From positions 1,526,839 to 1,590,838 of the forward strand of contig BPGT01000001.1 of assembly GCA_026003175.1 (NCBI GenBank): a stretch of 64,000 bases of DNA. Reading direction: 5' to 3'. Source of the stretch: Armatimonadota bacterium. Its GTDB lineage: Bacteria; Armatimonadota; HRBIN16. This document shows positions 1-64,000 of this stretch, piece after piece. Made by a program: the position numbers and the translations under genes. Within the stretch, counting starts at the first letter, position 1; each line of letters begins with the position of its first letter. The notes beneath the pieces are model-generated. The model saw only the letters and a list, made by a program, of their open reading frames with translations. It was not told the DNA's origin and searched no databases.

Positions 1-189
1 CAACAGCGCCCGCTCGTACCCCTCCAGCAGTTCCAGCAGAGCGAGCCCCGCTTCCCCACTCTCCACCACGTCTACCGAACCGTCTACCTGCTCGGCAATC
101 TGGCGTGCTGCCTCCAGCCCTACACTGTCGTCACCGAGCAGGTCGTTGCCGAGTGCCAGCACCAGCGTGCGCGCTTTGCGTGTCATCAT
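1..189 (-). CDS. Hydrogenase maturation protease, 5'-terminal part (gene runs off the window)
   Basis: This is the N-terminal 63 codons of a HyaD/HycI/FrcD-type endopeptidase. Such enzymes remove the C-terminal tail of a [NiFe]-hydrogenase large subunit once nickel is inserted. The visible segment has the family's opening, a LVLALGNDLLGDDSVG stretch with the conserved GN-x-L-x-x-DD motif, followed by the Glu of the VVESGEAG region. The start ATG overlaps the stop of the hydrogenase large subunit (ATGA), so the two are translationally coupled. The adjacent large subunit keeps a 25-residue tail after its last metal-ligand motif, which is the expected substrate. The catalytic C-terminal half lies outside the window, so completeness cannot be judged. 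Confidence 0.88.
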   Translation of the reverse strand, partial: MMTRKARTLVLALGNDLLGDDSVGLEAARQIAEQVDGSVDVVESGEAGLALLELLEGYERALL

Positions 190-1712
190 CGCCTCTGCTG
201 GTGGATAACCTCCCCGCGAGGGTTGTAGACGGTCAACACCAGCGGCATCTGCCCGGGCAGGGAGTGCGTCGCGCAGGCGTGGCAGGGGTCATACGCCCGG
301 AACGCCATCTCCACTTTGTTCAACAACCCTTCGGACACCTCGCCGGCGCGTATCAGCCCCTTCGCCGCCTTCTCCACGCTCATCGCCATGCGCGCGGAGT
401 TGTTCTGCGTAGCGACGATGAGGTTCACCCGACGCAGGATGCCTTTCTCATCGGTCTCGTAGTGGTGGAACAGCGTGCCGCGAGGCGCTTCCACTACCCC
501 TACGCCTACCGTTGGGGTAGCGGTGGGTATCACGCGCAGGTTCTGGCTGGTGATTTCAGGGTCATTGATGATCTCGTTGATGCGCTCGGCGGCGTACACC
601 ATTTCGATCACACGCGCCCAGTGATTCGCCAGCGTGTGGTGCACGGGCTTGTGCCCGAAGGTGTTGAAGAACTCCTCGTATGCCTTCTGCGCCTCGGGCG
701 TCGCCATGCCGTCGGAGGCGTTCAAGCGTGCCAACGGCGCCACCGAATAGATACCGCTCTCCACACCGTCGGTAAACCCCTTCCAGCCAACGCCTCTCAG
801 GTAGCAGAACTTGACGTAGCTCCAGGGCTCTACATGCTCGGCGATGTAATCCAGATACGCCTGCGCGGCGAACTTGGCGTACTCTTTGCCTTCCGGCGAG
901 ACCACCCGTATCTTGCCGTCATAGAAGTTCACGCGGTTCTGCTCGTCTACCAGTCCCATGTAGTAGGTGCGGTGCGTATAGGTGTCGGACGTAATCAGAT
1001 CCATGTAGGCGGGGTTCTTCAGTACCACATCCTTGAACACCTGCAGCGTGAACAGCGCGAACTCCAACCCGTCTTTGGCAAGCTGCTGGAACTGGGGCAG
1101 GTCTTCGGGGGCAATACCCTTCGCCACGCCGCCGGGTAATCCCAGCACGGGATGCACCACTTTGCCGCCCAGATAGGCGATGAACTCGCGCAGACGCCGA
1201 CGGGTGGAGATAACTCGCTTGCCGATGTCTATGCCCACTGTCTGGATAACGCCCAGCACGTTACGCATCTCGGGCGGCGCATCGGGACCGACGATGAAGT
1301 CGGGACCGCCAAGCACGTACACGTGCAGAGCGTGGTCTTCCAGCATGAAGACGTTGTACACCAGTTCGCGTAGTTTCTTCGCGGGCGAAGGCGGCTCCAC
1401 ATGGTACAGGTCATCCAGCGCTTTGGTGGACGCCATGTGGTGCGCTGTGGGGCATACCCCGCAGATACGGCTGGTAATCTGGGGCATATCCTCTGCCGGT
1501 CGCCCGAGGGAGAATACCTCGAATCCACGCAGCTCGGGTACCTGGAAGTAGGCGCGTTCTACCTCGCCCTGCTCGTTGAGGAAGATATCTATCTTGCCGT
1601 GTCCTTCCAGACGGGTAATGGGGTCTACCGTAATGCGCCGACGCTGAGCGGTGTACGCCTCGTTCGCGCGGGTCTGCGCTTCGTTCCAAACGGTCTGAAT
1701 ACTCTCGTCCAT
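186..1712 (-). CDS. mvhA: [NiFe]-hydrogenase large subunit, MvhA-like (group 3)
   Basis: Carries the Ni-Fe active site that splits or makes H2 in a soluble Mvh-type hydrogenase. The two metal-binding motifs are intact: RICGVC at about residues 82-87 and DPCHAC at 475-480. A final His483 is followed by 25 more residues, the tail normally cut off during maturation, and the gene overlaps a maturation protease gene. At 508 residues it fits group 3 large subunits. The start is supported by GAGGAGG upstream. It follows the small subunit by 13 bases within the hdrCBA-mvhDGA operon. This context points to the methyl-viologen-reducing, HdrABC-linked subgroup rather than a bidirectional NAD(P) enzyme, for which diaphorase genes would be expected. 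Confidence 0.93.
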   Translation of the reverse strand: MDESIQTVWNEAQTRANEAYTAQRRRITVDPITRLEGHGKIDIFLNEQGEVERAYFQVPELRGFEVFSLGRPAEDMPQITSRICGVCPTAHHMASTKALDDLYHVEPPSPAKKLRELVYNVFMLEDHALHVYVLGGPDFIVGPDAPPEMRNVLGVIQTVGIDIGKRVISTRRRLREFIAYLGGKVVHPVLGLPGGVAKGIAPEDLPQFQQLAKDGLEFALFTLQVFKDVVLKNPAYMDLITSDTYTHRTYYMGLVDEQNRVNFYDGKIRVVSPEGKEYAKFAAQAYLDYIAEHVEPWSYVKFCYLRGVGWKGFTDGVESGIYSVAPLARLNASDGMATPEAQKAYEEFFNTFGHKPVHHTLANHWARVIEMVYAAERINEIINDPEITSQNLRVIPTATPTVGVGVVEAPRGTLFHHYETDEKGILRRVNLIVATQNNSARMAMSVEKAAKGLIRAGEVSEGLLNKVEMAFRAYDPCHACATHSLPGQMPLVLTVYNPRGEVIHQQRR

Positions 1713-1725
1713 CCTGCATCCCTCC

Positions 1726-2694
1726 TCAACGAGTCACTTTCGCACGCAGCAGCGATTTCGCCAGCGAGTAGCGATAGAAGGTTCCCACCGGGTCGGGGAT
1801 GCCTCCCAGTATTTTCTCGATCTCCTCCGGTTCGCGGGCGTCGACAGAAGACGCCAGCGCAGAGAGTATTTTCGCACCCTGATCGCGCACGCGCGAGGTA
1901 GGTCCGAAGCAGCCGGTGCAGGGCATGTTGCCCTTGATGCACTGTGCCTCGCACCCCGACCGGGTGGCGGGCCCCATGCAGATGATACCCTGCGCCAGGA
2001 AGCACTTTTCAGGGTCTATCTGCGTCCAGTGCGGGCGTTTGAACTCGGTAATCTTCAGGTCGGCTGGTTTGCTCTCCTTGCGTGGGCAACTATCGCACTG
2101 GGCGGTATCGGGCGCAAGCACCGTGCCCTTCGGCGGCAACTGGCCGGAAAGCAAGGTAAGCACTGCCTGTTTCAGCAGTTTTGGCGTCGGGGGACAGCCA
2201 GGCAGGTAGTAGTCTACTTCTACCACCTGGTCCAGGCTGCGCACCAATCCGCGAAATTCGGGCAGGGTGAGCGCAGTGCCATCGTACGGGTGACGAGGCT
2301 GGGGGCGCACTTTCTGCTCGTTCACCACTGTGGGCGCCTCTTCGTACACAGTGCGCAGGATCTGCTCCTTGCTGAACTGGTTGGCGAGGCTGGGTACCCC
2401 ACCCGTATGTGCGCAGGAGCCGTAGGCAATCAGTATCTGGCTTTTACGCCGAAGCAGATGCGCCATCTCCTCCTGCTCGGAGGTGCGGATAGAGCCGTTG
2501 ACCATTGTGGCGAGGATGGAGCCGTCGGGCATGGCTTCCACGTGCTTGCGCTTGAAATCCATCGCCACAGGCCAGAACACGATATCCACCGCCTGTGCCA
2601 CCTCAAGGATATCCTCGGCGAGGTCTACAATAGACTCCTCACAGCCTCCACAGGATGCGCACCAGTAGAACGCCACTTTGGGTTTGTCAGGCAT
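1726..2694 (-). CDS. mvhG: [NiFe]-hydrogenase small subunit, MvhG-like
   Basis: Iron-sulfur subunit passing electrons from the Ni-Fe site towards MvhD/HdrA. It opens with a CASCGGCEESIVD motif, then YGSCAHTGG, LPGCPP and a Cys-rich C-terminal half (CMGPATRSGCEAQC, CTGCFGP) matching the three-cluster arrangement of the MvhG/HoxY-like family. I place the start at the ATG opening MPDKPKVAF, not at a longer upstream codon, because it follows a GAGGTGG ribosome site and overlaps the end of mvhD by eight bases. That gives 322 residues. No signal peptide or Tat motif precedes the first cluster, so the enzyme should be cytoplasmic. Confidence 0.92.
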   Translation of the reverse strand: MPDKPKVAFYWCASCGGCEESIVDLAEDILEVAQAVDIVFWPVAMDFKRKHVEAMPDGSILATMVNGSIRTSEQEEMAHLLRRKSQILIAYGSCAHTGGVPSLANQFSKEQILRTVYEEAPTVVNEQKVRPQPRHPYDGTALTLPEFRGLVRSLDQVVEVDYYLPGCPPTPKLLKQAVLTLLSGQLPPKGTVLAPDTAQCDSCPRKESKPADLKITEFKRPHWTQIDPEKCFLAQGIICMGPATRSGCEAQCIKGNMPCTGCFGPTSRVRDQGAKILSALASSVDAREPEEIEKILGGIPDPVGTFYRYSLAKSLLRAKVTR

Positions 2695-3208
2695 GGGTTG
2701 CCACCTCCTCGCTTCGTGCTTGCGCCTCAATGGACGCCAGCTCGGCATCCCACTCCTTGAACCGCCGTGTCAGCCGTAGCGGTCCCAGCGCGCGTACCTG
2801 CTCCACCATTTCATTGATGGTCTTCGCCACCTTCTCGCCTTCTGAAGCGGCAATCCACTCCAGTCGCAGACGTCCTTCTTCAATACCCAAATCCCTCAGC
2901 ACGCGCTTGAGCAGGTAGTAGCGGCGCAGGGTCTTATAGTTGCCCTCCACATAGTGGCAGTCGCCCGGGTGGCAACCGCCGATGAGCACGCCGTCTGCGC
3001 CGTGTGCGAAGGCATCCAGCACAAACTGTGGATCCACCCGCCCGGAGCACATGACGCGAATGACGCGCACGTTATGGTCGTAGCCCATTCGGGAGACGCC
3101 TGCCAGGTCGGCTGCTGTATAGGTGCACCAGTTGCAGAAGAAAGCCACGATGAGCGGCTCCCAGTCTGCGCTGGTAACGAGCTTGTCAGTGATGGGTCTG
3201 TCTTCCAT
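2687..3208 (-). CDS. mvhD: MvhD/FlpD-type [2Fe-2S] subunit linking hydrogenase to HdrA
   Basis: A 173-residue protein of the MvhD/FlpD family, which carries a [2Fe-2S] cluster and hands electrons from hydrogenase (or formate dehydrogenase) to HdrA. Visible family marks are FFCNWCTYTAADLAG near residue 28, a VMCSGRVDP segment and GGCHPGDCHY, giving the conserved cysteine set. It stands 20 bases downstream of hdrA and overlaps mvhG by eight bases, exactly where the family usually sits. It contains no extra domain, unlike archaeal versions fused to HdrA. Confidence 0.92.
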   Translation of the reverse strand: MEDRPITDKLVTSADWEPLIVAFFCNWCTYTAADLAGVSRMGYDHNVRVIRVMCSGRVDPQFVLDAFAHGADGVLIGGCHPGDCHYVEGNYKTLRRYYLLKRVLRDLGIEEGRLRLEWIAASEGEKVAKTINEMVEQVRALGPLRLTRRFKEWDAELASIEAQARSEEVATHA

Positions 3209-3228
3209 GCTTATCCCTCCAGTTGGCG

Positions 3229-5226
3229 TCAGGCGTATGCCAGCACGCCCTCGATTTCACTGAATATCTCCTCATCCTCGAACAGGTTCTGCTTGATAGA
3301 ACCCGATGGGCAGGCAGCCACGCACGTGCCGCATCCTTTACACAGCACTTCGTTGATGCTTGCTTTGCCCTTCTCTTCGTTGAAGGTAATCGCCTGATAC
3401 GGGCACAGGGGGATGCAGGTTTTGCAGCCCGAACACTCCTCCTCGATAATGTACGCGGTGTTCGGTTCCAGCTCAAAGTAGCCAGTATCCGCAAGGGCAA
3501 TTGCTTCAGCGGCTGCGTAACCTGCCTGCATCACGCTGTCCGGGATGTCTTTCGGTCCTTGGCACACACCAGCGATGAAGATACCATCGGTATAGGTGGG
3601 TGCAGGAGCCAGCTTGGGGTGTTTCTCGAGGAAGAAACCGTCCATCGAGCACCCAATGCCGAACAACCGTTGCACGTTGAGGGCGTCGGACTGCGGTTCT
3701 ATGCCTACAGCCAGCACCACCATGTCCAGTGGGATGCGCCGTACGAAGCCGGTGTTGGTATCTTCCACGCGCGCGACCAGCTTGCCTTCTTCGGATGGGT
3801 CCATCGCCCAGTCGGTGATTTCGGCAACACGCCCGCGCACAAAGTGAACTCCCTCGTTGAGCACGCGCTGGTAGAACTCTTCATAACCCTTGCCCGCGGC
3901 GCGCATGTCGATGTAGAAGATGAACACCTCTGCACCGGTATGCTCTTTGACCAGATGCGCTAGCTTCAACGAGGTCATGCAGCACACACGCGAGCACCAA
4001 CGGTTCGTTCGCTCGTCGCGCGAGCCGACGCACAGGATAAAGCCCACGCTCTTTGGCACGCGCCCGTCGCGTGTGATCACCTGTCCACCGGTTGGTCCTG
4101 AGGCATTAACCAGACGCTCCACCTCCAGCGTGGTATACACGTTGGGATACTTGCCGTAGCCATATTGTGGCAGTCGGCGTGGGTCGAACGTCTGGTAGCC
4201 AGTGGCAATGATGATGGAACCTACGTGGATTTCCTCGTAGATTTCCTGCTGCTCGAAGTCTATCGCGCCGCGTTCCGCGCAGGCTTCCAGGCACGTTTTC
4301 TTGCATTTACCAGTGCGCAGCTGAATACAGGCTTCGGGGTCGATCACCACCACTTTGGGCGTCGCCTGTGGGAAGGGGATGTATATCGGCTTGCGCTTGC
4401 TCAGTCCAAGATTGAACTCGTCGTCGAACTTCGCTTCCTTAAACACGCAGGCGTCGATGCACTGTAAACAGCCGATGCACAGGTCTTCGCGCACGTAACG
4501 CGGTTTGCGCTTCACCACCACCTTGTAGTCACCCACAGAGCCGTCGACGCTTACCACTTCGGAGTACGTCCAGAGTGTGATGTTCGGATGTGCCTTCACT
4601 GCCGACATCTTGGGGGTGAGGATACACGCAGCGCAGTCCAGAGTGGGGAAGGTTTTGTCATACTGTGCCATGTGTCCACCGATGGTAGGCTCACGTTCCA
4701 CCAGATAGACTCTCTTCCCGGAGTTGGCAACGGTCAGAGCAGCGTGGATGCCGGCAATGCCTCCGCCGACCACTAGCACTTCGGAGTGGATAGGCACACG
4801 TCGCTTCTCCAGTGGTTTGTGGAAGTACACGCGACGAACTGCTGCGCGCACCAGGTCCTTCGCCTTCTCTGTTGCCGCTTCACGGTCGCTATGCACCCAC
4901 GAGTCGTGCTCGCGAATGTTCACCATCTGCACGAAGAAGGGGTTCAGTCCAGCTCGTTCTGCGGCACCCCGGAAGGTATTTTCGTGCAGTGAAGGGCTGC
5001 ACGCTGCCACCACCACGCGGTTGAGGCTCAGGTTGTGTATATCTTCCTGAATGAGCTCTTGTCCAGGGTCGGAGCACATGTATTTGTAGTCTCGTGCTAC
5101 CACCACGCCGGGTAGCGATGCGGCGTACTCTGCCACCGCTTTCACATCTACGGTATCGGCGATATTTGCTCCACAATGGCAGACATAAACGCCAATGCGC
5201 ACCTCGCCGTTTTTTGGCTCAGACAT
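3229..5226 (-). CDS. hdrA: HdrA-like flavin-based electron-bifurcating subunit
   Basis: FAD-containing core of the heterodisulfide reductase complex, where electrons from H2 are split between a high-potential acceptor (HdrB) and a low-potential ferredoxin. The 665 residues include an N-terminal YVCHCG cluster segment, a Rossmann FAD motif GGGIAG at 154-159, the family stretch TLDCAACILTP, a ferredoxin motif at Cys250-253-256-260, and two C-terminal [4Fe-4S] motifs (CSGCKTCIPLC and CKGCGTCVAAC). All these positions are cysteine, so no selenocysteine is needed. It overlaps hdrB by eight bases. The physiological disulfide or other acceptor in a bacterium is unknown. Confidence 0.93.
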   Translation of the reverse strand: MSEPKNGEVRIGVYVCHCGANIADTVDVKAVAEYAASLPGVVVARDYKYMCSDPGQELIQEDIHNLSLNRVVVAACSPSLHENTFRGAAERAGLNPFFVQMVNIREHDSWVHSDREAATEKAKDLVRAAVRRVYFHKPLEKRRVPIHSEVLVVGGGIAGIHAALTVANSGKRVYLVEREPTIGGHMAQYDKTFPTLDCAACILTPKMSAVKAHPNITLWTYSEVVSVDGSVGDYKVVVKRKPRYVREDLCIGCLQCIDACVFKEAKFDDEFNLGLSKRKPIYIPFPQATPKVVVIDPEACIQLRTGKCKKTCLEACAERGAIDFEQQEIYEEIHVGSIIIATGYQTFDPRRLPQYGYGKYPNVYTTLEVERLVNASGPTGGQVITRDGRVPKSVGFILCVGSRDERTNRWCSRVCCMTSLKLAHLVKEHTGAEVFIFYIDMRAAGKGYEEFYQRVLNEGVHFVRGRVAEITDWAMDPSEEGKLVARVEDTNTGFVRRIPLDMVVLAVGIEPQSDALNVQRLFGIGCSMDGFFLEKHPKLAPAPTYTDGIFIAGVCQGPKDIPDSVMQAGYAAAEAIALADTGYFELEPNTAYIIEEECSGCKTCIPLCPYQAITFNEEKGKASINEVLCKGCGTCVAACPSGSIKQNLFEDEEIFSEIEGVLAYA

Positions 5227-6127
5227 AGGTCTCCGCCTCCTTTTTCACGGTGAACCATTGCTCGATAAGCTTCTTGCCGGAGATAGCACGGTGCAAGCCC
5301 AGCTCGCGAAAGCCGCCACCCAGCGCCCAGCCGACCACCTGCGTCAGGTAGAGCACAGGCATATCTATCGGTTCACCGGTTTGCTTGCGAATCTCCGCCT
5401 GATAGGCGTCTAGGTTAAACTGGCAAAGCGGACAGATGGTGACAATGGCTTGCGCCCCCTTGCGTAGCGCTTCCTTCAGCAGGATGTAGTTCAGGCGCAC
5501 GCCAACCTCGTGGATGGTGCCGGTCAGGGAACCGCCGCAACATTTGGTTTTCAAGGTGTAATCGATGGGTTCTACTCCGACCGCTCTGAGGATCTCATCC
5601 ATGCGTGTTGGCTCATGCGGATCGTCCACCTCGCTGTAAGGACGCACAGCCTGACAACCGTAGTATGAGGCCATGCGCACACCCTGTAACCGGCGTACGG
5701 TCAGCTCTCGCAATCGCTGAACGCCTATGTCAGTATAAAGCATCTCCAGCGGATGGCGCACACGCACCGAGTCGAGCTGCGGTAAACCCGCCTGCTCCAG
5801 AAACCGTTCCACTTCCTGTGCCATCTCTGGATAATGCGCCACCAGCTCCTGGCTCTTGCGCAGGGTGAGATAGCAGGCGTTGCACGGAGCGAGCACATCT
5901 TTCATGCCCGCTTGCTGCGCCAGGGCAAGATTTCGCGTCGCCAGCAGCGCTGCCGAAGTTTCGCTGACCGACATATACGATGTGGCGCCGCAGCAGTTCC
6001 AGTCCGGCAGCTCTGTAACAGCGACCTCCAGAAGGCGTAGCGTGGTCAGCAAACTCTCCTCGTAAGCGATGCCCGTGCCTTTTAGAGAACAGCCGGGATA
6101 GTACAGGTACTTGGCGGAGGGTTGCAT
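5219..6127 (-). CDS. hdrB: HdrB-like CCG-domain subunit
   Basis: Catalytic subunit of the HdrABC complex, which binds noncubane [4Fe-4S] clusters through CCG domains and reduces the heterodisulfide in methanogens. In bacteria the substrate is unresolved. Two CCG units are visible: PGCSLKGTG with NCCGATSY at about 45-52, and YYGCQAV with TKCCGGSL and CPLCQFN near the C terminus. It is 302 residues, close to the usual 290-300. It starts at the base following the hdrC stop and overlaps hdrA, giving a tightly coupled hdrCBA order. Confidence 0.92.
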   Translation of the reverse strand: MQPSAKYLYYPGCSLKGTGIAYEESLLTTLRLLEVAVTELPDWNCCGATSYMSVSETSAALLATRNLALAQQAGMKDVLAPCNACYLTLRKSQELVAHYPEMAQEVERFLEQAGLPQLDSVRVRHPLEMLYTDIGVQRLRELTVRRLQGVRMASYYGCQAVRPYSEVDDPHEPTRMDEILRAVGVEPIDYTLKTKCCGGSLTGTIHEVGVRLNYILLKEALRKGAQAIVTICPLCQFNLDAYQAEIRKQTGEPIDMPVLYLTQVVGWALGGGFRELGLHRAISGKKLIEQWFTVKKEAETYV

Positions 6128-6703
6128 CTAGTCCACCTCCTTTGATACGGTGGGGATGACCTGCAGCTCATTGATACGCCGGATGCGCTCTTTGCGCAGA
6201 GATAGCCTGCCGGTGCGCCACAGATGCCATCCCGTGCGCGCCATCGAGAACAGAGCAAACGGGTTTGAGCGAAGCGCCATCCGGAATACTACCCAGAACT
6301 CCGAATTGCGTCCGTGACGGCGCACCATCTCGCAAAACTCGCGTGCAAGCACAGGGATAGGGAAGCGTTTGGGGTAGAGGTTACTTCGGATGGCTTCGCG
6401 CTTCAGGCGGTACATGATGTCGGTAATGCCGATCTTCTGAGGGCATTCCACACTGCACGAGTAACAGCTGGCGCATAGCCAGATGGTTTTGGAACGTAAT
6501 GCGTCTTCACGGAAGCCCTCGCGGACTAACGCTATGACCTGACGTGGGGTCAAATCCATGTAGATGGACAGAGGGCAGGTGCCCGAGCAGGTTCCACACT
6601 GGATACACGATAACAACCGCTCGCTGCCAGGATGCTTCGTGAACTGGCGTGCCCACTCGAGGTCTGCCTCCCTCTGGTAGCGTATCTGCCGTTCCACGGG
6701 CAT
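6128..6703 (-). CDS. hdrC: HdrC-like iron-sulfur subunit
   Basis: Small ferredoxin-like subunit carrying two [4Fe-4S] clusters that connect HdrA to HdrB. The motifs CIQCGTCSGTCP (about residues 33-44) and CASCYSCSVECP (about 76-87) are both complete. At 191 residues it is typical. It is the first gene of the seven-gene operon. A GGAGG site precedes the ATG, and a promoter lies about 80 bases upstream. The C-terminal third is basic and helical with no membrane segment, agreeing with a soluble complex. Confidence 0.92.
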   Translation of the reverse strand: MPVERQIRYQREADLEWARQFTKHPGSERLLSCIQCGTCSGTCPLSIYMDLTPRQVIALVREGFREDALRSKTIWLCASCYSCSVECPQKIGITDIMYRLKREAIRSNLYPKRFPIPVLAREFCEMVRRHGRNSEFWVVFRMALRSNPFALFSMARTGWHLWRTGRLSLRKERIRRINELQVIPTVSKEVD

Positions 6704-6782
6704 TGCCTCCTTCCATTCGGGATGTCAGACCACTTTACTCTATTAAATCGTTATACTTCACTATAGTTAATGCCTCATCTAA

Positions 6783-6811
6783 ACTATATCACTTTTTCAT
6801 TTGCCATGCAA
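6783..6811 (-). promoter_or_regulatory. Promoter of the hdrCBA-mvhDGA operon
   Basis: On the minus strand TTGCAT (6811-6806) is followed by a 17-base spacer and TATAGT (6788-6783). The surrounding 100 bases are markedly AT-rich compared with the genes on either side. The transcript would have a leader of about 70 bases before the hdrC ATG. I see no clear operator for a redox regulator. Confidence 0.65.
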
Positions 6812-6872
6812 GAGGTTAAACGTTTTTTTGTGCCATAAGGGGTTGGCGAATCGCGCATGAACGGGTGTGCTC

Positions 6873-8357
6873 TCACCGTCCCTTCCGTATGTGTAACACC
6901 CAATCCTCGGACGAAGGGGCAGCCACCTCGCTATGGTTGCTGTTTATGGTAAATGATTTGTCGTACTTCCCCCTTCTCGGGTCAAACCATCTTGCGGTGA
7001 ACCCCTCGTTTACTCTGGGCAGGTAAATTTTCAGCCGTCCACCTTGTGGGGTGTACACCACCATCTCCTTGTCTCCGTCGGCAAGGCACACTCCGGTATC
7101 CGTCATTTCAGGGTGGGGTGACATCCGCCAGAAGGGTAGAGCCTGCATGAAATCGCCCAATATCTTCAGATGGGTATAGAACTGTCCCTGCGGCTGCATC
7201 GCCGTACCCAGCTCGCTGAAGGTTTTTCCGATGTCCTCGTGCCTTTGCCATCTTCGAGGGGGAACGACCTCGTCCGCGTAGTTGATTTGACCACCACACA
7301 GCGCAATAACCCATGCTGCGCGGCGCAAGTTGTCGATATCCAGCCCAGCCTCGCGCTGATAGAAATTGCCTTCCCACAGGCATTCGTGCGCCAGGATCGG
7401 CTTCGGCACCTTGCGATACAGCTCTGTGAACCAGGTGTATTTGGCGGGATTATACCCGTCGAGTTTGTCCTGAACGGTGTGGTAGGTGTACCACGATGCT
7501 TTCTGCACCGATTCGGGGCTGGCACGCAATGAGTGGATACTTATCGGATGCCTTCCGCCGTCCTGCTCGTGCAAGTATGCGCCAATACGCTGAACCTCCT
7601 GCTCGGAGAACCCCTCCTCCCATTCGCTGGTTGGCTGAAAGGTGGCATTCCAGAATCCGCCCCAGCGTGCTACCCAGTAACGCAGGAAGAGCTCTTGTTC
7701 GGACCATGAAGGGATGCGCGGCATCCCATTCGTGCCCCCGAAGAGACTGAATGGAATCAGCACCATCCCCCGCACGGACAGCGCATGCAACACTCTGTCC
7801 ATGTTCCGCCACAGGGTGAGATGGAAGCGTGTGAAGTCTATCTGTCCTCCCGCCTTCTGCTCCCACGGCAGGCGAGGCACCGGTTGTCGGGGATGGAGGT
7901 GTGGACCAACAATCGTATTGAAGCCCTGCTTTTCCAGCCAGTCCAGCGTGCTGTTCAGTGTGTACTCGTCCAGCACGTCGATATTCCATAAGTGAAACGC
8001 CCGCATGTAGAAGGGCATACCGTCAGCGTGTTCAAACCAGAGTGGGTTTTGTTTACGCACGCGCAGGGGACCGTGCAGTTTGCCATGGGTGCAGTGGAAC
8101 CCGCCTGTCGTGGCGGCGGAGTCGTCCGAAAAGCGTATTTCGTAGCGCCATCGTCCGATTTCGTCCGGCATAAAGCGCACCCGCCATGTCTGTTCCCCGT
8201 CGTAGAACCCGAAGACGACTACCTTTCTCCCCGATGGAGCGGTGAACGTCGCGCGTAATGCCACATCGGTAAAGGGGTTCGAGTAGATTCTGGGGTTCGG
8301 CACAGTGATCTCCCACAGCGCCCAGCGTTGTACGATTTGTGGAGGCTTTTGCGGCAT
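6873..8357 (-). CDS. DUF5060/DUF4038-like glycoside-hydrolase-type protein
   Basis: A 494-residue protein with an N-terminal beta-sandwich like DUF5060 (VVFGFYDGEQTWRVRFMPDE near residue 50) and a TIM-barrel-like part like the DUF4038/apiosidase-type family. The barrel part includes GMPFYMRAFHLWNID, a GFNTIVGPHLHP strand, and ILAHECLWEGNFYQ with a candidate catalytic Glu. No signal peptide is visible, so it may act in the cytoplasm or use another route. I chose the ATG at 8357 because a GAGGTG site sits nine bases before it. The GTG four codons earlier lies on top of that site. The substrate is unknown; plant or microbial polysaccharide fragments are a guess. Confidence 0.7.
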   Translation of the reverse strand: MPQKPPQIVQRWALWEITVPNPRIYSNPFTDVALRATFTAPSGRKVVVFGFYDGEQTWRVRFMPDEIGRWRYEIRFSDDSAATTGGFHCTHGKLHGPLRVRKQNPLWFEHADGMPFYMRAFHLWNIDVLDEYTLNSTLDWLEKQGFNTIVGPHLHPRQPVPRLPWEQKAGGQIDFTRFHLTLWRNMDRVLHALSVRGMVLIPFSLFGGTNGMPRIPSWSEQELFLRYWVARWGGFWNATFQPTSEWEEGFSEQEVQRIGAYLHEQDGGRHPISIHSLRASPESVQKASWYTYHTVQDKLDGYNPAKYTWFTELYRKVPKPILAHECLWEGNFYQREAGLDIDNLRRAAWVIALCGGQINYADEVVPPRRWQRHEDIGKTFSELGTAMQPQGQFYTHLKILGDFMQALPFWRMSPHPEMTDTGVCLADGDKEMVVYTPQGGRLKIYLPRVNEGFTARWFDPRRGKYDKSFTINSNHSEVAAPSSEDWVLHIRKGR

Positions 8358-8394
8358 CGCGAAGTACACCTCCCTCCCTAAACCTTTTGGCGAT

Positions 8395-8403
8395 ATTATA
8401 TCA
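8395..8403 (-). promoter_or_regulatory. Extended -10 promoter of the DUF5060-like gene
   Basis: Minus-strand TGATATAAT is a perfect extended -10 element 38 bases before the ATG. No good -35 lies at 16-18 bases. An imperfect palindrome (GGCG-ATAT...ATATCA-CGCC, 8390-8407) covers the box and could be an operator. Confidence 0.5.
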
Positions 8404-8486
8404 CGCCAGGCTGTATACGGGCATCGTCTGGTCCGCCTTGTCGCAGAGCACCAGCGAGGGGTTGTACTGCGTTATGGACATAGCGG

Positions 8487-8511
8487 CTCAAGAGTTGTAC
8501 CACCTCTTGAG
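8487..8511. promoter_or_regulatory. Inverted repeat, probable operator of the HxlR-type regulator
   Basis: CTCAAGAG and CTCTTGAG form a perfect 8-base inverted repeat with a 9-base centre, ending 13 bases before the regulator's ATG and abutting a TAAAAT -10-like box (8513-8518). Dimeric HxlR proteins typically bind such palindromes, so autoregulation is likely. If TAAAAT is used, transcription would begin at or next to the ATG, giving a leaderless message. Confidence 0.5.
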
Positions 8512-8524
8512 GTAAAATAAACAC

Positions 8525-8845
8525 ATGAAGGTCGACGAACGCGCACAACTGGTGGAAGTGTACGACTGCGTGACAGAGATTCTAAAATGTAAATGGACGC
8601 TGGCGATTCTGGATGCCATCGCTCGCGGTGTCAATCGCCCTGGCAGGCTGGAACGCGAGCTGCCCGGATTGACCACCAAAGTGCTGAACGAACGCATCCG
8701 CAAGCTGGAACGTTACGGTATCATCGTCCGGCAGGTATATCCTGAGATACCGCCGCGTGTGGAATATCTGTTCACCGAGCGGGGCAAGCGGTTACTGAAG
8801 CTGCTAGACGCGGTCAACGAGTTCGCCCGGCAGTGGAACGAGTGA
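8525..8845 (+). CDS. HxlR-family winged-helix transcriptional regulator
   Basis: A 106-residue MarR-like winged helix of the HxlR family. It has the hallmark KCKWTLAILDAI (about 21-32), the recognition region LPGLTTKVLNERIRKLERYGI and the wing PPRVEYLFTERG. One cysteine (Cys22) occupies the place used for redox or electrophile sensing in related proteins such as YodB and HypR, so thiol sensing is possible but not shown. The operator-like inverted repeat lies immediately upstream. Its last 42 bases overlap the 3' end of the methyltransferase gene on the other strand. Confidence 0.85.
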   Translation: MKVDERAQLVEVYDCVTEILKCKWTLAILDAIARGVNRPGRLERELPGLTTKVLNERIRKLERYGIIVRQVYPEIPPRVEYLFTERGKRLLKLLDAVNEFARQWNE

Positions 8846-9493
8846 GCCCTGGGGTGGGCGCAGGTCAAACACGATGACCTCTTGCTTGCTCTCCAGCAGG
8901 TGCGCGGTATGTTCGGTGAAGCCCACATGCCAGCCCGCCCGCTCCATCTCCACGATAAACTCCCATGCGGTATCGCGCCAGGGGTCCGCAAGAAAAACTC
9001 GACCACTGGCTGAGGTGACTTTCTGCAGTACCTTCTGCAACGATTCGTGCAGGTGACGCTCATACAGGATGTCTGCCGCAATGACTACGTCAAAGGGTAT
9101 CATATCGGGAAAGCGGCGCCAGTCTGCAAGCAGGGTCTGAATATCTCGTACCCCGTTCTGTGAGGCGTTCCAGAGGGCGAACTCCAGCGCATCAGGCTGG
9201 TAATCATTGAGCGTGACCTCCGCACCCAGCCATCGTGCTACTATCCCGCACAGCCCCAATCCGGCACCCAGCTCCAGCACCCGCTTGCCTCGCACCAGCT
9301 GCCGATTGTCGCATAGAAATTGGCACAGCGCCACTGCCGCGTGCCAGGGCACCGCCCAGAAGGGGATATCCTCGACGGAAAGAGTGTTGGTAAGCAGGTC
9401 GTCCACACTGCGCACAGCCGTTAACCGAAACGTCCGTCGGCAGAGCGGAATCGATACGGTGTGCGTCGGGTAGCGCAGGATGGCAGAGGTCAT
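8804..9493 (-). CDS. Class I SAM-dependent methyltransferase (METTL21/ETFbeta-KMT-like)
   Basis: A 229-residue Rossmann methyltransferase. The SAM-binding motif VLELGAGLGLCGIVARWLGA is near residue 72, the acidic ND follows in the next strand, and DVVIAADILYE is the post-II motif. This layout fits the lysine methyltransferase family that modifies proteins such as ETF-beta. The PFWAVPWHAAVAL stretch before motif I supports that group. The start overlaps the stop of the ABC ATPase gene (ATGA), so the two are co-translated. The 3' end overlaps hxlR convergently by 42 bases. The target is unknown. Confidence 0.72.
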   Translation of the reverse strand: MTSAILRYPTHTVSIPLCRRTFRLTAVRSVDDLLTNTLSVEDIPFWAVPWHAAVALCQFLCDNRQLVRGKRVLELGAGLGLCGIVARWLGAEVTLNDYQPDALEFALWNASQNGVRDIQTLLADWRRFPDMIPFDVVIAADILYERHLHESLQKVLQKVTSASGRVFLADPWRDTAWEFIVEMERAGWHVGFTEHTAHLLESKQEVIVFDLRPPQGSLVPLPGELVDRV

Positions 9494-10503
9494 CCGGCTG
9501 CGACCTCCGACTTCTGGGTGCTCAATCGGGCGCGCCCGGCAAAGATGTCGCGGATGACCTCTTCCGCTTCCACCTCGTCAATCACGATATCCACCACCGG
9601 CAGCTCCGAGAGCACCTGAGAGGCGATCTGCGTGGTGCGCGTGCGAGGAACCTCGATAACAGCACGCAAGTCATCCATCCCGCATACCACACCGAACCGC
9701 TCCAGCTGCTCGCGAGCTACCGGACGATCAAAGGTGAGTTTGAGCAGCTTGCTGTCCGAATACTGCTCCACCAGCGTCTTCAAGGTGTTATCAAAGATGA
9801 TACGTCCGTGGTCAATGATAATCACTCGTTCGCACAGCTCCTGAATATCCTGCATGTAGTGAGAGGTGAGCAAGATAGTGGTTTTCGCCTGGCGATTGTA
9901 CTCTTTCAAGAACTCACGAATGCGTTTCTGAGATACCACATCCAGCCCAATGGTAGGTTCGTCCAGAAACACCACCTTCGGTGCGTGCAGCAGTGCAGCC
10001 AGCAGCTCGCACTTCATCCGCTCGCCCAGGCTCATTCGCCGCACCTGTGTGTGTAGCAGCTTCTTGATGTCCAGCATCTCCGCCAGCTCGTTGACACGCC
10101 TCTCGAAGGTGCGGTCATCCACCTCGTATAGCTCTTTGAGCAGGATGAAGCTCTCATAGGCAGGCAGATCCCACCACAGCTGCATCTTCTGTCCCATCAC
10201 GATAGACATCTGCCTCTGGAAAGCAGGCTTGCGTTCCCATGGTACGTAGCCCATCACGGTGGCTCTGCCAGAGGTGGGGTAGAGGATACCCGACAGCATC
10301 TTGAGCGTCGTGGTCTTTCCTGCACCGTTCGGACCCAGGAACCCGACGAGTTCACCCTCCGCGATGGTAAAGGAGACCTCCTGCACGGCGTGTACCTCTA
10401 CCTTCTGGCGGGTGATAAGGCTTTTCAGCGCGCCCAGTGCGCCCTGCTCGCGCTTGTGGGTTACATACGTTTTGGAGAGCCTGTCTACCTCGATAATCGG
10501 CAT
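9490..10503 (-). CDS. ABC-2-type transporter ATP-binding protein (DrrA/NodI-like)
   Basis: A 337-residue ATPase of the drug/polysaccharide exporter class. Walker A GPNGAGKTTT lies near residue 47, the signature MSLGERMKCELLAAL follows, and Walker B is VVFLDEPTIGLD. A C-terminal DrrA-like extension follows (about 230-337). The ATG at 10503 is favoured over a GTG two codons earlier because GGAGG stands seven bases upstream. No ABC-2 permease gene lies beside it: the next gene is a methyltransferase and the upstream side is a divergent intergenic region. The partner must be encoded elsewhere. Confidence 0.85.
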   Translation of the reverse strand: MPIIEVDRLSKTYVTHKREQGALGALKSLITRQKVEVHAVQEVSFTIAEGELVGFLGPNGAGKTTTLKMLSGILYPTSGRATVMGYVPWERKPAFQRQMSIVMGQKMQLWWDLPAYESFILLKELYEVDDRTFERRVNELAEMLDIKKLLHTQVRRMSLGERMKCELLAALLHAPKVVFLDEPTIGLDVVSQKRIREFLKEYNRQAKTTILLTSHYMQDIQELCERVIIIDHGRIIFDNTLKTLVEQYSDSKLLKLTFDRPVAREQLERFGVVCGMDDLRAVIEVPRTRTTQIASQVLSELPVVDIVIDEVEAEEVIRDIFAGRARLSTQKSEVAAG

Positions 10504-10657
10504 GATCACACCTCCACCACACCTTTTTATGATACACCAGAGAGGGCGACGGGTTGCAAGCTCTGGCGACCGCCATGGCTGGAACTACCAGCATATGCCA
10601 GCCAGAACAAGCCATATTATTTTGGCTTGAAAAATATACGAATGGGGCAAAAACCGC

Positions 10658-10686
10658 TTGACAACCATGTGGGAACTAAATATACT
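10658..10686 (+). promoter_or_regulatory. Strong sigma-70-type promoter for the prepilin-like gene
   Basis: A perfect TTGACA (10658-10663), a 17-base spacer and TATACT (10681-10686). This is the best consensus match in the window. It implies a transcript start near 10693 and a leader of about 120 bases before the gene at 10815. Confidence 0.75.
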
Positions 10687-10740
10687 TAGAATAAATAATT
10701 ATACGAAAGGAGGTGGTTGCGATTACGGAGCAAGTGGTTT

Positions 10741-10774
10741 AGCAGATACTGTTTCCCGTAGTTCTCTGCTTTTT
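10741..10774 (+). terminator. Terminator-like hairpin inside the leader (possible attenuator)
   Basis: AGCAGA-T-ACT (10741-10750) pairs with AGT-TC-TCTGCT (10760-10770) around a GTTTCCCGT loop and runs into five Ts. It lies between the strong promoter and the prepilin-like gene, so it could stop transcription before the gene. Upstream at 10705 is a free AAAGGAGGTG ribosome site with no ordinary gene behind it, only a very short ATT-started frame. Confidence 0.4.
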
Positions 10775-10814
10775 GAAGACACGATTTCTGAAAACGCATG
10801 AAGGAGGGTGCAAG

Positions 10815-11819
10815 ATGAAACGACACGCTTTTACGCTCATCGAGCTGCTGGTGGTTATCGCGATTATCGCGATACTGGCAGCCATCCTGTTCCCGGTGTT
10901 CGCACAGGCACGTGAGAAAGCAAGGCAGGCTACCTGTGTGAGCAACATGAAGCAGATTGCTAACGCCTGGCTCATGTACTCGCAGGACTACGACGAGACT
11001 GGCTCCCCGATGTGGGTAAAGAGCAATCTGCGGACGGGTTGTGGTGGAGGCGGGGACCTGATAGACCCGAACTTCCGCGCCCCGTATAGCGGCACGCCGT
11101 GGGGGCAATACTGGCCCGACCTCATCTATCCCTACGTGAAAGCAGGGCGTGCTGCGAACTACGACGCGTCAGGCAACCCTATTTCTAAGGGTAATCGCGC
11201 AGTGTTTACCTGCCCCACAGGCGACAGCCGGCTAACCGTCCCAGGCGGTACCAGTGGTTGGGGTTCGCTGACCTACGGTATCAACCAGAGCTACGTGAAC
11301 TACGACCCGATTAACCCCGAAAGCGCGTGGAACGCGCCGGGCGGCGGTCCCGACTTCCTGTGCGGACAGGACCCGGGTTGTCAGTCGTGGGGATGGGGAT
11401 GCTCGAAGGGCGCGACTATTGCCAGACTGACTCACCCGGCTGACACCATCATGTTCATGGAGGGACTGGTCGGCGCGGGACCCGGCTGGTTTGGCGGCTG
11501 CTGTAGCCTGGACAACTACCCAGGCACCCGCGAGACGGTGATGGCGGGTATGGCTGCTGCCTATCCTGCCGAGGGCGGGTTCCCCGCAGGCTATCATCCG
11601 AACCGTCCCATCAAGCGCCAGCGCCTGGATGGCGTGGGCAGCTTCTGGGACTATGCCAGCGGCACGTTGAACGACGACGGGACAGTAATGCCTGTGCCTC
11701 TGTCTAACGACCGCGTGCTTTATGTGCATAACGGCGTCGCGAACTTCATCTTTGCCGACGGGCACGTGAAGGCACAACGGGTCACTTACATGCGTCAGCA
11801 TACCGCTTCGTCGGACTAA
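10815..11819 (+). CDS. Prepilin-type cleavage/methylation protein with H-X9-DG tail (DUF1559-like)
   Basis: A 334-residue type IV pilin-like protein. It has the classical leader [19 protein letters not shown] followed by [13 protein letters not shown], then a secreted domain ending in the H-X9-DG motif ([12 protein letters not shown]). The pilin leader is cut and methylated by PilD and the protein then enters a pilus or secretion pseudopilus. The start is the ATG at 10815 behind AAGGAGGG; a longer frame begins 14 codons earlier but breaks the leader pattern. Such proteins are abundant in Planctomycetota and Armatimonadota, where their role is unresolved. A hairpin and a small membrane protein gene follow. 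Confidence 0.88.
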
Positions 11820-11829
11820 CGCCCATTCG

Positions 11830-11861
11830 GCGAGTCGGCACGAACAGGCGTGCCGACTCGC
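11830..11861 (+). terminator. Perfect 13-bp hairpin after the prepilin-like gene
   Basis: GCGAGTCGGCACG (11830-11842) and CGTGCCGACTCGC (11849-11861) flank a six-base loop. No T-run follows and the next gene begins 24 bases later, so it may be a partial terminator or an mRNA-stabilising end rather than a full stop. Confidence 0.6.
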
Positions 11862-11884
11862 TGCTCACAAAGGAGGGTTCGTCA

Positions 11885-12187
11885 ATGCCGCAGGTCATCC
11901 GAAAGGGGCAACAGCAGGATAAGCTTCACCAGACCGTTTCTACTCCCGTAGTGATTCTGGCGGTGGTGGTGGTGCTGGCTTTTCTGGTGTTTATGGTGGA
12001 CCGCTTCATTACACCGGTGGTGCCGCGCAACACCAAGAAGCAAGAAGAAGAAGCATGGCAGAGGCAGCTGAAGCGAATGCAAGAGTCCATGCCGCAGGGC
12101 GGATGGGCATCCCCTGTACCCGGCATGCCTCCTGTGTACGTTCCACCGAAGGGGCAGTCGGTGGAGAACATTCCACCACCGAGATAA
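11885..12187 (+). CDS. Small single-pass membrane protein of unknown function
   Basis: A 100-residue protein with a short basic N terminus, one membrane helix (STPVVILAVVVVLAFLVFMV, about 19-38), a charged stretch (KKQEEEAWQRQLKRM) and a proline- and glycine-rich tail. AAAGGAGGG stands before the ATG. It follows the prepilin-like gene in the same direction, separated only by a hairpin, and may be co-transcribed with it. I do not recognise a family. The tail could sit in the periplasm or cytoplasm; the residues on either side of the helix do not decide it. Confidence 0.6.
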   Translation: MPQVIRKGQQQDKLHQTVSTPVVILAVVVVLAFLVFMVDRFITPVVPRNTKKQEEEAWQRQLKRMQESMPQGGWASPVPGMPPVYVPPKGQSVENIPPPR

Positions 12188-12192
12188 CTTGC

Positions 12193-12213
12193 GGGCGGGC
12201 AAGCAGCCCGCCC
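12193..12213. terminator. Hairpin between convergent genes
   Basis: GGGCGGGC (12193-12200) and GCCCGCCC (12206-12213) pair across a five-base loop. It lies between the convergent small membrane protein and ankyrin genes and can serve both strands. Confidence 0.6.
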
Positions 12214-12218
12214 CGAGC

Positions 12219-12890
12219 TTACTCCTTTGCCCCTGCTTTCAGCAGCAGCTGTTCTGCTTGCTTGCGGTTGTACTTACGTGCCAATGCCAGGGGGGATTCC
12301 CCACCGTTGGTCTTGACGTCCACCCGGGCTCCCTTCTGCAACAGCATCTTCACCACTTCCGGGTTACCGAACATCGCCGCCAGCGTAAGAGGCGTCTCGC
12401 CGTAGTTGTTGGTAGCGTTTACATCGGCGCCTCGCTCTATCAGTATCTTTGCCACTTCTACCTCGTTATCCGACAGCGCATACATCAGGGGTGTTCTACC
12501 GTTCACATCTTTGGCGTTGATGTCCGCTCCTTTTTCCAGCAGTCTGAGGAGCACAGCTGTTTGTGCACGCTGACGCGGATTTGCCGCCACCATTAGCGGA
12601 GTAACCCCGAACTTGTCTGCCGCGTTGACGTCCGCCCCGCGTTCTATCAACAGGTCAACTACCTCTACCGAACCGTTCAACGATGCCCACCATAGTGCTG
12701 TTTTGCCATGTTGGTCGCGGGCGTTGACGTCGATGCCTCTATCCAGCAGGGAGCGTACGGTATCCACGTCGCCCCGCGCCGCCGCCAGAAACAGCTCTCC
12801 TGTAGACCTGCCGCGCACAAACCACGCAACAGATACACCTGCCAGAACGAGCACAATGAGCAGCACTATCAGGCTGGAGCGTCTCATCAT
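12219..12890 (-). CDS. Ankyrin-repeat protein with N-terminal membrane anchor
   Basis: About 223 residues. It opens with a hydrophobic segment (SLIVLLIVLVLAGVSVAWFV) that is either an uncleaved anchor or a signal sequence. Six ankyrin-type repeats follow from about residue 30 to the end, seen in the recurring G-x-TPL and LLIERGADVNA consensus. Ankyrin repeats bind other proteins; the partner cannot be read from sequence. I place the start at the ATG at 12890, eight bases after AAGGA; a GTG two codons earlier is possible. It stands alone between a hairpin and the phosphatase gene. Confidence 0.8.
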   Translation of the reverse strand: MMRRSSLIVLLIVLVLAGVSVAWFVRGRSTGELFLAAARGDVDTVRSLLDRGIDVNARDQHGKTALWWASLNGSVEVVDLLIERGADVNAADKFGVTPLMVAANPRQRAQTAVLLRLLEKGADINAKDVNGRTPLMYALSDNEVEVAKILIERGADVNATNNYGETPLTLAAMFGNPEVVKMLLQKGARVDVKTNGGESPLALARKYNRKQAEQLLLKAGAKE

Positions 12891-12936
12891 GTCCACCGTC
12901 CTTGTCAGTATTTTTGCTTGCTAACCGTTTCGCGCT

Positions 12937-13464
12937 TCAGGTAATCATGTCCTTGCTAAGGTGTCCGATATAGTTGGTGTGTCGTACACGCAGCACGCCA
13001 TGTTCGTCCCACTCCAGCACCGAAATGCCTCCGTTGAAGTGCGTGAAGAGCGTGTGATGTGAGGTGTAGGTGAACGCACACACCAGGTGCGAGCCGAACG
13101 TGCCATGTGTGATCAGTACGATATTGTTCTCCTCTCGCACCGCAAACCGCCTCAGCACCTCCTCCGCCACTCGTTGCGCCCGTTCCCACATCTGCTCGCG
13201 GCTCTCCATCTCCGATTCGTACTCTCGCAGGTCGTCCCATGTTTCCGGTTCAAGGTCCACCGCCTGTGCCACAATCGCCGCGCTCTGCTGGGCACGCAGT
13301 AAGGGAGAGGTGAGCAGCCAGTGCATTCTGCCCGGCTCGCTCAGCAACCACTTTGCTACCCGTTTCATCTGCCTGCGCCCTAACAGGGTCAGCGGTGGGT
13401 CATCCAGCAGGGGCTGCCCTGCGTTGTTGGTGGACTGCCCGTGACGAACGATGTACACGCGCAT
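12937..13464 (-). CDS. Histidine phosphatase family protein (phosphoglycerate-mutase-like)
   Basis: A 175-residue member of the branch-1 histidine phosphatases. The phospho-accepting RHGQST lies at about 7-12, a LTLLGRRQ segment follows, a TSPLLRAQQSA stretch carries the second arginine, and a late LITHGTFG holds the second catalytic His. The family includes cobalamin-pathway, sugar-phosphate and nucleotide phosphatases, and nothing here selects one. It begins three bases after the queF stop, so both are probably expressed together. Confidence 0.82.
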   Translation of the reverse strand: MRVYIVRHGQSTNNAGQPLLDDPPLTLLGRRQMKRVAKWLLSEPGRMHWLLTSPLLRAQQSAAIVAQAVDLEPETWDDLREYESEMESREQMWERAQRVAEEVLRRFAVREENNIVLITHGTFGSHLVCAFTYTSHHTLFTHFNGGISVLEWDEHGVLRVRHTNYIGHLSKDMIT

Positions 13465-13467
13465 CGA

Positions 13468-13824
13468 CTACTTTTCGCCTCCTGCGACATAACTGGCAGT
13501 GACTACTGAGTAGATTCCCCCGCGCACATTGAACTCTCCTGTTACCGTCATGCGCCGAGGCTGACACACTGCTACCAGGTCGTCCAGAATTTTGTTTACC
13601 ACCGCTTCGTAGAAGATGCCCTGATTGCGGTAGGCGAAGAAGTAGTATTTAAGCGACTTGAGCTCTACGCACCTCTTATCGGGCACGTACTCGATGGTAA
13701 TCGTGCCAAAGTCCGGGTTGCCCGTTTTGGGGCACACCGAAGTAAACTCTGGGCAGACGTGCTTGATCAGATAGTCCCTGTCAGGGTAGGGGTTGTCGAA
13801 CACTTCTAGAATGTTTCTGTCCAT
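13468..13824 (-). CDS. queF: NADPH-dependent 7-cyano-7-deazaguanine reductase
   Basis: Reduces preQ0 to preQ1 in queuosine biosynthesis for tRNA wobble modification. The 118-residue length matches the short, single-module (B. subtilis-type) Que[17 protein letters not shown] holds the nucleophilic Cys and following Asp region, and the QueF motif [14 protein letters not shown] is intact. GAGGAGG precedes the ATG. No other queuosine gene is in the window. Confidence 0.93.
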
Positions 13825-13890
13825 AGCGATACCTCCTCTGCTTAACCATTGTACCGCATGGCTCTGGTGAGCAGGTAACGCTACACCAAC

Positions 13891-15291
13891 CTAATGCCGC
13901 TTCACGCCGAACATCCAGCGAACACCTATTCCGAACGTATTCTCGCCGGAGTCTTCGCGCATCCAGAAGAGCAAGTAGTCGTCCAGACGTTCTGCCGGTC
14001 GCCAGCGCACAAACGCGCCATACGAGCGGTGCAGCAGGCTACTGGCTGGGTGGTATTCTATCCCCACCTGCCACTGCCATCGGCGTAAAATCGGCGTGCC
14101 TTGCTCGCTGAAGGAAGAGAGCCTGTCCATCCATGCCACTGTAAGTCCCCATATCATAGCGGTGGTTTCCTCTCCGTTCCTCGGGTCAAGCCAGGTGTAC
14201 TGCCCCGACAGGTTGCACAAAACACCGGATTCTGGGGCAAGAGGAATTTGCTGTGCAAGCGCAAAGCCGACGGTCGTTGCCTTTCCCAGACGCCGAAAGG
14301 AGCGTGTCCCACCAGTGATCGCGAAATGGGGAACGAGGGCGGAACGCACCAGAGCGTAGTGCGCCTCCTGTACAGCGGTGCGGAAACGGGAAAAGAAGCG
14401 GTCAAACTCCTCGCCGCGTGAGCCAAACATCCCCTGCATCTTGCCGATGGATCTCCCAAACGGCGCGACCAGACCTTCATAGGTGTTTCGTAACTCCTCA
14501 AGCCGCCGAGGATCGTTGCTCAGCTCTTCCACTAGCGGTTGCAGCTGGCGAATGCCCTCATGCACAAGGGGAGCGCCAGCCTTCAGCGACTCCACCGCCT
14601 CCGCAATCTGGCGCACCTCCGTAATCATCCGCGTCACATCGGATGTGCTGAGGTGATAAACTTCCGCTGCCAGAACCCGCAAGGCACGAGAGGCGGCATA
14701 TTTACTTGGCGTCACCTCGTGCTTTGCGAACAGGGCAAATCCTTCGTCCAATGGTTGCAAGTGCATATATTGCCCGGTGATGTCCAGCGCAATCGTATCG
14801 TCGCTATAGGTTACCCCCACGGAGAAGAAAGAGCTGTCACTGTCCTCGTGAAACCGAAGGGCGGGGTACAGGGCTACCAGGTACGGGACGTCCACCCGCC
14901 GCTCGGTGAATCGCGATAGTGCCTCATCCAGCCTTTCCAGCGACACCTGAAGAGCTGGCAACAGGATGTTCAGGTTGTTCAGTTTGTTCTGGAAATCACC
15001 CCCGTCTCTCGGGGGGGCGAGCAAAGGTGTCATTTGCAGTAACTGCTCCACCACTTCCTGTTTGTACCTGTCAACTCGCTCGCTGAGGGTTTTCATCGTA
15101 GTGACGGTATAGACGAGACGGCTTTTATCACTGTTGTCGAGGTAGGGGATTATCTGCTGAACAGAAGATGTTGTACCCGGGTCCGGTAGCAACTTCCTGT
15201 GAGCACCTTTTTGCGCTTCTCCTGCCGAACCGCCAATGAATACCACCCCTATACAGCACCCTGTCAACAGACACTTTCTTACAAGCTGCAT
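13891..15291 (-). CDS. Secreted, possibly outer-membrane, protein of the CHAT cassette
   Basis: A 466-residue protein with a probable signal peptide (VRKCLLTGCCIGVVFIGGSA), a helical middle with long charged stretches (about 55-300), and a C-terminal third of alternating strands ending RWMFGV, which resembles a short beta-barrel. I recognise no named family. The preferred start is the ATG at 15291 behind GAGGGA; a GTG at 15306 overlaps the CHAT gene stop as GTGA. It is the last gene of the four-gene sigma/CHAT operon. The lack of any internal promoter suggests that it acts with that system, perhaps as an envelope-located target, pore or sensor. That role is inference only. Confidence 0.6.
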   Translation of the reverse strand: MQLVRKCLLTGCCIGVVFIGGSAGEAQKGAHRKLLPDPGTTSSVQQIIPYLDNSDKSRLVYTVTTMKTLSERVDRYKQEVVEQLLQMTPLLAPPRDGGDFQNKLNNLNILLPALQVSLERLDEALSRFTERRVDVPYLVALYPALRFHEDSDSSFFSVGVTYSDDTIALDITGQYMHLQPLDEGFALFAKHEVTPSKYAASRALRVLAAEVYHLSTSDVTRMITEVRQIAEAVESLKAGAPLVHEGIRQLQPLVEELSNDPRRLEELRNTYEGLVAPFGRSIGKMQGMFGSRGEEFDRFFSRFRTAVQEAHYALVRSALVPHFAITGGTRSFRRLGKATTVGFALAQQIPLAPESGVLCNLSGQYTWLDPRNGEETTAMIWGLTVAWMDRLSSFSEQGTPILRRWQWQVGIEYHPASSLLHRSYGAFVRWRPAERLDDYLLFWMREDSGENTFGIGVRWMFGVKRH

Positions 15292-15302
15292 TCTCTGTTC
15301 CC

Positions 15303-18275
15303 TCACAATTCCTGCAGTCGCCGACGAACCACCTGGATATCAGGATGTTCCGAAGGGTACACCATCTCGAACACATCCAGCGCATGGCAGTAAGCTGAGC
15401 GCGCTCCTTCTACGTCTCCTCTTCCCTGCAAGGCGTCACCGAGGTATACTAGGCTCTCTCCCATATCTGCCACATCCGCTCCGAACGTCCTTTCGTAAAT
15501 GGATGCCGCCTGCTGGTGGCACTCGATAGCCTGCTGGTATTGCCCCGCTTTGGTGAGCACACGCCCTATATTGTTCAAACGAATAGCCACGCGGAGATGC
15601 CTCCTTCCGTACAGCCGCTCGTCTATCTCCAGTGACTCACGCAAGTAGCCCATTGCTGCCTGCAAATCGCCCTGCGCCTCGTGCAAAGTGCCCAGATTGT
15701 TCAGAATGGTGGCTACTGTAGCGTGCTCGCGCCCGTACGTTTCCGTTGCCTGATGGAGAGCCTGCTCATAGTATAGTTGCGCCTGCGAGAGGTCGCCGTT
15801 CATCTTCAGTACATATCCCGCGGTGTTCAGACACTCCACCATTTCGGGCGCGGAAGGTGGAAGATGCTGTCTTGCCAGGCGAAGCGCCTCCTGGGCGTAG
15901 TACAGCGCCCTCTCGGGTTGACGTGCCTGCTCGCAGGTGTATCCCAATTGCCTCATACAGAGCACGACATGTATCGGCTCATCGGGGTGGAGGATCGGGA
16001 CATGGTGTAACGCCCCCTCCAGCAGAGCTACCGACTCGGTGAAGCGGCTGGATTCGGTAAGAGCCAGTGCCAGCTGCACCATCAGTGCGATTCGTTCGCG
16101 GGAAGGGGCGTCCTTCTGTGTGGATGCTACCAGTGCCAGTGCGGTTTCCGTCTCCTCGCGCACGCGCGCCCAGTTCTGTGTCTTATTTGCTTCGGCGAAC
16201 CATCGAGCCAGTACAGCGCAAGCCATTCGTCTTCGTATGGCGTGCTCCGCAGGGGTAGCGCTCTCACCTGCGAACAGCCTCACCAGCTCATGGAAACGCA
16301 GACGACCGTTCGGCATCAGCATCGCCAGCGTTGCATCGCATAGCTCGGACACAGCCTCTTCGAACTGCACGTTGTCTAGCGTCTCACATAGCTCTACCAG
16401 CAGGGTAGTGCTTACAGAAGAGGCGCACAGGACAGCAGCTGTCTCTAGGACCTGCTTTGCCTCGCTGGTGAGAGAGCCTGTGGATACCGATAGCGCATCA
16501 TAGATGCTCCCCTCGTGTCCGGTGGTGCTCTGGAAGGTATATCGTGCCTGCTGGAGAGTATCCAGCGGGTTCTGTATGTGGTGGAGGTAGTCCTCAAACG
16601 ACATACGTAGTCGTGCGACGTGGCTGGCGATGAGGCTCAGCGCCAGGGGCAAATATCCTACCAGTCGGGCAAGTTGTCTTGCCGCTTCCAGCTCGCCCTC
16701 GGTACGCGCTTCATGACGGCACTGCAGCAGCATCAGCGCCGCCTCTTCGTCCAGGGGGGGTACCTGTATCACGCGGTATCCCTCCTGCACCAGGGAGGCG
16801 CGTTGTGTGGTGACCAGCAAACGACACTGTTCGCCGTGCGGTATCCAGGACGATTCGGTGGCTTCACTCAGGTTGTCCAGCACCACCAGAGTGCGCTCCG
16901 AAGCTTCACTCAGTTGCTTCCGAACTGCCTGTGCGCATTCCCTGGCGCTTCTTCCTTCCGATCGCTCTCCCTGCAGGAGAGTTAGCGACACGTACTGGTC
17001 TATGAGCCGTTGAGAGCTGGAAGCGTCCAGCCAGAACACCCCGCCGGGGTAGCTGTTGGCAAAGGTGCGGGCATACTCCGCCGCTACCTGCGTTTTGCCA
17101 ATGCCGGGGAACCCGACCAACGCTGCAGACTCCGAGGCGGACAGAGTGCGGTGAACCTGCACCAGAAGGCCCCGCCTGCCTACGAAGTCCGGGTTTGCGG
17201 CGAAGGGGATAGAGATAACATGCACCGTATCGGTGGGCTCGGGAGAAAACAGGGTGGCGGTAGCACTATTGAGGAACAGTACCGGCGTTCCCCAATCGGT
17301 ACCGAGCGTGCGAAGGTGACGACGGGCTTCACAAAGTGCTTCGTCAACCGCCCCGTGCGCGGCTATCACTTCGTAGAGCACCCCGGTAAACTCAGGTGCA
17401 CTTTGGTCCCGGAACCTCGCCTGCATAGCTACCACTGCGGGCACACCCGCTTGCGAGAGTGTCTCGGCGACACCTTGTACCGCCCCAGCCGAGAGGCACG
17501 AGGTCAACACTACCATTTTTACTCCGGGCAAGGGAAGCCATTCCGCGACCTGGTCAGCAAATACAAGGCTTTCAGTGGCGGGATCCGTACCGTGCAACAC
17601 CAGAAACGCTCCCGATGGGCGAGCATCACTGTGTCCCGCAAAATGCACGACGTGAGGAGCGGGCGGCATTCTCAGCCGATGATAGAGAGCGGCGGGGGTG
17701 GCGATGTCGATGTGCTCTATGCTCGCAGCATGTGCAGGGAGAGTAGCTAGCGCACGGCGGATTTGAGCAACCTCTTCCTCAACCGCTGAAAGAGCAGGGT
17801 AACCGGGCGTAGCGGGATTGGCAGAAACCACCAGCACCCGAAGGCTCCCCACGCTGTCTATTCGGGTATCTCTCGGCGCAGCCGGGCAGCGAACTAGCAA
17901 CAGGTTCGGGTGAAGGCAGAGAAACCCCCCAGGCGTACAGACATATTCCCAAGGCAGTGACGCCAGTGAAGGAGAGGAGAAATGAACACGAAGACGCACT
18001 TTTTCGCTGTGCAGTAGCGGCTGTAGTGCTTGCAGAATCGGCGACGGCAGAAGCACCGACGCCAGCTGCTCACCCAGCTCCTGCACCAGACTTTGCGGAA
18101 ACTGCCCGGGTGCCAGGTTCTGCATGGGAGCAAGATACTGCCGGCGCAGGTAGGGGATGTCGAGCGGAGGTGTGTGAGCACAGGCTAGTAACGCGCCGTT
18201 CTCATAGCGTGCCAGCTTCACAAGGTAGCCCGAGTGGTCCTGCTCTGGGCTTATGGTCAGGCACAGGTCGTGCAT
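15303..18275 (-). CDS. CHAT protease / NB-ARC (STAND) NTPase / TPR fusion
   Basis: A 990-residue modular protein. Residues 95-345 form a CHAT caspase-like peptidase: LASLPWEY, VVHFAGHSD with the catalytic His near 215, and VLTSCLSAG with the catalytic Cys near 260. Residues 365-600 are an NB-ARC NTPase with Walker A GFPGIGKT (388-395), Walker B LVVLDN (463-468), a sensor LLVTT and a GYLPLAL motif. From about 740 to the end are some six TPR units. This is the plan of STAND signalling switches: the TPRs sense a ligand, nucleotide exchange opens the molecule, and the protease acts. CHAT enzymes work in bacterial conflict and cell-death systems. It overlaps the preceding gene by 19 bases. Confidence 0.88.
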   Translation of the reverse strand: MHDLCLTISPEQDHSGYLVKLARYENGALLACAHTPPLDIPYLRRQYLAPMQNLAPGQFPQSLVQELGEQLASVLLPSPILQALQPLLHSEKVRLRVHFSSPSLASLPWEYVCTPGGFLCLHPNLLLVRCPAAPRDTRIDSVGSLRVLVVSANPATPGYPALSAVEEEVAQIRRALATLPAHAASIEHIDIATPAALYHRLRMPPAPHVVHFAGHSDARPSGAFLVLHGTDPATESLVFADQVAEWLPLPGVKMVVLTSCLSAGAVQGVAETLSQAGVPAVVAMQARFRDQSAPEFTGVLYEVIAAHGAVDEALCEARRHLRTLGTDWGTPVLFLNSATATLFSPEPTDTVHVISIPFAANPDFVGRRGLLVQVHRTLSASESAALVGFPGIGKTQVAAEYARTFANSYPGGVFWLDASSSQRLIDQYVSLTLLQGERSEGRSARECAQAVRKQLSEASERTLVVLDNLSEATESSWIPHGEQCRLLVTTQRASLVQEGYRVIQVPPLDEEAALMLLQCRHEARTEGELEAARQLARLVGYLPLALSLIASHVARLRMSFEDYLHHIQNPLDTLQQARYTFQSTTGHEGSIYDALSVSTGSLTSEAKQVLETAAVLCASSVSTTLLVELCETLDNVQFEEAVSELCDATLAMLMPNGRLRFHELVRLFAGESATPAEHAIRRRMACAVLARWFAEANKTQNWARVREETETALALVASTQKDAPSRERIALMVQLALALTESSRFTESVALLEGALHHVPILHPDEPIHVVLCMRQLGYTCEQARQPERALYYAQEALRLARQHLPPSAPEMVECLNTAGYVLKMNGDLSQAQLYYEQALHQATETYGREHATVATILNNLGTLHEAQGDLQAAMGYLRESLEIDERLYGRRHLRVAIRLNNIGRVLTKAGQYQQAIECHQQAASIYERTFGADVADMGESLVYLGDALQGRGDVEGARSAYCHALDVFEMVYPSEHPDIQVVRRRLQEL

Positions 18276-19420
18276 TCGTCAGGTACTCTCAGTCGCATCC
18301 TCACTAATGTCGTGCTGGGCAGGACACCTGCCGGCAAGCCGGGGGCTTCAGCAAGGAGTTCCATGCTTTCCGCCTGCCACAGGCTGACCTCCCACTCGCC
18401 TATCTTCTGCCATGCCGCAGGCGTGACGCGCAATTCCACAATCAGGTGGCGGTCCGGGTAACGCTGGCGCACCTCGTCGGGCAGGCGAACACGCATTCGA
18501 AACCGCTCGTTCACGCATTCCGGCAGCCCCAGTATCTCTGCCCATGCTGGCGTTTCTCCCTCCAGCTCCAGCGGGACACGCACCTGCTGCCCGCCAAAGG
18601 ATAGCGGCACAGTGCTCAGTTCCACCACCAGATACCCCTGCGGGAGACCTCCTGCTGGCAGGGAACCAAATGTCGGCGGCAACGGAAGCACAGCTTCGTA
18701 CTGACCGCCGAAGACCTCTCCAGCCGCCAGGGGAACGATTTCTCCCCCCATGTTCACAGCGATGGCTATGGGCGCGCCCGAGAGGTGTGCGGCAGGCGAA
18801 CCATCTGGTTGCCGTAGGATAACCCGCAGAGAGATATCGCCTTCGGGAGTGACGATGAACCTGTCCACGATGGTCTCTATATCCTGGGGCACCCCTTCCG
18901 CCAGAAGTACCTGCGCCCTGTCGCCGGAACGTGCTAGTGCGAACGTAGGCATCCGCATCATCACCGTCCAGCGATGCCACACTGCGCTCAGCAGTGTGAA
19001 AGCCCCCATCTTCGTCCCGGCTCCTTCGCTCACCATTGTGTGCGAGCGCTCCCACCAGCGCGGCAGGCGTGTGAGCGATTCTGTTTGCACGGATACCATC
19101 TCCAGCCATATTCGCGCTACCTGTGTCTGAAGGTCATCACCTGTGCACATCCTGTGGATATCTCTCAGAGACAGTCGCTGCAGCTCACCCAGCACCTCGT
19201 CAACCCGAAGCCAGATCTCTCGTATGGCGAAGCCGGCGGTCAAGGCTCCCTCCACTGTTTCCGCCTCCTGCGCCGTGAGCAACCCGGCGCAGTAACGCAC
19301 TAGCATTGCGATATCGATCGGTTCCTCCGTAGGGGGAGCTAGCGCTCTTTGTTTCCTCAGCCACTCGCCCAGGATCCGCGTGCCGTGCGAACTCCATGCA
19401 TACTCCCGCTTATTCTGCAT
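18257..19420 (-). CDS. Unknown protein with anti-sigma-like N terminus, in the sigma/CHAT cassette
   Basis: A 387-residue protein I cannot assign to a named family. Residues 40-85 (MLVRYCAGLLTAQEAETVEG) resemble the helical, zinc-free anti-sigma N-terminal pattern. The rest is rich in beta-strand patterns with many proline turns (about 150-370), like one or two beta-sandwich domains. No membrane helix is visible. It starts 11 bases inside the end of the sigma factor gene behind AAAGGAGG and overlaps the CHAT gene by 19 bases. A sigma-antagonist or sensor role is inferred from the N-terminal resemblance and gene order. Confidence 0.5.
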   Translation of the reverse strand: MQNKREYAWSSHGTRILGEWLRKQRALAPPTEEPIDIAMLVRYCAGLLTAQEAETVEGALTAGFAIREIWLRVDEVLGELQRLSLRDIHRMCTGDDLQTQVARIWLEMVSVQTESLTRLPRWWERSHTMVSEGAGTKMGAFTLLSAVWHRWTVMMRMPTFALARSGDRAQVLLAEGVPQDIETIVDRFIVTPEGDISLRVILRQPDGSPAAHLSGAPIAIAVNMGGEIVPLAAGEVFGGQYEAVLPLPPTFGSLPAGGLPQGYLVVELSTVPLSFGGQQVRVPLELEGETPAWAEILGLPECVNERFRMRVRLPDEVRQRYPDRHLIVELRVTPAAWQKIGEWEVSLWQAESMELLAEAPGLPAGVLPSTTLVRMRLRVPDECTTCA

Positions 19421-20588
19421 CGCTCACACCTCCTTTCCATTGCTGGTAAAATCTGGCAAGCCGCTGTGCCAGTCTCCCGTTGCTGAGCCAGACGTTGAGC
19501 ATCCCCATCGTGAGATGATAGCCAGCGCACTCGGCGGCGGGAAACATCCTTTCACAGATATCAACGTGAGCCAAGCCATCGTGATAACAGTACTGAAACG
19601 CAAGCCGTTGCCACAAGCCCGCGCTGGATACCACTTCTGTGAGGTCCGCCCCGCCTGCCTGCTCGAAACGCTCCAGCAGCTGTGCCATCTGCTGCCGAAA
19701 AGGAAGCCTTTGCTGGAATCGCTCCTGCAACCCCTGTATCTCCCCCGCGGAGAAGGGGCAGTCCACACGCTGGCGCATCCTGTTCGGTTGCAGTCCGTAG
19801 CGATATCGCCACGCAACAAACCAGGCTTCTTCCCAGGTGGAGACGCCTGGCGGTGGCGTCCACGAGGTAGCGCATTGCAAGAGACACCGGACCGCCTCGT
19901 CCACCTGCTTTTCGGTAAACGGTTCAGGCAGCTGCAACAGGTAACCCGTTAAACGGTCGTTGGAATAGTAAAGGGTGTGATAGCAAAGGTGTCTCAGTAC
20001 CCCAGGCTGCGTTAGCCAAACGTCAAGAGTGCTGCGGTCCAGCCGGATGCCGGTGGGCAAGAGCAGGTGCACTATCTCCTGCCACGATTTACCGTGCAGG
20101 TAATAGAGCTGGGCGGCGAGCAGGCGAACGTGATGCATTCGTGGGGGAACGTGCGCGTCCAGTCCCAGCCACAGGAGGTCGGCGGCGAGATACAGCTCCT
20201 TCGCCAGCATCGCTGCTGCCAGCGAGTCAGCAGTGTCGGCGATGTGCGTGGCCTCCGGTTCCTCAATATCGTCCAGCGAAAGGGTTTCCTGTACCAGGCG
20301 TCGGCGCATATCGATCATGCATCGGTACGCGGTGCGCCGGATGAATGCAAACCATGCCTGCTCACCCTGATTACGGAACCGGTCGCGAGAAGCCCATATC
20401 CGCAGGAAGCAGTCCTGAATCACATCTTCACGGTCATCCACGTTATGCAGCCATACGCTGAGGTAGCGGAGAAGGTAGGGGCGGCTCACCTTCCAGAGGT
20501 ATTCCCAAGCCTCACGCGCTCTCCCCTCGTTGGCGTCTGCCAGCAAGTGCAGCACCTGGTCCAGTTGTGCGCGGGTGCTGGTTTGCAC
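19410..20588 (-). CDS. ECF-like sigma factor with a long C-terminal extension
   Basis: Residues 30-115 match sigma-70 region 2 (RPYLLRYLS, DREDVIQDCFLRIW, RRTAYRCMIDMRRR). The protein is about 392 residues, twice the length of an ordinary ECF factor. The extension contains two similar helix-turn-helix-like segments, HGKSWQEIV with LDVWLTQPG, and HDGLAHVDI with LNVWLSNGRL, suggesting an internal duplication of region-4-like modules. The start is the GTG at 20588 (GGGAG seven bases before). The longer frame begins with a GTG whose next codons contain the -10 box TATAAT, so it cannot be translated. It should drive its own operon, autoregulation being typical of the class. Confidence 0.72.
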   Translation of the reverse strand: MQTSTRAQLDQVLHLLADANEGRAREAWEYLWKVSRPYLLRYLSVWLHNVDDREDVIQDCFLRIWASRDRFRNQGEQAWFAFIRRTAYRCMIDMRRRLVQETLSLDDIEEPEATHIADTADSLAAAMLAKELYLAADLLWLGLDAHVPPRMHHVRLLAAQLYYLHGKSWQEIVHLLLPTGIRLDRSTLDVWLTQPGVLRHLCYHTLYYSNDRLTGYLLQLPEPFTEKQVDEAVRCLLQCATSWTPPPGVSTWEEAWFVAWRYRYGLQPNRMRQRVDCPFSAGEIQGLQERFQQRLPFRQQMAQLLERFEQAGGADLTEVVSSAGLWQRLAFQYCYHDGLAHVDICERMFPAAECAGYHLTMGMLNVWLSNGRLAQRLARFYQQWKGGVSDAE

Positions 20589-20615
20589 CGCTTCTCTCCC
20601 GAGGCGTAATGGCTT

Positions 20616-20645
20616 ATTATACACCTTTCACCAGGTTGTTGTCAC
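20616..20645 (-). promoter_or_regulatory. Promoter of the sigma/CHAT operon
   Basis: On the minus strand GTGACA (20645-20640) lies 18 bases before a perfect TATAAT (20621-20616). The start of transcription would be near 20609, about 20 bases before the sigma GTG. The -35 box touches the first base of the repeat array, so the repeat may have brought or altered control sequences. Confidence 0.6.
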
Positions 20646-21055
20646 TAGCAACCGAGGGTGTTCGAAATTGCTGGTTGAATGGATAGATAACCTAACCCCC
20701 TTGCCCCCTTCCCTGCAAGGGAAGGGGGAACGCCCCTCTCCTCGTAGGAGAGGGGACGGGGGTGAGGTAAGGCAGGGATAGCAAGAACGCCTCTCTCCTT
20801 GCGCTACAACCAACTTCTCAACAATTCTCGAACACCCTCCTAGCAACCGAGGGTGTTCGAAATTGCTGGTTGAATGGATAGATAACCTAACCCCCTTGCC
20901 CCCTTCCCTGCAAGGGAAGGGGGAACGCCCCTCTCCTCGTAGGAGAGGGGACGGGGGTGAGGTAAGGCAGGGATAGCAAGAACGCCTCTCTCCTTGCGCT
21001 ACAACCAACTTCTCAACAATTCTCGAACACCCTCCTAGCAACCGAGGGTGTTCGA
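20645..21055. repeat. Two tandem 195-bp units with terminal inverted repeats plus a partial third
   Basis: Each unit is a 9-base direct repeat CTAGCAACC followed by a 186-base body (20654-20839 and 20849-21034). The body starts with GAGGGTGTTCGA and ends with its inverse. A third CTAGCAACC plus GAGGGTGTTCGA begins at 21035. Inside each body are two perfect hairpins: CCCCTTCCCT/AGGGAAGGGG and CCCCTCTCC/GGAGAGGGG. The hairpin core closely resembles the units at 59481-59987. Reading frames across it are spurious. The following 21056-21258 shows no gene I can support. Confidence 0.85.
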
Positions 21056-21258
21056 AAAATCGCATAGACCCCACACCCATACCCGACCACCTTGCCTATA
21101 ACCCAACGCCACCAGTTTCACGTGCGACCGCTGCCGACGAACCTGCGCCCCACCCAACCAGCGCATCAGAAACTTCGCCGTATGACTTCGAGCGAGTGTT
21201 AGTTCATCCCTGAATATTTCGTTTATTGAACAGAACGCTGTGAGAGGAGATAACCACG

Positions 21259-21732
21259 ATGTACATCCCAGAGAGATGGGAAAGTCGTCAGCTCGGTGAG
21301 TGGAACTTGCTGGTCAAGGGGCTGATGGAGGCTTGGGACTGTGCAGAGGCATTGGGCTTGGACGAGTGCCTGCGCCTGCACCTGAACAGCGATGCGAGCG
21401 GGCAGCTAGCAGAGCTGCTGAGCTACATGGGGCGCCATGAGGCGGGCACTCTGCGTTTGGGAAGTGTGCCTCGGAGAGAAAGCGACAACCAGAACAACGG
21501 GCATTCCCATGACGATAGCGAGGTCGAGGCGTACATGCAGAGCACCTACAGCGGAAAATATCCAACCGAACAGGCTTACGCGGGAGCGCAGCTGGTGCGC
21601 GATTTCCTGCTGAGGGTCGAGCAGTTCGCAGAGGAGAAAAGGCTGGCTACCCATGACCTCCGCCGCATCCTCTGTGAGGCAATGTGCGTCTACTCGGCAA
21701 ACGAAGAGATTCCCTTTCCGCTCTCTTCCTGA
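21259..21732 (+). CDS. Hypothetical protein, 157 residues
   Basis: No family recognised. A GAGAGGAG site 11 bases upstream of the ATG supports translation. The N-terminal 65 residues are helical with a WNLLVKGLMEAWDCAEAL segment. The middle (about 70-95) is hydrophilic and low in complexity with several His and Asp. The C-terminal 60 residues are helical (AGAQLVRDFLLRVEQFAEE). There is no signal peptide or membrane helix, so it should be cytoplasmic. It stands alone between a repeat array and an unusual double inverted repeat. Confidence 0.55.
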   Translation: MYIPERWESRQLGEWNLLVKGLMEAWDCAEALGLDECLRLHLNSDASGQLAELLSYMGRHEAGTLRLGSVPRRESDNQNNGHSHDDSEVEAYMQSTYSGKYPTEQAYAGAQLVRDFLLRVEQFAEEKRLATHDLRRILCEAMCVYSANEEIPFPLSS

Positions 21733-21734
21733 GA

Positions 21735-21774
21735 GGGGGGACATGGGCAGAGGCAGGTCCCCCCACCTCTGCCC
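21735..21774 (+). terminator. Two interlocked inverted repeats after the hypothetical gene
   Basis: GGGGGGAC (21735-21742) can pair with GTCCCCCC (21757-21764), and GGGCAGAGG (21745-21753) with CCTCTGCCC (21766-21774). The arms alternate, so the two stems exclude one another or form a pseudoknot. The position just after the stop suggests a 3' end structure. No T-run follows. Confidence 0.55.
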
Positions 21775-21833
21775 TCATTGGGTTTCCAAAGCGTCCACCC
21801 TCCTGACGCAGTTCGTCAGAGGCGGTACGCCGG

Positions 21834-23003
21834 CTACCTAACCTGCATGGCGATCTGACGATGGCGTGCCAGGTTGTGCAGCACCTTCGTCTCCCAATCC
21901 GGCGGGTCGGGGATACCAAACATCCTGCGTTTAGTCTCCAGATAGAACAGGTAGTTTTCGTAGGTCACATCGGGTGGGCAGCGGTGGTCTACATGTGGGA
22001 TGTATCCCCCTTCCTCCACCAGCGGTTTCAACCTCTCCAGCTCCCTGACGATTGCCTCTTTGCCCGCGATGAGCTGCGTCTTGTCTACTCCGCCCATCAG
22101 CCGCACCGACTTGCCGAACTTCTTGCGAATCAGCACGGGGTCGGAGCCAGCGCGCACCTCCAGTGGGAACATCACGTTCACCCCCCCTGCCAGCCAGTGC
22201 TCCACCAGCTGCAGGATATTGCCGTCGCAGTCCACATACACGATGTCCACCCCGAACCGGTCGCGCAGGTAGTCGGTAATGCGTTTGTAGCGAGGGGTCA
22301 TCCATTGCCGGAACAGTTTCGGCGAGATGATAGGTCCCTTGTTGAACGCCATGTCCTCCCAGAAGGAGGCGTAGTCCAGCTCCACATCGGCGGGGATTTT
22401 GCTGATAGCGGTCAACGCCATCTCCGTGAGATGTTCCATAATCTCTTCTACCAGATCAGGCTGGTCCACGCAAGCGTAGGAGACGCCTTCGAAGCCCATC
22501 CAGTCGCGAATCCAGCCAAACAGACTTCCGCAATACACACCCAGCGGGTAATCACGGTTTGCCACCGACTTTTTCCATGCCTCCCAGTCGGCGGGGTAGC
22601 GGCGCGGGTCATCGGGGTCTAAGCGTTTCTTGAACTCCAACCAGTCCTCGCGGCTCTTGATAGGGAACTCCAGGTAGTGCGGGATGGTGGAGGTACCATC
22701 CTTGTAGACGATGCTCTTCACGCCCACCCCGTCTATCTGGATGCGATAGCGATCGGTCTCCTCCAGCACCTTTGCTTCGAAGGGCGGTATCAGTCCCAGG
22801 TTAATGGGCACGCCTCCGCGCGGAGCGAAGCCAAAGAACTGGTTCGCCTTCCACTCGTCGTCCACCCATTCGGGCAAGCCCTGCTTGTGCCACTCGGTGT
22901 ATGTCTCCGTCCAGTAGCCGAACTCCTCGTCGGGCACGTGGTCTACCGGCTCGTAATGAAACGTCCTTAGCCACCTTTCACGGTGCGTTAAGGTCTCTCC
23001 CAT
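21834..23003 (-). CDS. Uroporphyrinogen-decarboxylase-family protein (not HemE-type)
   Basis: A 389-residue TIM-barrel protein of the URO-D superfamily. Marks include THRERWLRTFHYEPVDHVP at the N terminus, WEDMAFNKGPIISPKLFR, a VDCDGN strand and RLMGGVDKTQLIAGKEA near the C terminus. The arrangement fits the large group of corrinoid-methyltransferase-like and uncharacterised relatives rather than true HemE: the N-terminal arginine pattern of HemE is absent and no haem genes are nearby. The start at 23003 has GGGGGAG nine bases upstream; the frame is open for 12 more codons. The substrate is unknown. Confidence 0.72.
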   Translation of the reverse strand: MGETLTHRERWLRTFHYEPVDHVPDEEFGYWTETYTEWHKQGLPEWVDDEWKANQFFGFAPRGGVPINLGLIPPFEAKVLEETDRYRIQIDGVGVKSIVYKDGTSTIPHYLEFPIKSREDWLEFKKRLDPDDPRRYPADWEAWKKSVANRDYPLGVYCGSLFGWIRDWMGFEGVSYACVDQPDLVEEIMEHLTEMALTAISKIPADVELDYASFWEDMAFNKGPIISPKLFRQWMTPRYKRITDYLRDRFGVDIVYVDCDGNILQLVEHWLAGGVNVMFPLEVRAGSDPVLIRKKFGKSVRLMGGVDKTQLIAGKEAIVRELERLKPLVEEGGYIPHVDHRCPPDVTYENYLFYLETKRRMFGIPDPPDWETKVLHNLARHRQIAMQVR

Positions 23004-23087
23004 CGGCTCTTTCTCTCCCCCGGTTGATGTACCCACCATTTCTCGGCGGATGGGGGTAAGTCCTGCGGGTAGTCAGGAGAGGTTTGT

Positions 23088-23093
23088 ATTATA
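23088..23093 (-). promoter_or_regulatory. -10 box before the URO-D-family gene
   Basis: A perfect TATAAT on the minus strand, 85 bases before the chosen start. I see no convincing -35. It lies just past the stop of the upstream UGA-containing small gene, so the URO-D gene probably has its own transcript. Confidence 0.4.
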
Positions 23094-23117
23094 AGTGAAC
23101 GCGTTTCTGTTCCGGTT

Positions 23118-23300
23118 CTATTTGGAATGAGGCTGGTTCTGCCCGAGAACCATCAGCAACCCCAGCACCGCTCCGTAAATCGCTGCGATGAAGGGATTGC
23201 AGAGAATGCCTCAGGTACTACCCACCTTGCGCGACAGCACAGACAATACCAGCCCTGCAACTGCCCCACCCAGCGCGGCAAGAATAGCTTTTATCGGCAT
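23118..23300 (-). CDS. Two-helix membrane protein with in-frame UGA (candidate selenoprotein, DUF6132-like)
   Basis: Sixty codons plus TAG, interrupted only by a UGA at codon 30 (23213-23211). It starts seven bases after the thioredoxin stop, with AAGGGGG as ribosome site. Before the UGA is one hydrophobic helix (ILAALGGAVAGLVLSVLS); after it the same frame gives GILCNPFIAAIYGAVLGLLM, a second helix. The junction reads T-UGA-G-I-L-C-N-P. I recall that small two-helix DUF6132-type proteins carry T-C-P-I-T-S-N-P here, which puts the UGA at a conserved cysteine. A short stem AUCG-CAG-CGAU lies 22-32 bases after the UGA, where bacterial SECIS loops occur. A sequencing error, or a true stop in a decaying gene, remains possible. 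Confidence 0.55.
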
Positions 23301-23307
23301 GGGTGCA

Positions 23308-23733
23308 CTATCCCCCTTGCTGGTTCTCTTCGCTGGCTGTCGGTGCTGGCGCTTCGGCTGGCAAGTAGGGCAGTATCTTCGCCATGATATGCTGTTTAGG
23401 CATCAAACCAACCAGACGCTCGCGAGCGAAACCTCGTGTGAACAGGATGAGCGTCGGAATGCCCTGAATGCCGTAGGCGTTGGCGGTAATCGGGTTCTCG
23501 TCGGTATTGAGCTTCACCACCTTCAGCCTGCCCTGATATTCACGGGCAATCTCTTCCAGAATGGGTGCGAGCATCCGGCAAGGCGCGCACCAGGGCGCCC
23601 AGAAGTCCACCAGCACCGGAATGTCCGATTCCAGCACCTCTTGCTTGAACGTGCTGGCATTGACGTGCTTAATCAGACCGCTTTCCGCATGGTCGGATGC
23701 CGGTCGCCGTCCGAATAGTCCGAACAAACCCAT
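23308..23733 (-). CDS. trxA: Thioredoxin
   Basis: A 141-residue thioredoxin fold with the active site WCAPC (about residue 47-51), the cis-proline region [11 protein letters not shown], and family strands VLVDFWAPW and [10 protein letters not shown]. It has a short N-terminal lead (about 18 residues) and an Ala/Pro-rich tail beyond the usual 105-110 residues, with no signal peptide. AAAGGAGGTGATAG precedes the ATG. It is followed immediately by the small UGA-containing membrane protein, so the pair may form a redox unit. That pairing is inference. Confidence 0.93.
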
Positions 23734-23829
23734 ACTATCACCTCCTTTATCCGCATGTCGTTGCGAGAGGCAAAGCCGCGAAGCCGCTTCTTTTTGACTG
23801 CGCGGCGCCTGCCATAGTATTAGATACGC

Positions 23830-23858
23830 TTTACGCGGAGGAGGATTCGCGATATAAT
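23830..23858 (+). promoter_or_regulatory. Promoter of nanE
   Basis: TTTACG (23830-23835), a 17-base spacer and perfect TATAAT (23853-23858). The leader of about 80 bases holds a CCCCC/GGGGG hairpin (23864-23880) before the GGAGA ribosome site. Confidence 0.55.
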
Positions 23859-23943
23859 ATTGTCCCCCTGCTTGCGGGGGAGACTACAGGGGGGCTAACG
23901 GCTCGGCGGGAATGAGGTTCGGTCGGGCAGTGGAGATAAACGG

Positions 23944-24651
23944 ATGGTTTCGCCACTTTTGAGAGAGGGTCTTATCGTTTCATGTCAGGCACCAGAAAGT
24001 ACCCCGTTGGGGCAGCCGATGGTACTGGCGGCGCTGGCAGAGGCGGCGGTACGTGGCGGTGCGGTGGGCATCCGCGCTAATCTGCCACGAAACATCCGCG
24101 CGATTCGGGATCTGGTGCAGGTGCCGATTATCGGCATCTACAAGCACACATTGCCGGATTACCCGGTGTACATCACTCCCACCTTCGAGCACGCTCGTGC
24201 CGTCGTAGAGGCGGGTGCGGACATCGTGGCGATAGACGCCACCACACGCGATCGCCCTGAGCCACTGCCAGAGCTGATACGGCGCATCCACGAAGAACTC
24301 GGCGTGCCTGTCATGGCGGACATCTCCACGCTAGAAGAGGGCGTTGCTGCAGCGGAGATGGGTGCAGACCTGGTAGCAACCACCATGTCGGGCTACACTC
24401 CATACACGCAAGACCGCCGTGCACTGGGAGCAGACATCGCGCTGGTCGCCCAGCTGGTGCAGAGGCTCAGCGTGCCGGTTATCTGCGAAGGGCGGATTTC
24501 TTCCCCGGAGGAAGCCCGGCTCGCGCTGGAGGCAGGGGCGTGGGCGGTAGTAGTGGGCACAGCCATTACGGCGATAGACCAGGTCACGGCGCGTTTCGTG
24601 CAGGCAATGCGGCAATGCGCCTCGCGCCGCGGCGACGAGAACAGTTCTTGA
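23944..24651 (+). CDS. nanE: N-acetylmannosamine-6-phosphate 2-epimerase
   Basis: Converts ManNAc-6-P to GlcNAc-6-P in sialic acid and amino-sugar catabolism. The 235-residue barrel has the NanE marks LIVSCQAP, GIRANLPRNIRAIRD, IIGIYK with the catalytic Lys, VAIDATTRDRP, VMADISTLEEG and the phosphate-binding ICEGRISSPEE/VVVGTAIT end. GGAGATAAACGG precedes the ATG. Its stop is directly next to the stop of pth on the other strand. No other sialic-acid genes are in the window, so a peptidoglycan-sugar recycling role is as likely as sialic acid use. Confidence 0.92.
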   Translation: MVSPLLREGLIVSCQAPESTPLGQPMVLAALAEAAVRGGAVGIRANLPRNIRAIRDLVQVPIIGIYKHTLPDYPVYITPTFEHARAVVEAGADIVAIDATTRDRPEPLPELIRRIHEELGVPVMADISTLEEGVAAAEMGADLVATTMSGYTPYTQDRRALGADIALVAQLVQRLSVPVICEGRISSPEEARLALEAGAWAVVVGTAITAIDQVTARFVQAMRQCASRRGDENSS

Positions 24652-25281
24652 TTAAGGACGTGCCCGGTTCGTAGAAGGGTTCTGTGCATTGAACCGATTC
24701 ATCGCCGCCTGTACGCCTTGCGTAATAACCGCTTCCGCTGCATCGGCGGCGCGTTGCAACGCCTCCTCGATAATCGGTTGCTCCTGAGGCGCAAAGCGTG
24801 AAAGCACATATTCCACCATCTGCCCCGGCGGTGGACTGCCAATGCCCACGCGCACACGCGGGAACGCCTGCGTACCCAGGCACTGGATGATGGAAGCCAG
24901 CCCGTTGTGTCCGCCGTCGGAGCCAGAAGGACGAATGCGGATTCTGCCTGTCGGCAGCGCCACATCGTCCACAATCACCAGCAGGCGCTCCGAATCCAGC
25001 GGGTATCTCTGCAGCAGAGCGCGTGCCGCCTCTCCACTGCGGTTCATATAGGTCATCGGCTTCGCCAGCAGTACGGGGATATCGGCTATCGTGCCCATTC
25101 CGTAGTGTGCGTGGTTGCGGTGTATACTCAGGCGGATTCGGTGGCGGCTGGCAAGGATATCCACCACGTCGAAACCGATATTGTGCCGGGTATGGGCATA
25201 CTCCGCGCCCGGGTTGCCCAGCCCCAGCACTATCCATTCAGGGGTTATTTGCGGCTCTCGTTTGTGAGACCACAGCGGCAT
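24652..25281 (-). CDS. pth: Peptidyl-tRNA hydrolase
   Basis: Releases tRNA from prematurely dropped peptidyl-tRNA. The 209 residues carry LGLGNPGAEYAHTRHNIGF with the catalytic His and neighbouring Asn, KPMTYMNRSGEA, DDVALPTGRIRI with the catalytic Asp, and GGHNGLASI. An N-terminal lead of about 15 residues and a C-terminal extension exceed the E. coli form slightly. It begins four bases after the prs stop, closing the operon glmU-prs-pth, a common order in bacteria. Confidence 0.94.
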   Translation of the reverse strand: MPLWSHKREPQITPEWIVLGLGNPGAEYAHTRHNIGFDVVDILASRHRIRLSIHRNHAHYGMGTIADIPVLLAKPMTYMNRSGEAARALLQRYPLDSERLLVIVDDVALPTGRIRIRPSGSDGGHNGLASIIQCLGTQAFPRVRVGIGSPPPGQMVEYVLSRFAPQEQPIIEEALQRAADAAEAVITQGVQAAMNRFNAQNPSTNRARP

Positions 25282-25285
25282 GTTG

Positions 25286-26267
25286 CTATGAGTTCCTTGT
25301 GCGCACCAGCTCCGCCTGCCGCTCGAATAGCACGCTGACCGAGTCGTCGTTGTGGATGCGCAGAATCGCCTCCGCCAGCAGCGGCGCTACCGACAGCACA
25401 GTAATCTTTTCGTTGATCTTGTCGGGTGTTACCGGAATGGTGTCGGTGACGATGAGTTTACGGATAGGTGAGCGCAGAATCCGTTCCGGGGCGTTGCCGG
25501 AGAGCACCGGGTGCGTGCAGCAGGCTATCACTCCCGTCGCGCCGCGTTCTATCAACGCCTCCGCCCCCTGCACCAGCGAGCCGCCTGTATCTACCATATC
25601 GTCGATCATGATGGCGGTTTTGCCTTCCACGTTGCCTACCACTTCCATCACTTCCACTTTGTTCGGTTCGGGGCGTCTTTTGGCGATAATGGCGAAAGGC
25701 ACATCCAGCATCTCAGCCAGCGCTTTGGCACGGGGGGGTACCTGCTACATCCGGCGAAACCACCACGCAGTTCTCGTGTGCCAGACCGGACTCGATGAGG
25801 TATTCCCCGATAATCGGGCCGGCGTACAAGTGGTCTACGGGCAGGTTGAAGAAGCCCTGAATCTGCTGGGCGTGCAGGTCTACGGTAAGGATGCGGTTTG
25901 CTCCCGCCACTTCCAGCAGGTTGGCAACCAGGCGGGCAGTTATCGGCTCACGCGGTTTGACCTTCTTGTCCTGCCGGGCGTAGCCGTAGTAGGGCATGAC
26001 GCAGGTAATGCGCCTTGCCGACGCCCGACGGAAGGCGTCTAGCATGATGAGCAGTTCCATCAGGTTCTCGTTCACGGGAGCACAAGTCGGCTGCACGATG
26101 AACACATCCAGTCCACGCGCGTTTTCCCCTACCTGCACGCGTATCTCCCCGTCCGAGAAGCGGGATACCAGTATCTGCCCCAGCGGTATCCCCAAACAGT
26201 CCGCGATGTTTGCTGCCAGCAACGGATTGGCGTTGCCGGTAAAGATGCGCATACGGTCCTTATTCAT
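25286..26267 (-). CDS. prs: Ribose-phosphate pyrophosphokinase, interrupted by a one-base frameshift
   Basis: Makes PRPP for nucleotide, His and Trp synthesis. The first part (26267 to about 25740) has [39 protein letters not shown] and the ATP loop, reaching SPDVAGTP. The second part (about 25735 to 25286) resumes with RAKALAEML and has IIAKRRPEP and the PRPP-binding DDMVDTGGS. The break is in a run of seven Cs on the coding strand (25738-25732). Removing one C gives D-V-A-G-T-P-R-A-K-A-L, aligning without gap to the usual D-V-G-G-V-A-R-A-R-A-L. The gene is normally essential, so an indel error or slippage is more likely than true loss. GAGG precedes the start. Confidence 0.9.
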
Positions 26268-26270
26268 AGG

Positions 26271-27665
26271 CTAACCCTCAGATGAAGATTGTTCCCGTCG
26301 TCGTTTCGCCCACTCCTCTTTCACTACCTGGCGGCATCGGGCGATTGCCAGCGAATCCGGTGGCACATTATCGGTAATCGCCGAGGCAGCGGCGATATAT
26401 GCGCCGTCACCTATCTCTACAGGCGCAATCAACGTGGCGTGGGAACCGATGAAACAACCTTTGCCGATGACGGTGCGATGTTTGCGCTTGCCATCGTAGT
26501 TGCAGGTGATGGTTCCTGCGCCGATGTTGGTGTTCGCACCCACGTGCGCGTCGCCCACGTAGGTAAGGTGTGCCATGCTGACGTTCTCCTCGATCACTGC
26601 GTTCTTCACTTCCACAAAGTCGCCAACCTTAGAACCATTACCCACAACGGTACCCGGGCGCAGGTTGGCGAACGGACCCACCCGCACGTTATCACCCAGA
26701 CGACTCTCCACCACCTGCGACGCCAGCACGGTGGTGCGGTGACCAATCTGACTGTTCTCGATACGCGCCATCGGTCCGATTTCGCACTCCTCGCCGATGG
26801 TGGTAGAGCCTAGGATATAGGTGTTCGGGTAAACAGTGGTATCCTGCCCGATTCGTACATCGGCGTCGATATAGGTATTCGCCGGGTCCACGATGGTCAC
26901 CCCTGATAGCATCAGGTTCTCCAAGATGCGCCGACGCAGACGCGACGCCACATCCGCCAGCTCCACGCGGGTGTTTACTCCCAGTGTTACCTGCCAGTCG
27001 TCGGCGATGACCGCTTCCACTTTTTCGCCTTTGCGTGTGAACAACCCTATCACGTCGGTCAGATAGTACTCGCCCTGCGCGTTGTCGGGACGCACCTCTT
27101 GCAGCGCGTCGAACAGTGCAGGAGCCTTGAAGCAATAGATGGAGGTGTTGATTTCGCGCACTGCCAGCTGCTGGGGGGTAGCGTCTTTTGCCTCTACCAC
27201 ACCCAGCACCTTGCCATTGGGATCGCGCAACACCCGCCCGTACATTCCGGCGTCGTGGGGCAGCACTGCGCTTAATAAAGTAGCCACCGCGCCGCTGCTG
27301 CGGTGATGCTCTACCAGCTTGCGCAGGGTATCGCCGTCTATCAGGGGGGTATCCCCCGGCAACACTAGCAGGTCACCGTCGTAGCCACCCAGCAACTGCC
27401 TCGCACTCATAACGGCGTGCCCCGTGCCGAGCTGCTCCTCTTGCAGAGCGAACTCACACTGCCCCTGAAATCTGTCCCGCACGCGCTCCGCTTCGTGACC
27501 GACAACCACGATGGTACGAGAGACTCCCGCCGACTCGCAGGCGTCCAGGAGATATGAAAGCAACGGTTTTCCGCACAGGGGATGGAGCGGTTTAGGCAGA
27601 CGGGATTTCATTCGGGTGCTTTTGCCAGCCGCCATGATGACGGCGGTTAGGGAAGGTTTGCTCAC
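26271..27665 (-). CDS. glmU: Bifunctional GlcN-1-P acetyltransferase / GlcNAc-1-P uridyltransferase
   Basis: Makes UDP-GlcNAc for peptidoglycan. The N-terminal pyrophosphorylase half has VIMAAGKSTRMKSRLPKPLH, EEQLGTGHA and LLVLPGDTPL. The C-terminal half is a left-handed hexapeptide-repeat helix with GVTIVDPANTYID, VGPFANLRPGT and NIGAGTITCNYDG, the acetyltransferase marks. I place the start at the GTG at 27665 (464 residues) because GGAGGAG stands just upstream. The open frame extends 25 codons further into operator and hairpin sequence. It leads the operon glmU-prs-pth. Confidence 0.93.
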   Translation of the reverse strand: MSKPSLTAVIMAAGKSTRMKSRLPKPLHPLCGKPLLSYLLDACESAGVSRTIVVVGHEAERVRDRFQGQCEFALQEEQLGTGHAVMSARQLLGGYDGDLLVLPGDTPLIDGDTLRKLVEHHRSSGAVATLLSAVLPHDAGMYGRVLRDPNGKVLGVVEAKDATPQQLAVREINTSIYCFKAPALFDALQEVRPDNAQGEYYLTDVIGLFTRKGEKVEAVIADDWQVTLGVNTRVELADVASRLRRRILENLMLSGVTIVDPANTYIDADVRIGQDTTVYPNTYILGSTTIGEECEIGPMARIENSQIGHRTTVLASQVVESRLGDNVRVGPFANLRPGTVVGNGSKVGDFVEVKNAVIEENVSMAHLTYVGDAHVGANTNIGAGTITCNYDGKRKHRTVIGKGCFIGSHATLIAPVEIGDGAYIAAASAITDNVPPDSLAIARCRQVVKEEWAKRRREQSSSEG

Positions 27666-27683
27666 ACTGCTCCTCCACAAAGA

Positions 27684-27753
27684 CGTGCCCTTCCGGGGCA
27701 CGATAACGCTTTTTAACGATAACATGTTATCACCAACCACCCCCTTTGGTCAA
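27684..27753 (-). promoter_or_regulatory. glmU control region: promoter, palindrome and leader hairpin
   Basis: Minus-strand TTGACC (27753-27748) is followed after 18 bases by TAACAT. The -10 area lies in a perfect 14-base palindrome GATAACATGTTATC (27718-27731). The half-site CGATAAC recurs at 27717-27723 and 27701-27707, spaced 16 bases. A 7-bp hairpin CGTGCCC/GGGCACG (27684-27702) follows just before the ribosome site. The layout suggests repressor control with several half-sites. Confidence 0.45.
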
Positions 27754-27788
27754 GGGTGCAGATAAGAATGGGGGCGCACTGATTTCTA

Positions 27789-27797
27789 TGGTAAAAT
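27789..27797 (+). promoter_or_regulatory. Extended -10 promoter of the deacetylase gene
   Basis: TGGTAAAAT is an extended -10 element 20 bases before the chosen start, divergent from glmU. No clear -35 is present. Confidence 0.4.
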
Positions 27798-27816
27798 AAG
27801 GTCGGGGATGATATCC

Positions 27817-28635
27817 ATGAAGCGAGCTGCCGTTCTTTTATGGATGATGAATATCGTCTTAGCGCTTGTTGTTGCCGGACTGTGGTGGAAGCATTTGCGG
27901 CAGCGCGACGCCACGTTTGGCAGCGAGGGGATTCCCTACAGCGTCCAGCAAGTCTATGAGCAGCTGCATACTGCCAAGATATATCGGGGCAACCCCGCCC
28001 GCAAATGGATTGCGCTCACCTTCGACGATGGTCCGCATCCTTACCACACGCCTGTCCTGCTCAGCACTTTACGCCGATTGAAAGTGCGGGCTACCTTCTT
28101 TGTGGTGGGCAAGAACGTAGACCGTTATCCCTACCTGGTGCGCCAGATGGTAAAAGACGGTCACGAAGTGGAAAACCATACCTACAACCATCTGCGCCTG
28201 AGTCAGTTGCCTTTGGGGATTGTGCAGGAAGAGATAGAAGCGGGAGCAGCGGCCATATGGCGCGCTACGGGACATCTCCCGCGCTTTGTACGACCACCCG
28301 GAGGCATGGTCAATCACTCGGTGCGGCAGGTCGCCCAGTTCGACGGCTATGTAACGGTTATGTGGACGATAGACCCTGCCGACTATGAACGTCCAGATGT
28401 GAGAACACTCAGGCAGCGGTTGTTTGCCGGTGTGCGACCAGGCAGTATCATCCTGTTGCATGAGAAAGTGCCGCAAACGGTAGAGATACTTCCTGAGTTT
28501 GTACGGGAAATGCGCAGGCAGGGCTATGAGTTCGTCACCGTCGAGGAGATGTGGAAGGACATGCAGCGATCGGTGCTGCAGATGGCGTCTTATGAACGTG
28601 ATGGCTTGCCGTTGCCCTTCTTCGGTGGTTCCTGA
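27817..28635 (+). CDS. Polysaccharide deacetylase (NodB domain, CE4)
   Basis: A membrane-anchored or secreted metal-dependent deacetylase acting on peptidoglycan or another N-acetylated glycan. An N-terminal hydrophobic segment (AAVLLWMMNIVLALVVAGLW) precedes the CE4 motifs: TFDDGPHPYHTP (motif 1, catalytic Asp and metal Asp), HTYNH (H-x3-H metal site), RPPGG (motif 3), and a late ILLH (motif 5). About 272 residues. The ATG at 27817 is preferred since GGGG lies nine bases before it; the ATG three codons earlier touches the ribosome site. It is divergent from glmU, consistent with cell-wall work. Its 3' end overlaps the small membrane gene by 46 bases on the other strand. Confidence 0.9.
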   Translation: MKRAAVLLWMMNIVLALVVAGLWWKHLRQRDATFGSEGIPYSVQQVYEQLHTAKIYRGNPARKWIALTFDDGPHPYHTPVLLSTLRRLKVRATFFVVGKNVDRYPYLVRQMVKDGHEVENHTYNHLRLSQLPLGIVQEEIEAGAAAIWRATGHLPRFVRPPGGMVNHSVRQVAQFDGYVTVMWTIDPADYERPDVRTLRQRLFAGVRPGSIILLHEKVPQTVEILPEFVREMRRQGYEFVTVEEMWKDMQRSVLQMASYERDGLPLPFFGGS

Positions 28636-28808
28636 GCGTACAGCTCCGACAGCTCGGCAAACAGGTTGCGTTCCACCTCTGAACGTTCCTTCTCGTCGTA
28701 CTCTTCGATGCGCTGCTCCAGCAGTCGCGCCAGACGTATTACCCGCCACACGAGCATCACGACGACCAACCCGCCCAGTGCCCATATCAGGATGCGCAAC
28801 ACATCCAT
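28590..28808 (-). CDS. Small membrane protein downstream of ruvC
   Basis: A 72-residue protein with one N-terminal helix (ILIWALGGLVVVMLVWRVI), a charged helical stretch with coiled-coil character (LLEQRIEEYDEKERSEVERN) and a short basic tail. A GGGAGG site precedes the ATG at 28808; the longer open frame runs back into ruvC and is not needed. It is the last gene of the deoC-recO-M16-M16-ruvC operon and overlaps the deacetylase 3' end convergently. No family recognised. Confidence 0.6.
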   Translation of the reverse strand: MDVLRILIWALGGLVVVMLVWRVIRLARLLEQRIEEYDEKERSEVERNLFAELSELYAQEPPKKGNGKPSRS

Positions 28809-28813
28809 GAGGT

Positions 28814-29311
28814 TTACCTCCCGCGAGTTTCCAGACCCTTCGCCCATGCGCTGTGCGCGTGGCACAGCGCGACCGCCAGCGCGTCGGCGGCGTCGTCGGG
28901 TTTGGGTGTTTCAGCAAGACCCAGCAGTTTGGTCACCATATACTGTATCTGTTTCTTCTCCGCACCGCCATAGCCCACCACCGCCGTTTTCACCTGTAAT
29001 GGTGTGTACTCTACCCACCCGATACCGCGCTGAGCTACCGCCAGCAAGATAACGCCGATGGTGCGTCCCACGCTGAGCGCGGTGGTCTCGTTGCGGTTGA
29101 AGAACAATCGTTCGGTGACCACCACATCGGGCTGGTACTCGTCTAGCAGACGACAGACCTGCTCGTAGATACGCTGTAACCTGTGCGGCGCAGCAAGATT
29201 GGCCGGCGTGGTGATACAGCCAAAAGCCAGCACTATGAGCTTTTGCCCATCTTGCTGCAACACGCCGTAGCCTGTGATGGCTGTGCCCGGGTCGAAGCCA
29301 AGAATGACCAT
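28814..29311 (-). CDS. ruvC: Holliday junction resolvase RuvC
   Basis: Cuts four-way junctions during recombination, acting with RuvAB. The acidic catalytic residues are visible in LGFDPGTAITGYG (Asp7), TERLFFNRN (Glu near 67) and PDDAADALAVALCH (two Asp near 140), and KTAVVGYGGAEKKQIQYMV carries the basic DNA-binding stretch. It has 165 residues, usual for the family. AAAGGAG precedes the ATG. It sits with recO in the same operon; ruvA and ruvB are not in the window. Confidence 0.94.
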   Translation of the reverse strand: MVILGFDPGTAITGYGVLQQDGQKLIVLAFGCITTPANLAAPHRLQRIYEQVCRLLDEYQPDVVVTERLFFNRNETTALSVGRTIGVILLAVAQRGIGWVEYTPLQVKTAVVGYGGAEKKQIQYMVTKLLGLAETPKPDDAADALAVALCHAHSAWAKGLETRGR

Positions 29312-29325
29312 CGAAGCCGCTCCTT

Positions 29326-30759
29326 TTATCGCGCTTGCAGCCTTTTCGCCTGCGCTGCCAGGCGCGCCAGCTTCTTGCCGTCGCCCACTACCAGCACCAG
29401 CAGTCGGTCAGGATGGATGTACTTTCGCGCCGCTGCCAGCACGTCCTGCGCGGTGACTGCCTGTACTCTCTCGATATAGGTGTCGTAAGTGTCACGGGGT
29501 AACCCGTATATCTCCAGCAACATCTGCGCCGAGACCGCGTCGCTTGCCGTTGGGAAGCGGAAAACGAAGGAGTTTATCAGGCTGTCCTTCGCCTGCTGCA
29601 GCTCTTCCGCGCCGGGCGGCTCTTCGGTAAGACGGCGCGCCTGTTCCTTCATCAGGTGGATAACCTCTTCCGCCGACTCGCTTTTGGTCTGGCATGCCAT
29701 CACGAAAAGCCCTCTCGGGTTGGCAGGTGCGAAGCTGCTCCACACCGCGTAAGCCAGTCCTCGCTTATCACGTATCTCCTGTGTGAGGCGCGACGTGAAC
29801 GACCCGCCCAGGATATAGTTCAACACATCCAGTGCAGCGCGTTCGGGAACACCGCGTGGCACACCCAGATGTCCCACGCGCACGTGAGCCTGTTCTGCTT
29901 GTCTGGCGATAAAGGCTGTGGAGGCGTTCTGTTCACTGGGCGTCGGTATTACGGGTAGGGCAGGGATGGAGCCATGCCAGTTGCCGAATAACCGGCGCAT
30001 TTCCTCCAGCATGACGCGCCGATCAAAATCGCCTGTGACCGCAATCCAGAGGTTACGTGGCGTCACCAACTTGCGATGCCACTCCTGTAAGTCACGGCGA
30101 GCAATTTTCTGCACCGTCTGTGCGGTAGGTAACCTTCCGAGCGGGTGCTTCGCCCCGTACACCAGCCCAGCAAACTCTCGGCTGGCGATGCCCGCGATGT
30201 CGTCGTTGCGTCGGCGGATTTCCTCTATCGCACGCACCTTCGCCAGATTCACCTGCTCCTCGCGAAAGGCAGGGGTGCGCAGCAGATCCACCAGCAGGCG
30301 CAACCCCTTGCGCCAGTCCCGTGCCAGCGTGGAGAAGGTGAAGCTGATAGTGTCTCCTTCGTCGGCGATGTCCAGATGCGCTGCCATGTCCTCGATAGCG
30401 GTGTTGAACGCTTCTGGCGAGCGAGTAAGGGTTCCGCCGTTTCGCCACGCGCGCACGAAAACGGTACTCAGCCCCGCTTTGTCCGCCGGCTCGTATAGCC
30501 GCCCTCCGCGCAGGCGCACTTCCAACTCTACCAGAGGCAGGTCATGGTCTTCCAGCAGGTACACCACGACACCATTGGGCAACACCACCCGTTCCGGCTT
30601 GGGCAGGGTGTACTGCAAAGGCGGGTATTCGATGCCCGTCGGAGGTACAGCGAAAGCGGACGCCGTCCAGCGCAGGAGTAATACCATCGTTATTATTGTA
30701 ACGAAATAGACGGCTCGGACAGAGCCTCCTGAGAGCGCAGTTTCACGGCTTTCCCTCAT
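29326..30759 (-). CDS. M16-family peptidase homologue without the zinc site
   Basis: A 477-residue exported M16 protein with an N-terminal signal segment (VYFVTIITMVLLLRWTASAFA) and both M16 halves. Where active members have H-x-x-E-H the sequence reads AGLSTVFVRAWRNGG, so the zinc ligands are missing. The C-terminal half keeps GGSFTSRLTQEIRDKRGLAY, the R/Y substrate-binding motif. Such proteins pair with an active partner, as alpha-MPP does with beta-MPP. It overlaps the upstream active gene by ATGA, which fits an obligate heterodimer. Confidence 0.9.
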   Translation of the reverse strand: MRESRETALSGGSVRAVYFVTIITMVLLLRWTASAFAVPPTGIEYPPLQYTLPKPERVVLPNGVVVYLLEDHDLPLVELEVRLRGGRLYEPADKAGLSTVFVRAWRNGGTLTRSPEAFNTAIEDMAAHLDIADEGDTISFTFSTLARDWRKGLRLLVDLLRTPAFREEQVNLAKVRAIEEIRRRNDDIAGIASREFAGLVYGAKHPLGRLPTAQTVQKIARRDLQEWHRKLVTPRNLWIAVTGDFDRRVMLEEMRRLFGNWHGSIPALPVIPTPSEQNASTAFIARQAEQAHVRVGHLGVPRGVPERAALDVLNYILGGSFTSRLTQEIRDKRGLAYAVWSSFAPANPRGLFVMACQTKSESAEEVIHLMKEQARRLTEEPPGAEELQQAKDSLINSFVFRFPTASDAVSAQMLLEIYGLPRDTYDTYIERVQAVTAQDVLAAARKYIHPDRLLVLVVGDGKKLARLAAQAKRLQAR

Positions 30760-32246
30760 CTTCTCTCCTCCGAAGCAGGTTCCAGCACAGCGACCGTACA
30801 GTTATCCTTGTGCAGGTACTTCCGCGCTACGCGCATTACGTCCTGAGCGGTGACCCTGCGTACGCGCTCCACAAAGCGAAACAGCTCGCGCCAGTCGCCC
30901 AGCACCGCATCCGCCCATAGCAGCTGCGTTGCCATGCCCTCGTTGGAGCGCAGCTCGCGGATGAAATCCGCCTCAGCCCATGTGCGCATCCGGTTCAGTT
31001 CGGCTTCAGTAACCGGCTGGGCGCGCAGACGGTTTATCTCGCGCCAAATAGCCTGTTCCAGTTCCTGTACGGTGTGGGGATGGCGTGGCACGGCGTCTAT
31101 GACGAACAGGTTCGGGTAGCGGTCACCCGGCGCCGAGTAAGCGGAGACGCTCAGCGCGATTTTCTGCTTCTCCACCAGTTCGCGGTACAGACGTGAAGTA
31201 CGCCCGCGCGTCAGGATACCCTGAATCACCGCGAACACCACATCGTCATCATGAGGGGCGCTCGGTTTGTGGAAGCCCATCAGCATCTGCGGATTGGCAG
31301 GCATCTTCACGACCACGCGCCGAACGCCTCGCTGGGGAGGCTCTTCTGGAATGCGTCTTTCCGGCAGAGGTTGGGCGGGAATGGCAGCGAAGTACTTTTC
31401 CACCAGCGCGATGACACGCCCCGGTTCCACGTCTCCCACCACCGCCAGCCAGGTATTGTTTGGAGCGTAGAAGGCGCGGAAGAAGCGGTCAATATCCGCC
31501 GTGCGCAGGCGAGACACATCCGGCTCCCAGCCGATAACGGGATTGCGATAGGGATGCACCAGAAACGCGGTTGCCAGAAACGCCTCCCACAGTGCGCCTT
31601 CGGGGCTGTCGTTCACGCTCTGGCGACGCTCTTCCAGTACCACATCGCGCTCCTGATAGAACTGCCGCCAGACAGGATGGCTCATCTGGTCTGCCTGCAT
31701 CAGCGCTGCCAGCTCTATACGATTCGCAGGCACACTGACGGTGTATACGGTCACATCGTTGGATGTCCATGCGTTGGTACCGGGGCTGCCTGCTCGTTCA
31801 AAGATGCGGTCGTATTCCTGCGGTATCAGCCATTGGCTCGCCTGTTGTAGCAGTTCTTGCTCGCGTTGCTGCAGTTCGGCGATGCGCTTTTTGTCCGCCT
31901 TATCGCCTCTGGCGCGTTCCGCTTCCAGTTCGTCGCGCAGGCGTTCTATCTCGTCCCAAATCGGTTTTTCCTTCTCATAATCGCGCGTGCCGATGGTGGT
32001 GGTGCCTTTGAAGAGCATGTGTTCCAGCATGTGCGTTACACCGGTACGGCCGCTCTCCTCGTCTACGCCGCCCACACGGTGCAGGATATAGAACGCACAG
32101 GTAGGGGATTGTTTGCGGGGTAAAATCAGCACATGCAACCCGTTGGACAGGCGATGCTCCACCACGCGCTCGGCGAAACTGGTTTGGGCGTGGGCGATAC
32201 CGCAAAACAGGTACAGTATCGTCAGTGCTGTGTAAACAGACCTCAT
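30756..32246 (-). CDS. M16-family zinc peptidase, active subunit
   Basis: An exported 496-residue peptidase with a signal peptide (TALTILYLFCGIAHA). The inverted zinc motif HMLEH is at residues 72-76, with the third ligand Glu in the DVVLEERRQS region. A charged coiled-coil-like insertion (about 90-140, IWDEIERLRDELEAERARG) follows the zinc motif, longer than in most bacterial M16 enzymes. The ATG at 32246, three bases after the recO stop, gives a normal signal peptide; a longer frame overlaps recO. It is paired with the zinc-less subunit next door and probably degrades peptides in the periplasm. Confidence 0.92.
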   Translation of the reverse strand: MRSVYTALTILYLFCGIAHAQTSFAERVVEHRLSNGLHVLILPRKQSPTCAFYILHRVGGVDEESGRTGVTHMLEHMLFKGTTTIGTRDYEKEKPIWDEIERLRDELEAERARGDKADKKRIAELQQREQELLQQASQWLIPQEYDRIFERAGSPGTNAWTSNDVTVYTVSVPANRIELAALMQADQMSHPVWRQFYQERDVVLEERRQSVNDSPEGALWEAFLATAFLVHPYRNPVIGWEPDVSRLRTADIDRFFRAFYAPNNTWLAVVGDVEPGRVIALVEKYFAAIPAQPLPERRIPEEPPQRGVRRVVVKMPANPQMLMGFHKPSAPHDDDVVFAVIQGILTRGRTSRLYRELVEKQKIALSVSAYSAPGDRYPNLFVIDAVPRHPHTVQELEQAIWREINRLRAQPVTEAELNRMRTWAEADFIRELRSNEGMATQLLWADAVLGDWRELFRFVERVRRVTAQDVMRVARKYLHKDNCTVAVLEPASEERR

Positions 32247-32248
32247 CC

Positions 32249-33010
32249 TTAGCAAACCTCTCCTCCCTCCAGCAGTTCCTGTCGCAGTTGCCACAGTACC
32301 CGCGTACTTTTCAATTCTCTATCCAGATGATACCTCAGGTGCAGGTGGACAGCGTGTTGTATCTGCTCTGCAGCGGGTGTGCCAGGGTAGTCCACCTGCC
32401 CTACCGCATTCAACACGCGCCATGTGAGCCATGCTAGTCGGGACAGCTTCACCGTGCCGGTCACCATGCGTGCGCATGAAGCGCATAATGCTCCCCCCGT
32501 TTCAGGTTGGAAGGCAATCTGCTCGCCGTCCACCGGATTACCGCAGCGGGCGCAGGTGTCCAGCACAGGCGCGTATCCCTGTTGGTGCATGAGTGCGTTC
32601 TCGAAAAGACAAAGGGTCCACATCGGATGCTCGCTGGTCTCCAGTTCATTCAGAACGCCTGCCAACAGGTCAAAGAGGTGCTCATCAGGCACGCCCTCCT
32701 CCAGCAAGCGGTCTACCAGCTCGCAGGCGTAGATAGCAGCGGTGGCGTTGACCAACAGGCGATGTAGACGCGCTCGTGCCCGCTCAACAGAGGCTTGAGT
32801 TATAATCCAGAAGGTCTTGCCCTGCGCGAGGTGAAATCGCGCCTGCACACAGGTCTCGGTAGCTCCGGCCAGTTTGCTGGTAGGTTTGCGTGCGCCTTTG
32901 GCAATGGCTGAGAGTTTTCCCATCTCGCATGTGAGGAGGGTCAGCACCTTGTCCGCTTCGCCCAGCGGACGCCTGCGCAGGACGATTGCTTGCACGTTCA
33001 CGGGGGGCAA
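32249..33010 (-). CDS. recO: DNA repair protein RecO
   Basis: Mediates RecA loading in the RecFOR pathway. It has the N-terminal OB fold (VQAIVLRRRPLGEADKVLTL and GKLSAIAKGARKP), a helical middle and a zinc-finger pattern CARCGNPV with CASCARM. It has 253 residues. The start appears to be a TTG at 33010: GGAGG lies eight bases before it and the codon follows the deoC stop directly. A GTG three codons later is the alternative. It is the second gene of the deoC operon. Confidence 0.9.
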   Translation of the reverse strand: MPPVNVQAIVLRRRPLGEADKVLTLLTCEMGKLSAIAKGARKPTSKLAGATETCVQARFHLAQGKTFWIITQASVERARARLHRLLVNATAAIYACELVDRLLEEGVPDEHLFDLLAGVLNELETSEHPMWTLCLFENALMHQQGYAPVLDTCARCGNPVDGEQIAFQPETGGALCASCARMVTGTVKLSRLAWLTWRVLNAVGQVDYPGTPAAEQIQHAVHLHLRYHLDRELKSTRVLWQLRQELLEGGEVC

Positions 33011-33688
33011 CTATGTTCCCTCCTCCAGCTGCTGTAGCAACGTCACGCCGCTGCTGGTGCCGATGCGGTCCGCTCCTGCTTGCAACAGTTCCAGTGCAAG
33101 GCTGAGCGTACGGATACCGCCTGCCGCTTTGACTTTCAGGGAAGGTGGCGCGGCAGAGCGCAAGAGCCTCACGTCATCGATAGTGGCTCCGCCCTCGCCG
33201 AAGCCGGTGGAGGTCTTCACGAAATCCGCGCCGCTTTCCGCCACGACGCGCGTTGCCTGTATTTTCTCCTCCAACGTCAGGTAGCAACACTCGATAATCA
33301 CCTTGAGTACCACCGCCGGTGTTGCCGAGCGACACAAGGAGGCTATCTGTTCTATCTCGTGGCGCACGGTGCGCCAGTCGCCCGATTTGAGGGCAGGTAA
33401 AGCGATGACCATATCCAGTTCGGTGGCTCCCGACGCCAGAGCCTGTTCCGCTTCATAAAGCTTTACCGATGGCATGTTCGCTCCCAACGGGAACCCCACC
33501 ACCGTGCCCACCGCGACCCCACTGCCTGTCAGATGGCGCACGGCACGCTCCACCCAGCACGGCTGGATGCAAACGCTGGCGAACCGGTACTGCAACGCCT
33601 CGTTGCACAGCCGGTCGATGTCGGCATGTGTGCTGGTAGGGCGAAGCAGGGTATGGTCGATGCGCTGAGCAAGTTCTTCTCGGTTCAT
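33011..33688 (-). CDS. deoC: Deoxyribose-phosphate aldolase
   Basis: Splits 2-deoxyribose-5-phosphate to glyceraldehyde-3-P and acetaldehyde. It has the class I aldolase marks IDHTLLRPTST, GFPLGAN, TELDMVI, LKVIIECCYLT with the Schiff-base Lys, FVKTSTGFGEGGAT and the final KAAGGIRT. It has 225 residues from the ATG at 33688, which has an AGGA site. The open frame continues 60 codons upstream through the structured leader and is not coding. It leads a six-gene operon including recO, M16 proteases and ruvC. Confidence 0.93.
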   Translation of the reverse strand: MNREELAQRIDHTLLRPTSTHADIDRLCNEALQYRFASVCIQPCWVERAVRHLTGSGVAVGTVVGFPLGANMPSVKLYEAEQALASGATELDMVIALPALKSGDWRTVRHEIEQIASLCRSATPAVVLKVIIECCYLTLEEKIQATRVVAESGADFVKTSTGFGEGGATIDDVRLLRSAAPPSLKVKAAGGIRTLSLALELLQAGADRIGTSSGVTLLQQLEEGT

Positions 33689-33711
33689 TTGTATCCTGCA
33701 AAAAGTTGCTT

Positions 33712-33763
33712 CACCACAGGCGCAGCAACCTGCGCAGAGTGCAAGGTACGGCTCCCTGTGGTG
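33712..33763 (-). promoter_or_regulatory. Structured leader of the deoC operon
   Basis: In the minus-strand transcript CACCACAGG (33763-33755) pairs perfectly with CCTGTGGTG (33720-33712). Next to it a perfect hairpin GCGCAG-GTTG-CTGCGC (33735-33720) shares one base with the outer stem. Six bases after the last arm comes AACTTTTTG, a weak U-run, and the deoC ribosome site. The pattern suggests attenuation or a protein- or ligand-binding leader. Confidence 0.4.
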
Positions 33764-33800
33764 CACACTTGCACTACACTCTGCACACTCTCTCCTCAGT

Positions 33801-33829
33801 ATTTTCGCACAAGCGCGAGCGAAATGCAA
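33801..33829 (-). promoter_or_regulatory. Probable promoter of the deoC operon
   Basis: Minus-strand TTGCAT (33829-33824), a 17-base spacer and GAAAAT (33806-33801). The leader of about 105 bases would contain the inverted repeats at 33712-33763. Confidence 0.4.
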
Positions 33830-33840
33830 CCCGTACGCCC

Positions 33841-33869
33841 TTGCTGTTGCCCAGTAAAGCGGGTACACT
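33841..33869 (+). promoter_or_regulatory. Promoter of rodA
   Basis: TTGCTG (33841-33846), 17 bases, TACACT (33864-33869). The transcript would begin about 14 bases before the rodA ATG, giving a very short leader with only a weak GGAG site. It is divergent from the deoC promoter. Confidence 0.5.
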
Positions 33870-33889
33870 CTATTCGCGGAGCGGCGGCG

Positions 33890-34990
33890 ATGAGAAAATA
33901 CCTGCGAGAGCTGGACTGGACGACGCTACTGATAGCCCTTCTGCTGTGCGCAGTGGGGCTGGTGATGGTCTACAGCGCACGACGGGCGCAGGGGGATGGC
34001 ATCCTTTTCGTACGCAAGCAAGCCATCGCGATGGGCATTGGGGTCGTGACGATGTTTGTTATCGCCTATTTTCCGATACAGACTTGGCAACGGTGGACAA
34101 GGTGGTTTTATACGATAAACATCCTTCTGCTGCTCTATGTGGACTATTTCGGCAAGGTGACCAAAGGCTCCCAGCGCTGGATTCCCCTGCCGGGCGGCTT
34201 CCACTTCCAGCCTTCGGAGGCGGCAAAGGTTCTTGTCGTGCTGACGCTTGCAGCGTGGCTTGCCAGCAGGGAGGAGAAGCTGCGCGACCGATGGACGGTG
34301 GTGAAATCGCTACTGTACATCGGGCTCCCCGTGCTATTGATATTCAAGCAGCCCGACCTGGGCACATCGTTGGTGGTGATGGCGATATGGTTTGGGATGA
34401 TGATGCTAGCGGGGGCGAACCTGAAGCATTTGGGAATGGTTTTGCTGGCAGGGCTGGTGGCTTTTACCGCTTTATGGCACCTGAACGTGCTGGAAGAGTA
34501 TCAGAAGAATCGGCTTGTTGCTTTCCTAAACCCTCAACTCGACCCGCGTGGCTCCGGCTATCATATCCTGCAGGCGCGCATTGCGGTGGGGTCCGGGCAG
34601 GTGTTCGGCAAGGGGTTGTTTCATGGCACGCAGAACGTACTGTTATTCATTCCTGAGCAACATACTGACTTCATCTTTACGGTAGTAGCGGAGGAAACGG
34701 GGTTCGTCGGCAGCGTGGCTTTGTTGTCTGCGTATGCTCTGTTGTTATGGAGGCTTTCACGCCTGGTTCTACAGGCGCACCGTCTGTACCCGCGTCTGAT
34801 TGCGGCGGGGATCACCACCTTCTTCGCCTATCACATCATCGTCAATACGGGTATGGTCATCGGTATCCTACCGGTGGTGGGGGTATGGCTACCCTTCGTC
34901 AGCTTTGGGGGCACGGCGGTGATCACCTGTTTCCTCGCGCTGGGCTTTATGCAAGCCATCCACCGGCAGCAGTTCGAGATGATGTTTTAG
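33890..34990 (+). CDS. rodA: Rod-shape SEDS glycosyltransferase RodA
   Basis: Membrane peptidoglycan polymerase of the SEDS family, partner of a class B PBP in cell elongation. The 366 residues contain about ten membrane helices and SEDS marks: GLVMVYSA in helix 1, GSQRWIPLPGGFHFQPSEAAK, FKQPDLGTSLV, the catalytic-region QARIAVGSGQVFGKG, PEQHTDFIFTVVAEE with the conserved Asp, and the terminal PFVSFGGTAVI. The last two favour RodA/MrdB over FtsW. A longer frame opens upstream over the deoC region but the ATG at 33890 begins the normal N terminus. No other mreBCD genes are nearby. Confidence 0.93.
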   Translation: MRKYLRELDWTTLLIALLLCAVGLVMVYSARRAQGDGILFVRKQAIAMGIGVVTMFVIAYFPIQTWQRWTRWFYTINILLLLYVDYFGKVTKGSQRWIPLPGGFHFQPSEAAKVLVVLTLAAWLASREEKLRDRWTVVKSLLYIGLPVLLIFKQPDLGTSLVVMAIWFGMMMLAGANLKHLGMVLLAGLVAFTALWHLNVLEEYQKNRLVAFLNPQLDPRGSGYHILQARIAVGSGQVFGKGLFHGTQNVLLFIPEQHTDFIFTVVAEETGFVGSVALLSAYALLLWRLSRLVLQAHRLYPRLIAAGITTFFAYHIIVNTGMVIGILPVVGVWLPFVSFGGTAVITCFLALGFMQAIHRQQFEMMF

Positions 34991-35072
34991 GGCGGTTTCC
35001 GGGGTTTGGAAAGGTTCCAAAGGGTATCATTTTGGCACCAGTAAAGGGTAATCTCAACCCTGCCTCCTGCGT

Positions 35073-36374
35073 TCACTCATCCCCCGTCAGCCCAAAGTTG
35101 CGCACGAGGATGCCGAAGTCGAACAGACTGATTTCTCCATCCCCGTCGAAGTCGGTGGCAGGGTCATACCCCGGCTCGCCGTACAGTGTGCCGAACGCTG
35201 CTACCAGCCTGCCGAAGTCGAACAGGCTGACCTCGTTGTCACCGTCGGCGTCGCCACCTAGCAACGCGACGTTCAGCGTGCCGCTCGCAGGCACGCTCAC
35301 CTGGTGCAGCACCCGCCGCAGCGAACGGTCCGCCTTGAATGCCAGGTCCCATGTGCCTACCGGCAGGGCAATCTGCACACTTCCCGACGCATCCGGCGAC
35401 ACTTGCTGGACCTCCAGTGGCTGCAGGTCGTCTGGCTGGCGTATCTCTACCCGCAGGCTCACCAGCGAATAATCGCCGATAAAATCGTTCAGTGTAATAG
35501 CGCAAGCGGTGTTTGAACGGGGCATCGCAGGCGGAATGCCCGTGCCTATCGTCACGTCGTCAAAGTAGAAGTCGACAGCGTTGCTGGCGAGACCGCGGAT
35601 GCGTACGGTGGTCGCGCCGTAAGCAGGGTTGCGCGGCTCGGTTTTGGTCGCGCCGTCCAGAATGAACAGCACCTCATTCGGTTTCCACAGCCATATCGCC
35701 GCGTGATGCCAACCTGCTGTGCGGGTAGTTCCTCCAAAGTTCGCCCAGGTGAACGCACCGCCTCCCTGACTGGCAAAGGAATCGGGCGGATAGTATGCCG
35801 CATCCGAAATATCTCCGCGTATCTGGTAGGTGTTCCAGTTCGCCTTGGGGTCAAAGCTGGCTGCACCTAGCGAGAAGCTCTCCACCTGCCCGGTGGTTAC
35901 TCCCGCACCCACATCCAGCAAGCCGTTCGTGTAGTATAACAGCTCCACCCAGGCGTTCGCCTGCCTGCCTGCCGAGCCGGTATCGTAAAACCACCAATCC
36001 ACGTACGCCCCCACGCCCAGCGGCGCGGAGAGGTTGAGGAAATTAGCGCGATGTGCGCCCGCCTTCAGCCACAGGCTCTGCTGACCACTATGCGCCTTCG
36101 CGTCGGGCGGTTGGGGCAGATAGGGGTCTCCCGTGTAGGCAGGGTGTGTGTACGGGTTGACAACGTTGATCAGCTGCAGGTTGGGTGGAGCAATCTGCCC
36201 ATGCCACACGTTGCTCGTGAGCCATATCGGGTCGAACAGGTTACTCGGGTTATCATACTGTTCGAACTGCTGCTGTCCCTGATAGCTCTCGAAGTCATCC
36301 GAGAAGACCACCTGGGCGGTAGCGTTGTTTGCTGTTAACATAGCCAGTACGCAAATGGTAGCGATAGCGCGCAT
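35073..36374 (-). CDS. Secreted protein with a lectin-like domain and two dockerin-like repeats
   Basis: A 433-residue exported protein with signal peptide MRAIATICVLAMLTANNATA. The middle (about 25-290) has a FSDDFESY opening and many beta-strands, like the concanavalin-type fold often beginning with DDFE. A short sandwich follows (about 300-375). The C terminus holds two calcium-loop repeats, GDADGDNEVSLFDFGRLV and TDFDGDGEISLFDFGILV, matching the dockerin type I loop D-x-D-x-D-G-x-I/V. No cohesin is in the window, so these may act as an anchoring or sorting tail. AAAGGAG stands before the ATG. Confidence 0.78.
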   Translation of the reverse strand: MRAIATICVLAMLTANNATAQVVFSDDFESYQGQQQFEQYDNPSNLFDPIWLTSNVWHGQIAPPNLQLINVVNPYTHPAYTGDPYLPQPPDAKAHSGQQSLWLKAGAHRANFLNLSAPLGVGAYVDWWFYDTGSAGRQANAWVELLYYTNGLLDVGAGVTTGQVESFSLGAASFDPKANWNTYQIRGDISDAAYYPPDSFASQGGGAFTWANFGGTTRTAGWHHAAIWLWKPNEVLFILDGATKTEPRNPAYGATTVRIRGLASNAVDFYFDDVTIGTGIPPAMPRSNTACAITLNDFIGDYSLVSLRVEIRQPDDLQPLEVQQVSPDASGSVQIALPVGTWDLAFKADRSLRRVLHQVSVPASGTLNVALLGGDADGDNEVSLFDFGRLVAAFGTLYGEPGYDPATDFDGDGEISLFDFGILVRNFGLTGDE

Positions 36375-36426
36375 GGTTGCAAGTCTCCTTTCGCTATGCT
36401 CACGGCTTGGCAGGAGCCTTCAGTGT

Positions 36427-36485
36427 AACCACAGGCTTATGAAGCCCGGGGTACGCTGCGTCCCAAAGTCCATAAGGCTGTGGTT
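36427..36485. repeat. 15-bp inverted repeat between the antiporter and dockerin-like genes
   Basis: AACCACAGGCTTATG (36427-36441) and CATAAGGCTGTGGTT (36471-36485) are inverses with one mismatch. It follows the antiporter stop by about 110 bases and precedes the secreted protein start by about 50. It may end the antiporter transcript or form the leader of the secreted protein mRNA. Confidence 0.5.
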
Positions 36486-36593
36486 ATGGTTTGCTAGAGA
36501 ATCCTATCATGCAATCGAGATGTTGTCAAACTAGTATCTTTGCGAGTTTTCGGGTATGGCACTTTTCGGATGGACAAGGAAATCGCACGGTGC

Positions 36594-37784
36594 TCAATGT
36601 GAGCGTGCGACTGCTTCGCCCGGAGAGGCACTGCCCTTCGCGAAGTGCGCCAGCAGAATGGGTGCGGCAAACGTCGTCAAAAATATCACCGCCAGAAGCG
36701 CAGCATAGTGGGCATCACCCAGCACGCCGTTTTGCTTGCCTACCGTAGCGAAAATCAGTCCTACCTCACCGCGCGGAACCATCCCTGCGCCGATAAGCGC
36801 GTGGCGGATGCCTTTGCCCCATGCTCCCCAGCCGGCAAGAAACTTGCCCAGAAAGGCAGCCACCGTACCCAGTAACGCCAGCGACAGTGTGGAACGGTTT
36901 GACGGCTCCAGGGGATTGAACAGGTGCACGTTCACCGCCACGCCGACACTGACAAAAAAGATGGGCGTGAAGAAGTCGGCAATCGGCTTGAGCTCATGTT
37001 CAATCTGCTTGGTGCGTCCGATGGAAGAAAGCACCAGTCCTGCCGCAAAAGAGCCAACTATCGCCGCCGAACCAACCTTCTTCGCTGCCAGCGCAAAGGC
37101 GAACGCCATCACCAGCGCGGCGGTGACCAGTGCGCCGCGTACCGTCATGCGGTCTACTACGCGCAGCAGAGAGGGCGCCAGCATACGCCCCGCTACCAAT
37201 GCAAACGCTACAAACACCAGTGCTACCACTGTCGTCTGTACGACGAACAACAGACTGACGCTGCCCTGCGCCACTATCGCCGAGACCACAGCTAGGATGA
37301 CCAGCCCCAGCACATCATCCAGAACCGCCGCTCCCAGCACGATGCGTCCCTCTATGCTGTTCAGCACACCCAGGTCAGCCAATACACGAGCGGTGATGCC
37401 GATGCTGGTGGCACAGAATGCTGCACCGAACAAGATAGCGGTCGTCCCGGTAATGCCCAGAGCCACACAGGTCAGGTAGCCTCCGACAAACGGCATTGCC
37501 ACGCCGATAAGAGCCACCACTAATGACTTTATCCCCACACGCAGGAGCGCACTCAGGTCGGTCTCCAGACCGATTTCGAACAGCAGCAGCATCACCCCCA
37601 CTTCCGCCAGCAGGTGCAGTATCTCACTGTCAGACACCCAGCCCAGCACGCTCGTCCCCAAAAGCACGCCCGCCAGCAGCTCGCCCAGTACCGGAGGCTG
37701 TTTCACACGCTCCGCCAGCTGAGCCATTACACGAGCGAACAGCAGTATCAGAATCAGCATGAGCAAGAATCTATCCAGCGTCAT
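36594..37784 (-). CDS. Cation:proton antiporter, CPA2 family (KefB/NapA-like core)
   Basis: Inner-membrane exchanger of Na+ or K+ for H+. The 396 residues form about 12 helices. Visible features are PPVLGELLAGVLLGTSVLGW near residue 30, LLFEIGLETDLSALL, FCATSIGITARVLADLG and GAAVLDDVLGLVIL with the paired Asp of the ion site. The C-terminal NAD-binding TrkA domain of full-length KefB is absent, so regulation by nucleotides or glutathione is unlikely. CAGGAGG precedes the ATG. Confidence 0.88.
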   Translation of the reverse strand: MTLDRFLLMLILILLFARVMAQLAERVKQPPVLGELLAGVLLGTSVLGWVSDSEILHLLAEVGVMLLLFEIGLETDLSALLRVGIKSLVVALIGVAMPFVGGYLTCVALGITGTTAILFGAAFCATSIGITARVLADLGVLNSIEGRIVLGAAVLDDVLGLVILAVVSAIVAQGSVSLLFVVQTTVVALVFVAFALVAGRMLAPSLLRVVDRMTVRGALVTAALVMAFAFALAAKKVGSAAIVGSFAAGLVLSSIGRTKQIEHELKPIADFFTPIFFVSVGVAVNVHLFNPLEPSNRSTLSLALLGTVAAFLGKFLAGWGAWGKGIRHALIGAGMVPRGEVGLIFATVGKQNGVLGDAHYAALLAVIFLTTFAAPILLAHFAKGSASPGEAVARSH

Positions 37785-37813
37785 CCTGTCCTCCTGCAGG
37801 GTTTTGCCTGCTA

Positions 37814-37819
37814 ATTATA
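37814..37819 (-). promoter_or_regulatory. -10 box of the antiporter gene
   Basis: Perfect TATAAT on the minus strand, 30 bases before the ATG. The short leader includes a GCAGG/CCTGC hairpin next to the ribosome site. No good -35. Confidence 0.4.
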
Positions 37820-37930
37820 CCCGTGAAACGTTCTAAACTGTTCCTGTCGTTCACCGCTTGTTGCACACCAAGCAGGGAGCATGCCCTTCGAGGGAGAAGA
37901 ATGTAGCATTCAATAAAGAGGTAAACGCCA

Positions 37931-40000
37931 GTGGGTAAACGCGCTATCTGGATATGTGTGCTGATACTGCTCAGCGTGACCGCACGGGCAGAGCGGTTTC
38001 GCTTTCTGCATATCACCGATACACATATCGGCGTGAGCGCGCATCACCAGGAGACACGTGATTACATCCAGACCTTTAACGCCTTAACCCCACAACCCGC
38101 TTTCATCGTCAACACCGGCGATTGCACCGAGCTGGGCTCCACCGAGGAGTATAGGCGCTATCGTGAGATAATGAGCGAGCTGCGCATCCCGCTTATCAAC
38201 GTGCCGGGCAATCATGATGTGCGCTGGAGCGCTATCGGTAAAGAGGGCTTTGCGAAGTGGTTGGGTCCTCTGCGGATGCACTGGGAACGCGAGGGATGCC
38301 ACTTCTTTGCACTGGACAGCACCGCCCTGCTGGAGCACCACGGACACTTCGAGGAAGCCGACCTGCGCTGGCTGGAACAGCGTCTGCGCCGACTGTCGAA
38401 GGGGGCGCCGGTTTTCCTCTTCTTCCACCACTGGGTGGCAACGGGCGAGAAGATGGTGGACAACGAGCACCGCCTACTGGACATTATCGCACCTTACAAT
38501 GTGAAAGCGGTGTTCGTAGGACATGGCCATAAGGACACAACGTGGTGGCGCAACGGTGTGTTGTTTCTGATGGCGCGCGGATTGTATCAGGGGAGTTACC
38601 ATCAGGTAGAAGTGGATGACTCTGCGATTCGCATCTGGCGTGTGGCGAAAGAAGAGAATGAACCCGCTTTGCTGGCGGAGCTACCTCGTGCACCTCAGCC
38701 GATACCACAACTGCGCGTGCAGAGCTTACGCTTGCATGGAGGCGAACTGCTTGCTCGACTGCGGTGGAGGTCATCTGAAGGCACACAACCCGAGCGGTGG
38801 GAGGCTCGCTTGGATGACAGCGCGTGGCAAGCCGTTGCTGTGGAAGGCGGCGGTGCAACATTTACCGTACGCGTACCGATGGGGGACGCTATCCCCGGAA
38901 CCCACCGTGTAGACTTTCGGGGCGTATACGACGGGAAGCCCTGTGAGGTCTCGGCTATTGTGGAAGTGCCCGGGGCTGTTCGTCCGCTGTGGGTGTTCCG
39001 AACCGGCGGCTCTGTCAAAGCGCAGCCCATCATATATGATGGCACGGTGTATATCAGCAGTTTTGACGGTACGCTATATGCTGTGGACATTGTCTCTGGC
39101 AGGCTTCGCTGGAAAACGTTTATCGGTGGCACACTGGTTGCTGCTCCTGCGGTGACCGAAGAGGTAGTGGTTGTCGGCAGCACATCAGGCACGGTGGCGT
39201 GTCTGCGGCGATCCGACGGGCGAGTTCTGTGGAGAACCAGCCTGCCTCCACCCGTTTTTGCCTCTGCGGGCATTTATGAACAGGTGATATGCACTGCGGC
39301 AGGCGACGGCAAGATTTACGGGCTATCCCTGCGCGACGGCAGCGGGCTGTGGGAGTTTCAGACGGGCATGTTCGTACAGTCGCGTATTGTACCGGCGCGC
39401 GGAATGTTCATCGCAGGATGCTGGGACAATCACGTGTATGCGCTCGACGCCCGCACAGGGACACTCAGGTGGAAGCAGAAGTTTGGGCGCTCTTTCTATT
39501 ACGCACCGGCTATCGGTTCCCCGGCAACCGATGGGGCGCGTGTGGTAGTGCCTTCCAATGATGGTGTGTTACACGCCATGCGTGTGGTAACAGGCGAGGT
39601 GTTATGGGAGGTAGCTTCCGCGCAGGGCGACAGCTTTGGCTATCCTGCGCCGCTGTTGAAGGAGGGTACGGTCTATTGTGGGGCACTGGGAACGCGCGGG
39701 CTGGTGTATGCGGTAGACGTGCGCACCGGGCAGCTGCGCTGGGTTGCAAAAACGGGGCAAGTTATGTATGATTCTGGATGTGCATCGGCGCAAGGTTACC
39801 TTTTCACTGCGGCGGTAAACGGCGTGGTATACTGGATAGAGGAAAGTAGTGGTCGAATCGTGCAGAGTTACCGGCTAGCAGAGGGACATGTTTTTTGTGT
39901 ACCCGAAACGGACGGTGAGCGGTTCGTGATCGGGTCGTTGAATGGGGCAGTTTACGCTTTTCCTGCGCGAATCCGAAGCGATGAGACGTTTGAGAAGTGA
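37931..40000 (+). CDS. Metallophosphoesterase fused to a PQQ-type beta-propeller
   Basis: A 689-residue exported protein. After a signal peptide (WICVLILLSVTARA), residues 23-230 are a calcineurin-like phosphoesterase with all metal motifs: HITDTHIG, NTGDCTE, NVPGNHDVRW, FFHHW and VGHGHKDTT. A short sandwich (about 260-355) links it to a PQQ/WD-like propeller (355-680) made of repeats such as GTLYAVDIVSGRLRWK and VYALDARTGTLRWKQ. GAGG precedes a GTG start. The response regulator gene follows after 12 bases. The substrate is unknown; propellers of this type usually bind proteins. Confidence 0.85.
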   Translation: MGKRAIWICVLILLSVTARAERFRFLHITDTHIGVSAHHQETRDYIQTFNALTPQPAFIVNTGDCTELGSTEEYRRYREIMSELRIPLINVPGNHDVRWSAIGKEGFAKWLGPLRMHWEREGCHFFALDSTALLEHHGHFEEADLRWLEQRLRRLSKGAPVFLFFHHWVATGEKMVDNEHRLLDIIAPYNVKAVFVGHGHKDTTWWRNGVLFLMARGLYQGSYHQVEVDDSAIRIWRVAKEENEPALLAELPRAPQPIPQLRVQSLRLHGGELLARLRWRSSEGTQPERWEARLDDSAWQAVAVEGGGATFTVRVPMGDAIPGTHRVDFRGVYDGKPCEVSAIVEVPGAVRPLWVFRTGGSVKAQPIIYDGTVYISSFDGTLYAVDIVSGRLRWKTFIGGTLVAAPAVTEEVVVVGSTSGTVACLRRSDGRVLWRTSLPPPVFASAGIYEQVICTAAGDGKIYGLSLRDGSGLWEFQTGMFVQSRIVPARGMFIAGCWDNHVYALDARTGTLRWKQKFGRSFYYAPAIGSPATDGARVVVPSNDGVLHAMRVVTGEVLWEVASAQGDSFGYPAPLLKEGTVYCGALGTRGLVYAVDVRTGQLRWVAKTGQVMYDSGCASAQGYLFTAAVNGVVYWIEESSGRIVQSYRLAEGHVFCVPETDGERFVIGSLNGAVYAFPARIRSDETFEK

Positions 40001-40012
40001 GGGAAGCAAAAG

Positions 40013-40591
40013 ATGGAAAGTTACCGTATCTTGATTGCCGAGGATGAGCCGCTGACTCGCATGATGCTCCGGGCGCGGCTGGAGAAAATCGGGCATCAGG
40101 TAGTGGCTGAGGCAGAGAACGGCGTGCAGGCGGTGCAAGCGGCGCGTGTGCACGAGCCCGATTTAATCATCATGGATATCCGTATGCCGGAGCTGGACGG
40201 TATTGAGGCAGCGCGCGCCATCATTCAGGAACGCCCCTGCGCCATCGTGTTCCTTACCGCCTACAGCGAACAGGAGCTGGTGGAAGCGGCGAGCGAAGCA
40301 GGGGCGTTTGGCTATCTGGTGAAGCCGTTCCGCAAAGAGGATTTGGGACCTGCCATCGAGATTGCGATGCTTCGATTCCGCGAGCTACAAGCGCGCAACA
40401 GGGAGGTGGAGGAGCTAAAGGAAGCCCTCGAAACCCGCAAGTTAATCGAGCGAGCCAAAGGCATCCTGATGCAGCGCCTGGGGCTGACCGAAGAAGAGGC
40501 GTTCAAACGTATTCATTTTCAGGCACGCAACCAGAATAAGAAGATGCGCGAGATCGCCGAGAGCATTATCACTGCCGCCGACTTGATTTAG
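40013..40591 (+). CDS. Response regulator with ANTAR RNA-binding output domain
   Basis: The receiver domain (about 4-120) has the acidic pair AEDEP, the phospho-acceptor IIMDIRMPELDG (Asp near 55), a conserved Thr in FLTAY and Lys in LVKPF. A coiled-coil linker leads to an ANTAR domain (about 130-190: LIERAKGILMQRLGLTEEEAF). ANTAR proteins stop terminators by binding twin hexaloop RNAs when phosphorylated. GAGGGAAG precedes the ATG. No histidine kinase is adjacent, so its input is unlinked. The gene directly upstream, 12 bases away, is the phosphoesterase-propeller. Confidence 0.92.
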   Translation: MESYRILIAEDEPLTRMMLRARLEKIGHQVVAEAENGVQAVQAARVHEPDLIIMDIRMPELDGIEAARAIIQERPCAIVFLTAYSEQELVEAASEAGAFGYLVKPFRKEDLGPAIEIAMLRFRELQARNREVEELKEALETRKLIERAKGILMQRLGLTEEEAFKRIHFQARNQNKKMREIAESIITAADLI

Positions 40592-40593
40592 TA

Positions 40594-41721
40594 TTACCGG
40601 TGGCGGAGCATCTGTTTCAGCTCCGCCACGTTTCCGGCGTGCGCCAAAGCCTCCTCGTAGGTGATAAGCTGTGCAGCAACTAGTTGCTCCAGTGCCTGGT
40701 TCAGCGTGTTCATACCGTAGTGTTCGCCCTCACGCATAGCGGCATACAGGTCGTCGGTTTTGCCATCTTCAATCAATTTGCGCACTGTTGGCGACCCGAC
40801 CAAAATTTCCACGGCAGGTAGCCTACCTGCTCCATCCGCACGCAATACCAGACGTTGTGCTACTGCACAAATTAACGTGTTCGCCAGCTGTACTCGCAAA
40901 GGCACACGCTCCTCCGGTGGGAAACTGTTCAGGATGCGTGTGATGGTGGCAGGGGCAGACATGGTGTGTAGTGTCGCAATCACCAGATGCCCCAGCTCCG
41001 CCGCTGTCAGGGCGACGCGCATGGTTTCCACGTCGCGCATCTCGCCGATGGCAATCACATCTGGATTCTGACGCAGCACGCTGCGCAGAGCTGTAGCAAA
41101 AGAGGCGGTGTCTGTGCCCACTTCGCGCTGCAGAATCACGCTCCGCTTGTCCTCGAAAACGTACTCTATCGGCTCCTCGATGGTGACGATATTGGCGGTG
41201 CGCGTACGGTTAATCTCCTCAATCATCGCCGCCATCGTGGTCGATTTACCACTGCCGGTTGGCCCGGTGATGAGGATCAGTCCCTGTTGCTGGGAAACGA
41301 AATCTTTAAACACCAGCGGCAAGTTGGCTTCCTCGATCGTGGGCGGTTGCAGAGGAATGATGCGCAACGCTGCGCTGATACTGCCTCGCTGCAAGAAGAG
41401 GTTACAACGCACCCGTGCCATTCCCCCGATGGTGAACACAGTATCAATCTCAGCGTGCTCTTCCAGCTGTTGCATCTTCTCGTCTACATCCAGAGGTTCC
41501 ACACTCTCACGGGGATGGGCTGAAGCCAGAAGGGCATCGCGAGCAGCACTGTACAGGATGCTATAAGCCAGCTCGTGGCAGTCCAGCGGGGTGAGTGGAG
41601 ACAGGTCACTGACTACTACTTTCCCATCGATGCGCAGCACCGGAGGGCTACCAGCCTTGAGAATGACATCTGAAGCACGTCGCGAGATGGCGTATTCCAG
41701 TAAATCGTGAATGTTATGCAT
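40594..41721 (-). CDS. pilT: Type IV pilus retraction ATPase PilT
   Basis: A hexameric motor that depolymerises type IV pili. The 375 residues have the N-terminal PAS-like part (ASDVILKAGSPPVLRIDGK), Walker A GPTGSGKSTT near 155, the Asp box IVTIEEPIEYVF, Walker B ALRSVLRQNPDVIAIGEMRD, the His box ELGHLVIATLHT and the retraction AIRNLIRE-like region in a diverged form (SPTVRKLIEDG). An insertion of roughly 20 residues (near 70-95, ASAHPRESVEPLD) precedes the usual EIDTVFTI strand. Convergent with the response regulator, two bases apart. No other pilus motor gene is adjacent. Confidence 0.88.
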   Translation of the reverse strand: MHNIHDLLEYAISRRASDVILKAGSPPVLRIDGKVVVSDLSPLTPLDCHELAYSILYSAARDALLASAHPRESVEPLDVDEKMQQLEEHAEIDTVFTIGGMARVRCNLFLQRGSISAALRIIPLQPPTIEEANLPLVFKDFVSQQQGLILITGPTGSGKSTTMAAMIEEINRTRTANIVTIEEPIEYVFEDKRSVILQREVGTDTASFATALRSVLRQNPDVIAIGEMRDVETMRVALTAAELGHLVIATLHTMSAPATITRILNSFPPEERVPLRVQLANTLICAVAQRLVLRADGAGRLPAVEILVGSPTVRKLIEDGKTDDLYAAMREGEHYGMNTLNQALEQLVAAQLITYEEALAHAGNVAELKQMLRHR

Positions 41722-41779
41722 GACCCAGTTGTATCCTGCTTAACCAGATATAGGGAAGGCGAAAACGATTCCCTTCTCC

Positions 41780-41788
41780 ATTATATCA
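41780..41788 (-). promoter_or_regulatory. Extended -10 promoter of pilT
   Basis: Minus-strand TGATATAAT, a perfect extended -10, 58 bases before the pilT ATG. No -35 at a normal distance. Confidence 0.5.
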
Positions 41789-41833
41789 CAAACCTCGTGT
41801 GCTCCTCGCTGTAGGAGGTACGGGGAAAAGGCA

Positions 41834-41863
41834 TTGACATCTTATCGTAAGTGCTGGTAGCAT
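41834..41863 (+). promoter_or_regulatory. Promoter of the Uma2 gene
   Basis: Perfect TTGACA (41834-41839), an 18-base spacer and TAGCAT (41858-41863), with the GGAGG ribosome site soon after. Confidence 0.55.
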
Positions 41864-41884
41864 GTAGGCGGAGGGAGATAACCG

Positions 41885-42463
41885 GTGGCAGTACGTTCCG
41901 CTCCATACATCTCTGAGGCAGATTATCTGCAGGCAGAACGCCAGGCGCAGACCAAAAGCGAGTACCTTGCCGGTCAAGTGTTCGCGATGGCGGGGGCGTC
42001 GCGCGTGCATAACAGGATTACGTTTAATCTGGGGGGACAGCTGTACGCAGCCCTTCGTGGCAGAACTTGCGAGGCATACATCGGCGATATGCGCGTGAAG
42101 GTTCAAAAAGCCAGTGCTTACTTTTATCCCGATGTGGTCGTTGTGTGTGGGCAACCGCAGTTTGAAGACGAACAAGAGGACAATTTGCTGAATCCGGTGG
42201 TTATCGTAGAGGTGCTCTCCCCGTCTACCGAAGACTTTGACCGGACGGAGAAGTTTTTCGCGTATCAGAAGTTGGATTCGCTACGCGAGTATCTGCTTGT
42301 TTCGCAGGATAAGGTGTGCGTAGAACATTTTATCCGCCAGCCCGACGGGCAGTGGCTCAAGCGAGAATACACGCAGTTGGAGCACACCATCCAGCTGGAA
42401 AGTGCAGGTATAGCTCTGCCTGTACAGGCAATCTATGAAGGCGTGACGTTTTCTTCGCCATGA
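41885..42463 (+). CDS. Uma2-family (DUF820) putative nuclease
   Basis: A 192-residue protein of the Uma2 restriction-endonuclease-like fold. It has the N-terminal YLQAERQAQTKSEYLAGQVFAMAG, FYPDVVVVCG with the metal-binding Asp, VVIVEVLSPSTEDFDRTEK with the Glu and Lys of the PD-(D/E)XK pattern, and LDSLREYLLV. It starts at GTG behind GGAGG. These proteins are often multicopy in bacteria of hot springs and cyanobacteria, and their role is unclear. A second, decayed copy lies at 50221-50716. Confidence 0.88.
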   Translation: MAVRSAPYISEADYLQAERQAQTKSEYLAGQVFAMAGASRVHNRITFNLGGQLYAALRGRTCEAYIGDMRVKVQKASAYFYPDVVVVCGQPQFEDEQEDNLLNPVVIVEVLSPSTEDFDRTEKFFAYQKLDSLREYLLVSQDKVCVEHFIRQPDGQWLKREYTQLEHTIQLESAGIALPVQAIYEGVTFSSP

Positions 42464-42489
42464 CGTCCCACTTGACTGAGAGGTGCACG

Positions 42490-44758
42490 ATGCAAGAGGT
42501 ACTAATGATAGCATTGCCCTTGATGCTGGTTATAGCCGCAGCCACTCAGGCACAGCCTGCGTCAGATACCCCTTTCCTTCAGGAAACCGCCGAGCGCTAC
42601 TCGCTGGGCTCCCCCGATGCCAATGACGTGCGTTCTGTTGCTGTAGACGCACAGGGCAGTGCATGGGCGGCGACGCGCGCCGGCGTGTACACTCTAACTA
42701 AAGCGCGAAACCGCTGGCAGGCAATGACCTCTCCTGACCATGTGGGGCCCGCTTTCGTTGTGTTCGCGGATAGCCGGGGGTACCATCTGGGCAGGCGCAT
42801 GGGATGGATTGTACCGTGCAGCAGGCGATGGTTTGCAGAAGGTATCCGGGATTACGCAACCGGTATCCGCTCTATGCGAGGTGGATGGGGAGATAGTGGC
42901 TTTTGGTCCCGACGGAATGTGGCGCGTGAAAGGGAACACGGTCATCCCACAAAAGCTACCCTGCGCCCGGAGTGTGCGGGCAGTGCTTCCAGATAGCAAG
43001 GGTGGCATCTGGATTGGCACCGATGTCGGGTTGTTCCACTACTCATCCGCGGGCACGGCCTGGCGGTATGACGAAGAATATCTGCTCAGCGCATCGGTGC
43101 GCGGGCTGGCGTTCGCGCCGGGTGGCGACCTATGGATTGGCGGACTGGGCGGGATCACCATCCATCGTGAAAGCAAACGGGCAGGGCATCTGACGGTCGC
43201 CGATGGCTTACCCAGCATGCAGGTGCGGTGTGTGCGTCGCGCCCCCGATGGCAGGATGTGGATTGGTACACCTGCGGGCGTTGTGCGTACAGATGGCCAG
43301 CGATGGTCACTGCTTCACAGCTTGCGCTGGTTGCCGGACGACGACGTGCGCGATGTGGCTTTTGACGGTGACGGAACAGCGTGGGTGGCTACCGCCGGGG
43401 GCGTGAGCGCGATACGCCGGCGTATGATGACCCTCGTTGAGAAAGCAGAACACTACCTGAGCATCTGCCTGGCTCGGCATGTGCGGGAACCGGGGTTGGT
43501 AGAGAAGTGCCTCTTGCAGGTTCCGGGCGACGTGAACACGTGGAGACCGCGCGACGACGATAACGACGGCGAGTACACCAGCATGTACCTAGTGATGGAA
43601 TGCTTCCGATATGCCGTGACAAAAGACCCCGCTGCTCGTGCCAACGCCCGCAAAGCCTTTGGCGCGCTGCGTTTCCTGCAAACGGTCACTGGCACGCCCG
43701 GGTTTGTGGCGCGGACGGTGATTCCCGCGAACTGGGAGCCAATGAACGACCCCAACCGCGTGTACACCGATGCCGAGTGGGCGGACGAGCACGTCAGCGA
43801 CCCGCGCCACAAGCGCGTGCATGAGCGGTGGCGATTAAGCAAGGACGGCAGGTGGCTGTGGAAAGGCGATACCAGCAGCGACGAGATCACCGGGCATTTC
43901 TACGGCTATCTGTTCTTTTACGACCTCGTTGCCGACGAACAGGATAAGGCGCAGGTGCGTGAGCATGTACGCCGCGTGATGGACTATATCATTGAAGGTG
44001 GGTATGTATTGCGCGACATCGACAGTATGCACACGCGATGGGGGGTCTGGTCGCCCGATAAGCTGAATGCAGACCCCGATTGGGCTCCTGAACGCGGCAT
44101 CAACTCGTTAGAGATACTTTCTTTCCTCAAAGCGACCTACCATATCACCGGTGATGTGAAGTACGAGCGTGAATACCGCAAGCTGCTGGACGAACACGGC
44201 TATCGTGAGAACGTAAAGCGAGCGAAGACCTTCAACCCGGCATGGCGCACGCACATCGACGATGAGCTGCTTGCTCTAGCTTTCCCGGCTTTGCTCCTGT
44301 ACGAAAACGACCCCGATCTGAAGCGGCTATACCGGCAGGTACTGGACATATGGTACGAAGGGGTGAAACATGACCAGAACCCCTGGTTCCACTTCCTGTA
44401 TGCATCGCTCACCGGCTCTTCGCCGGAGATGGAAGACTCGCTGATGTTCCTGCGTGATGCACCGCTGGACCTGGTGCGCTGGACGGTGGACAACACCCGA
44501 CGCGAAGACCTGAAGCTGGTGCGTTCACCGGAGATAGAAAGCTGGCAAACCGACCGTCTTCCACCGCCCAGCGAGCGAGGTGTGATGCGCTGGGATGACA
44601 ATCCCTGGCGCGCCGTACAGGGAGATGGTGGGCGTACCGAGAGTGACGGCGTGTTCTGGTTGTTGCCCTACTGGATGGGCAGATACTATGGCTATATCCA
44701 GCCACCTACGCAAAGCAAGCAGGCTGTAACCTGGCAACATGTGGAACAGTCTAATTAG
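42490..44758 (+). pseudogene. Exported propeller plus alpha/alpha-barrel protein, broken by a one-base frameshift
   Basis: Begins with a signal peptide (VLMIALPLMLVIAAATQA) and Reg_prop-type propeller repeats (GSAWAATRAGVYTL). It loses frame at a GGGGG run (42776-42780). Deleting one G restores ADSRGTIWAGAWDGLYR, a normal propeller repeat. The rest continues with further repeats (GGIWIGTDVGLFHY, DGRMWIGTPAGVV) and, from about 43420, a helical domain of some 440 residues resembling alpha/alpha-barrel glycoside hydrolases or lyases. The total would be about 755 residues. The start has GAGAGG upstream. The good conservation on both sides suggests a recent indel or a sequencing error rather than an old pseudogene. 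Confidence 0.75.
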
Positions 44759-44787
44759 ATGTAAGCACGCGAAGGGAGGGTATTCCT

Positions 44788-45864
44788 ATGAAAACTCTTG
44801 TCTCCCGTTGGAGATTGCTGGTGGCGGCAGTGGTGCTTGCCGTTGGGGTAGCGATATCTGTACCTGCATCGGCAGACGACCTCGGCAAGCTGTTCAAAAA
44901 GACCGAGAGCGGCAAGAGTAAATCGGACGATAAGTCGTCGCCCAGCAAGAGCGAAGGGCGCAGTACGCCGTCCGTGTCGCCCAACAACGACAAATCTGGC
45001 GCAAATGACAACGACCTGTTCCGCAAGCGAGGTAGCAACAGTTCGTCTCCATCGCCTACGCGCCGGCCCATTCCGTCGCCGTACGCTTCGGGAAATCGCC
45101 CTCAGCCCAGCGGAGGCGACAATCAGCCGCCTGTCGGACAGGGCGATTACTGGGTGTATCCTTCTGAAGTGGAAACGCCTTTCGGCAACCGCCCACGCCC
45201 ATCCAGCAACGGTATGATCAACCTTGCCCGCAGAACCGGCGAGTGGCAGCCGAAGATTTACTTCCCGCCAGTCAACGACCAGTACCGACGTCACTATCCG
45301 CGTGGTGTCGCATATGGTTTCTATCTGCGCGTGTACGAGCCGTATCGGGCGTGTCCGTCGGTGTATGTGTTCTACCCGACGATGCCTGCTTACATCTCCA
45401 CCGAGCGCATCGTGGTGATAGAGCGACCGGTGTTCGTAGAGGTGCCGGTGTTCACCTACCGCGAGAGCTACTATCTGGAACGCAACCTGCCCTCTCGGCT
45501 GGATGTGACCATCGGCGACATCCAACGGGCATGGCGGTACAACAGTCCCGACCTGATACGCCGACATCTGCGCTTCGATATGTACGTGGCGGTGTACCTG
45601 CGCGGCAAGTACGCCTACTCGATACCCGCTGAGGACTATTGGACGATGACTGTAGATGCTATGCGCAACACCCGCACGGTGCGCTTTGCCTTCGATGAGA
45701 TTCGCAAGCGCACAAACGACGCCTACGTGCTCTACGGGCAGCACGTGTACGAGGACGAGGACGGACAGGTACGCACGACCTATATCAGCTATACCCTCGA
45801 GCGCATGGGCGGCGAGTGGATTATCACCGAGGTAGGTTCCAGCCCAGAGCCGATAGTGCAGTAA
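44788..45864 (+). CDS. Secreted protein with low-complexity linker and NTF2-like C terminus
   Basis: A 358-residue exported protein. The signal peptide (WRLLVAAVVLAVGVAISVPA) is cut near ASADD. Residues 35-130 are Ser/Pro/Lys/Asn-rich and probably disordered. A Tyr- and Pro-rich segment (about 150-215) follows. The last 125 residues (LPSRLDVTIGDIQRAWRYNS onwards) form strands and helices like a SnoaL/NTF2-type fold ending with RMGGEWIITEVGSS. GGAGGG precedes the ATG. Function unknown; a cell-surface or envelope role is inferred from the composition. Confidence 0.65.
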   Translation: MKTLVSRWRLLVAAVVLAVGVAISVPASADDLGKLFKKTESGKSKSDDKSSPSKSEGRSTPSVSPNNDKSGANDNDLFRKRGSNSSSPSPTRRPIPSPYASGNRPQPSGGDNQPPVGQGDYWVYPSEVETPFGNRPRPSSNGMINLARRTGEWQPKIYFPPVNDQYRRHYPRGVAYGFYLRVYEPYRACPSVYVFYPTMPAYISTERIVVIERPVFVEVPVFTYRESYYLERNLPSRLDVTIGDIQRAWRYNSPDLIRRHLRFDMYVAVYLRGKYAYSIPAEDYWTMTVDAMRNTRTVRFAFDEIRKRTNDAYVLYGQHVYEDEDGQVRTTYISYTLERMGGEWIITEVGSSPEPIVQ

Positions 45865-45891
45865 TACGGCTCTGATAGCGTTTGACGCAGG

Positions 45892-45927
45892 GGGCACGGA
45901 AGGGAAACATTACCTGTCACCGTGCCC
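45892..45927 (+). terminator. Hairpin after the secreted NTF2-like gene
   Basis: GGGCACGG (45892-45899) pairs with CCGTGCCC (45920-45927) around a 20-base loop, 27 bases past the stop. No T-run follows. Confidence 0.5.
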
Positions 45928-46043
45928 TCGTGCTCTCTGTGGTTCCGGTTTGCAACGATTACCACACCCTTTACCTCCAGAATCACTTCAGGTTTGCCGA
46001 TATTTCTATCAGGTGCTGCTAAGATACCCCAAAGGATAACGGC

Positions 46044-48158
<2,115 letters not shown>

Positions 48159-48171
48159 GGAGGAGTGTCAG

Positions 48172-49308
48172 ATGGCTAATATACGTAAATATCAAGCAAA
48201 AACCATTACGGAAGCACTGGCAATGGTTCGCGCCGATTTGGGGCGTGATGCGGTGATTGTGCAAACGCGCAAGGTGAACAAGCGCGTGCTGGGTGTGTGG
48301 GGGCGCGAGATGGTGGAGGTATGGGCTTCAGACAACCCCGAACTGGAAAACCTGCGCCGCCCGCAAAAAGCTGCAGCTCCTGTGGCTGCGCAGCCTGCCG
48401 TAGAAGAGTCGTCCCGTATTGAGCAACTGGAACACGAAATCCAGAACCTGAAAGCGATGATTGCTCAGCTGGCGCGACAGGGGGTGGCGGTAGTAGCGGG
48501 TGATGCTTCTGTTGGCGCGTGCACGGAGAACCGATGGTTTGCTCTGTTGCGGGAGGCGGAAGTGGAGGAAGAGGTCATTCGCAGCCTGCTGCAGTCTGCC
48601 CCTGAGGATACCCTTTCCGAAAGCGCGCTGCAATCGCTCGTTGCCGACAGACTGCCTACTTCTGGCGCCATTGCGCTGCAGGAAGGACATCCCAAAGTGG
48701 TAATGATGGTGGGACCGACAGGCGTGGGCAAGACCACCACTATCGCCAAGCTGGCAGCGCAGTACGCGCTTCTGCAGAAGCGTCGCGTAGGGCTGATTAC
48801 CATTGACACCTACCGCATCGCCGCGGTGGAGCAACTACGCACCTACAGCCAGATTATCGACGTGCCCATTCGCGTGGTATACAGCAGTAGCGAATTGCTC
48901 GCCGCCGTACACGAGTTCGCCAGCATGGACGTGGTGTTTGTGGATACTGCTGGGCGCAGCCAGCGCAACAGCATGCAAATCGGTGAGCTCAAAGCCTGTT
49001 GCGAACGGCTCAACGACTGTGAGGTGCATCTGGTGCTCAGCAGTACTACCAAAACAAGCGACCTGTACGACATCGTGCAACGCTTTTCGGTGATGCCCTT
49101 GCACCGGGTGATATGGACAAAGCTGGACGAGAGCACCACCTTTGGCAACATACTGAACGTGGCGGTGAAGCATCCTCTACCCATCTCGTACATTACCACC
49201 GGACAGCGCGTGCCAGAGGATGTGGAAGTCGCTGAGGCGAATAAGCTGGCGTTACTGGTGGTGGGCGGAGCAGCTGCCCCCATCCTGATTCCGACGCCAG
49301 CCGCATGA
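48172..49308 (+). CDS. flhF: Flagellar SRP-like GTPase FlhF
   Basis: A 378-residue SRP-type GTPase that sets the position and number of flagella. It opens with the FlhF B-domain start RKYQAKTITEALAMVRADLG. After a variable linker come the N and G domains: MVGPTGVGKTTTIAKLAA (G1), DTYRIAAVEQLRTY (G2), VVFVDTAGRS (G3) and TKLDE (G4). AAGGAGGAG stands before the ATG at 48172; an upstream open frame overlaps flhA and is not used. No flhG/minD-like partner follows. Instead a glycosyltransferase overlaps its stop by four bases. Confidence 0.92.
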   Translation: MANIRKYQAKTITEALAMVRADLGRDAVIVQTRKVNKRVLGVWGREMVEVWASDNPELENLRRPQKAAAPVAAQPAVEESSRIEQLEHEIQNLKAMIAQLARQGVAVVAGDASVGACTENRWFALLREAEVEEEVIRSLLQSAPEDTLSESALQSLVADRLPTSGAIALQEGHPKVVMMVGPTGVGKTTTIAKLAAQYALLQKRRVGLITIDTYRIAAVEQLRTYSQIIDVPIRVVYSSSELLAAVHEFASMDVVFVDTAGRSQRNSMQIGELKACCERLNDCEVHLVLSSTTKTSDLYDIVQRFSVMPLHRVIWTKLDESTTFGNILNVAVKHPLPISYITTGQRVPEDVEVAEANKLALLVVGGAAAPILIPTPAA

Positions 49309-50243
49309 GTATCGCACTGTCGCTCATTATCGTCAACTGGAACACGCGCGAGCACCTTCGTGCTTGCCTGCGTTCTATCTTCGCATATCCCCCTGATGAG
49401 CCGTTTGAGGTATGGGTGGTGGACAACGCCTCGTCCGACGGCAGCGTGCAGATGGTACGTGAGCAGTTTCCGCAAGTGTACCTCATCGCGAACGAGCGAA
49501 ACGTAGGCTACGGCAGGGCGAACAATCAAGCACTTCGGCAGGCGCAGGGCGAGTTCGCACTGATTTTGAACAGCGACATCGAAGCCACCCCCAACGCCTT
49601 ACAGGCGCTGATAGATTTCATGCGCCAGCACCCCGATGCGCACGCCGCCGGAGGGCAGCTCATTCTGCCAGATGGGAGCATCCAGCCTTCCTGTTCCGAG
49701 CGGCTCACACTGTGGGCGGTGTTTTGCGAGCAGAGCCTGCTGGCGAAGGCGTTTCCCCGCTCGCGCCTGTTTGGGGGATATACTCTAACGTGGTGGGGTT
49801 ACGACAGCGTGCGCGAGGTGGAGCAGGTGGTCGGGGCATGCCTGATACTTCGTCGCCAGCCCGATGGTTATTTTCCCCTCTTCGACGAACGCTACTTCAT
49901 GTATGCTGAAGACACCGAGCTGTGCCACCGTATTCGCCAGAGCGGAGGACGTATTTACTATGTGCCGCACGCCAGGTTCAAGCACCATCTAGGCGCAAGC
50001 AGTGAACAAGAGACGGTGCGTACCGAGATGGTGAAAGCGTACAATCGCAGCCGCCTTCTCTTCTTTCACGAGGTGCACGGCGCGTGGAGTGTGCCCGTTT
50101 ATCGCCTGCTTATCGCAATGGGTGCATTGCTGAGGATGACACTATGGACAGGCGCGTGGTTGCTGGGGAAACCAAGCCGTGCTCATGCAGCGCGTCACGC
50201 CGCCATGTTCTGGGAGGTGTTTAAGGATGCGTGGAGGAGTTAA
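49305..50243 (+). CDS. Family 2 glycosyltransferase (rhamnosyltransferase-like)
   Basis: A 312-residue GT2 enzyme. It has SLIIVNWNTREHLRACLRSI, the nucleotide-binding VVDNASSDGS, NVGYGRANNQAL and the DxD-like NSDIEA. The acceptor region has the ED of MYAEDTELCHRI. A hydrophobic C-terminal patch (LLIAMGALLRMTLW) may touch the membrane. The start overlaps the flhF stop as ATGA, so it is co-translated with a flagellar gene. Glycosylation of flagellin or a surface polysaccharide is possible but not shown. Confidence 0.87.
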   Translation: MSIALSLIIVNWNTREHLRACLRSIFAYPPDEPFEVWVVDNASSDGSVQMVREQFPQVYLIANERNVGYGRANNQALRQAQGEFALILNSDIEATPNALQALIDFMRQHPDAHAAGGQLILPDGSIQPSCSERLTLWAVFCEQSLLAKAFPRSRLFGGYTLTWWGYDSVREVEQVVGACLILRRQPDGYFPLFDERYFMYAEDTELCHRIRQSGGRIYYVPHARFKHHLGASSEQETVRTEMVKAYNRSRLLFFHEVHGAWSVPVYRLLIAMGALLRMTLWTGAWLLGKPSRAHAARHAAMFWEVFKDAWRS

Positions 50244-50716
50244 GCAATCCCCACGCCCTGAAGACCTTTATCGGCTCCGGCTGTTGCCATAGCCATTCCA
50301 CCTGTATCCACAACCCCTCCAGCACTTTGCTGTGATAGACGCCTTTGGATGCTATCAGCATCGCCTGGTACGCGCCGTCTTCGTCAAGCTGGTAAAACTC
50401 TGCCCGCTTGCGTTCGGGGTCTATCAACCAGTATTCGCGCACACCTGCGGCTTCGTACTCGTAGAATTTCTCGCCCCGGTCGCGGGCACGGCTTTCCGGG
50501 CTGATAACCTCCACCACCAGGTCCGCCGCGCCGTCCAGGTAGTTCTCTTTCAACCGGTGCAGATTGGCGTTAGACACGAGCAACAGGTCAGGAGCACGGC
50601 TCAGGACTTATAGGCACGACCTCTCCTTCCACCCGCTCTGCATGGGTATCTTCATCCAGCCACTCGTAGAACTGCTCGCAACTCATTCGGGCAGCAGATG
50701 CTAGCGTCGCCATCAT
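50221..50716 (-). pseudogene. Decayed Uma2-family gene with internal deletion
   Basis: The 5' part (50716 to about 50615) reads MATLASAARMSCEQFYEWLD and continues to VVPISPE, the normal Uma2 N terminus. The 3' part (about 50605-50221, in another frame) begins PDLLLVSNANLHRL and runs through VVEVISPESRARDRGEKF and EYWLIDPERK to the end. The stretch of some 60-70 codons that normally joins them is missing and the frame shifts at the junction. GAGGTGATTC precedes the ATG. The 3' end overlaps the glycosyltransferase gene by 23 bases. Confidence 0.75.
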
Positions 50717-50742
50717 GAATCACCTCAGAGCTATTATACCTG

Positions 50743-52089
50743 CTAATGCAACGGTGGAAGAATATCCTTCTGCAGTTCCAGCATTTCGTCCACCATCTGC
50801 ACCGCGTTGCGATAGGAATCCACCGTCGGATCCAACAGCACCGCTTGTAGCAGTTTGTCTTTCGAGTGTTCGGCGAATGCTTCCACTAACAGCTGGTGGA
50901 TGCTCGCCTGCAGGCGCAACATCGCTGCAATGGCTTCAGGCAGAGGTTCCATCCGCAGCGGGTGAATACCGTCCGCGTCGCCGATGGCGGGCACTTCCAC
51001 CACCGTCTCATCCGGCAGGTTCGGAATCGCACCGTGATTGGGCACATTGACCGCAGGCAGTTCATGGCGCACTCCGCAGGCGAGGGATTCCATAATAGGC
51101 GCAGCCAGTTCGCCTGAGGGTTGCAGGGGGGCGTCTTCCAGCCGCCAGGGTTGTGATGGCTCTGGTTTCCAGGGGCGGCGTGTGGGGTCGCCCGTTAGCG
51201 AGTAGACAAACTCGGGGATGCGTCCGGTCTGCCAGGGGTGACCGTCGGCGGGGTCATAGAAGTACTGCAGCTGGCTGCAGACGAACTCATCCGCCCAGCG
51301 GATGTACTCGCCATAGTGGTTGGCAGCCGGCGAAGGATACAGCCCGAACCGTCGGAACAGGATGCGTCCTAATCCTATCTCGTGCCAATCGGAGAGCCAG
51401 TCACCCTCGCGCTCCTTCTCGCGCAGGAGGGGGTACAGGTCTTCACCGGTGCGCTTGTGGCGTATTGTCTGAAACCAGGTGAAATGGTTGATTCCGCACG
51501 CGGTGGCTTCTATCTGCTCGGCGGGAATGCCCAGAATGCGTGCGATTTGCTCCAACCCCATGAAGAAGCCGTGGCACAGCCCGACCACGCGAATGCTGGT
51601 CAATCGCGATACCGCCTCGCACAGCTTGTGTTCGGGGTTAGTAAAATTGATGAGCCAAGCCTCAGGGCATAATCGCTCCATTGCGCGGGCAATCTCGATG
51701 GTGGGCGCCATGTTGCGTAGCGCGTGGAACAGCCCGCCGGGACCGCCGTTCTCGCCGAATACCTGTCGAAAGCCGTACTTGCGCGGAATATGAAAGTCCT
51801 GTGACCAGTACAGGAAACGGTTGACCTCGATGGCGGACACTGCAAACTGCGCTCCGTCCAGCGCATGGTGCAGGTCGGTGGTAGCCTCTATGGCCGCTTT
51901 CACACCCATCTTCTCAGCCACGTAACGGGCGTAGCGTTCCACATCGTGCAGGTGCCCAGCGACCTGGTCCATCAGCACGAGATGCACACCTGCTTCGGTG
52001 AGCGGTTTGCTCAGCAACACGTCACGGATGGTAGAGGGCCCAAACGACCGACTTCCCGCGCCAATCAGCGCTATCTTCACCAGCGGCAT
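50743..52089 (-). CDS. Glycoside hydrolase family 4 (alpha-glucosidase/galactosidase/glucuronidase type)
   Basis: A 448-residue NAD+- and Mn2+-dependent glycosidase. The Rossmann N terminus KIALIGAGSRSFG, the FGENGGPGGLFHALRN segment, NFTNPEHKLCEAV and the metal-site pair CHGF and CGINHF are all present and characteristic of GH4. The fourth group (alpha-galactosidase/glucuronidase-like) is favoured by CHG and GINH, but the exact sugar cannot be read. A start at MPLVKIAL (52089) gives the normal N terminus; the open frame begins ten codons earlier. Divergent from rtcB. Confidence 0.9.
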   Translation of the reverse strand: MPLVKIALIGAGSRSFGPSTIRDVLLSKPLTEAGVHLVLMDQVAGHLHDVERYARYVAEKMGVKAAIEATTDLHHALDGAQFAVSAIEVNRFLYWSQDFHIPRKYGFRQVFGENGGPGGLFHALRNMAPTIEIARAMERLCPEAWLINFTNPEHKLCEAVSRLTSIRVVGLCHGFFMGLEQIARILGIPAEQIEATACGINHFTWFQTIRHKRTGEDLYPLLREKEREGDWLSDWHEIGLGRILFRRFGLYPSPAANHYGEYIRWADEFVCSQLQYFYDPADGHPWQTGRIPEFVYSLTGDPTRRPWKPEPSQPWRLEDAPLQPSGELAAPIMESLACGVRHELPAVNVPNHGAIPNLPDETVVEVPAIGDADGIHPLRMEPLPEAIAAMLRLQASIHQLLVEAFAEHSKDKLLQAVLLDPTVDSYRNAVQMVDEMLELQKDILPPLH

Positions 52090-52175
52090 AATGTCCCCCA
52101 GTTGCAAAAGGTGGTTCATCTATGGTTTCGAGTCGGGGGTGGGTAACTCCTGCTCCTCCCCAGATCTCCTGTAGC

Positions 52176-52184
52176 TGGTATAAT
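52176..52184 (+). promoter_or_regulatory. Extended -10 promoter of rtcB
   Basis: TGGTATAAT is a perfect extended -10 element 24 bases before the rtcB ATG. No -35 at 16-18 bases. Confidence 0.55.
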
Positions 52185-52207
52185 ATGCAGTTGGGGAGGT
52201 GGACAGC

Positions 52208-53677
52208 ATGAGCGAAAAGTGGGAGGGCAAATTAGAGCGCATCGATACCTACCGATGGCGCATCCCGAAGGATTATAAGAAAGGCATGCGCGTAGACGGC
52301 ATCATCTACGCCAGCGCCCAGCTGATAGAGCACATTGTGCAGGACCAATCTCCTGAACAGGTGGCAAACGTGGCTACGCTGCCGGGTATCCAGAACTACT
52401 CCATCGCCATGCCCGACATCCACTGGGGCTACGGTTTTCCCATCGGTGGTGTGGCGGCGATGGACATCAAAGAGGGCGTAGTGTCACCCGGTGGCGTTGG
52501 TTTTGACATTAATTGTGGGGTTCGAATGCTTCGTACCGACCTCACCATCGAAGAGGTGCAACCGCGCATCAAGGATCTGGTTGACCAGATTTTCCGCGAT
52601 GTGCCTGCGGGGTTGAAAGGCGAGGGGTTGATTAAGGTCAACCCGCAGGAGCTGCGCGAAGTGATGCGCAAGGGCGCAATCTGGATGATTGAACATGGCT
52701 ACGGCTGGGAAGAGGACCTGGAGCGTAGCGAGCAAAGCACCACCCTTACCGGATTGCTCCCGCCCGAGCCGTCTAACATCTCCAACCGCGCCATCGAGCG
52801 TGGCAAGACGCAGCTGGGCACCCTGGGCGGCGGCAACCACTTCCTGGAGATACAAGTGGTGGATGAGATATACGATGCCAAAGTGGCTGAGGTCTTCGGC
52901 ATCACGCAGGTTGGGCAGATTACGGTGATGATTCACACCGGCTCGCGCGGTTTCGGACACCAGACCTGTGATGACTATCTGGACGTGATGCAGAAGGCGC
53001 AGAAGAAGTACGGCATCGAACTGCCCGACCGCCAGCTTGCCTGTGCGCCCATCACTTCCGAAGAGGGTGAGGACTACCTGACGGCGATGGCGTGCGCGGC
53101 GAACTTCGCCTGGGCGAACCGTCAGGCGATTGCACATTGGGTACGGCAGGCGTTCGCAAAGGTGTTCGGCAGTAAACCGCAGGATCTGGGCATGCACCAG
53201 ATATACGACGTAGCGCACAACATCGCCAAGATCGAGGAGCACGAGGTAAACGGCAAAGTCAAATCGGTATGTGTGCATCGCAAAGGAGCCACCCGTGCCT
53301 TCGGTCCCGGACATCCCGCCGTGCCGGAGGTGTATCGCCAAGTGGGTCAACCGGTGCTGATCCCGGGCGATATGGGACGCTACTCCTTCATCCTGGTAGG
53401 CACGGTAACGGCGATGCGCGAGACCTTCGGCTCCACCTGCCACGGTGCTGGGCGCATGATGAGTCGACACGGTGCGATGCGGGAGGCGCAGGGACGCAAT
53501 ATCGCGCAGGAGCTGGCGGAAAAAGGCATTTACGTACGCGCCCAGAACAAGGGCACGCTTGCCGAGGAAGCCTCATACGCTTATAAGGATGTGGCGAACG
53601 TGGTGGACGTGTGCGAGGGCGTGGGCATCTCGCGCAAGGTCGCCCGCATGCGCCCGATTGGGGTGGTGAAGGGATAG
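52208..53677 (+). CDS. rtcB: RNA-splicing ligase RtcB
   Basis: Joins 2',3'-cyclic phosphate or 3'-phosphate RNA ends to 5'-OH with GTP and Mn2+. The 489 residues hold the family marks: MPDIHWGYGFPIGGVAAMD, GGVGFDINCGVR with the metal Cys, LGTLGGGNHFLE, MIHTGSRGFGHQ, VHRKGATRAFGPG with the region of the guanylated His, and TFGSTCHGAGR. GGGGAGG before the ATG at 52208 sets the start. Archease, the usual helper, is not adjacent. The gene supports tRNA repair or ligation after stress. Confidence 0.95.
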   Translation: MSEKWEGKLERIDTYRWRIPKDYKKGMRVDGIIYASAQLIEHIVQDQSPEQVANVATLPGIQNYSIAMPDIHWGYGFPIGGVAAMDIKEGVVSPGGVGFDINCGVRMLRTDLTIEEVQPRIKDLVDQIFRDVPAGLKGEGLIKVNPQELREVMRKGAIWMIEHGYGWEEDLERSEQSTTLTGLLPPEPSNISNRAIERGKTQLGTLGGGNHFLEIQVVDEIYDAKVAEVFGITQVGQITVMIHTGSRGFGHQTCDDYLDVMQKAQKKYGIELPDRQLACAPITSEEGEDYLTAMACAANFAWANRQAIAHWVRQAFAKVFGSKPQDLGMHQIYDVAHNIAKIEEHEVNGKVKSVCVHRKGATRAFGPGHPAVPEVYRQVGQPVLIPGDMGRYSFILVGTVTAMRETFGSTCHGAGRMMSRHGAMREAQGRNIAQELAEKGIYVRAQNKGTLAEEASYAYKDVANVVDVCEGVGISRKVARMRPIGVVKG

Positions 53678-53768
53678 GGCTCTCCATCCTTGTGAGCAGA
53701 AGAGGGTGTGAAGCCGATGGTGGCTCCTGTTCCCCAAAGCAGCCGTTGAGGCTTCTTGGCGGGGGCGA

Positions 53769-53927
53769 GGCGTGATAGAATGCCGGTGATATCGAAGAGG
53801 CGACCAATGCCCTCTTGTATCACGCCACCCCTGCCGAGGAAGGTATTTGAAACAGCCATGTGCTGTGCAGGAAAATCTTCACTCGCCGAGAACCTCCAAC
53901 CGCAATAGATGAAAGGAGGTTCTTTTT
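53769..53927 (+). promoter_or_regulatory. Structured 5' leader of the DUF4838 gene (candidate riboswitch/attenuator)
   Basis: Nested stems are visible. GGCGTGATA (53769-53777) pairs perfectly with TATCACGCC (53818-53826) and encloses AAGAGG/CCTCTT (53795-53800, 53811-53816). ACAGC/GCTGT forms a small hairpin at 53852-53866. AGAACCTCC (53889-53897) pairs perfectly with GGAGGTTCT (53915-53923), followed by TTTT. The last stem contains the only GGAGG ribosome site of the downstream gene, 11 bases before its ATG. It is thus both terminator-like and site-sequestering. A second GTGATA (53784-53789) offers an alternative partner for the first stem. Confidence 0.55.
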
Positions 53928-53930
53928 CAT

Positions 53931-56258
53931 ATGATAGCGATTTGCCTGCTTGGTGTGGTGCTGGCGACGGCTCCCGTGAACGCTGCTTCACAGGTGACTC
54001 TGGTGCGAAACGGTAACGCGCGGGCGGTGATCGTTGCACCAGCCAATGCACAGGGTGACCTCGCCGCAGCCATTAGTGACTTACAGGCGTACATCCAGAA
54101 AATGTCCGGTGCGCGTCTACTTGTGGTCACAGAGCCGCCCGCGAATCGCGCGGCTATCGTGTTACGTGTGGGTGTGCAAGGGCTGTCGGAAGTGGGGTAT
54201 CGCCTGCGTACGGAAGACAACTATCTCTATATCGAGGGGGCGACCGAAGCGGGCGTGGTGAACGGCATCTACGGCTTGCTGGAAGACCATCTGGGCGTGC
54301 ACTGGTATATCCCGGGCGATCTGGGCGAGTATGTGCCGCGTCGGAAAACTGTCACCCTGCCTGCACTGAACGAAACACGCGAGCCTGCCATCCCCAGCGT
54401 CACCGGCTTCGGCGGCTACCAGGCGGACCCACCCAGAGGTGCGGAGTGGAAGCGACGCAACCGGCTATCCGGTTTTCAACCCTACTGGCACAGCCACAAC
54501 TGGGAAGGTATTATCCCGACGAAGGAGGCGGAACGGCATCCCGAGTGGTTCGCGCTCATCGACGGGCAACGCAAATGGCAGCTGTGCACCACCCATCCCG
54601 ATGTCATTCATATCGCCATCCAGAGGGTGCTGGACTATTTCGAGAAGAATCCGCAGGCGAAAACCTTCTCCCTGTCGCCCAACGACTTCGGCAAGTTTTG
54701 CCAGTGCGACCGTTGTCGCGCGCTGGACAGAGAACTGGGGGTAGACCCCTTCGCCCCCGGCGGGCAGTTTACCGACCGCCTGCTGGTGTTCTTCAACCAG
54801 ATTGCGGAAGCGGTGGCGAAGCGTTACCCCGATAAGATTCTCTGCTTTTACGCCTACCTCACGCACACCGACCCGCCCCAGAAGGTGAAGCCGCATCCCA
54901 ATCTAATGCCGGTGATTTGCCACACGCCCTGGGAGTTCTGTCATGCTCACCCCATCACCGCTGACTGCGCCCCGTGCAAGCGGTTTCGGCAGATTGTGCT
55001 GCGCTGGCGTGAGCTGTGCCCGCACGTCGGCATTTACGACTACTATGGGCACTGGCAGTGGTTCGGGCAATGGCCTCTGGTGCATACGCTGAAGGTGGAC
55101 ATTCCCTTCTACGCGAAGGTGGGCATCGAACACCTGAACAGCGAAACGCATGACGACTGGTGGACACAGCCATTGAACATCTTCGCGGCGGTAAAGCTGG
55201 TGTGGAACCCGCAGGTCGATACCGATGCGCTGATTCGCCAGTTTTGCCAGTACCTCTTCGCCGACTCCGCCGAACCGGTATACCGTTACTTCACCCTGTA
55301 TGAGACCCTGATGGCGAACATGCCGCTGGAGGCGAAAAACCACGAGGACTGGTGGGTTTACCCCTCGGCGGAGGCGATGGAGCAGGGGCGCCAGCTGCTG
55401 GAGGAGGCGTTCAAGAAGGCGCGTTCGGAGGCGGTGAAACAACGTGTGCGTAAGCTGCAAATCGGACATCGTGTCTACACCGTGCAATGGCAAGCGGCAA
55501 CTGCCCGACGCGCTGGCGATTTTATGCGTGCCCGCGAGGCAGACGTGCAGTTCGCTCAGATGGTGCAGGAGCTGCAAAACAGCGGTCAGCACGACATCAT
55601 CGATATGTGGCTGGCGCGGCACGAGTCGCAGGAGCGCGGCAGCGAGGCACAGGCGTACGTAGAACTGCTGGCAAGCGCGGGCTATGCCACCACGCAGGCG
55701 CGAGAACAGGCATGGCGCGAGGCGCAAACGGAGGGGGCAGCGTTCGCCCGCAAGCTGGGCTTCATCACCGAATGGCAGGTAGTGGGACCCTTCCGCTGCT
55801 ACCCCGGCGAGCTGGGCAAGGCGGACATTCCGGTGGATACGGTAAACCTGTCGCAGAGGTTTTCCACGCTGTCCGGGGAGGCGAGCTGGCAACAGGTCAG
55901 CGTGAATCATCCCTTTGGATTGCTGGACCTGCGCAGTCTGTTCTCCAGCGACCCCTGGATGAGTGCTTACGCCGCCTGTTGGGTGAAACTACCCGGTCCC
56001 ACCGCTATCAGCCTGCGAGTGGGCAGTAACGACGGCGCGGCGGTATGGCTGGACGGCAAGCCCATTCTGGTGGCAGACGTGCCGCGTGGGTTTCAGCCCG
56101 ACCAGGACCGCGTTTCGGTAGCCAGCGGCGGGGAAGTATGGCACCTGATAGTGGTTAAAGTCATTAATCATGGCAACCTGTGGCACCTGGCTGTGCGCTT
56201 CACCGACCTCGTAGGGCGTCCTCTGCAGATACCCGTTCGTGCCACGCCGCCAGAGTGA
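53931..56258 (+). CDS. Exported DUF4838 glycosidase-like protein
   Basis: A 775-residue secreted protein. A signal peptide (IAICLLGVVLATAPVNA) is followed by an alpha-glucuronidase-N-like sandwich (about 20-130: ISDLQAYIQKMSGARLLVV and GVVNGIYGLLEDHLGVHWY). The DUF4838 barrel-like domain (about 140-460) has FSLSPNDFGKFCQCDRCRAL and HLNSETHDDWWTQPLN. The C-terminal 200 residues form a beta-sandwich ending. DUF4838 proteins are uncharacterised relatives of glucuronidases in polysaccharide-degrading bacteria. Expression appears gated by the leader hairpin that covers its ribosome site. Confidence 0.85.
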   Translation: MIAICLLGVVLATAPVNAASQVTLVRNGNARAVIVAPANAQGDLAAAISDLQAYIQKMSGARLLVVTEPPANRAAIVLRVGVQGLSEVGYRLRTEDNYLYIEGATEAGVVNGIYGLLEDHLGVHWYIPGDLGEYVPRRKTVTLPALNETREPAIPSVTGFGGYQADPPRGAEWKRRNRLSGFQPYWHSHNWEGIIPTKEAERHPEWFALIDGQRKWQLCTTHPDVIHIAIQRVLDYFEKNPQAKTFSLSPNDFGKFCQCDRCRALDRELGVDPFAPGGQFTDRLLVFFNQIAEAVAKRYPDKILCFYAYLTHTDPPQKVKPHPNLMPVICHTPWEFCHAHPITADCAPCKRFRQIVLRWRELCPHVGIYDYYGHWQWFGQWPLVHTLKVDIPFYAKVGIEHLNSETHDDWWTQPLNIFAAVKLVWNPQVDTDALIRQFCQYLFADSAEPVYRYFTLYETLMANMPLEAKNHEDWWVYPSAEAMEQGRQLLEEAFKKARSEAVKQRVRKLQIGHRVYTVQWQAATARRAGDFMRAREADVQFAQMVQELQNSGQHDIIDMWLARHESQERGSEAQAYVELLASAGYATTQAREQAWREAQTEGAAFARKLGFITEWQVVGPFRCYPGELGKADIPVDTVNLSQRFSTLSGEASWQQVSVNHPFGLLDLRSLFSSDPWMSAYAACWVKLPGPTAISLRVGSNDGAAVWLDGKPILVADVPRGFQPDQDRVSVASGGEVWHLIVVKVINHGNLWHLAVRFTDLVGRPLQIPVRATPPE

Positions 56259-56341
56259 TTAGAGGTTTAACCATCCACCAGGTGATGAGGCAGGCATCGC
56301 CTTGCCGATGCTTTGCCTGTTCATGCCCCCTCCTGCTTGTG

Positions 56342-56347
56342 TATAAT
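56342..56347 (+). promoter_or_regulatory. -10 box of the ABC transporter operon
   Basis: Perfect TATAAT, 41 bases before the permease ATG. It rules out the upstream GTG at 56359, which would lie at the transcript's 5' end. No clear -35. Confidence 0.45.
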
Positions 56348-56388
56348 ATGAGAGGGGCGTGTCAACAGCTTGCAAGGAACCTTTACCG

Positions 56389-58113
56389 ATGCACTTCTTG
56401 AAATCGCCGATTTACGATCTCAAACAAACTACCCGGGAATTTCGGTGGAGCGACGCCTTTGTTTTGTTGACCATTACAGCGTTACTCTACACGGGGGTAC
56501 ATTTCGGTTTCCATGCCCCCGAAGTGGTGAAGGGTCCAGGCATTGTCTTGGAGCCTTCTGCGCTGCCGTACTATGCATTGCGCTCGGTACTGCGGATGAG
56601 TGCGGCGTATCTGCTCTCGCTGACGTTTACGCTGGTATACGGTTACGCGGCGGCACGCAGTCGGCGGGCAGAGCAGATTCTGCTGCCTACCCTGGATGTT
56701 TTACAGAGCGTGCCGATACTCTCTTTCCTGCCGGTGGTGTTGCTGGGGCTGAGCGCCATCATGCACGAGCGACTGGCTGCGGAACTGGCGTCCGTTGTGC
56801 TCATCTTCACCAGTCAGGTGTGGAACATGACCTTCTCGTGGTACCAGTCGTTGACCACGCTGCCGCGGGACCTGCGCGAGGCGGCAGATGTGTTTCGCAT
56901 GAACTGGTGGCTGCGCATGTGCAAGATGGAGCTGCCCTTCGGTGCGATAGGGCTAGTCTGGAACAGCATGATGAGCTGGGCAGGGGGCTGGTTCTTCCTG
57001 ATGGCGGCGGAGATATTCACCGTCGGCGAGCGCGATTACCGTCTGCCCGGCCTAGGAGCGTACCTGAGCGAGGCTTCTCACCAAGGCAACATCACCGCCA
57101 TTTTGTGGGGACTGGGCACGCTGGTGCTGGTGATTGTGCTGCTCGACCAGCTGGTGTGGCGACCACTGGTTGCCTGGAGTGAGAAGTTCAAGCTGGAGAT
57201 GATCGAGCAGGAGACACACGCCAGCTCGTGGTTCTATGATATTTTGCGCACTTCAAAGCTATCGGAGCGAGTGTCGGCTTTCTGGAAACGCATAGGGGAG
57301 CGCGTCGATGCGTGGACATTGCGCGTGTGGCCGTTCCGCTCAGAATATGTCTCTGCGCATCCCGAGCGCGAGGATGTCGCCTGGCGGCTTTTTTTCCTCA
57401 TCATGCTGCTGCTGGTTGGCTATGGCACGTTGCGCGCTTTGCATCTGCTGACTCAGGTGCAGCTGTTGCAATGGCTGGACATCCTGCGGGGCGTATTCAT
57501 GACCGCGCTGCGCGTGTTTGTCGCGCTGGCTATTGCGTTCGGCTGGACGGTTCCGCTGGGGGTGTATATCGGCATGAACGCCCGCCTAGCAGCATGGTTG
57601 CAGCCGCTGGTGCAGATTGCCGCCTCCATTCCTGCCACTGCTCTGTTTCCGGTGTTCGTGCTGATGCTGCTGAAACTGCCCGGGGGATTGAACATAGCAG
57701 CCATCCTGTTGATGCTAACCGGCACGCAGTGGTATCTTCTATTTAACGTGATCGCGGGTACCATGGCTATCCCGCAAGAATTGCGGTTCACCGTGACCCT
57801 GCTGGGGCTCAACCGCTGGCAGCGGTGGAGGGTGTTGATACTGCCAGCGCTGTTTCCGTATCTGATTACCGGCGCGATTACCGCTAGCGGCGGCGCATGG
57901 AACGCCAGCATCGTCGCAGAATATGTGGAGTTTGGGGGAAAGACACTGCGGGTCAACGGTCTGGGAGACCTGATTGCATACAGTACCGCACAGGGCGACT
58001 TCCCTCTGCTGCTAGCTTCTACATTAACCATGATTCTGGCCGTGGTGCTCGTAAACCGCTTACTCTGGAGACGGTTGTATCGGATCGCCGCATCACGCTA
58101 TCGGATGGAGTGA
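56389..58113 (+). CDS. ABC permease with two fused NitT/TauT-type domains
   Basis: A 574-residue membrane protein containing two permease modules of the nitrate/sulfonate/taurine class in one chain. Each module has five to six helices and an EAA-type loop: LREAADVFRMNWWLRM in the first half (about 160) and LRFTVTLLGLNRWQRWRVL in the second (about 465). The halves differ, so this is an old fusion. A start at MHFLKSPIYD is chosen because the longer frame begins at the transcript start. The ATPase gene follows after three bases. No substrate-binding protein is nearby. Confidence 0.85.
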   Translation: MHFLKSPIYDLKQTTREFRWSDAFVLLTITALLYTGVHFGFHAPEVVKGPGIVLEPSALPYYALRSVLRMSAAYLLSLTFTLVYGYAAARSRRAEQILLPTLDVLQSVPILSFLPVVLLGLSAIMHERLAAELASVVLIFTSQVWNMTFSWYQSLTTLPRDLREAADVFRMNWWLRMCKMELPFGAIGLVWNSMMSWAGGWFFLMAAEIFTVGERDYRLPGLGAYLSEASHQGNITAILWGLGTLVLVIVLLDQLVWRPLVAWSEKFKLEMIEQETHASSWFYDILRTSKLSERVSAFWKRIGERVDAWTLRVWPFRSEYVSAHPEREDVAWRLFFLIMLLLVGYGTLRALHLLTQVQLLQWLDILRGVFMTALRVFVALAIAFGWTVPLGVYIGMNARLAAWLQPLVQIAASIPATALFPVFVLMLLKLPGGLNIAAILLMLTGTQWYLLFNVIAGTMAIPQELRFTVTLLGLNRWQRWRVLILPALFPYLITGAITASGGAWNASIVAEYVEFGGKTLRVNGLGDLIAYSTAQGDFPLLLASTLTMILAVVLVNRLLWRRLYRIAASRYRME

Positions 58114-58116
58114 AAG

Positions 58117-59424
58117 ATGAACAACGGGCAGGTACTTGTTGAACTGGAGCATGTGAGCCAGGTATACGCTACCGGCAGGAAACGGTTTTATGCTGTTCAG
58201 GACATCAACCTGAGCATTGGAGAAGGGGAGTTTGTGTGCTTACTGGGACCGTCGGGCTGCGGCAAAAGCACGCTATTGCGCCTCATCACCGGTTTGCAAC
58301 GCCCCACCGAAGGAGTTGTCCGTTATCGGGGGCAGGAGCTGCGCGGGGTGAACCCGTACGCCAGCATTGTGTTTCAGACCTTTGCGCTCTTTCCATGGCT
58401 GTCGGTGCAGGAGAACGTAGAGGTCGCACTGAAGGCGAGGGGAGTTCCGCCCAAAATCCGCACCGCACGCGCCCTGGACCTGCTGGACCGGGTGGGTCTG
58501 GACGGTTTTGAAAACGCCTATCCACGTGAACTGTCCGGTGGGATGCGCCAGAAGGTAGGCTTCGCCCGCGCGATGGCGGTGGAACCGGAACTGCTATGTC
58601 TGGATGAGCCGTTCTCCGCGCTAGATGTGCTGAGCTCGGAGGCGTTGCGAGGGGAGCTGATGGAGCTATGGCTGGACGGCAAAATCCCTACCAAGACCAT
58701 CCTGATGGTGACGCACAACATCGAGGAGGCAGCGGAGATGGCAGACCGCCTCGTCATCATGGGTACATCCCCGGGACGAGTCATCGCGGAGGTGAACGTC
58801 GACCTGCCACATCCCCGACACCGCAAAACGCCGCAGTTCCTCAAGCTGATTGACCAGATTTACGCCATCCTCGCCGGACAGACTCAACCCGAACCTGTAG
58901 AGATGGGAACCGCTCCGGGCAAGCCGGGTGTGACTCGCTGGCTGCCGCAGATACAGATCAGCGACCTGGTGGGCTTGCTGGAGCACCTGGCCGAGTCTTC
59001 CCAGCCCACCTACGACATCTACCAGCTCACGGAGGAGTTTGGCGCGGACTCCGACCTGGTGCTGCGCCTGATTGACACCGCAGAACTACTGGGCTTCGTG
59101 CGCGTGGGGCAGGGCGACGTGATGCTCACTCCGCTGGGTGAGACCTTCAGCGAGGCAAGCATCCTCACGCGCAAGGAGATTTTCTCCACGCGCATCCGCC
59201 GATTGCCCATTTTCCAGTGGTTGATTAACATGCTGCATTTGGCGGAAAACCAGAGCCTGAAGCGCGATTTCGTGCGCGCTGCCATCGAGCTGGAGCTGCC
59301 CGCTGCCGAAGCGGAAAAGCAGCTCAACACCATCATTGAGTGGGGGCGTTACGGCGAGCTCATCGCCTACGACGACGAGACCGAGACGCTGATGCTGGAA
59401 CCGCTGGCAGGGGCAGCAGCATAG
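58117..59424 (+). CDS. ABC ATPase with C-terminal AAA_assoc_C domain
   Basis: A 435-residue ATPase. The ABC half (1-235) has LLGPSGCGKSTLLRLITG (Walker A), FQTFALFPWL (Q-loop), the signature ELSGGMRQKVGFARAMAVEP and LLCLDEPFSALDVL. The C-terminal part (about 265-430) is a winged-helix-like domain of the AAA-associated C-terminal type (ISDLVGLLEHLAESSQPTYD; LLGFVRVGQGDVMLTPLGE), known from this transporter subgroup and thought regulatory. It pairs with the double permease just upstream. The substrate is unknown: the nitrate/sulfonate assignment is only class-level. Confidence 0.88.
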   Translation: MNNGQVLVELEHVSQVYATGRKRFYAVQDINLSIGEGEFVCLLGPSGCGKSTLLRLITGLQRPTEGVVRYRGQELRGVNPYASIVFQTFALFPWLSVQENVEVALKARGVPPKIRTARALDLLDRVGLDGFENAYPRELSGGMRQKVGFARAMAVEPELLCLDEPFSALDVLSSEALRGELMELWLDGKIPTKTILMVTHNIEEAAEMADRLVIMGTSPGRVIAEVNVDLPHPRHRKTPQFLKLIDQIYAILAGQTQPEPVEMGTAPGKPGVTRWLPQIQISDLVGLLEHLAESSQPTYDIYQLTEEFGADSDLVLRLIDTAELLGFVRVGQGDVMLTPLGETFSEASILTRKEIFSTRIRRLPIFQWLINMLHLAENQSLKRDFVRAAIELELPAAEAEKQLNTIIEWGRYGELIAYDDETETLMLEPLAGAAA

Positions 59425-59435
59425 CCACGCAGAGC

Positions 59436-59465
59436 CTTGCCGGGGAGAGCGAGGCTCCCGCCAAG
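59436..59465 (+). terminator. Imperfect hairpin after the ABC operon
   Basis: CTTGCCGGGGAG and CTCCCGCCAAG (59436-59465) form an imperfect stem 11 bases past the ATPase stop. No T-run follows. Confidence 0.4.
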
Positions 59466-59480
59466 CCGTTGGTGTTGGAA

Positions 59481-59987
59481 CCTAACCCCCCTGCCCCCCT
59501 TCCCTACGAGGGAAGGGGGTGTCCGGCGCGCGGCTCCCCTCTCCTCGCAGGAGAGGGGATGGGGGAGAGGTCAAAGTTTGGTAACCTAACCCCCCTGCCC
59601 CCTTCCCTACGAGGGAAGGGGGTGTCCGGCGCGCGGCTCCCCTCTCCTCGCAGGAGAGGGGATGGGGGAGAGGTCAAAGTTTGGTAACCTACCCCCCCTG
59701 CCCCCCTTCCCTACGAGGGAAGGGGGTGTCCGGCGCGCGGCTCCCCTCTCCTCGCAGGAGAGGGGATGGGGGAGAGGTCAAAGTTTGGTAACCTACCCCC
59801 CCTGCCCCCCTTCCCTACGAGGGAAGGGGGTGTCCGGCGCGCGGCTCCCCTCTCCTCGCAGGAGAGGGGATGGGGGAGAGGTCAAAGTTTGGTAACCTAA
59901 CCCCCCTGCCCCCCTTCCCTACGAGGGAAGGGGGTGTCCGGCGCGCGGCTCCCCTCTCCTCGCAGGAGAGGGGACGGGGGAGAGGTT
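59481..59987. repeat. Five tandem 103-104-bp units with two internal hairpins each
   Basis: Units begin with CCTAACC or CCTACCC at 59481, 59585, 59688, 59792 and 59896 and are nearly identical. Each contains CCCTTCCCT-ACG-AGGGAAGGG, then GTCCGGCGCGCGGC, then CCCCTCTCC-TCGCA-GGAGAGGGG, and ends GGGGGAGAGGTCAAAGTTTGGTAA. The two hairpins match the core of the 195-bp units at 20645-21055. Open frames across it are artefacts. The following 59988-60167 holds no gene I can support. Confidence 0.9.
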
Positions 59988-60167
59988 GACTAACCAGGCA
60001 TCGCGGCAGTGATGAGGAACATGTCGGCATCAGTGGTCAGCAACAACCTGGTTGACCTGTTCGGGGGTTGCGGTATCAGCTTGGCTGTTGATGGGCGTTC
60101 TGGCTGGGCTAGGGACGGGTTCGCATAGTCTACAGGCGTTTCCAGAAGCAACAAGCGTGCGTATCGG

Positions 60168-63100
60168 CTACCACCTGATGTGCACGGTGATCCGCGCCGG
60201 AGCCCGCACATTCTGTTCCTGCAAGAAGCGAGCGGTGACCCGGTTACCCTCTTGTGACACAGAGGTTTGTATCGTTCGCCCGTTTATCTGCACACTGGCG
60301 GAGCGCAGGGTAGTGCCTTCCGGCAACTGGAACACCGTCTCGCGCAAGCGCAGGGAACCATAGCGCAGTTCTATCTGCTCGCGCTGCTCGTTGCGCCCCC
60401 GTTTCTGGGCAAACAGCCCCCACCCTGTGCCCGTGATAAAGAAGCTGCGATGGTGCTCGGGTTGCCAGCGCGGGGTAAAACCCAGCACCCCGTTAGGTGT
60501 GTCCAGAATCAGACCCTGCGCGGCGAGCAACAGCCCGAACGAGCTCATCGCGCGGGCATAGAACTTGCCGCACTCCAGATCGTTGAACGGGTTGCCGCCC
60601 GGACCCGAGTCCAGCCCGTCGCGTCGGCGTCCGTCGTAGCGGCTGCGAGTGGTGTTCACTATCTCTACCGCTTCTTGCACCATACCCTCCCACAACATCA
60701 GCCCGGCAGTAGCATATTCGATACCTGTCCAGACTTCGTCAGCGTAGATAATGAAGGGGTTGGGTCGTCCACCGTGAGGCCATGTGCACATCAGCAAACC
60801 GCCTTCGTCGTCCAGCACGTAGCGGCGGGGTACCTGGTTGTGCCCGCGCATGTTGCGGAGGAAGTTATGGCGGTAAATCGCCTTTAACGCTTGGCGTACC
60901 TTCTCACGCGGGTACAGGTATCCCAGCCCCAGCTGATGTGCCCACCATTGCCCCAGCAGCTGGTCACTGTGGCAACCGGTGTTGTAGTCGTGGGCGGGCG
61001 GGGTGCCTGGCTTCTGGATGTAGTACTCGCCGTTCCACAGCTGCGCATCCTGAAGGTGCATTCCCGCCAGACGGATGCGACGGTATCGCCGGGCAGAGGC
61101 GTTATCGCCCATACGCAGAGCCATCTGTTCCGCCGCCGCCAGCGCACACAGGTACTGTGAGCCGATAAAGGTGCTTGCTCCCGACACCGCACAGTCGTAG
61201 GTGTTCCACTGATGACCAGAGGGCGCGCCGTCCTCGTCGGCATCTATAGCCGAAATCAGCCAGTCGGTCGCCAGCTTCACCCGACTCCAGACCTTGCGCA
61301 GGAACCCAGGGTCCGGCGCGGTGAGATGTTCGCGATAGGCAGCGCAGATCGTGGCGCAATGCCCGTCGATGAAGGCGTTATGCGGGGCGTGCTGGCGGTG
61401 CGAGGTCTCGCCGTTGGGATGCAGATACACCAGCAGGTCGCTCTCACGCATGTTGCGTCCGATTTCGGGAAAGAGGCGGGCGTGCGTTTGTGCATAGTTC
61501 CACACGTGTGTGCAGTTGAGCGGGCAGCAACCGTAGCTCCCCTCGAAACCGCCGAAGTAGCCATCGCCTGACCAGAAACAGGTGGGACCGCGCAGGATGA
61601 CCGCCTGCGAGGTGATGGCATCCAGCATCAGCGGGGGCAGATTGGACTGGTACATGGTCTGGTGGTACAGGCGCGTCCAGCCCCACAGAGTGTCCAGGTT
61701 CTGAAGCACGTAGCGGGAGACCTCATACGCGCTGCGGAACCAGCGGGTGTAGAGATTGCCCTTGTGTCCAAAGCGTTCCACGTTGGGATAGTGCCAGCCG
61801 AGCACAAAACTCACCGTTTGGGACTGACCCGGGCGCAGGTGCAGCGGCACGTCCATAGCGCTGTGAATACCCACCGAGGTGGCTTCCCGTTTCAAGTCAG
61901 CGAGAGTGCGCCATCTCTGGAAGCGAGGTCCCGGCCGGTCAGTTGCTAGCACGACTTCACCCCAGCGCGGATGCGCTGAGACGAGCTGCACTGGCTCGGC
62001 GATATCCTGCCCGGAGGCTGCAAGGAACAGTCGTGGCATCCACGTTGCCGGCACGTTACCCGCCAGACACAGTATCACTTTGCCCTTCTCCACCTGACGC
62101 ATGAGCAACAGAGGCATCCCATCCGCCGTCTGCACCAGCACCTGCCAGCCTTCCGGCTGAAAGCCTTCCAGTCGCAGGTAGTTACGCACTCGCCACCGGG
62201 TTGCATCCAGCCCGGGCAGTAATTGCCGTCCCTCTGGCGTCCATTGCACGGAGAAGCGTCCGCTTTCGATGCGCATACCGGTTACACGCAGCGGCAGTAT
62301 CTCCCGCAGGGGTTTCAGGCTCTCCACTGCGCTGAAAAGAGGTACAGGAGGTGCGTCCGAGAATACGATGTGGTCAATATTGATGTGTCCCCATCCGCCG
62401 GAGTGCCTGTCGACAATCTGAATCTGTGCCTGCTTGCCGATGAACTCGGATACTTCCCACTGGTAGGGCTCCAGCCGTTCGCTGTTGCGCCCGGTGGCAG
62501 TACGCGCCACCTTACCGTCCACCAGCAGATGGATGCAGGTCTCGTCCGCATGACCGCCCCCGCCGATGAGGAAACCGATGTATCGCCTGCTGATGGTGAA
62601 CGTGCGAGAAGTGAGGGTGCCCTGTGGCTCGTCGTTAGGCAGGAAGGTGTTGACCAGCCCCTTGCCCCAGAAGCCGCTGACCGGCTGCTGTCCGGGAGTG
62701 GTTCCGGTATGTGGTGCGTTGCCGAAGGCGGTGCCTTCCACCGTCCATCCCTCGTAGCTGCCCTTTTCGAAGTCTTCAAAGACCTCCCACGGAACGGCAT
62801 CGTCGCTCCAGAAGTCGGGACGTGGGTCGGTAATCAACACGATGCCACCCGCTCGCAACGTCTGCAGCATGCCCGCCAGCATCCCTGGCAACTCAGGGTG
62901 CCACTGCGACAGGGAAGTGATGCTGCTCAGGCGGGGCAGCCAGAAGAGGGGCACGGACGAGATATCCTCTCCCTGTACACGTTTCAACGTCAAGCTTCCC
63001 GGCGGTGGGTATCCTCCCTGCGCCATGTAGGCGGGCGAACCCGGTGCGCACAGAAGCACATCCCCCTGCGGTGCAGACTGGGGCAGGGTTGCCAACAGAG

Positions 63101-63713
63101 AGAGCGAGACCGTGCTCCTGCTGCGGTTACGCACCGTCCAGCGGAAAATGGCACAGGGAAGAGAGGAGTGGAAGGCATCCAGCGGGATTAGCGGATTGAA
63201 CGCCTCCAGTATGATGTCCACTGGTAGGTCGCCAGTGTCAAACTGCAGGCGAGCGATGGGATAACCGCCTTCGTAGGTCAGCGAAGGCAGTGCAGGAACG
63301 TCCTGTTCCGACACCGTCTGCAGGAGGTGCAGCTCGTCGCCGATGCGCAGGGCAAAGAAGGCGTTTTCTAGCCGCTCTTCAGTGAAGTTATTGAATATCT
63401 GCCACACCGACAGCCTGCCTTGACCGTCCAGCCACACCGCACCTGTGCCAAGCCCACCGATGGGCATCAGCACGTACTCGAGATTCTGCCCACGGTAGGT
63501 GCGTGGCGTTTGGATGGTACCCGTGATCAGTGGTGGAGCAGGAGGTAGTTCGCTTCTGCGGACTTGCCAGACCGCAGCCTTTTGCTGGTCGTTATCTGCT
63601 TCAGCGGGGCGCATCAGGATCGTGCCCGCTGCACTTGCCAGCATCGCTTGCAGGAACTCCCTGCGACTGAGGCCCACACCACATTGCCCAGAGCAGCCAC
63701 ATTCGCGCCTCAT
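60168..63713 (-). CDS. Tat-exported GH116-family glycosidase (beta-glucosidase/GBA2-like)
   Basis: A 1181-residue enzyme. The N terminus has a Tat motif SRREFLQAMLASAAGT after a Cys-rich head (CGCSGQCG), so it is exported folded. The GBA2 N-terminal sandwich (about 60-290) opens with RGQNLEYVLMPIGGLGTGAV. An inserted beta-sandwich (about 315-450, FEKGSYEGWTVEG to GGWGHINIDHIVFS) resembles the ligand-binding module found in some GH32 proteins. The (alpha/alpha)6 catalytic domain (about 660-1110) has QWNTYDCAVSGAST, TGCHSDQLLGQWWA with the expected acid/base Asp, IIYADEVWTGIEYATA and NPFNDLECG. AGAGG precedes the ATG. Confidence 0.88.
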   Translation of the reverse strand: MRRECGCSGQCGVGLSRREFLQAMLASAAGTILMRPAEADNDQQKAAVWQVRRSELPPAPPLITGTIQTPRTYRGQNLEYVLMPIGGLGTGAVWLDGQGRLSVWQIFNNFTEERLENAFFALRIGDELHLLQTVSEQDVPALPSLTYEGGYPIARLQFDTGDLPVDIILEAFNPLIPLDAFHSSLPCAIFRWTVRNRSRSTVSLSLLATLPQSAPQGDVLLCAPGSPAYMAQGGYPPPGSLTLKRVQGEDISSVPLFWLPRLSSITSLSQWHPELPGMLAGMLQTLRAGGIVLITDPRPDFWSDDAVPWEVFEDFEKGSYEGWTVEGTAFGNAPHTGTTPGQQPVSGFWGKGLVNTFLPNDEPQGTLTSRTFTISRRYIGFLIGGGGHADETCIHLLVDGKVARTATGRNSERLEPYQWEVSEFIGKQAQIQIVDRHSGGWGHINIDHIVFSDAPPVPLFSAVESLKPLREILPLRVTGMRIESGRFSVQWTPEGRQLLPGLDATRWRVRNYLRLEGFQPEGWQVLVQTADGMPLLLMRQVEKGKVILCLAGNVPATWMPRLFLAASGQDIAEPVQLVSAHPRWGEVVLATDRPGPRFQRWRTLADLKREATSVGIHSAMDVPLHLRPGQSQTVSFVLGWHYPNVERFGHKGNLYTRWFRSAYEVSRYVLQNLDTLWGWTRLYHQTMYQSNLPPLMLDAITSQAVILRGPTCFWSGDGYFGGFEGSYGCCPLNCTHVWNYAQTHARLFPEIGRNMRESDLLVYLHPNGETSHRQHAPHNAFIDGHCATICAAYREHLTAPDPGFLRKVWSRVKLATDWLISAIDADEDGAPSGHQWNTYDCAVSGASTFIGSQYLCALAAAEQMALRMGDNASARRYRRIRLAGMHLQDAQLWNGEYYIQKPGTPPAHDYNTGCHSDQLLGQWWAHQLGLGYLYPREKVRQALKAIYRHNFLRNMRGHNQVPRRYVLDDEGGLLMCTWPHGGRPNPFIIYADEVWTGIEYATAGLMLWEGMVQEAVEIVNTTRSRYDGRRRDGLDSGPGGNPFNDLECGKFYARAMSSFGLLLAAQGLILDTPNGVLGFTPRWQPEHHRSFFITGTGWGLFAQKRGRNEQREQIELRYGSLRLRETVFQLPEGTTLRSASVQINGRTIQTSVSQEGNRVTARFLQEQNVRAPARITVHIRW

Positions 63714-63867
63714 ATTCTAACCTCTGCTATGAACCATGATGGAGAGCACAATACCCTCTTCGGGATAACCTCCGACGATACCTGCGTGACTCTATGGGAA
63801 CATGAAAGCGGATTCTGGAGCGTAAGAATACAGCAGATAAAACCGTTGGGTGAGGAGGTGAGCAACA

Positions 63868-64000
63868 TGCGCAGAGCCATACCGTACATGCTTGGCGTGG
63901 CGGTAGTGGTTCTTATCATCTACGCTTTTCAGCCCGATGCCACTGTCAGCGTGGGGCAAACTGCGCCAGACGTGATACTGCGATTCACTGAGGACGGCGA
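63868..64000 (+). CDS. Start of a membrane-anchored thioredoxin-fold protein (AhpC/TlpA-like), truncated by the window end
   Basis: Forty-four codons are visible: a basic start, one hydrophobic helix (YMLGVAVVVLIIYAF) and then VGQTAPDVILRFTEDG, the usual first strand of AhpC/TSA and TlpA-like redoxins. GGAGGTGAG stands before the ATG. The active-site cysteines lie beyond the window, so peroxiredoxin and TlpA types cannot be separated. Divergent from the GH116 gene. Confidence 0.6.

Follow-up and report, generated by a model that had tools for sequence, protein, structure and literature searches.

A conserved gene cassette of Armatimonadota combines an extended ECF sigma factor, a predicted anti-sigma factor and a CHAT-NB-ARC-TPR protein

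We describe a conserved gene cassette of Armatimonadota, confirmed as real, that connects known parts in a new way and in which the genes of an extended ECF sigma factor (gene 1) and a predicted anti-sigma factor (gene 2) adjoin that of a STAND receptor fused to a caspase-like protease (gene 3). The gene order is more than chance, recurring in other genera and families. The chances seem to us evenly balanced that the cassette works in the cytoplasm as a receptor-protease switch controlling an ECF sigma factor of its own. A wider reading is more tentative: this would be a CRISPR-free, NLR-like switch, in which an apoptosome-like receptor's own caspase-like protease cuts the anti-sigma factor and launches transcription, with a second form in which the receptor is fused to the anti-sigma domain and has no protease, so that Craspase and Calp would be the CRISPR-wired cases of a wider design. 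The features are listed below with their coordinates in the window, that is, the whole stretch of 64,000 nucleotides that was analysed.

13891..15306, minus strand: gene 4, predicted outer-membrane beta-barrel with helical inserts (AlphaFold2, structural matches)
15303..18275, minus strand: gene 3, STAND receptor fused to a caspase-like protease (CHAT-NB-ARC-TPR), 990 amino acids (Pfam)
17496..17498, minus strand: CHAT catalytic Cys260, kept in 21/21 aligned homologues
17631..17633, minus strand: CHAT catalytic His215, kept in 21/21 aligned homologues
18257..19420, minus strand: gene 2, predicted zinc-less soluble anti-sigma factor, 387 amino acids (hhalign and AlphaFold2)
19410..20588, minus strand: gene 1, extended ECF sigma factor (Pfam Sigma70_r2, profile match to ordinary ECFs)
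20616..20645, minus strand: housekeeping-type promoter of the four-gene operon, GTGACA-18-TATAAT (11/12 consensus matches)
21197..21226, plus strand: ECF-type promoter-like site upstream of gene 5, TGTTAG-N17-CGTTTAT
21259..21732, plus strand: gene 5, 157 amino acids, no Pfam family, divergent from the sigma gene (linkage to the extended sigma)

The operon and its products

Four open reading frames on the minus strand overlap by 11, 19 and 4 bases in the order from gene 1 to gene 4, and the last overlap becomes a gap of 11 bases if gene 4 starts at ATG 15291, which is more likely than GTG 15306. Re-reading these frames gave the same coordinates and overlaps as a preliminary description of this DNA, which had proposed a four-gene cassette; its four genes are confirmed, and a fifth, the divergent gene at 21259-21732, had been missed. 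The window lies in a 4.1-Mb genome, and the cassette's neighbour there is what we take, from its sequence, to be a queF-like gene.

The GTGACA-18-TATAAT element is the best promoter-like site of the region, and a scan of the region alone proves nothing, since three such sites were found against 3.0 expected from shuffles. Its TATAAT stands directly after GTG 20624, the codon from which gene 1 had been read earlier (19410-20624, 404 amino acids). Both TGTATAAT and the downstream GTG-Val-Gln-Thr are kept in three genus members, namely the window genome and the two relatives in which the region is assembled (G001 and G003), and we therefore prefer GTG 20588, which probably starts a sigma factor of 392 amino acids; the earlier start, just upstream of the -10 box, is less likely. 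The preliminary description also had the sigma factor transcribing its own protease switch, which finds no support, because the promoter visible before the operon belongs to the housekeeping type and the ECF-like site that is conserved stands before the divergent gene 5.

Gene 1 contains, in order, region 2, a region-4-like helix-turn-helix and a conserved C-terminal module. Region 2, one mark of an ECF sigma factor, matches PF04542 (Sigma70_r2) with 33.4 bits against a cut-off of 24, and a profile match to ordinary ECFs (99%) covers residues 37-193 of the 404-residue reading, reaching into the region-4-like helix-turn-helix before it ends at residue 193; Pfam gives no region-4 match in gene 1. 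The C-terminal module is conserved across an alignment of 29 rows and belongs to no known family. A tandem duplication of region 4 in the extension (residues 329-385) looked suggestive by eye and was rejected, the profile alignment giving a non-significant probability of 3-10%.

Gene 2 is predicted to be an anti-sigma factor with an N-terminal class-I-like anti-sigma domain (residues about 38-100), a helical linker and two beta-sandwich domains. Nowhere does the window's protein reach the hydrophobicity of a membrane helix, and a membrane-helix-like stretch is seen in 1 of 22 homologues (L017). In an hhalign comparison of 22 gene-2 homologues with 14 ordinary anti-sigma N-termini, residues 38-100 aligned at 90.8% (E 1.2e-6), and none of 200 column-shuffled controls was as good (best control 13.2, against 34.7 observed), a lenient control because shuffling also destroys helix periodicity. 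The ordinary set was taken from reading frames directly after ordinary ECF genes at 20 places in the phylum; from the 18 found, visual inspection removed four that did not look like anti-sigma factors, and the N-termini of four more were shortened. The label "anti-sigma-like" of the preliminary description is thus backed by profile evidence, and gene 2 has two of the marks of a class I anti-sigma factor, the homologous N-terminal domain and the adjacency to an ECF sigma gene. Class I anti-sigma domains (ASDI) consist of a three-helix bundle and a fourth helix, and soluble, zinc-less members are known (PMC7406223). Gene 2 resembles them in its predicted N-terminal three-helix bundle, the next helix and its place beside an ECF gene, and its predicted solubility and lack of a zinc motif also occur among them, but its C-terminal double beta-sandwich differs.

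The AlphaFold2 model of gene 2 (pLDDT 78.8) shows helices at residues 37-44, 50-62, 64-81 and 97-117, more helices and two beta-sandwiches, and the structural matches of the latter are middling (Z up to 6.3). The Foldseek and VIA-align lists for this protein are filled by beta-sandwich domains, so that they do not speak against the anti-sigma domain, which was not seen in them. A known-family label was sought for gene 2 and dropped, as Pfam, NCBIfam, PADLOC and PDB sequences gave no match; in the PDB search its profile stayed without a match up to an E of 5.

Gene 3 joins a CHAT domain (PF12770, E 8.9e-30), an NB-ARC domain (PF00931, 3.8e-11) and TPRs (TPR_12, 1.5e-31), with His215, Cys260 and the P-loop GFPGIGKT intact, in agreement with the preliminary description. 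The PDB sequence relatives of the NB-ARC part are AfsR, the best match, and Apaf-1, and the TPR part is similar by sequence to kinesin light chain. Residues 149-329 match the CHAT protein 8tl0 (E 1.1e-18), which is the only CHAT-named chain among the 60 listed of 94 PDB matches. The best NCBIfam match is the TPR protein of the FxSxx-COOH system (FxsT), over residues 360-984. FxsT and AfsR share the NB-ARC-TPR architecture of gene 3, but the FxsT match, at 229 bits, falls short of its curated cut-off of 300 and does not extend over the CHAT part. No export signal is visible in the CHAT protein. Comparison of 21 CHAT homologues, with the window's included and two from L071, found the catalytic dyad in every one, which places CHAT catalysis under selection wherever CHAT is present; the Walker A motif GxxGxGK[TS] is present in 20 and degenerate in L018.

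Gene 4 encodes a predicted outer-membrane barrel, modelled by AlphaFold2 from only five sequences (pLDDT 69), which starts with a helix at the N-terminus and has further helical stretches and 12 strands; confidence is very low for strands 1 and 2. Its Foldseek list is led by outer-membrane barrels, the best with E 1.4e-3 and none under 0.001, and the structural Z is 14.6 against a designed barrel and 12.9 against OpcA, KdgM and NanC; helical bundles also match the helices of the model. Judged from hydrophobicity, the N-terminus is predicted to be signal-peptide-like. Pfam places no family over its cut-off in genes 2 and 4.

Recurrence in the phylum and a fused variant

A search of 291 genomes of the phylum with the sigma profile gave many ordinary ECFs and at least 29 extended-sigma loci in 25 genomes, with up to six candidates per genome scored in most genomes and long matches examined by neighbourhood; an ordinary-length sigma (L089) and a sigma fragment at a contig end (L090) are excluded from the 29. 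A separate gene-2 homologue is present in 22 of the 29 loci, the weakest assignments being L084 (E 7e-5) and L078 (E 3e-6). The CHAT-NB-ARC gene adjoins the anti-sigma gene in 20 of these 22, two of them across contig breaks: in G059 the sigma gene and the gene-2/CHAT pair lie on different contigs and the linkage is inferred, and in G041 most of the sigma gene is on another contig, its C-terminal end sharing a contig with gene 2 and CHAT. In 18 of the 20 CHAT loci the CHAT gene follows gene 2 in the same direction; it is divergent in L072 and convergent in L078. The other two (L021 and L086) have the sigma gene and gene 2 with no CHAT adjoining. The preliminary description, which had tied the sigma pair to the CHAT-STAND protein, named rare co-occurrence of the genes, or a dyad missing from most homologues, as findings that would refute it, and neither was borne out: 20 of the 22 loci with a separate anti-sigma gene have CHAT adjoining the pair, and the dyad is kept throughout.

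The full set of four genes is less widespread: the first three recur as the core, and all four together are seen in at least 7 of the 29 loci, some contigs breaking off within the CHAT gene. The barrel gene occurs in the window and in L014, L016, L019, L020, L077 (two copies) and L082, and thus only in families f1 and f7. For L019 and L020 the assignment relies on gene position, as pairwise similarity is weak (E 0.09 and 0.002, respectively). The remaining 13 of the 20 core loci gave no detectable barrel homologue, though some of their contigs stop before the place where it would lie. The suggestion in the preliminary description that this envelope-directed protein is the target of the protease is thus unlikely, because the barrel is predicted to lie in the outer membrane, occurs in 7 of 29 loci and faces a CHAT protein with no visible export signal; the anti-sigma protein is the better candidate for cleavage.

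In the remaining seven loci (L075, L079, L080, L081, L083, L085 and L087) the sigma gene is followed by a single STAND-type protein that has no CHAT domain. NB-ARC is found in 5 of the 7, one just under the cut-off, with other AAA/STAND models in the rest, and TPRs in 6, two of them weak. By profile comparison the N-terminus of this variant matches the gene-2 domain at 95.9% and ordinary anti-sigmas at 76.8%. Individually, an anti-sigma-like N-terminus was found in four (26.7, 21.4, 17.8 and 9.5 bits, the last weak), in a search whose E-values apply to seven sequences only, and none was detectable in the other three. Six of the seven variants cluster in the sigma tree with a support of 91/93, in a tree that has several long, unsure branches and omits two partial sigma rows (L015 and L082). 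Since the fusion joins them, the receptor and the anti-sigma domain belong to one pathway, and, since the fused form lacks CHAT altogether, proteolysis is not universal in this pathway, which can work without it.

One CHAT gene was found in the window's genome, the cassette's own. CHAT is present in 150 of the 291 genomes, so most CHAT genes of the phylum lie outside this cassette. A search with gene 2 of 151 genomes, the window's and its relatives, matched 13 at E up to 0.01; nine of these matches lie in cassettes or sigma/gene-2 pairs, and the other four are weak (G072, G079, G097 and G114; E 0.004-0.007), with no cassette genes nearby. In a search for relatives on plasmids, no record among the 188 matched by gene 3 covers 80% of the protein; in the 15 records listed the NB-ARC-TPR part is covered, one match starting at residue 209. 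Gene 1 had a single plasmid match, confined to region 2. A scan of 84,980 species genomes with one peptide pattern gave 33 pattern matches and 10 relatives, all placed in Armatimonadota; restriction of the cassette to this phylum is not proved thereby, because a one-pattern scan has low recall. Two of the relatives, HRbin16 and an Abditibacteriales MAG, were placed in the phylum through contigs from other searches. The named near relatives are Chthonomonadia Ch118 and HRbin16, whose contig is that of G003, of the same genus.

Gene 5 and a candidate site for the sigma factor

Strong homologues of gene 5 occur in 5 of the 291 genomes (the window's, G001, G003, G059 and G070), and all five stand divergent to an extended sigma gene. 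The profile was built from these same five, so the informative part is that no further homologues appeared beyond a weak match in G162 (5.9e-4) and a fragment elsewhere in the window genome. Gene 5 is absent from all six genus members in which no extended sigma was detected, and was not found in G007, whose contig begins inside the sigma gene. G005, which is one of the six, does have the barrel gene and the last part of the CHAT gene, where one of its contigs stops. In G009, window positions 8511-13846 and 21892-23070 are colinear with 32 bases between them, and the whole five-gene block is therefore absent there; in G004 the cassette site is taken by another gene.

Upstream of gene 5, TGTTA[AG]-N17-CGTTTAT is found with identical spacing in G000, G001, G003 and the distant G070, thus in two families, and is degenerate in G059. 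In ten genus genomes TGTTA-N18-CGTTTAT occurs three times, each time before gene 5 and as the only exact match in the genome that has it, and its reversed control occurs once. Across 21 other cassette genomes there are six copies, spread over five of the genomes, against four for the reversed control; one of the six lies before gene 5 of G070, one inside the sigma gene of G198, and the pattern is also found at unrelated places. The motif was found by eye in an alignment, and the genus copies are for that reason not independent, the copy in G070 giving the independent support. From its ECF-like form and its place, the site is a candidate promoter for the cassette's sigma factor. Further regulon members were sought with one mismatch allowed in G000, G001 and G003 and were not obtained, with 7 sites against 8 for the reversed control, among which only the three exact ones before gene 5 are shared. 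G070 has one more exact site, ahead of the gene for a predicted secreted protein, and this one is not replicated.

The proposed switch, its rivals and its relatives

The sequence itself shows the domains, the intact dyad and P-loop, the anti-sigma homology, the conserved linkage, the fused variant and the promoter footprints. In the scheme that we infer, with its binding, cleavage, ligand, direction of signalling and target, genes 1 and 2 and the CHAT-NB-ARC-TPR protein would be made at a basal level from the housekeeping promoter, and at rest the N-terminal domain of gene 2 would hold the sigma factor. The TPR/NB-ARC part would perceive a signal and, with ATP, the STAND protein would oligomerise and turn CHAT on. 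Activated CHAT would then cut the anti-sigma protein, perhaps at a weakly predicted linker (near residues 158-166) or in the beta-sandwiches; this cleavage of gene 2 by gene 3 is the key step that the scheme predicts. The freed sigma factor would transcribe its regulon, the best candidate target being the divergent gene 5, and the barrel may be an accessory output or a surface partner in some families.

We favour this proteolytic switch because of the 20/22 linkage, the anti-sigma homology, the retention of the dyad (21/21) and of Walker A (20/21), the fusion variant, the ECF-like site of gene 5, the single CHAT gene of the genome and the published precedents of proteases acting on sigma inhibitors. 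Counted against it are the fused variant and the two loci without CHAT, the many CHAT genes of the phylum outside the cassette, the lack of a PDB sequence match for gene 2, the anti-sigma domain unseen in structure searches, the lenient shuffle control, and a promoter site that was found by eye, is degenerate in G059 and has matches at unrelated places of other cassette genomes. The seven loci with a CHAT-less STAND NTPase (NB-ARC in 5/7, TPR in 6/7), the anti-sigma-like N-terminus of four of them and the clustering of six in the sigma tree (91/93) fit a different, non-proteolytic control, in which the NB-ARC-TPR part binds or rearranges the anti-sigma domain by partner switching and CHAT is separate or auxiliary; we judge it unlikely, as the dyad is kept wherever CHAT is present and catalysis is hence under selection.

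More doubtful still is an anti-phage or cell-death system, in which activated CHAT would cleave essential host or phage proteins, the sigma pair would only regulate expression, and the barrel or gene 5 would be the executor. Prokaryotic conflict systems repeatedly contain STAND NTPases and peptidases of the caspase superfamily (PMC7159879, PMC8195603), and the patchy presence within the genus together with the clean empty site of G009 suits an accessory module that is gained and lost. PADLOC (2023 library), however, matched gene 3 alone, with a generic TPR model (E 9.9e-10), and found nothing in the other three genes, so that the phage defence or toxicity raised in the preliminary description is left without support. 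The 125 cassette neighbours surveyed, which come from 26 regions in other genomes, matched 40 PADLOC families; models of Septu and of type II methyltransferases hit single neighbours, but each of the 25 families listed is matched by one neighbour only, and of 136 Pfam families the 25 listed belong mostly to metabolism or housekeeping, with no cas family among them. A defence-island context was rejected on these grounds. It is improbable, finally, that the cassette is an envelope-stress ECF system, in which the outer-membrane barrel is sensed or regulated and the CHAT-STAND protein is its protein-quality or signal relay: the gene 4 model matches outer-membrane barrels, and 7 loci of f1 and f7 have a barrel gene after CHAT, one of them in two copies, but no barrel homologue was detected in the majority of the core loci, some of whose contigs end too early, and the window's anti-sigma protein, with no membrane-helix-like stretch, could not alone relay a signal from the envelope.

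The proteolytic switch has parallels in several known systems. CHAT or Lon proteases cleave inhibitors of ECF sigma factors in published cases (PMC10028731, PMC11417357). In Craspase/DiCASP, the TPR-CHAT protein Csx29 cleaves Csx30, and in the authors' model the inhibition of CASP-sigma is thereby relieved (PMC10028731). The cassette resembles Craspase (Cas7-11, Csx29, Csx30 and CASP-sigma) in that a TPR-CHAT protease gene lies beside the genes of an ECF-type sigma factor and of a protein that binds and inhibits it in Craspase and is predicted to do so here. By sequence, gene 2 matches nothing in the PDB. The two differ in the control of the protease: the CHAT of Craspase is switched by a CRISPR RNA-guided complex, whereas that of the cassette carries its own NB-ARC STAND domain. 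CalpL, CalpT and CalpS are a Lon protease, an anti-sigma factor and an ECF sigma factor of a type III CRISPR system (PMC11417357). They form the same triad of protease, anti-sigma and ECF sigma, but CalpL is a Lon protease with a SAVED sensor for cA4, in place of a CHAT domain with NB-ARC-TPR. The SAVED-CHAT system, also of type III CRISPR, is a proteolytic cascade. Its protease (8tl0) shares the CHAT domain with gene 3 but senses through a SAVED domain and has no NB-ARC; it is named SAVED-CHAT in PMC11417357.

Caspase-superfamily proteins also stand beside ECF sigma factors elsewhere: EACC2-caspase neighbourhoods contain an ECF sigma gene and a DUF1822 TPR protein, and STAND fusions occur (Kaur et al. 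2021, PMC8195603). They resemble the cassette in having a third protein beside this pair, but it is a TPR protein there and an anti-sigma domain with beta-sandwiches here. DUF1822 was found neither in genes 1-4 (for gene 3, among 25 of 27 matches listed) nor in 9 gene-2 homologues. Cyanobacterial sigma factors with an NB-ARC accessory domain also exist (PMC11119718). Among the matches listed in the open-access literature, with subscription journals mostly outside, no STAND-CHAT protein controlling a sigma/anti-sigma pair was found.

Defence and cell death are the settings in which STAND (NLR-like) proteins of bacteria are best known. If the proposed switch is true, regulated proteolysis would here let a STAND receptor drive gene expression, in the way that Craspase and Calp act for CRISPR. 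The protease-less fusion variant makes it possible to ask, with two related natural systems, whether proteolysis is needed or only assembly of the receptor, and the predicted promoter before gene 5 would provide a ready reporter.

Direct repeats in the gap that separates sigma from the fifth gene

The interval between the housekeeping-type promoter of the sigma gene and the divergent fifth gene carries the following feature in the window:

20645-21034: direct repeats, two identical copies of 195 bases

The first copy has one base in common with the -35 box of the sigma promoter, and after the second copy a third begins, which runs to at least position 21057. These repeats appear to have been inserted in the genome of the window, because the spacing from sigma to the fifth gene is 194 bases in G001 and 218 bases in G003, both of the same genus. 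Elsewhere in the window's genome, a fragment (L155 7308-7415; G000:C1:1283307-1283414) matches residues 115-150 of the fifth gene; close to it lies a gene similar to one sitting in the cassette's place in G004.

A second promoter-like site in a distant genome

The ECF-type candidate site that precedes the fifth gene has a second exact copy in the distant genome G070:

224-253 of contig G070:C133 (locus L164): promoter-like site, preceding the gene of a repeat-containing protein that is predicted to be secreted

This protein is possibly a second target of the cassette sigma.

Cassette variation and a further cassette in the genus

Local duplications were observed as two tandem copies of the barrel gene in G157 (L077 3267-6135) and of the CHAT-NB-ARC gene in G218 (L071 2517-8998). 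In G041, a predicted DNA methyltransferase (L018 1035-2459), labelled by eye from its sequence, directly follows the CHAT gene; among the 125 cassette neighbours, which include this methyltransferase, each of the type II methyltransferase models matched one member.

Within the genus, a cassette in G005 escaped the gene-1, gene-2 and CHAT-family searches. Next to the queF-like gene, the end of a contig (L153, G005:C292) carries its barrel gene and the TPR-coding end of a CHAT-type gene. With this locus counted, the cassette is present in at least five of the ten genomes of the genus.

Follow-up and report, generated by a model that had tools for sequence, protein, structure and literature searches.

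A 64,000-nucleotide stretch of DNA from an Armatimonadota bacterium, here called the window, contains a short reading frame immediately downstream of the thioredoxin gene trxA that is open except for a single UGA codon. This raises the question of whether the UGA terminates translation or is read as selenocysteine (Sec), and if so, what kind of protein is produced. The features of the locus are listed below.

23308 to 23733, minus strand: trxA, cytoplasmic-type thioredoxin with the motif WCAPC, 7 bp upstream of the candidate selenoprotein gene
23118 to 23300, minus strand: candidate selenoprotein gene, 60 residues, from the ATG at 23300 to the TAG at 23120-23118; two predicted hydrophobic helices and a GSTUGILCNP loop
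23211 to 23213, minus strand: in-frame UGA at codon 30, almost certainly read as Sec; TGC or TGT in the same column in 25 relatives
23199 to 23201, minus strand: Cys34, probable resolving cysteine (UxxxC); Cys at +4 in all 17 thioredoxin-linked members
23157 to 23199, minus strand: proposed SECIS, a long hairpin 12 to 54 nt past the UGA, based on a consensus fold, covariation and a recoding test

A 60-codon frame with one UGA downstream of trxA

On the minus strand, the trxA gene ends with TAG and is followed by 7 bases and the ATG of the 60-codon frame, in agreement with the first-pass annotation. The only internal stop is the TGA at codon 30, and with this codon translated as U the frame reads MPIKAILAALGGAVAGLVLSVLSRKVGSTUGILCNPFIAAIYGAVLGLLMVLGQNQPHSK, followed by TAG. 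Two Kyte-Doolittle maxima were identified at approximately residues 5 to 23 and 32 to 50. An AlphaFold2 model made without an alignment placed helices at residues 3 to 26 and 28 to 54 (mean pLDDT 73.7, pTM 0.42), and the protein is predicted with moderate confidence to be a helical hairpin. The product of the upstream gene matched Pfam Thioredoxin at 3.6e-30 and the NCBIfam model TIGR01068 with 120.8 bits (cut-off 96.8).

A few features elsewhere in the window were also noted. The prs gene for ribose-phosphate pyrophosphokinase (25286-26267, minus strand) was interrupted at a stretch of seven C and thereby divided into 2 ORFs, representing either a homopolymer indel or slippage. The orthologue was intact in the other 9 members of the genus, and a second, intact prs-like gene was located at C1:748872-749798 in the window genome. 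An ORF of 990 residues (15303-18275, minus strand), in which CHAT-like, ATPase and TPR regions were recognized by eye, had a sigma-factor-like ORF (19410-20624) located upstream of it. The ORF-like stretch at 20628-21080 (minus strand) was tandemly repeated (PPSPLLRGEGRSPFPCREGG...) and is more suggestive of an intergenic repeat than of a gene.

The codon is TGA, TGC or TGT across the phylum

When 291 genomes of the phylum were searched in two rounds with profiles, the gene family was identified in 97 of them, always as a single copy. In the alignment of these 97 genomes, the codon in the UGA column was TGA in 72 (about a quarter of the phylum), TGC in 20 and TGT in 5, and never any other codon; the search profile had Cys in this column, which may have biased the matches toward C or U, but not toward TGA over TAA or TAG. 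No other in-frame stops were present within the aligned cores. The recurrence of the same TGA in 72 genomes takes the observation far beyond chance, and makes a sequencing error untenable.

A frame with exactly one TGA was found in 9 of the 10 members of the window's genus, including the window genome itself, while no match was obtained in G003. A single-sequence search against 60 relatives and the genome of origin also recovered the TGA form in 3 other families and the Cys form in 2 more. The other strongly conserved position was a proline located 6 residues past the Sec/Cys (88 of 97 members). Two matches to the first profile, G197 and G160:C2, looked spurious and were dropped; G160 contained a better-matching copy elsewhere. 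No relatives were found in pattern scans of the genome contigs, a negative result that is probably explained by the back-translation of Cys as TGY in these patterns. A search of plasmids for relatives of the gene gave no match.

The sequence downstream of the UGA is under selection. In the window's genus, the codons upstream of the UGA had a pN/pS ratio of 0.254 and those downstream of it a ratio of 0.155, rising to 0.995 past the TAG. The low value that ends at the TAG indicates that the second half is translated in this frame. Re-initiation past the UGA was ruled out, as the stretch from the UGA to the conserved CNP motif contains no start codon. The random stops in the second half of the gene that the first-pass annotation had named as counterevidence were absent from the relatives, which have kept the UGA together with a clean downstream part.

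Sec machinery and exchange between Sec and Cys

The genome from which the window was taken (4.1 Mb, 97% complete) encodes SelA (506 bits), SelB (415 bits, above the curated cut-off), SelD (385 bits) and a tRNA-Sec (72.9 bits, above the gathering score), the last of which was called by ARAGORN as tRNA-SeC with the anticodon UCA. All 4 components that the first-pass annotation had suggested searching for are thus present. The SelD protein (L010, G000:C1:45870-46793) is itself a selenoprotein with its own in-frame TGA in QVRCAGUASKLGP, and its gene contains a perfect 9-bp hairpin, CUGGCGCAG-GUG-CUGCGCCAG, with the loop 34 to 36 nt past the UGA. A global reassignment of UGA was ruled out, since TGA is the commonest ordinary stop codon in the window and terminates 16 of its 37 long ORFs.

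We scored the machinery in all 291 genomes with thresholds of E 1e-40 or better for SelA and E 1e-11 or better for tRNA-Sec. SelA and/or tRNA-Sec were identified in each of the 72 genomes with the TGA form, 65 of which contained both, and in only 2 of the 25 genomes with the Cys form (G016 and G163). The association between codon and machinery was highly significant when relatedness was not accounted for (Fisher p = 2.7e-20).

Five genera (g12, g88, g90, g95 and g132) contained both the TGA and the Cys form. In all of them except g95, the species with Cys lacked the machinery at these thresholds, whereas the species with TGA contained it. In g132, for example, the gene in G238 (L048) has TGA and the genome contains full SelA and tRNA-Sec, while the gene in its sister G237 (L098) has TGT and the genome yielded just a weak match to SelA and none to tRNA-Sec. 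G237 looks like a case in which Sec decoding was recently lost and Cys occupies the site.

A hairpin downstream of the UGA

According to the published bSECIS model, the apical loop consists of 3 to 9 nt with a G in the first two positions and is located 16 to 37 nt from the UGA (PMC13188914, Fig. 2A), although some bSECIS elements fall outside this consensus (PMC13188914). In families f12 and f30, the majority of the 41 UGA genes contained the hairpin CCGGC-GGU-GCCGG, which starts 16 nt past the UGA, with the loop occupying positions +21 to +23. Pairing was preserved in variants such as CCGGU-GGU-ACCGG (G033, G140) and GGGCAC-GGUC-GUGCCC (G108). When the test was set to at least 5 Watson-Crick pairs and a loop starting with G at 16 to 37 nt past the UGA, the model was fitted by 40 of the 41 UGA genes of f12/f30; among the Cys homologues 1 of 16 fitted, and among the upstream controls 2 of 41.

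The consensus was not matched by any of the 9 genes in the window's genus. Their loop, AUYUAC, lacks G at its first two positions, which points either to a different class of SECIS or to a detail that needs further clarification. The first-pass annotation had pointed to a small stem, AUCG-CAG-CGAU. This 11-nt stem is indeed present 22 to 32 nt past the UGA, but it was kept in only 2 of the 9 genus members and was rejected as the SECIS. Instead, the genus shares a longer hairpin with an outer stem CAAYCC/GGRUUG, an inner stem CAUYGC/GCRGUG and a loop around positions 23180-23175. In the RNAalifold consensus for the 9 members (-18.6 kcal/mol), columns 15-22/50-57, 24-29/43-48 and 32-33/40-41 were paired, and most of the members also fold into the long hairpin singly. 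Among 21 relatives with the same spacing, the levels of covariation and of paired cells were reached by none of 500 shuffles, a control that leaves relatedness in. Over a length of 54 nt past the UGA, which was picked after the covarying stem had been seen, the genus sequences formed more stable folds than their synonymously recoded versions (mean z -2.72, p 6e-6); the corresponding values were -1.79 for 22 other UGA genes and -0.49 for the Cys genes. No significant folding signal was obtained in the genus for the first 45 nt past the UGA, because the hairpin extends to +54.

The reading of the UGA as Sec, as put forward in the first-pass annotation, is upheld by the presence of the machinery, the exchange with Cys only, the selection on the second half and the downstream hairpin. 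From this comparative evidence we infer that Sec is almost certainly inserted at codon 30, and that the gene very probably encodes a membrane selenoprotein of about 60 residues with two helices.

Association with thioredoxin and a second cysteine

The ORFs around all 97 loci were searched with the TrxA protein of the window. A trxA gene was located directly upstream in all 9 gene-bearing members of the window's genus and in both f39 genomes, and directly downstream in both f8 genomes. In 4 genomes of family f15, the Cys form was joined to a thioredoxin domain with the motif WCGPC in a single uninterrupted frame (L034 in G023, L056 in G049, L059 in G036 and L164 in G058), although the frame in G058 ends at the edge of the fetched stretch. 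The fused thioredoxin of G049 matched Pfam Thioredoxin at 1.3e-24. If the fused domain is cytoplasmic, the Sec loop would be located either inside the membrane or on its non-cytoplasmic side.

Among the 97 loci, no thioredoxin neighbor was found in most of the other families, and the redox partner may therefore differ there; the frequent neighbors in f12 look like hemW and argS. A cysteine at position +4 from the Sec/Cys was present in 17 of 17 thioredoxin-linked members and in 15 of the 80 others, a comparison in which relatedness is not accounted for, and this second cysteine was not conserved family-wide. Fusion and adjacency support a UxxxC site that may be reduced by thioredoxin in this lineage. 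The first-pass proposal of a redox partner of the neighboring thioredoxin is thereby favored by the adjacency in f1, f39 and f8 and by the fusion in f15, but does not extend to most other families, where the link is missing. On these grounds, a thioredoxin-coupled redox role appears reasonably probable in the lineage of the window.

Relationship to known families

The first-pass annotation had likened the protein to DUF6132 (PF19628), and this relationship was partly borne out. The proteins are of the same size and align over nearly the whole length, and 13 of 35 family members matched DUF6132 at E < 0.01. With U read as C, the UGA members in G256 and G258 scored 31.7 and 24.8 bits, respectively, above the gathering threshold of 23.2. 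However, the window protein reached 14.2 bits against this cut-off of 23.2 and cannot be certified as a member, and the gene was not found when the Pfam DUF6132 model was run on the window genome. With the NCBIfam models of June 2026, the members shown in full had no match above cut-off, and the scan of 35 members gave only weak matches.

No description of DUF6132 as a selenoprotein was found in the open-access literature searched. The 119 families of prokaryotic selenoproteins in the 2026 inventory (PMC13188914, Table 1) do not include DUF6132 or a membrane hairpin with a UxxxC motif. It is likely that the family is new to the literature covered by our open-access search, with a listing in a supplement being possible. 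The YeeE/YedE, MerT-like and NqrE-like selenoproteins (PMC13188914) also have Sec in an integral membrane protein, but they are larger, belong to other families and have other Sec motifs. Sec-containing thioredoxins and UxxC redox selenoproteins likewise belong to the thioredoxin network and pair a selenol with a resolving cysteine, whereas the selenol here would belong to a UxxxC motif in a membrane hairpin outside the thioredoxin fold; the TrxA protein of the window itself has WCAPC and no Sec.

Proposed mechanism and alternative explanations

According to the mechanism that we propose, the UGA at codon 30 would be decoded as Sec by SelB and tRNA-Sec, directed by the mRNA hairpin just downstream. 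The selenol would sit in the loop between the two helices and, in the window's genus, would be paired with the Cys 4 residues further on, with which it may form a selenenylsulfide. The thioredoxin from the same operon would reduce this putative bond, making the protein a membrane-bound, thioredoxin-fed redox site that could act on a small thiol, a persulfide or a peroxide at the membrane. We tentatively extend this to a broader picture, which is possible although far from secure, of an unrecognized phylum-wide family in which thioredoxin, in some members part of the same polypeptide, feeds electrons to a membrane-embedded selenol for transfer to an acceptor in the membrane or outside the cytoplasm, with a SECIS class outside the consensus in this lineage.

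Alternatively, the Sec could be a binding or relay residue in a small, multimeric channel or transporter comparable to YeeE/TsuA, XapX or CrcB, with the part of thioredoxin limited to resetting this residue. Single members had weak profile matches to XapX, CrcB and TsuA/YeeE, the last from one member at E 0.022, YeeE/YedE is already established as a family of selenoproteins (PMC13188914), and conservation across the family is limited to the Sec/Cys and, mostly, the proline 6 residues further on. Two members gave weak matches to XapX (TIGR03510), which is likewise a small hydrophobic protein domain. Where checked, these matches were far below the curated cut-offs, as for XapX with 13.2 against 27.8, and a search for relatives of solved structure gave none (best E 0.067, judged to be chance). 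Since the fusion to and adjacency with thioredoxin favor redox chemistry, we consider a transporter or channel rather unlikely.

The other alternatives concern the codon rather than the function. Selection on the second half calls for read-through of the UGA without naming the residue, which could come from near-cognate Trp or Cys insertion or from a suppressor tRNA; yet the exchange with Cys codons only, the confinement of TGA to Sec-decoding genomes and the lack of the SECIS hairpin in nearly all Cys homologues make read-through without Sec highly improbable. That the UGA is a true stop after a 29-residue peptide, with the downstream conservation explained by gene decay or by an error in sequencing, follows from standard gene-calling rules and nothing beyond them, and has a vanishingly small probability given the TGA in 72 genomes across many families, the pN/pS of 0.155 in the second half and the missing start codon before the CNP motif.

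With Sec as the preferred reading of the UGA, the comparative evidence for a new phylum-wide selenoprotein family is strong. To standard gene callers, the UGA-containing gene is an ORF of 29 codons, which they would drop. The family would add one to the approximately 120 prokaryotic selenoprotein families, and is invisible to the NCBIfam models. The swaps between Sec and Cys within genera, which track the machinery and the absence of the hairpin, provide a natural experiment on keeping or losing Sec. Finally, the fusions to and adjacency with thioredoxin offer a direct biochemical hypothesis for a DUF6132-related protein.
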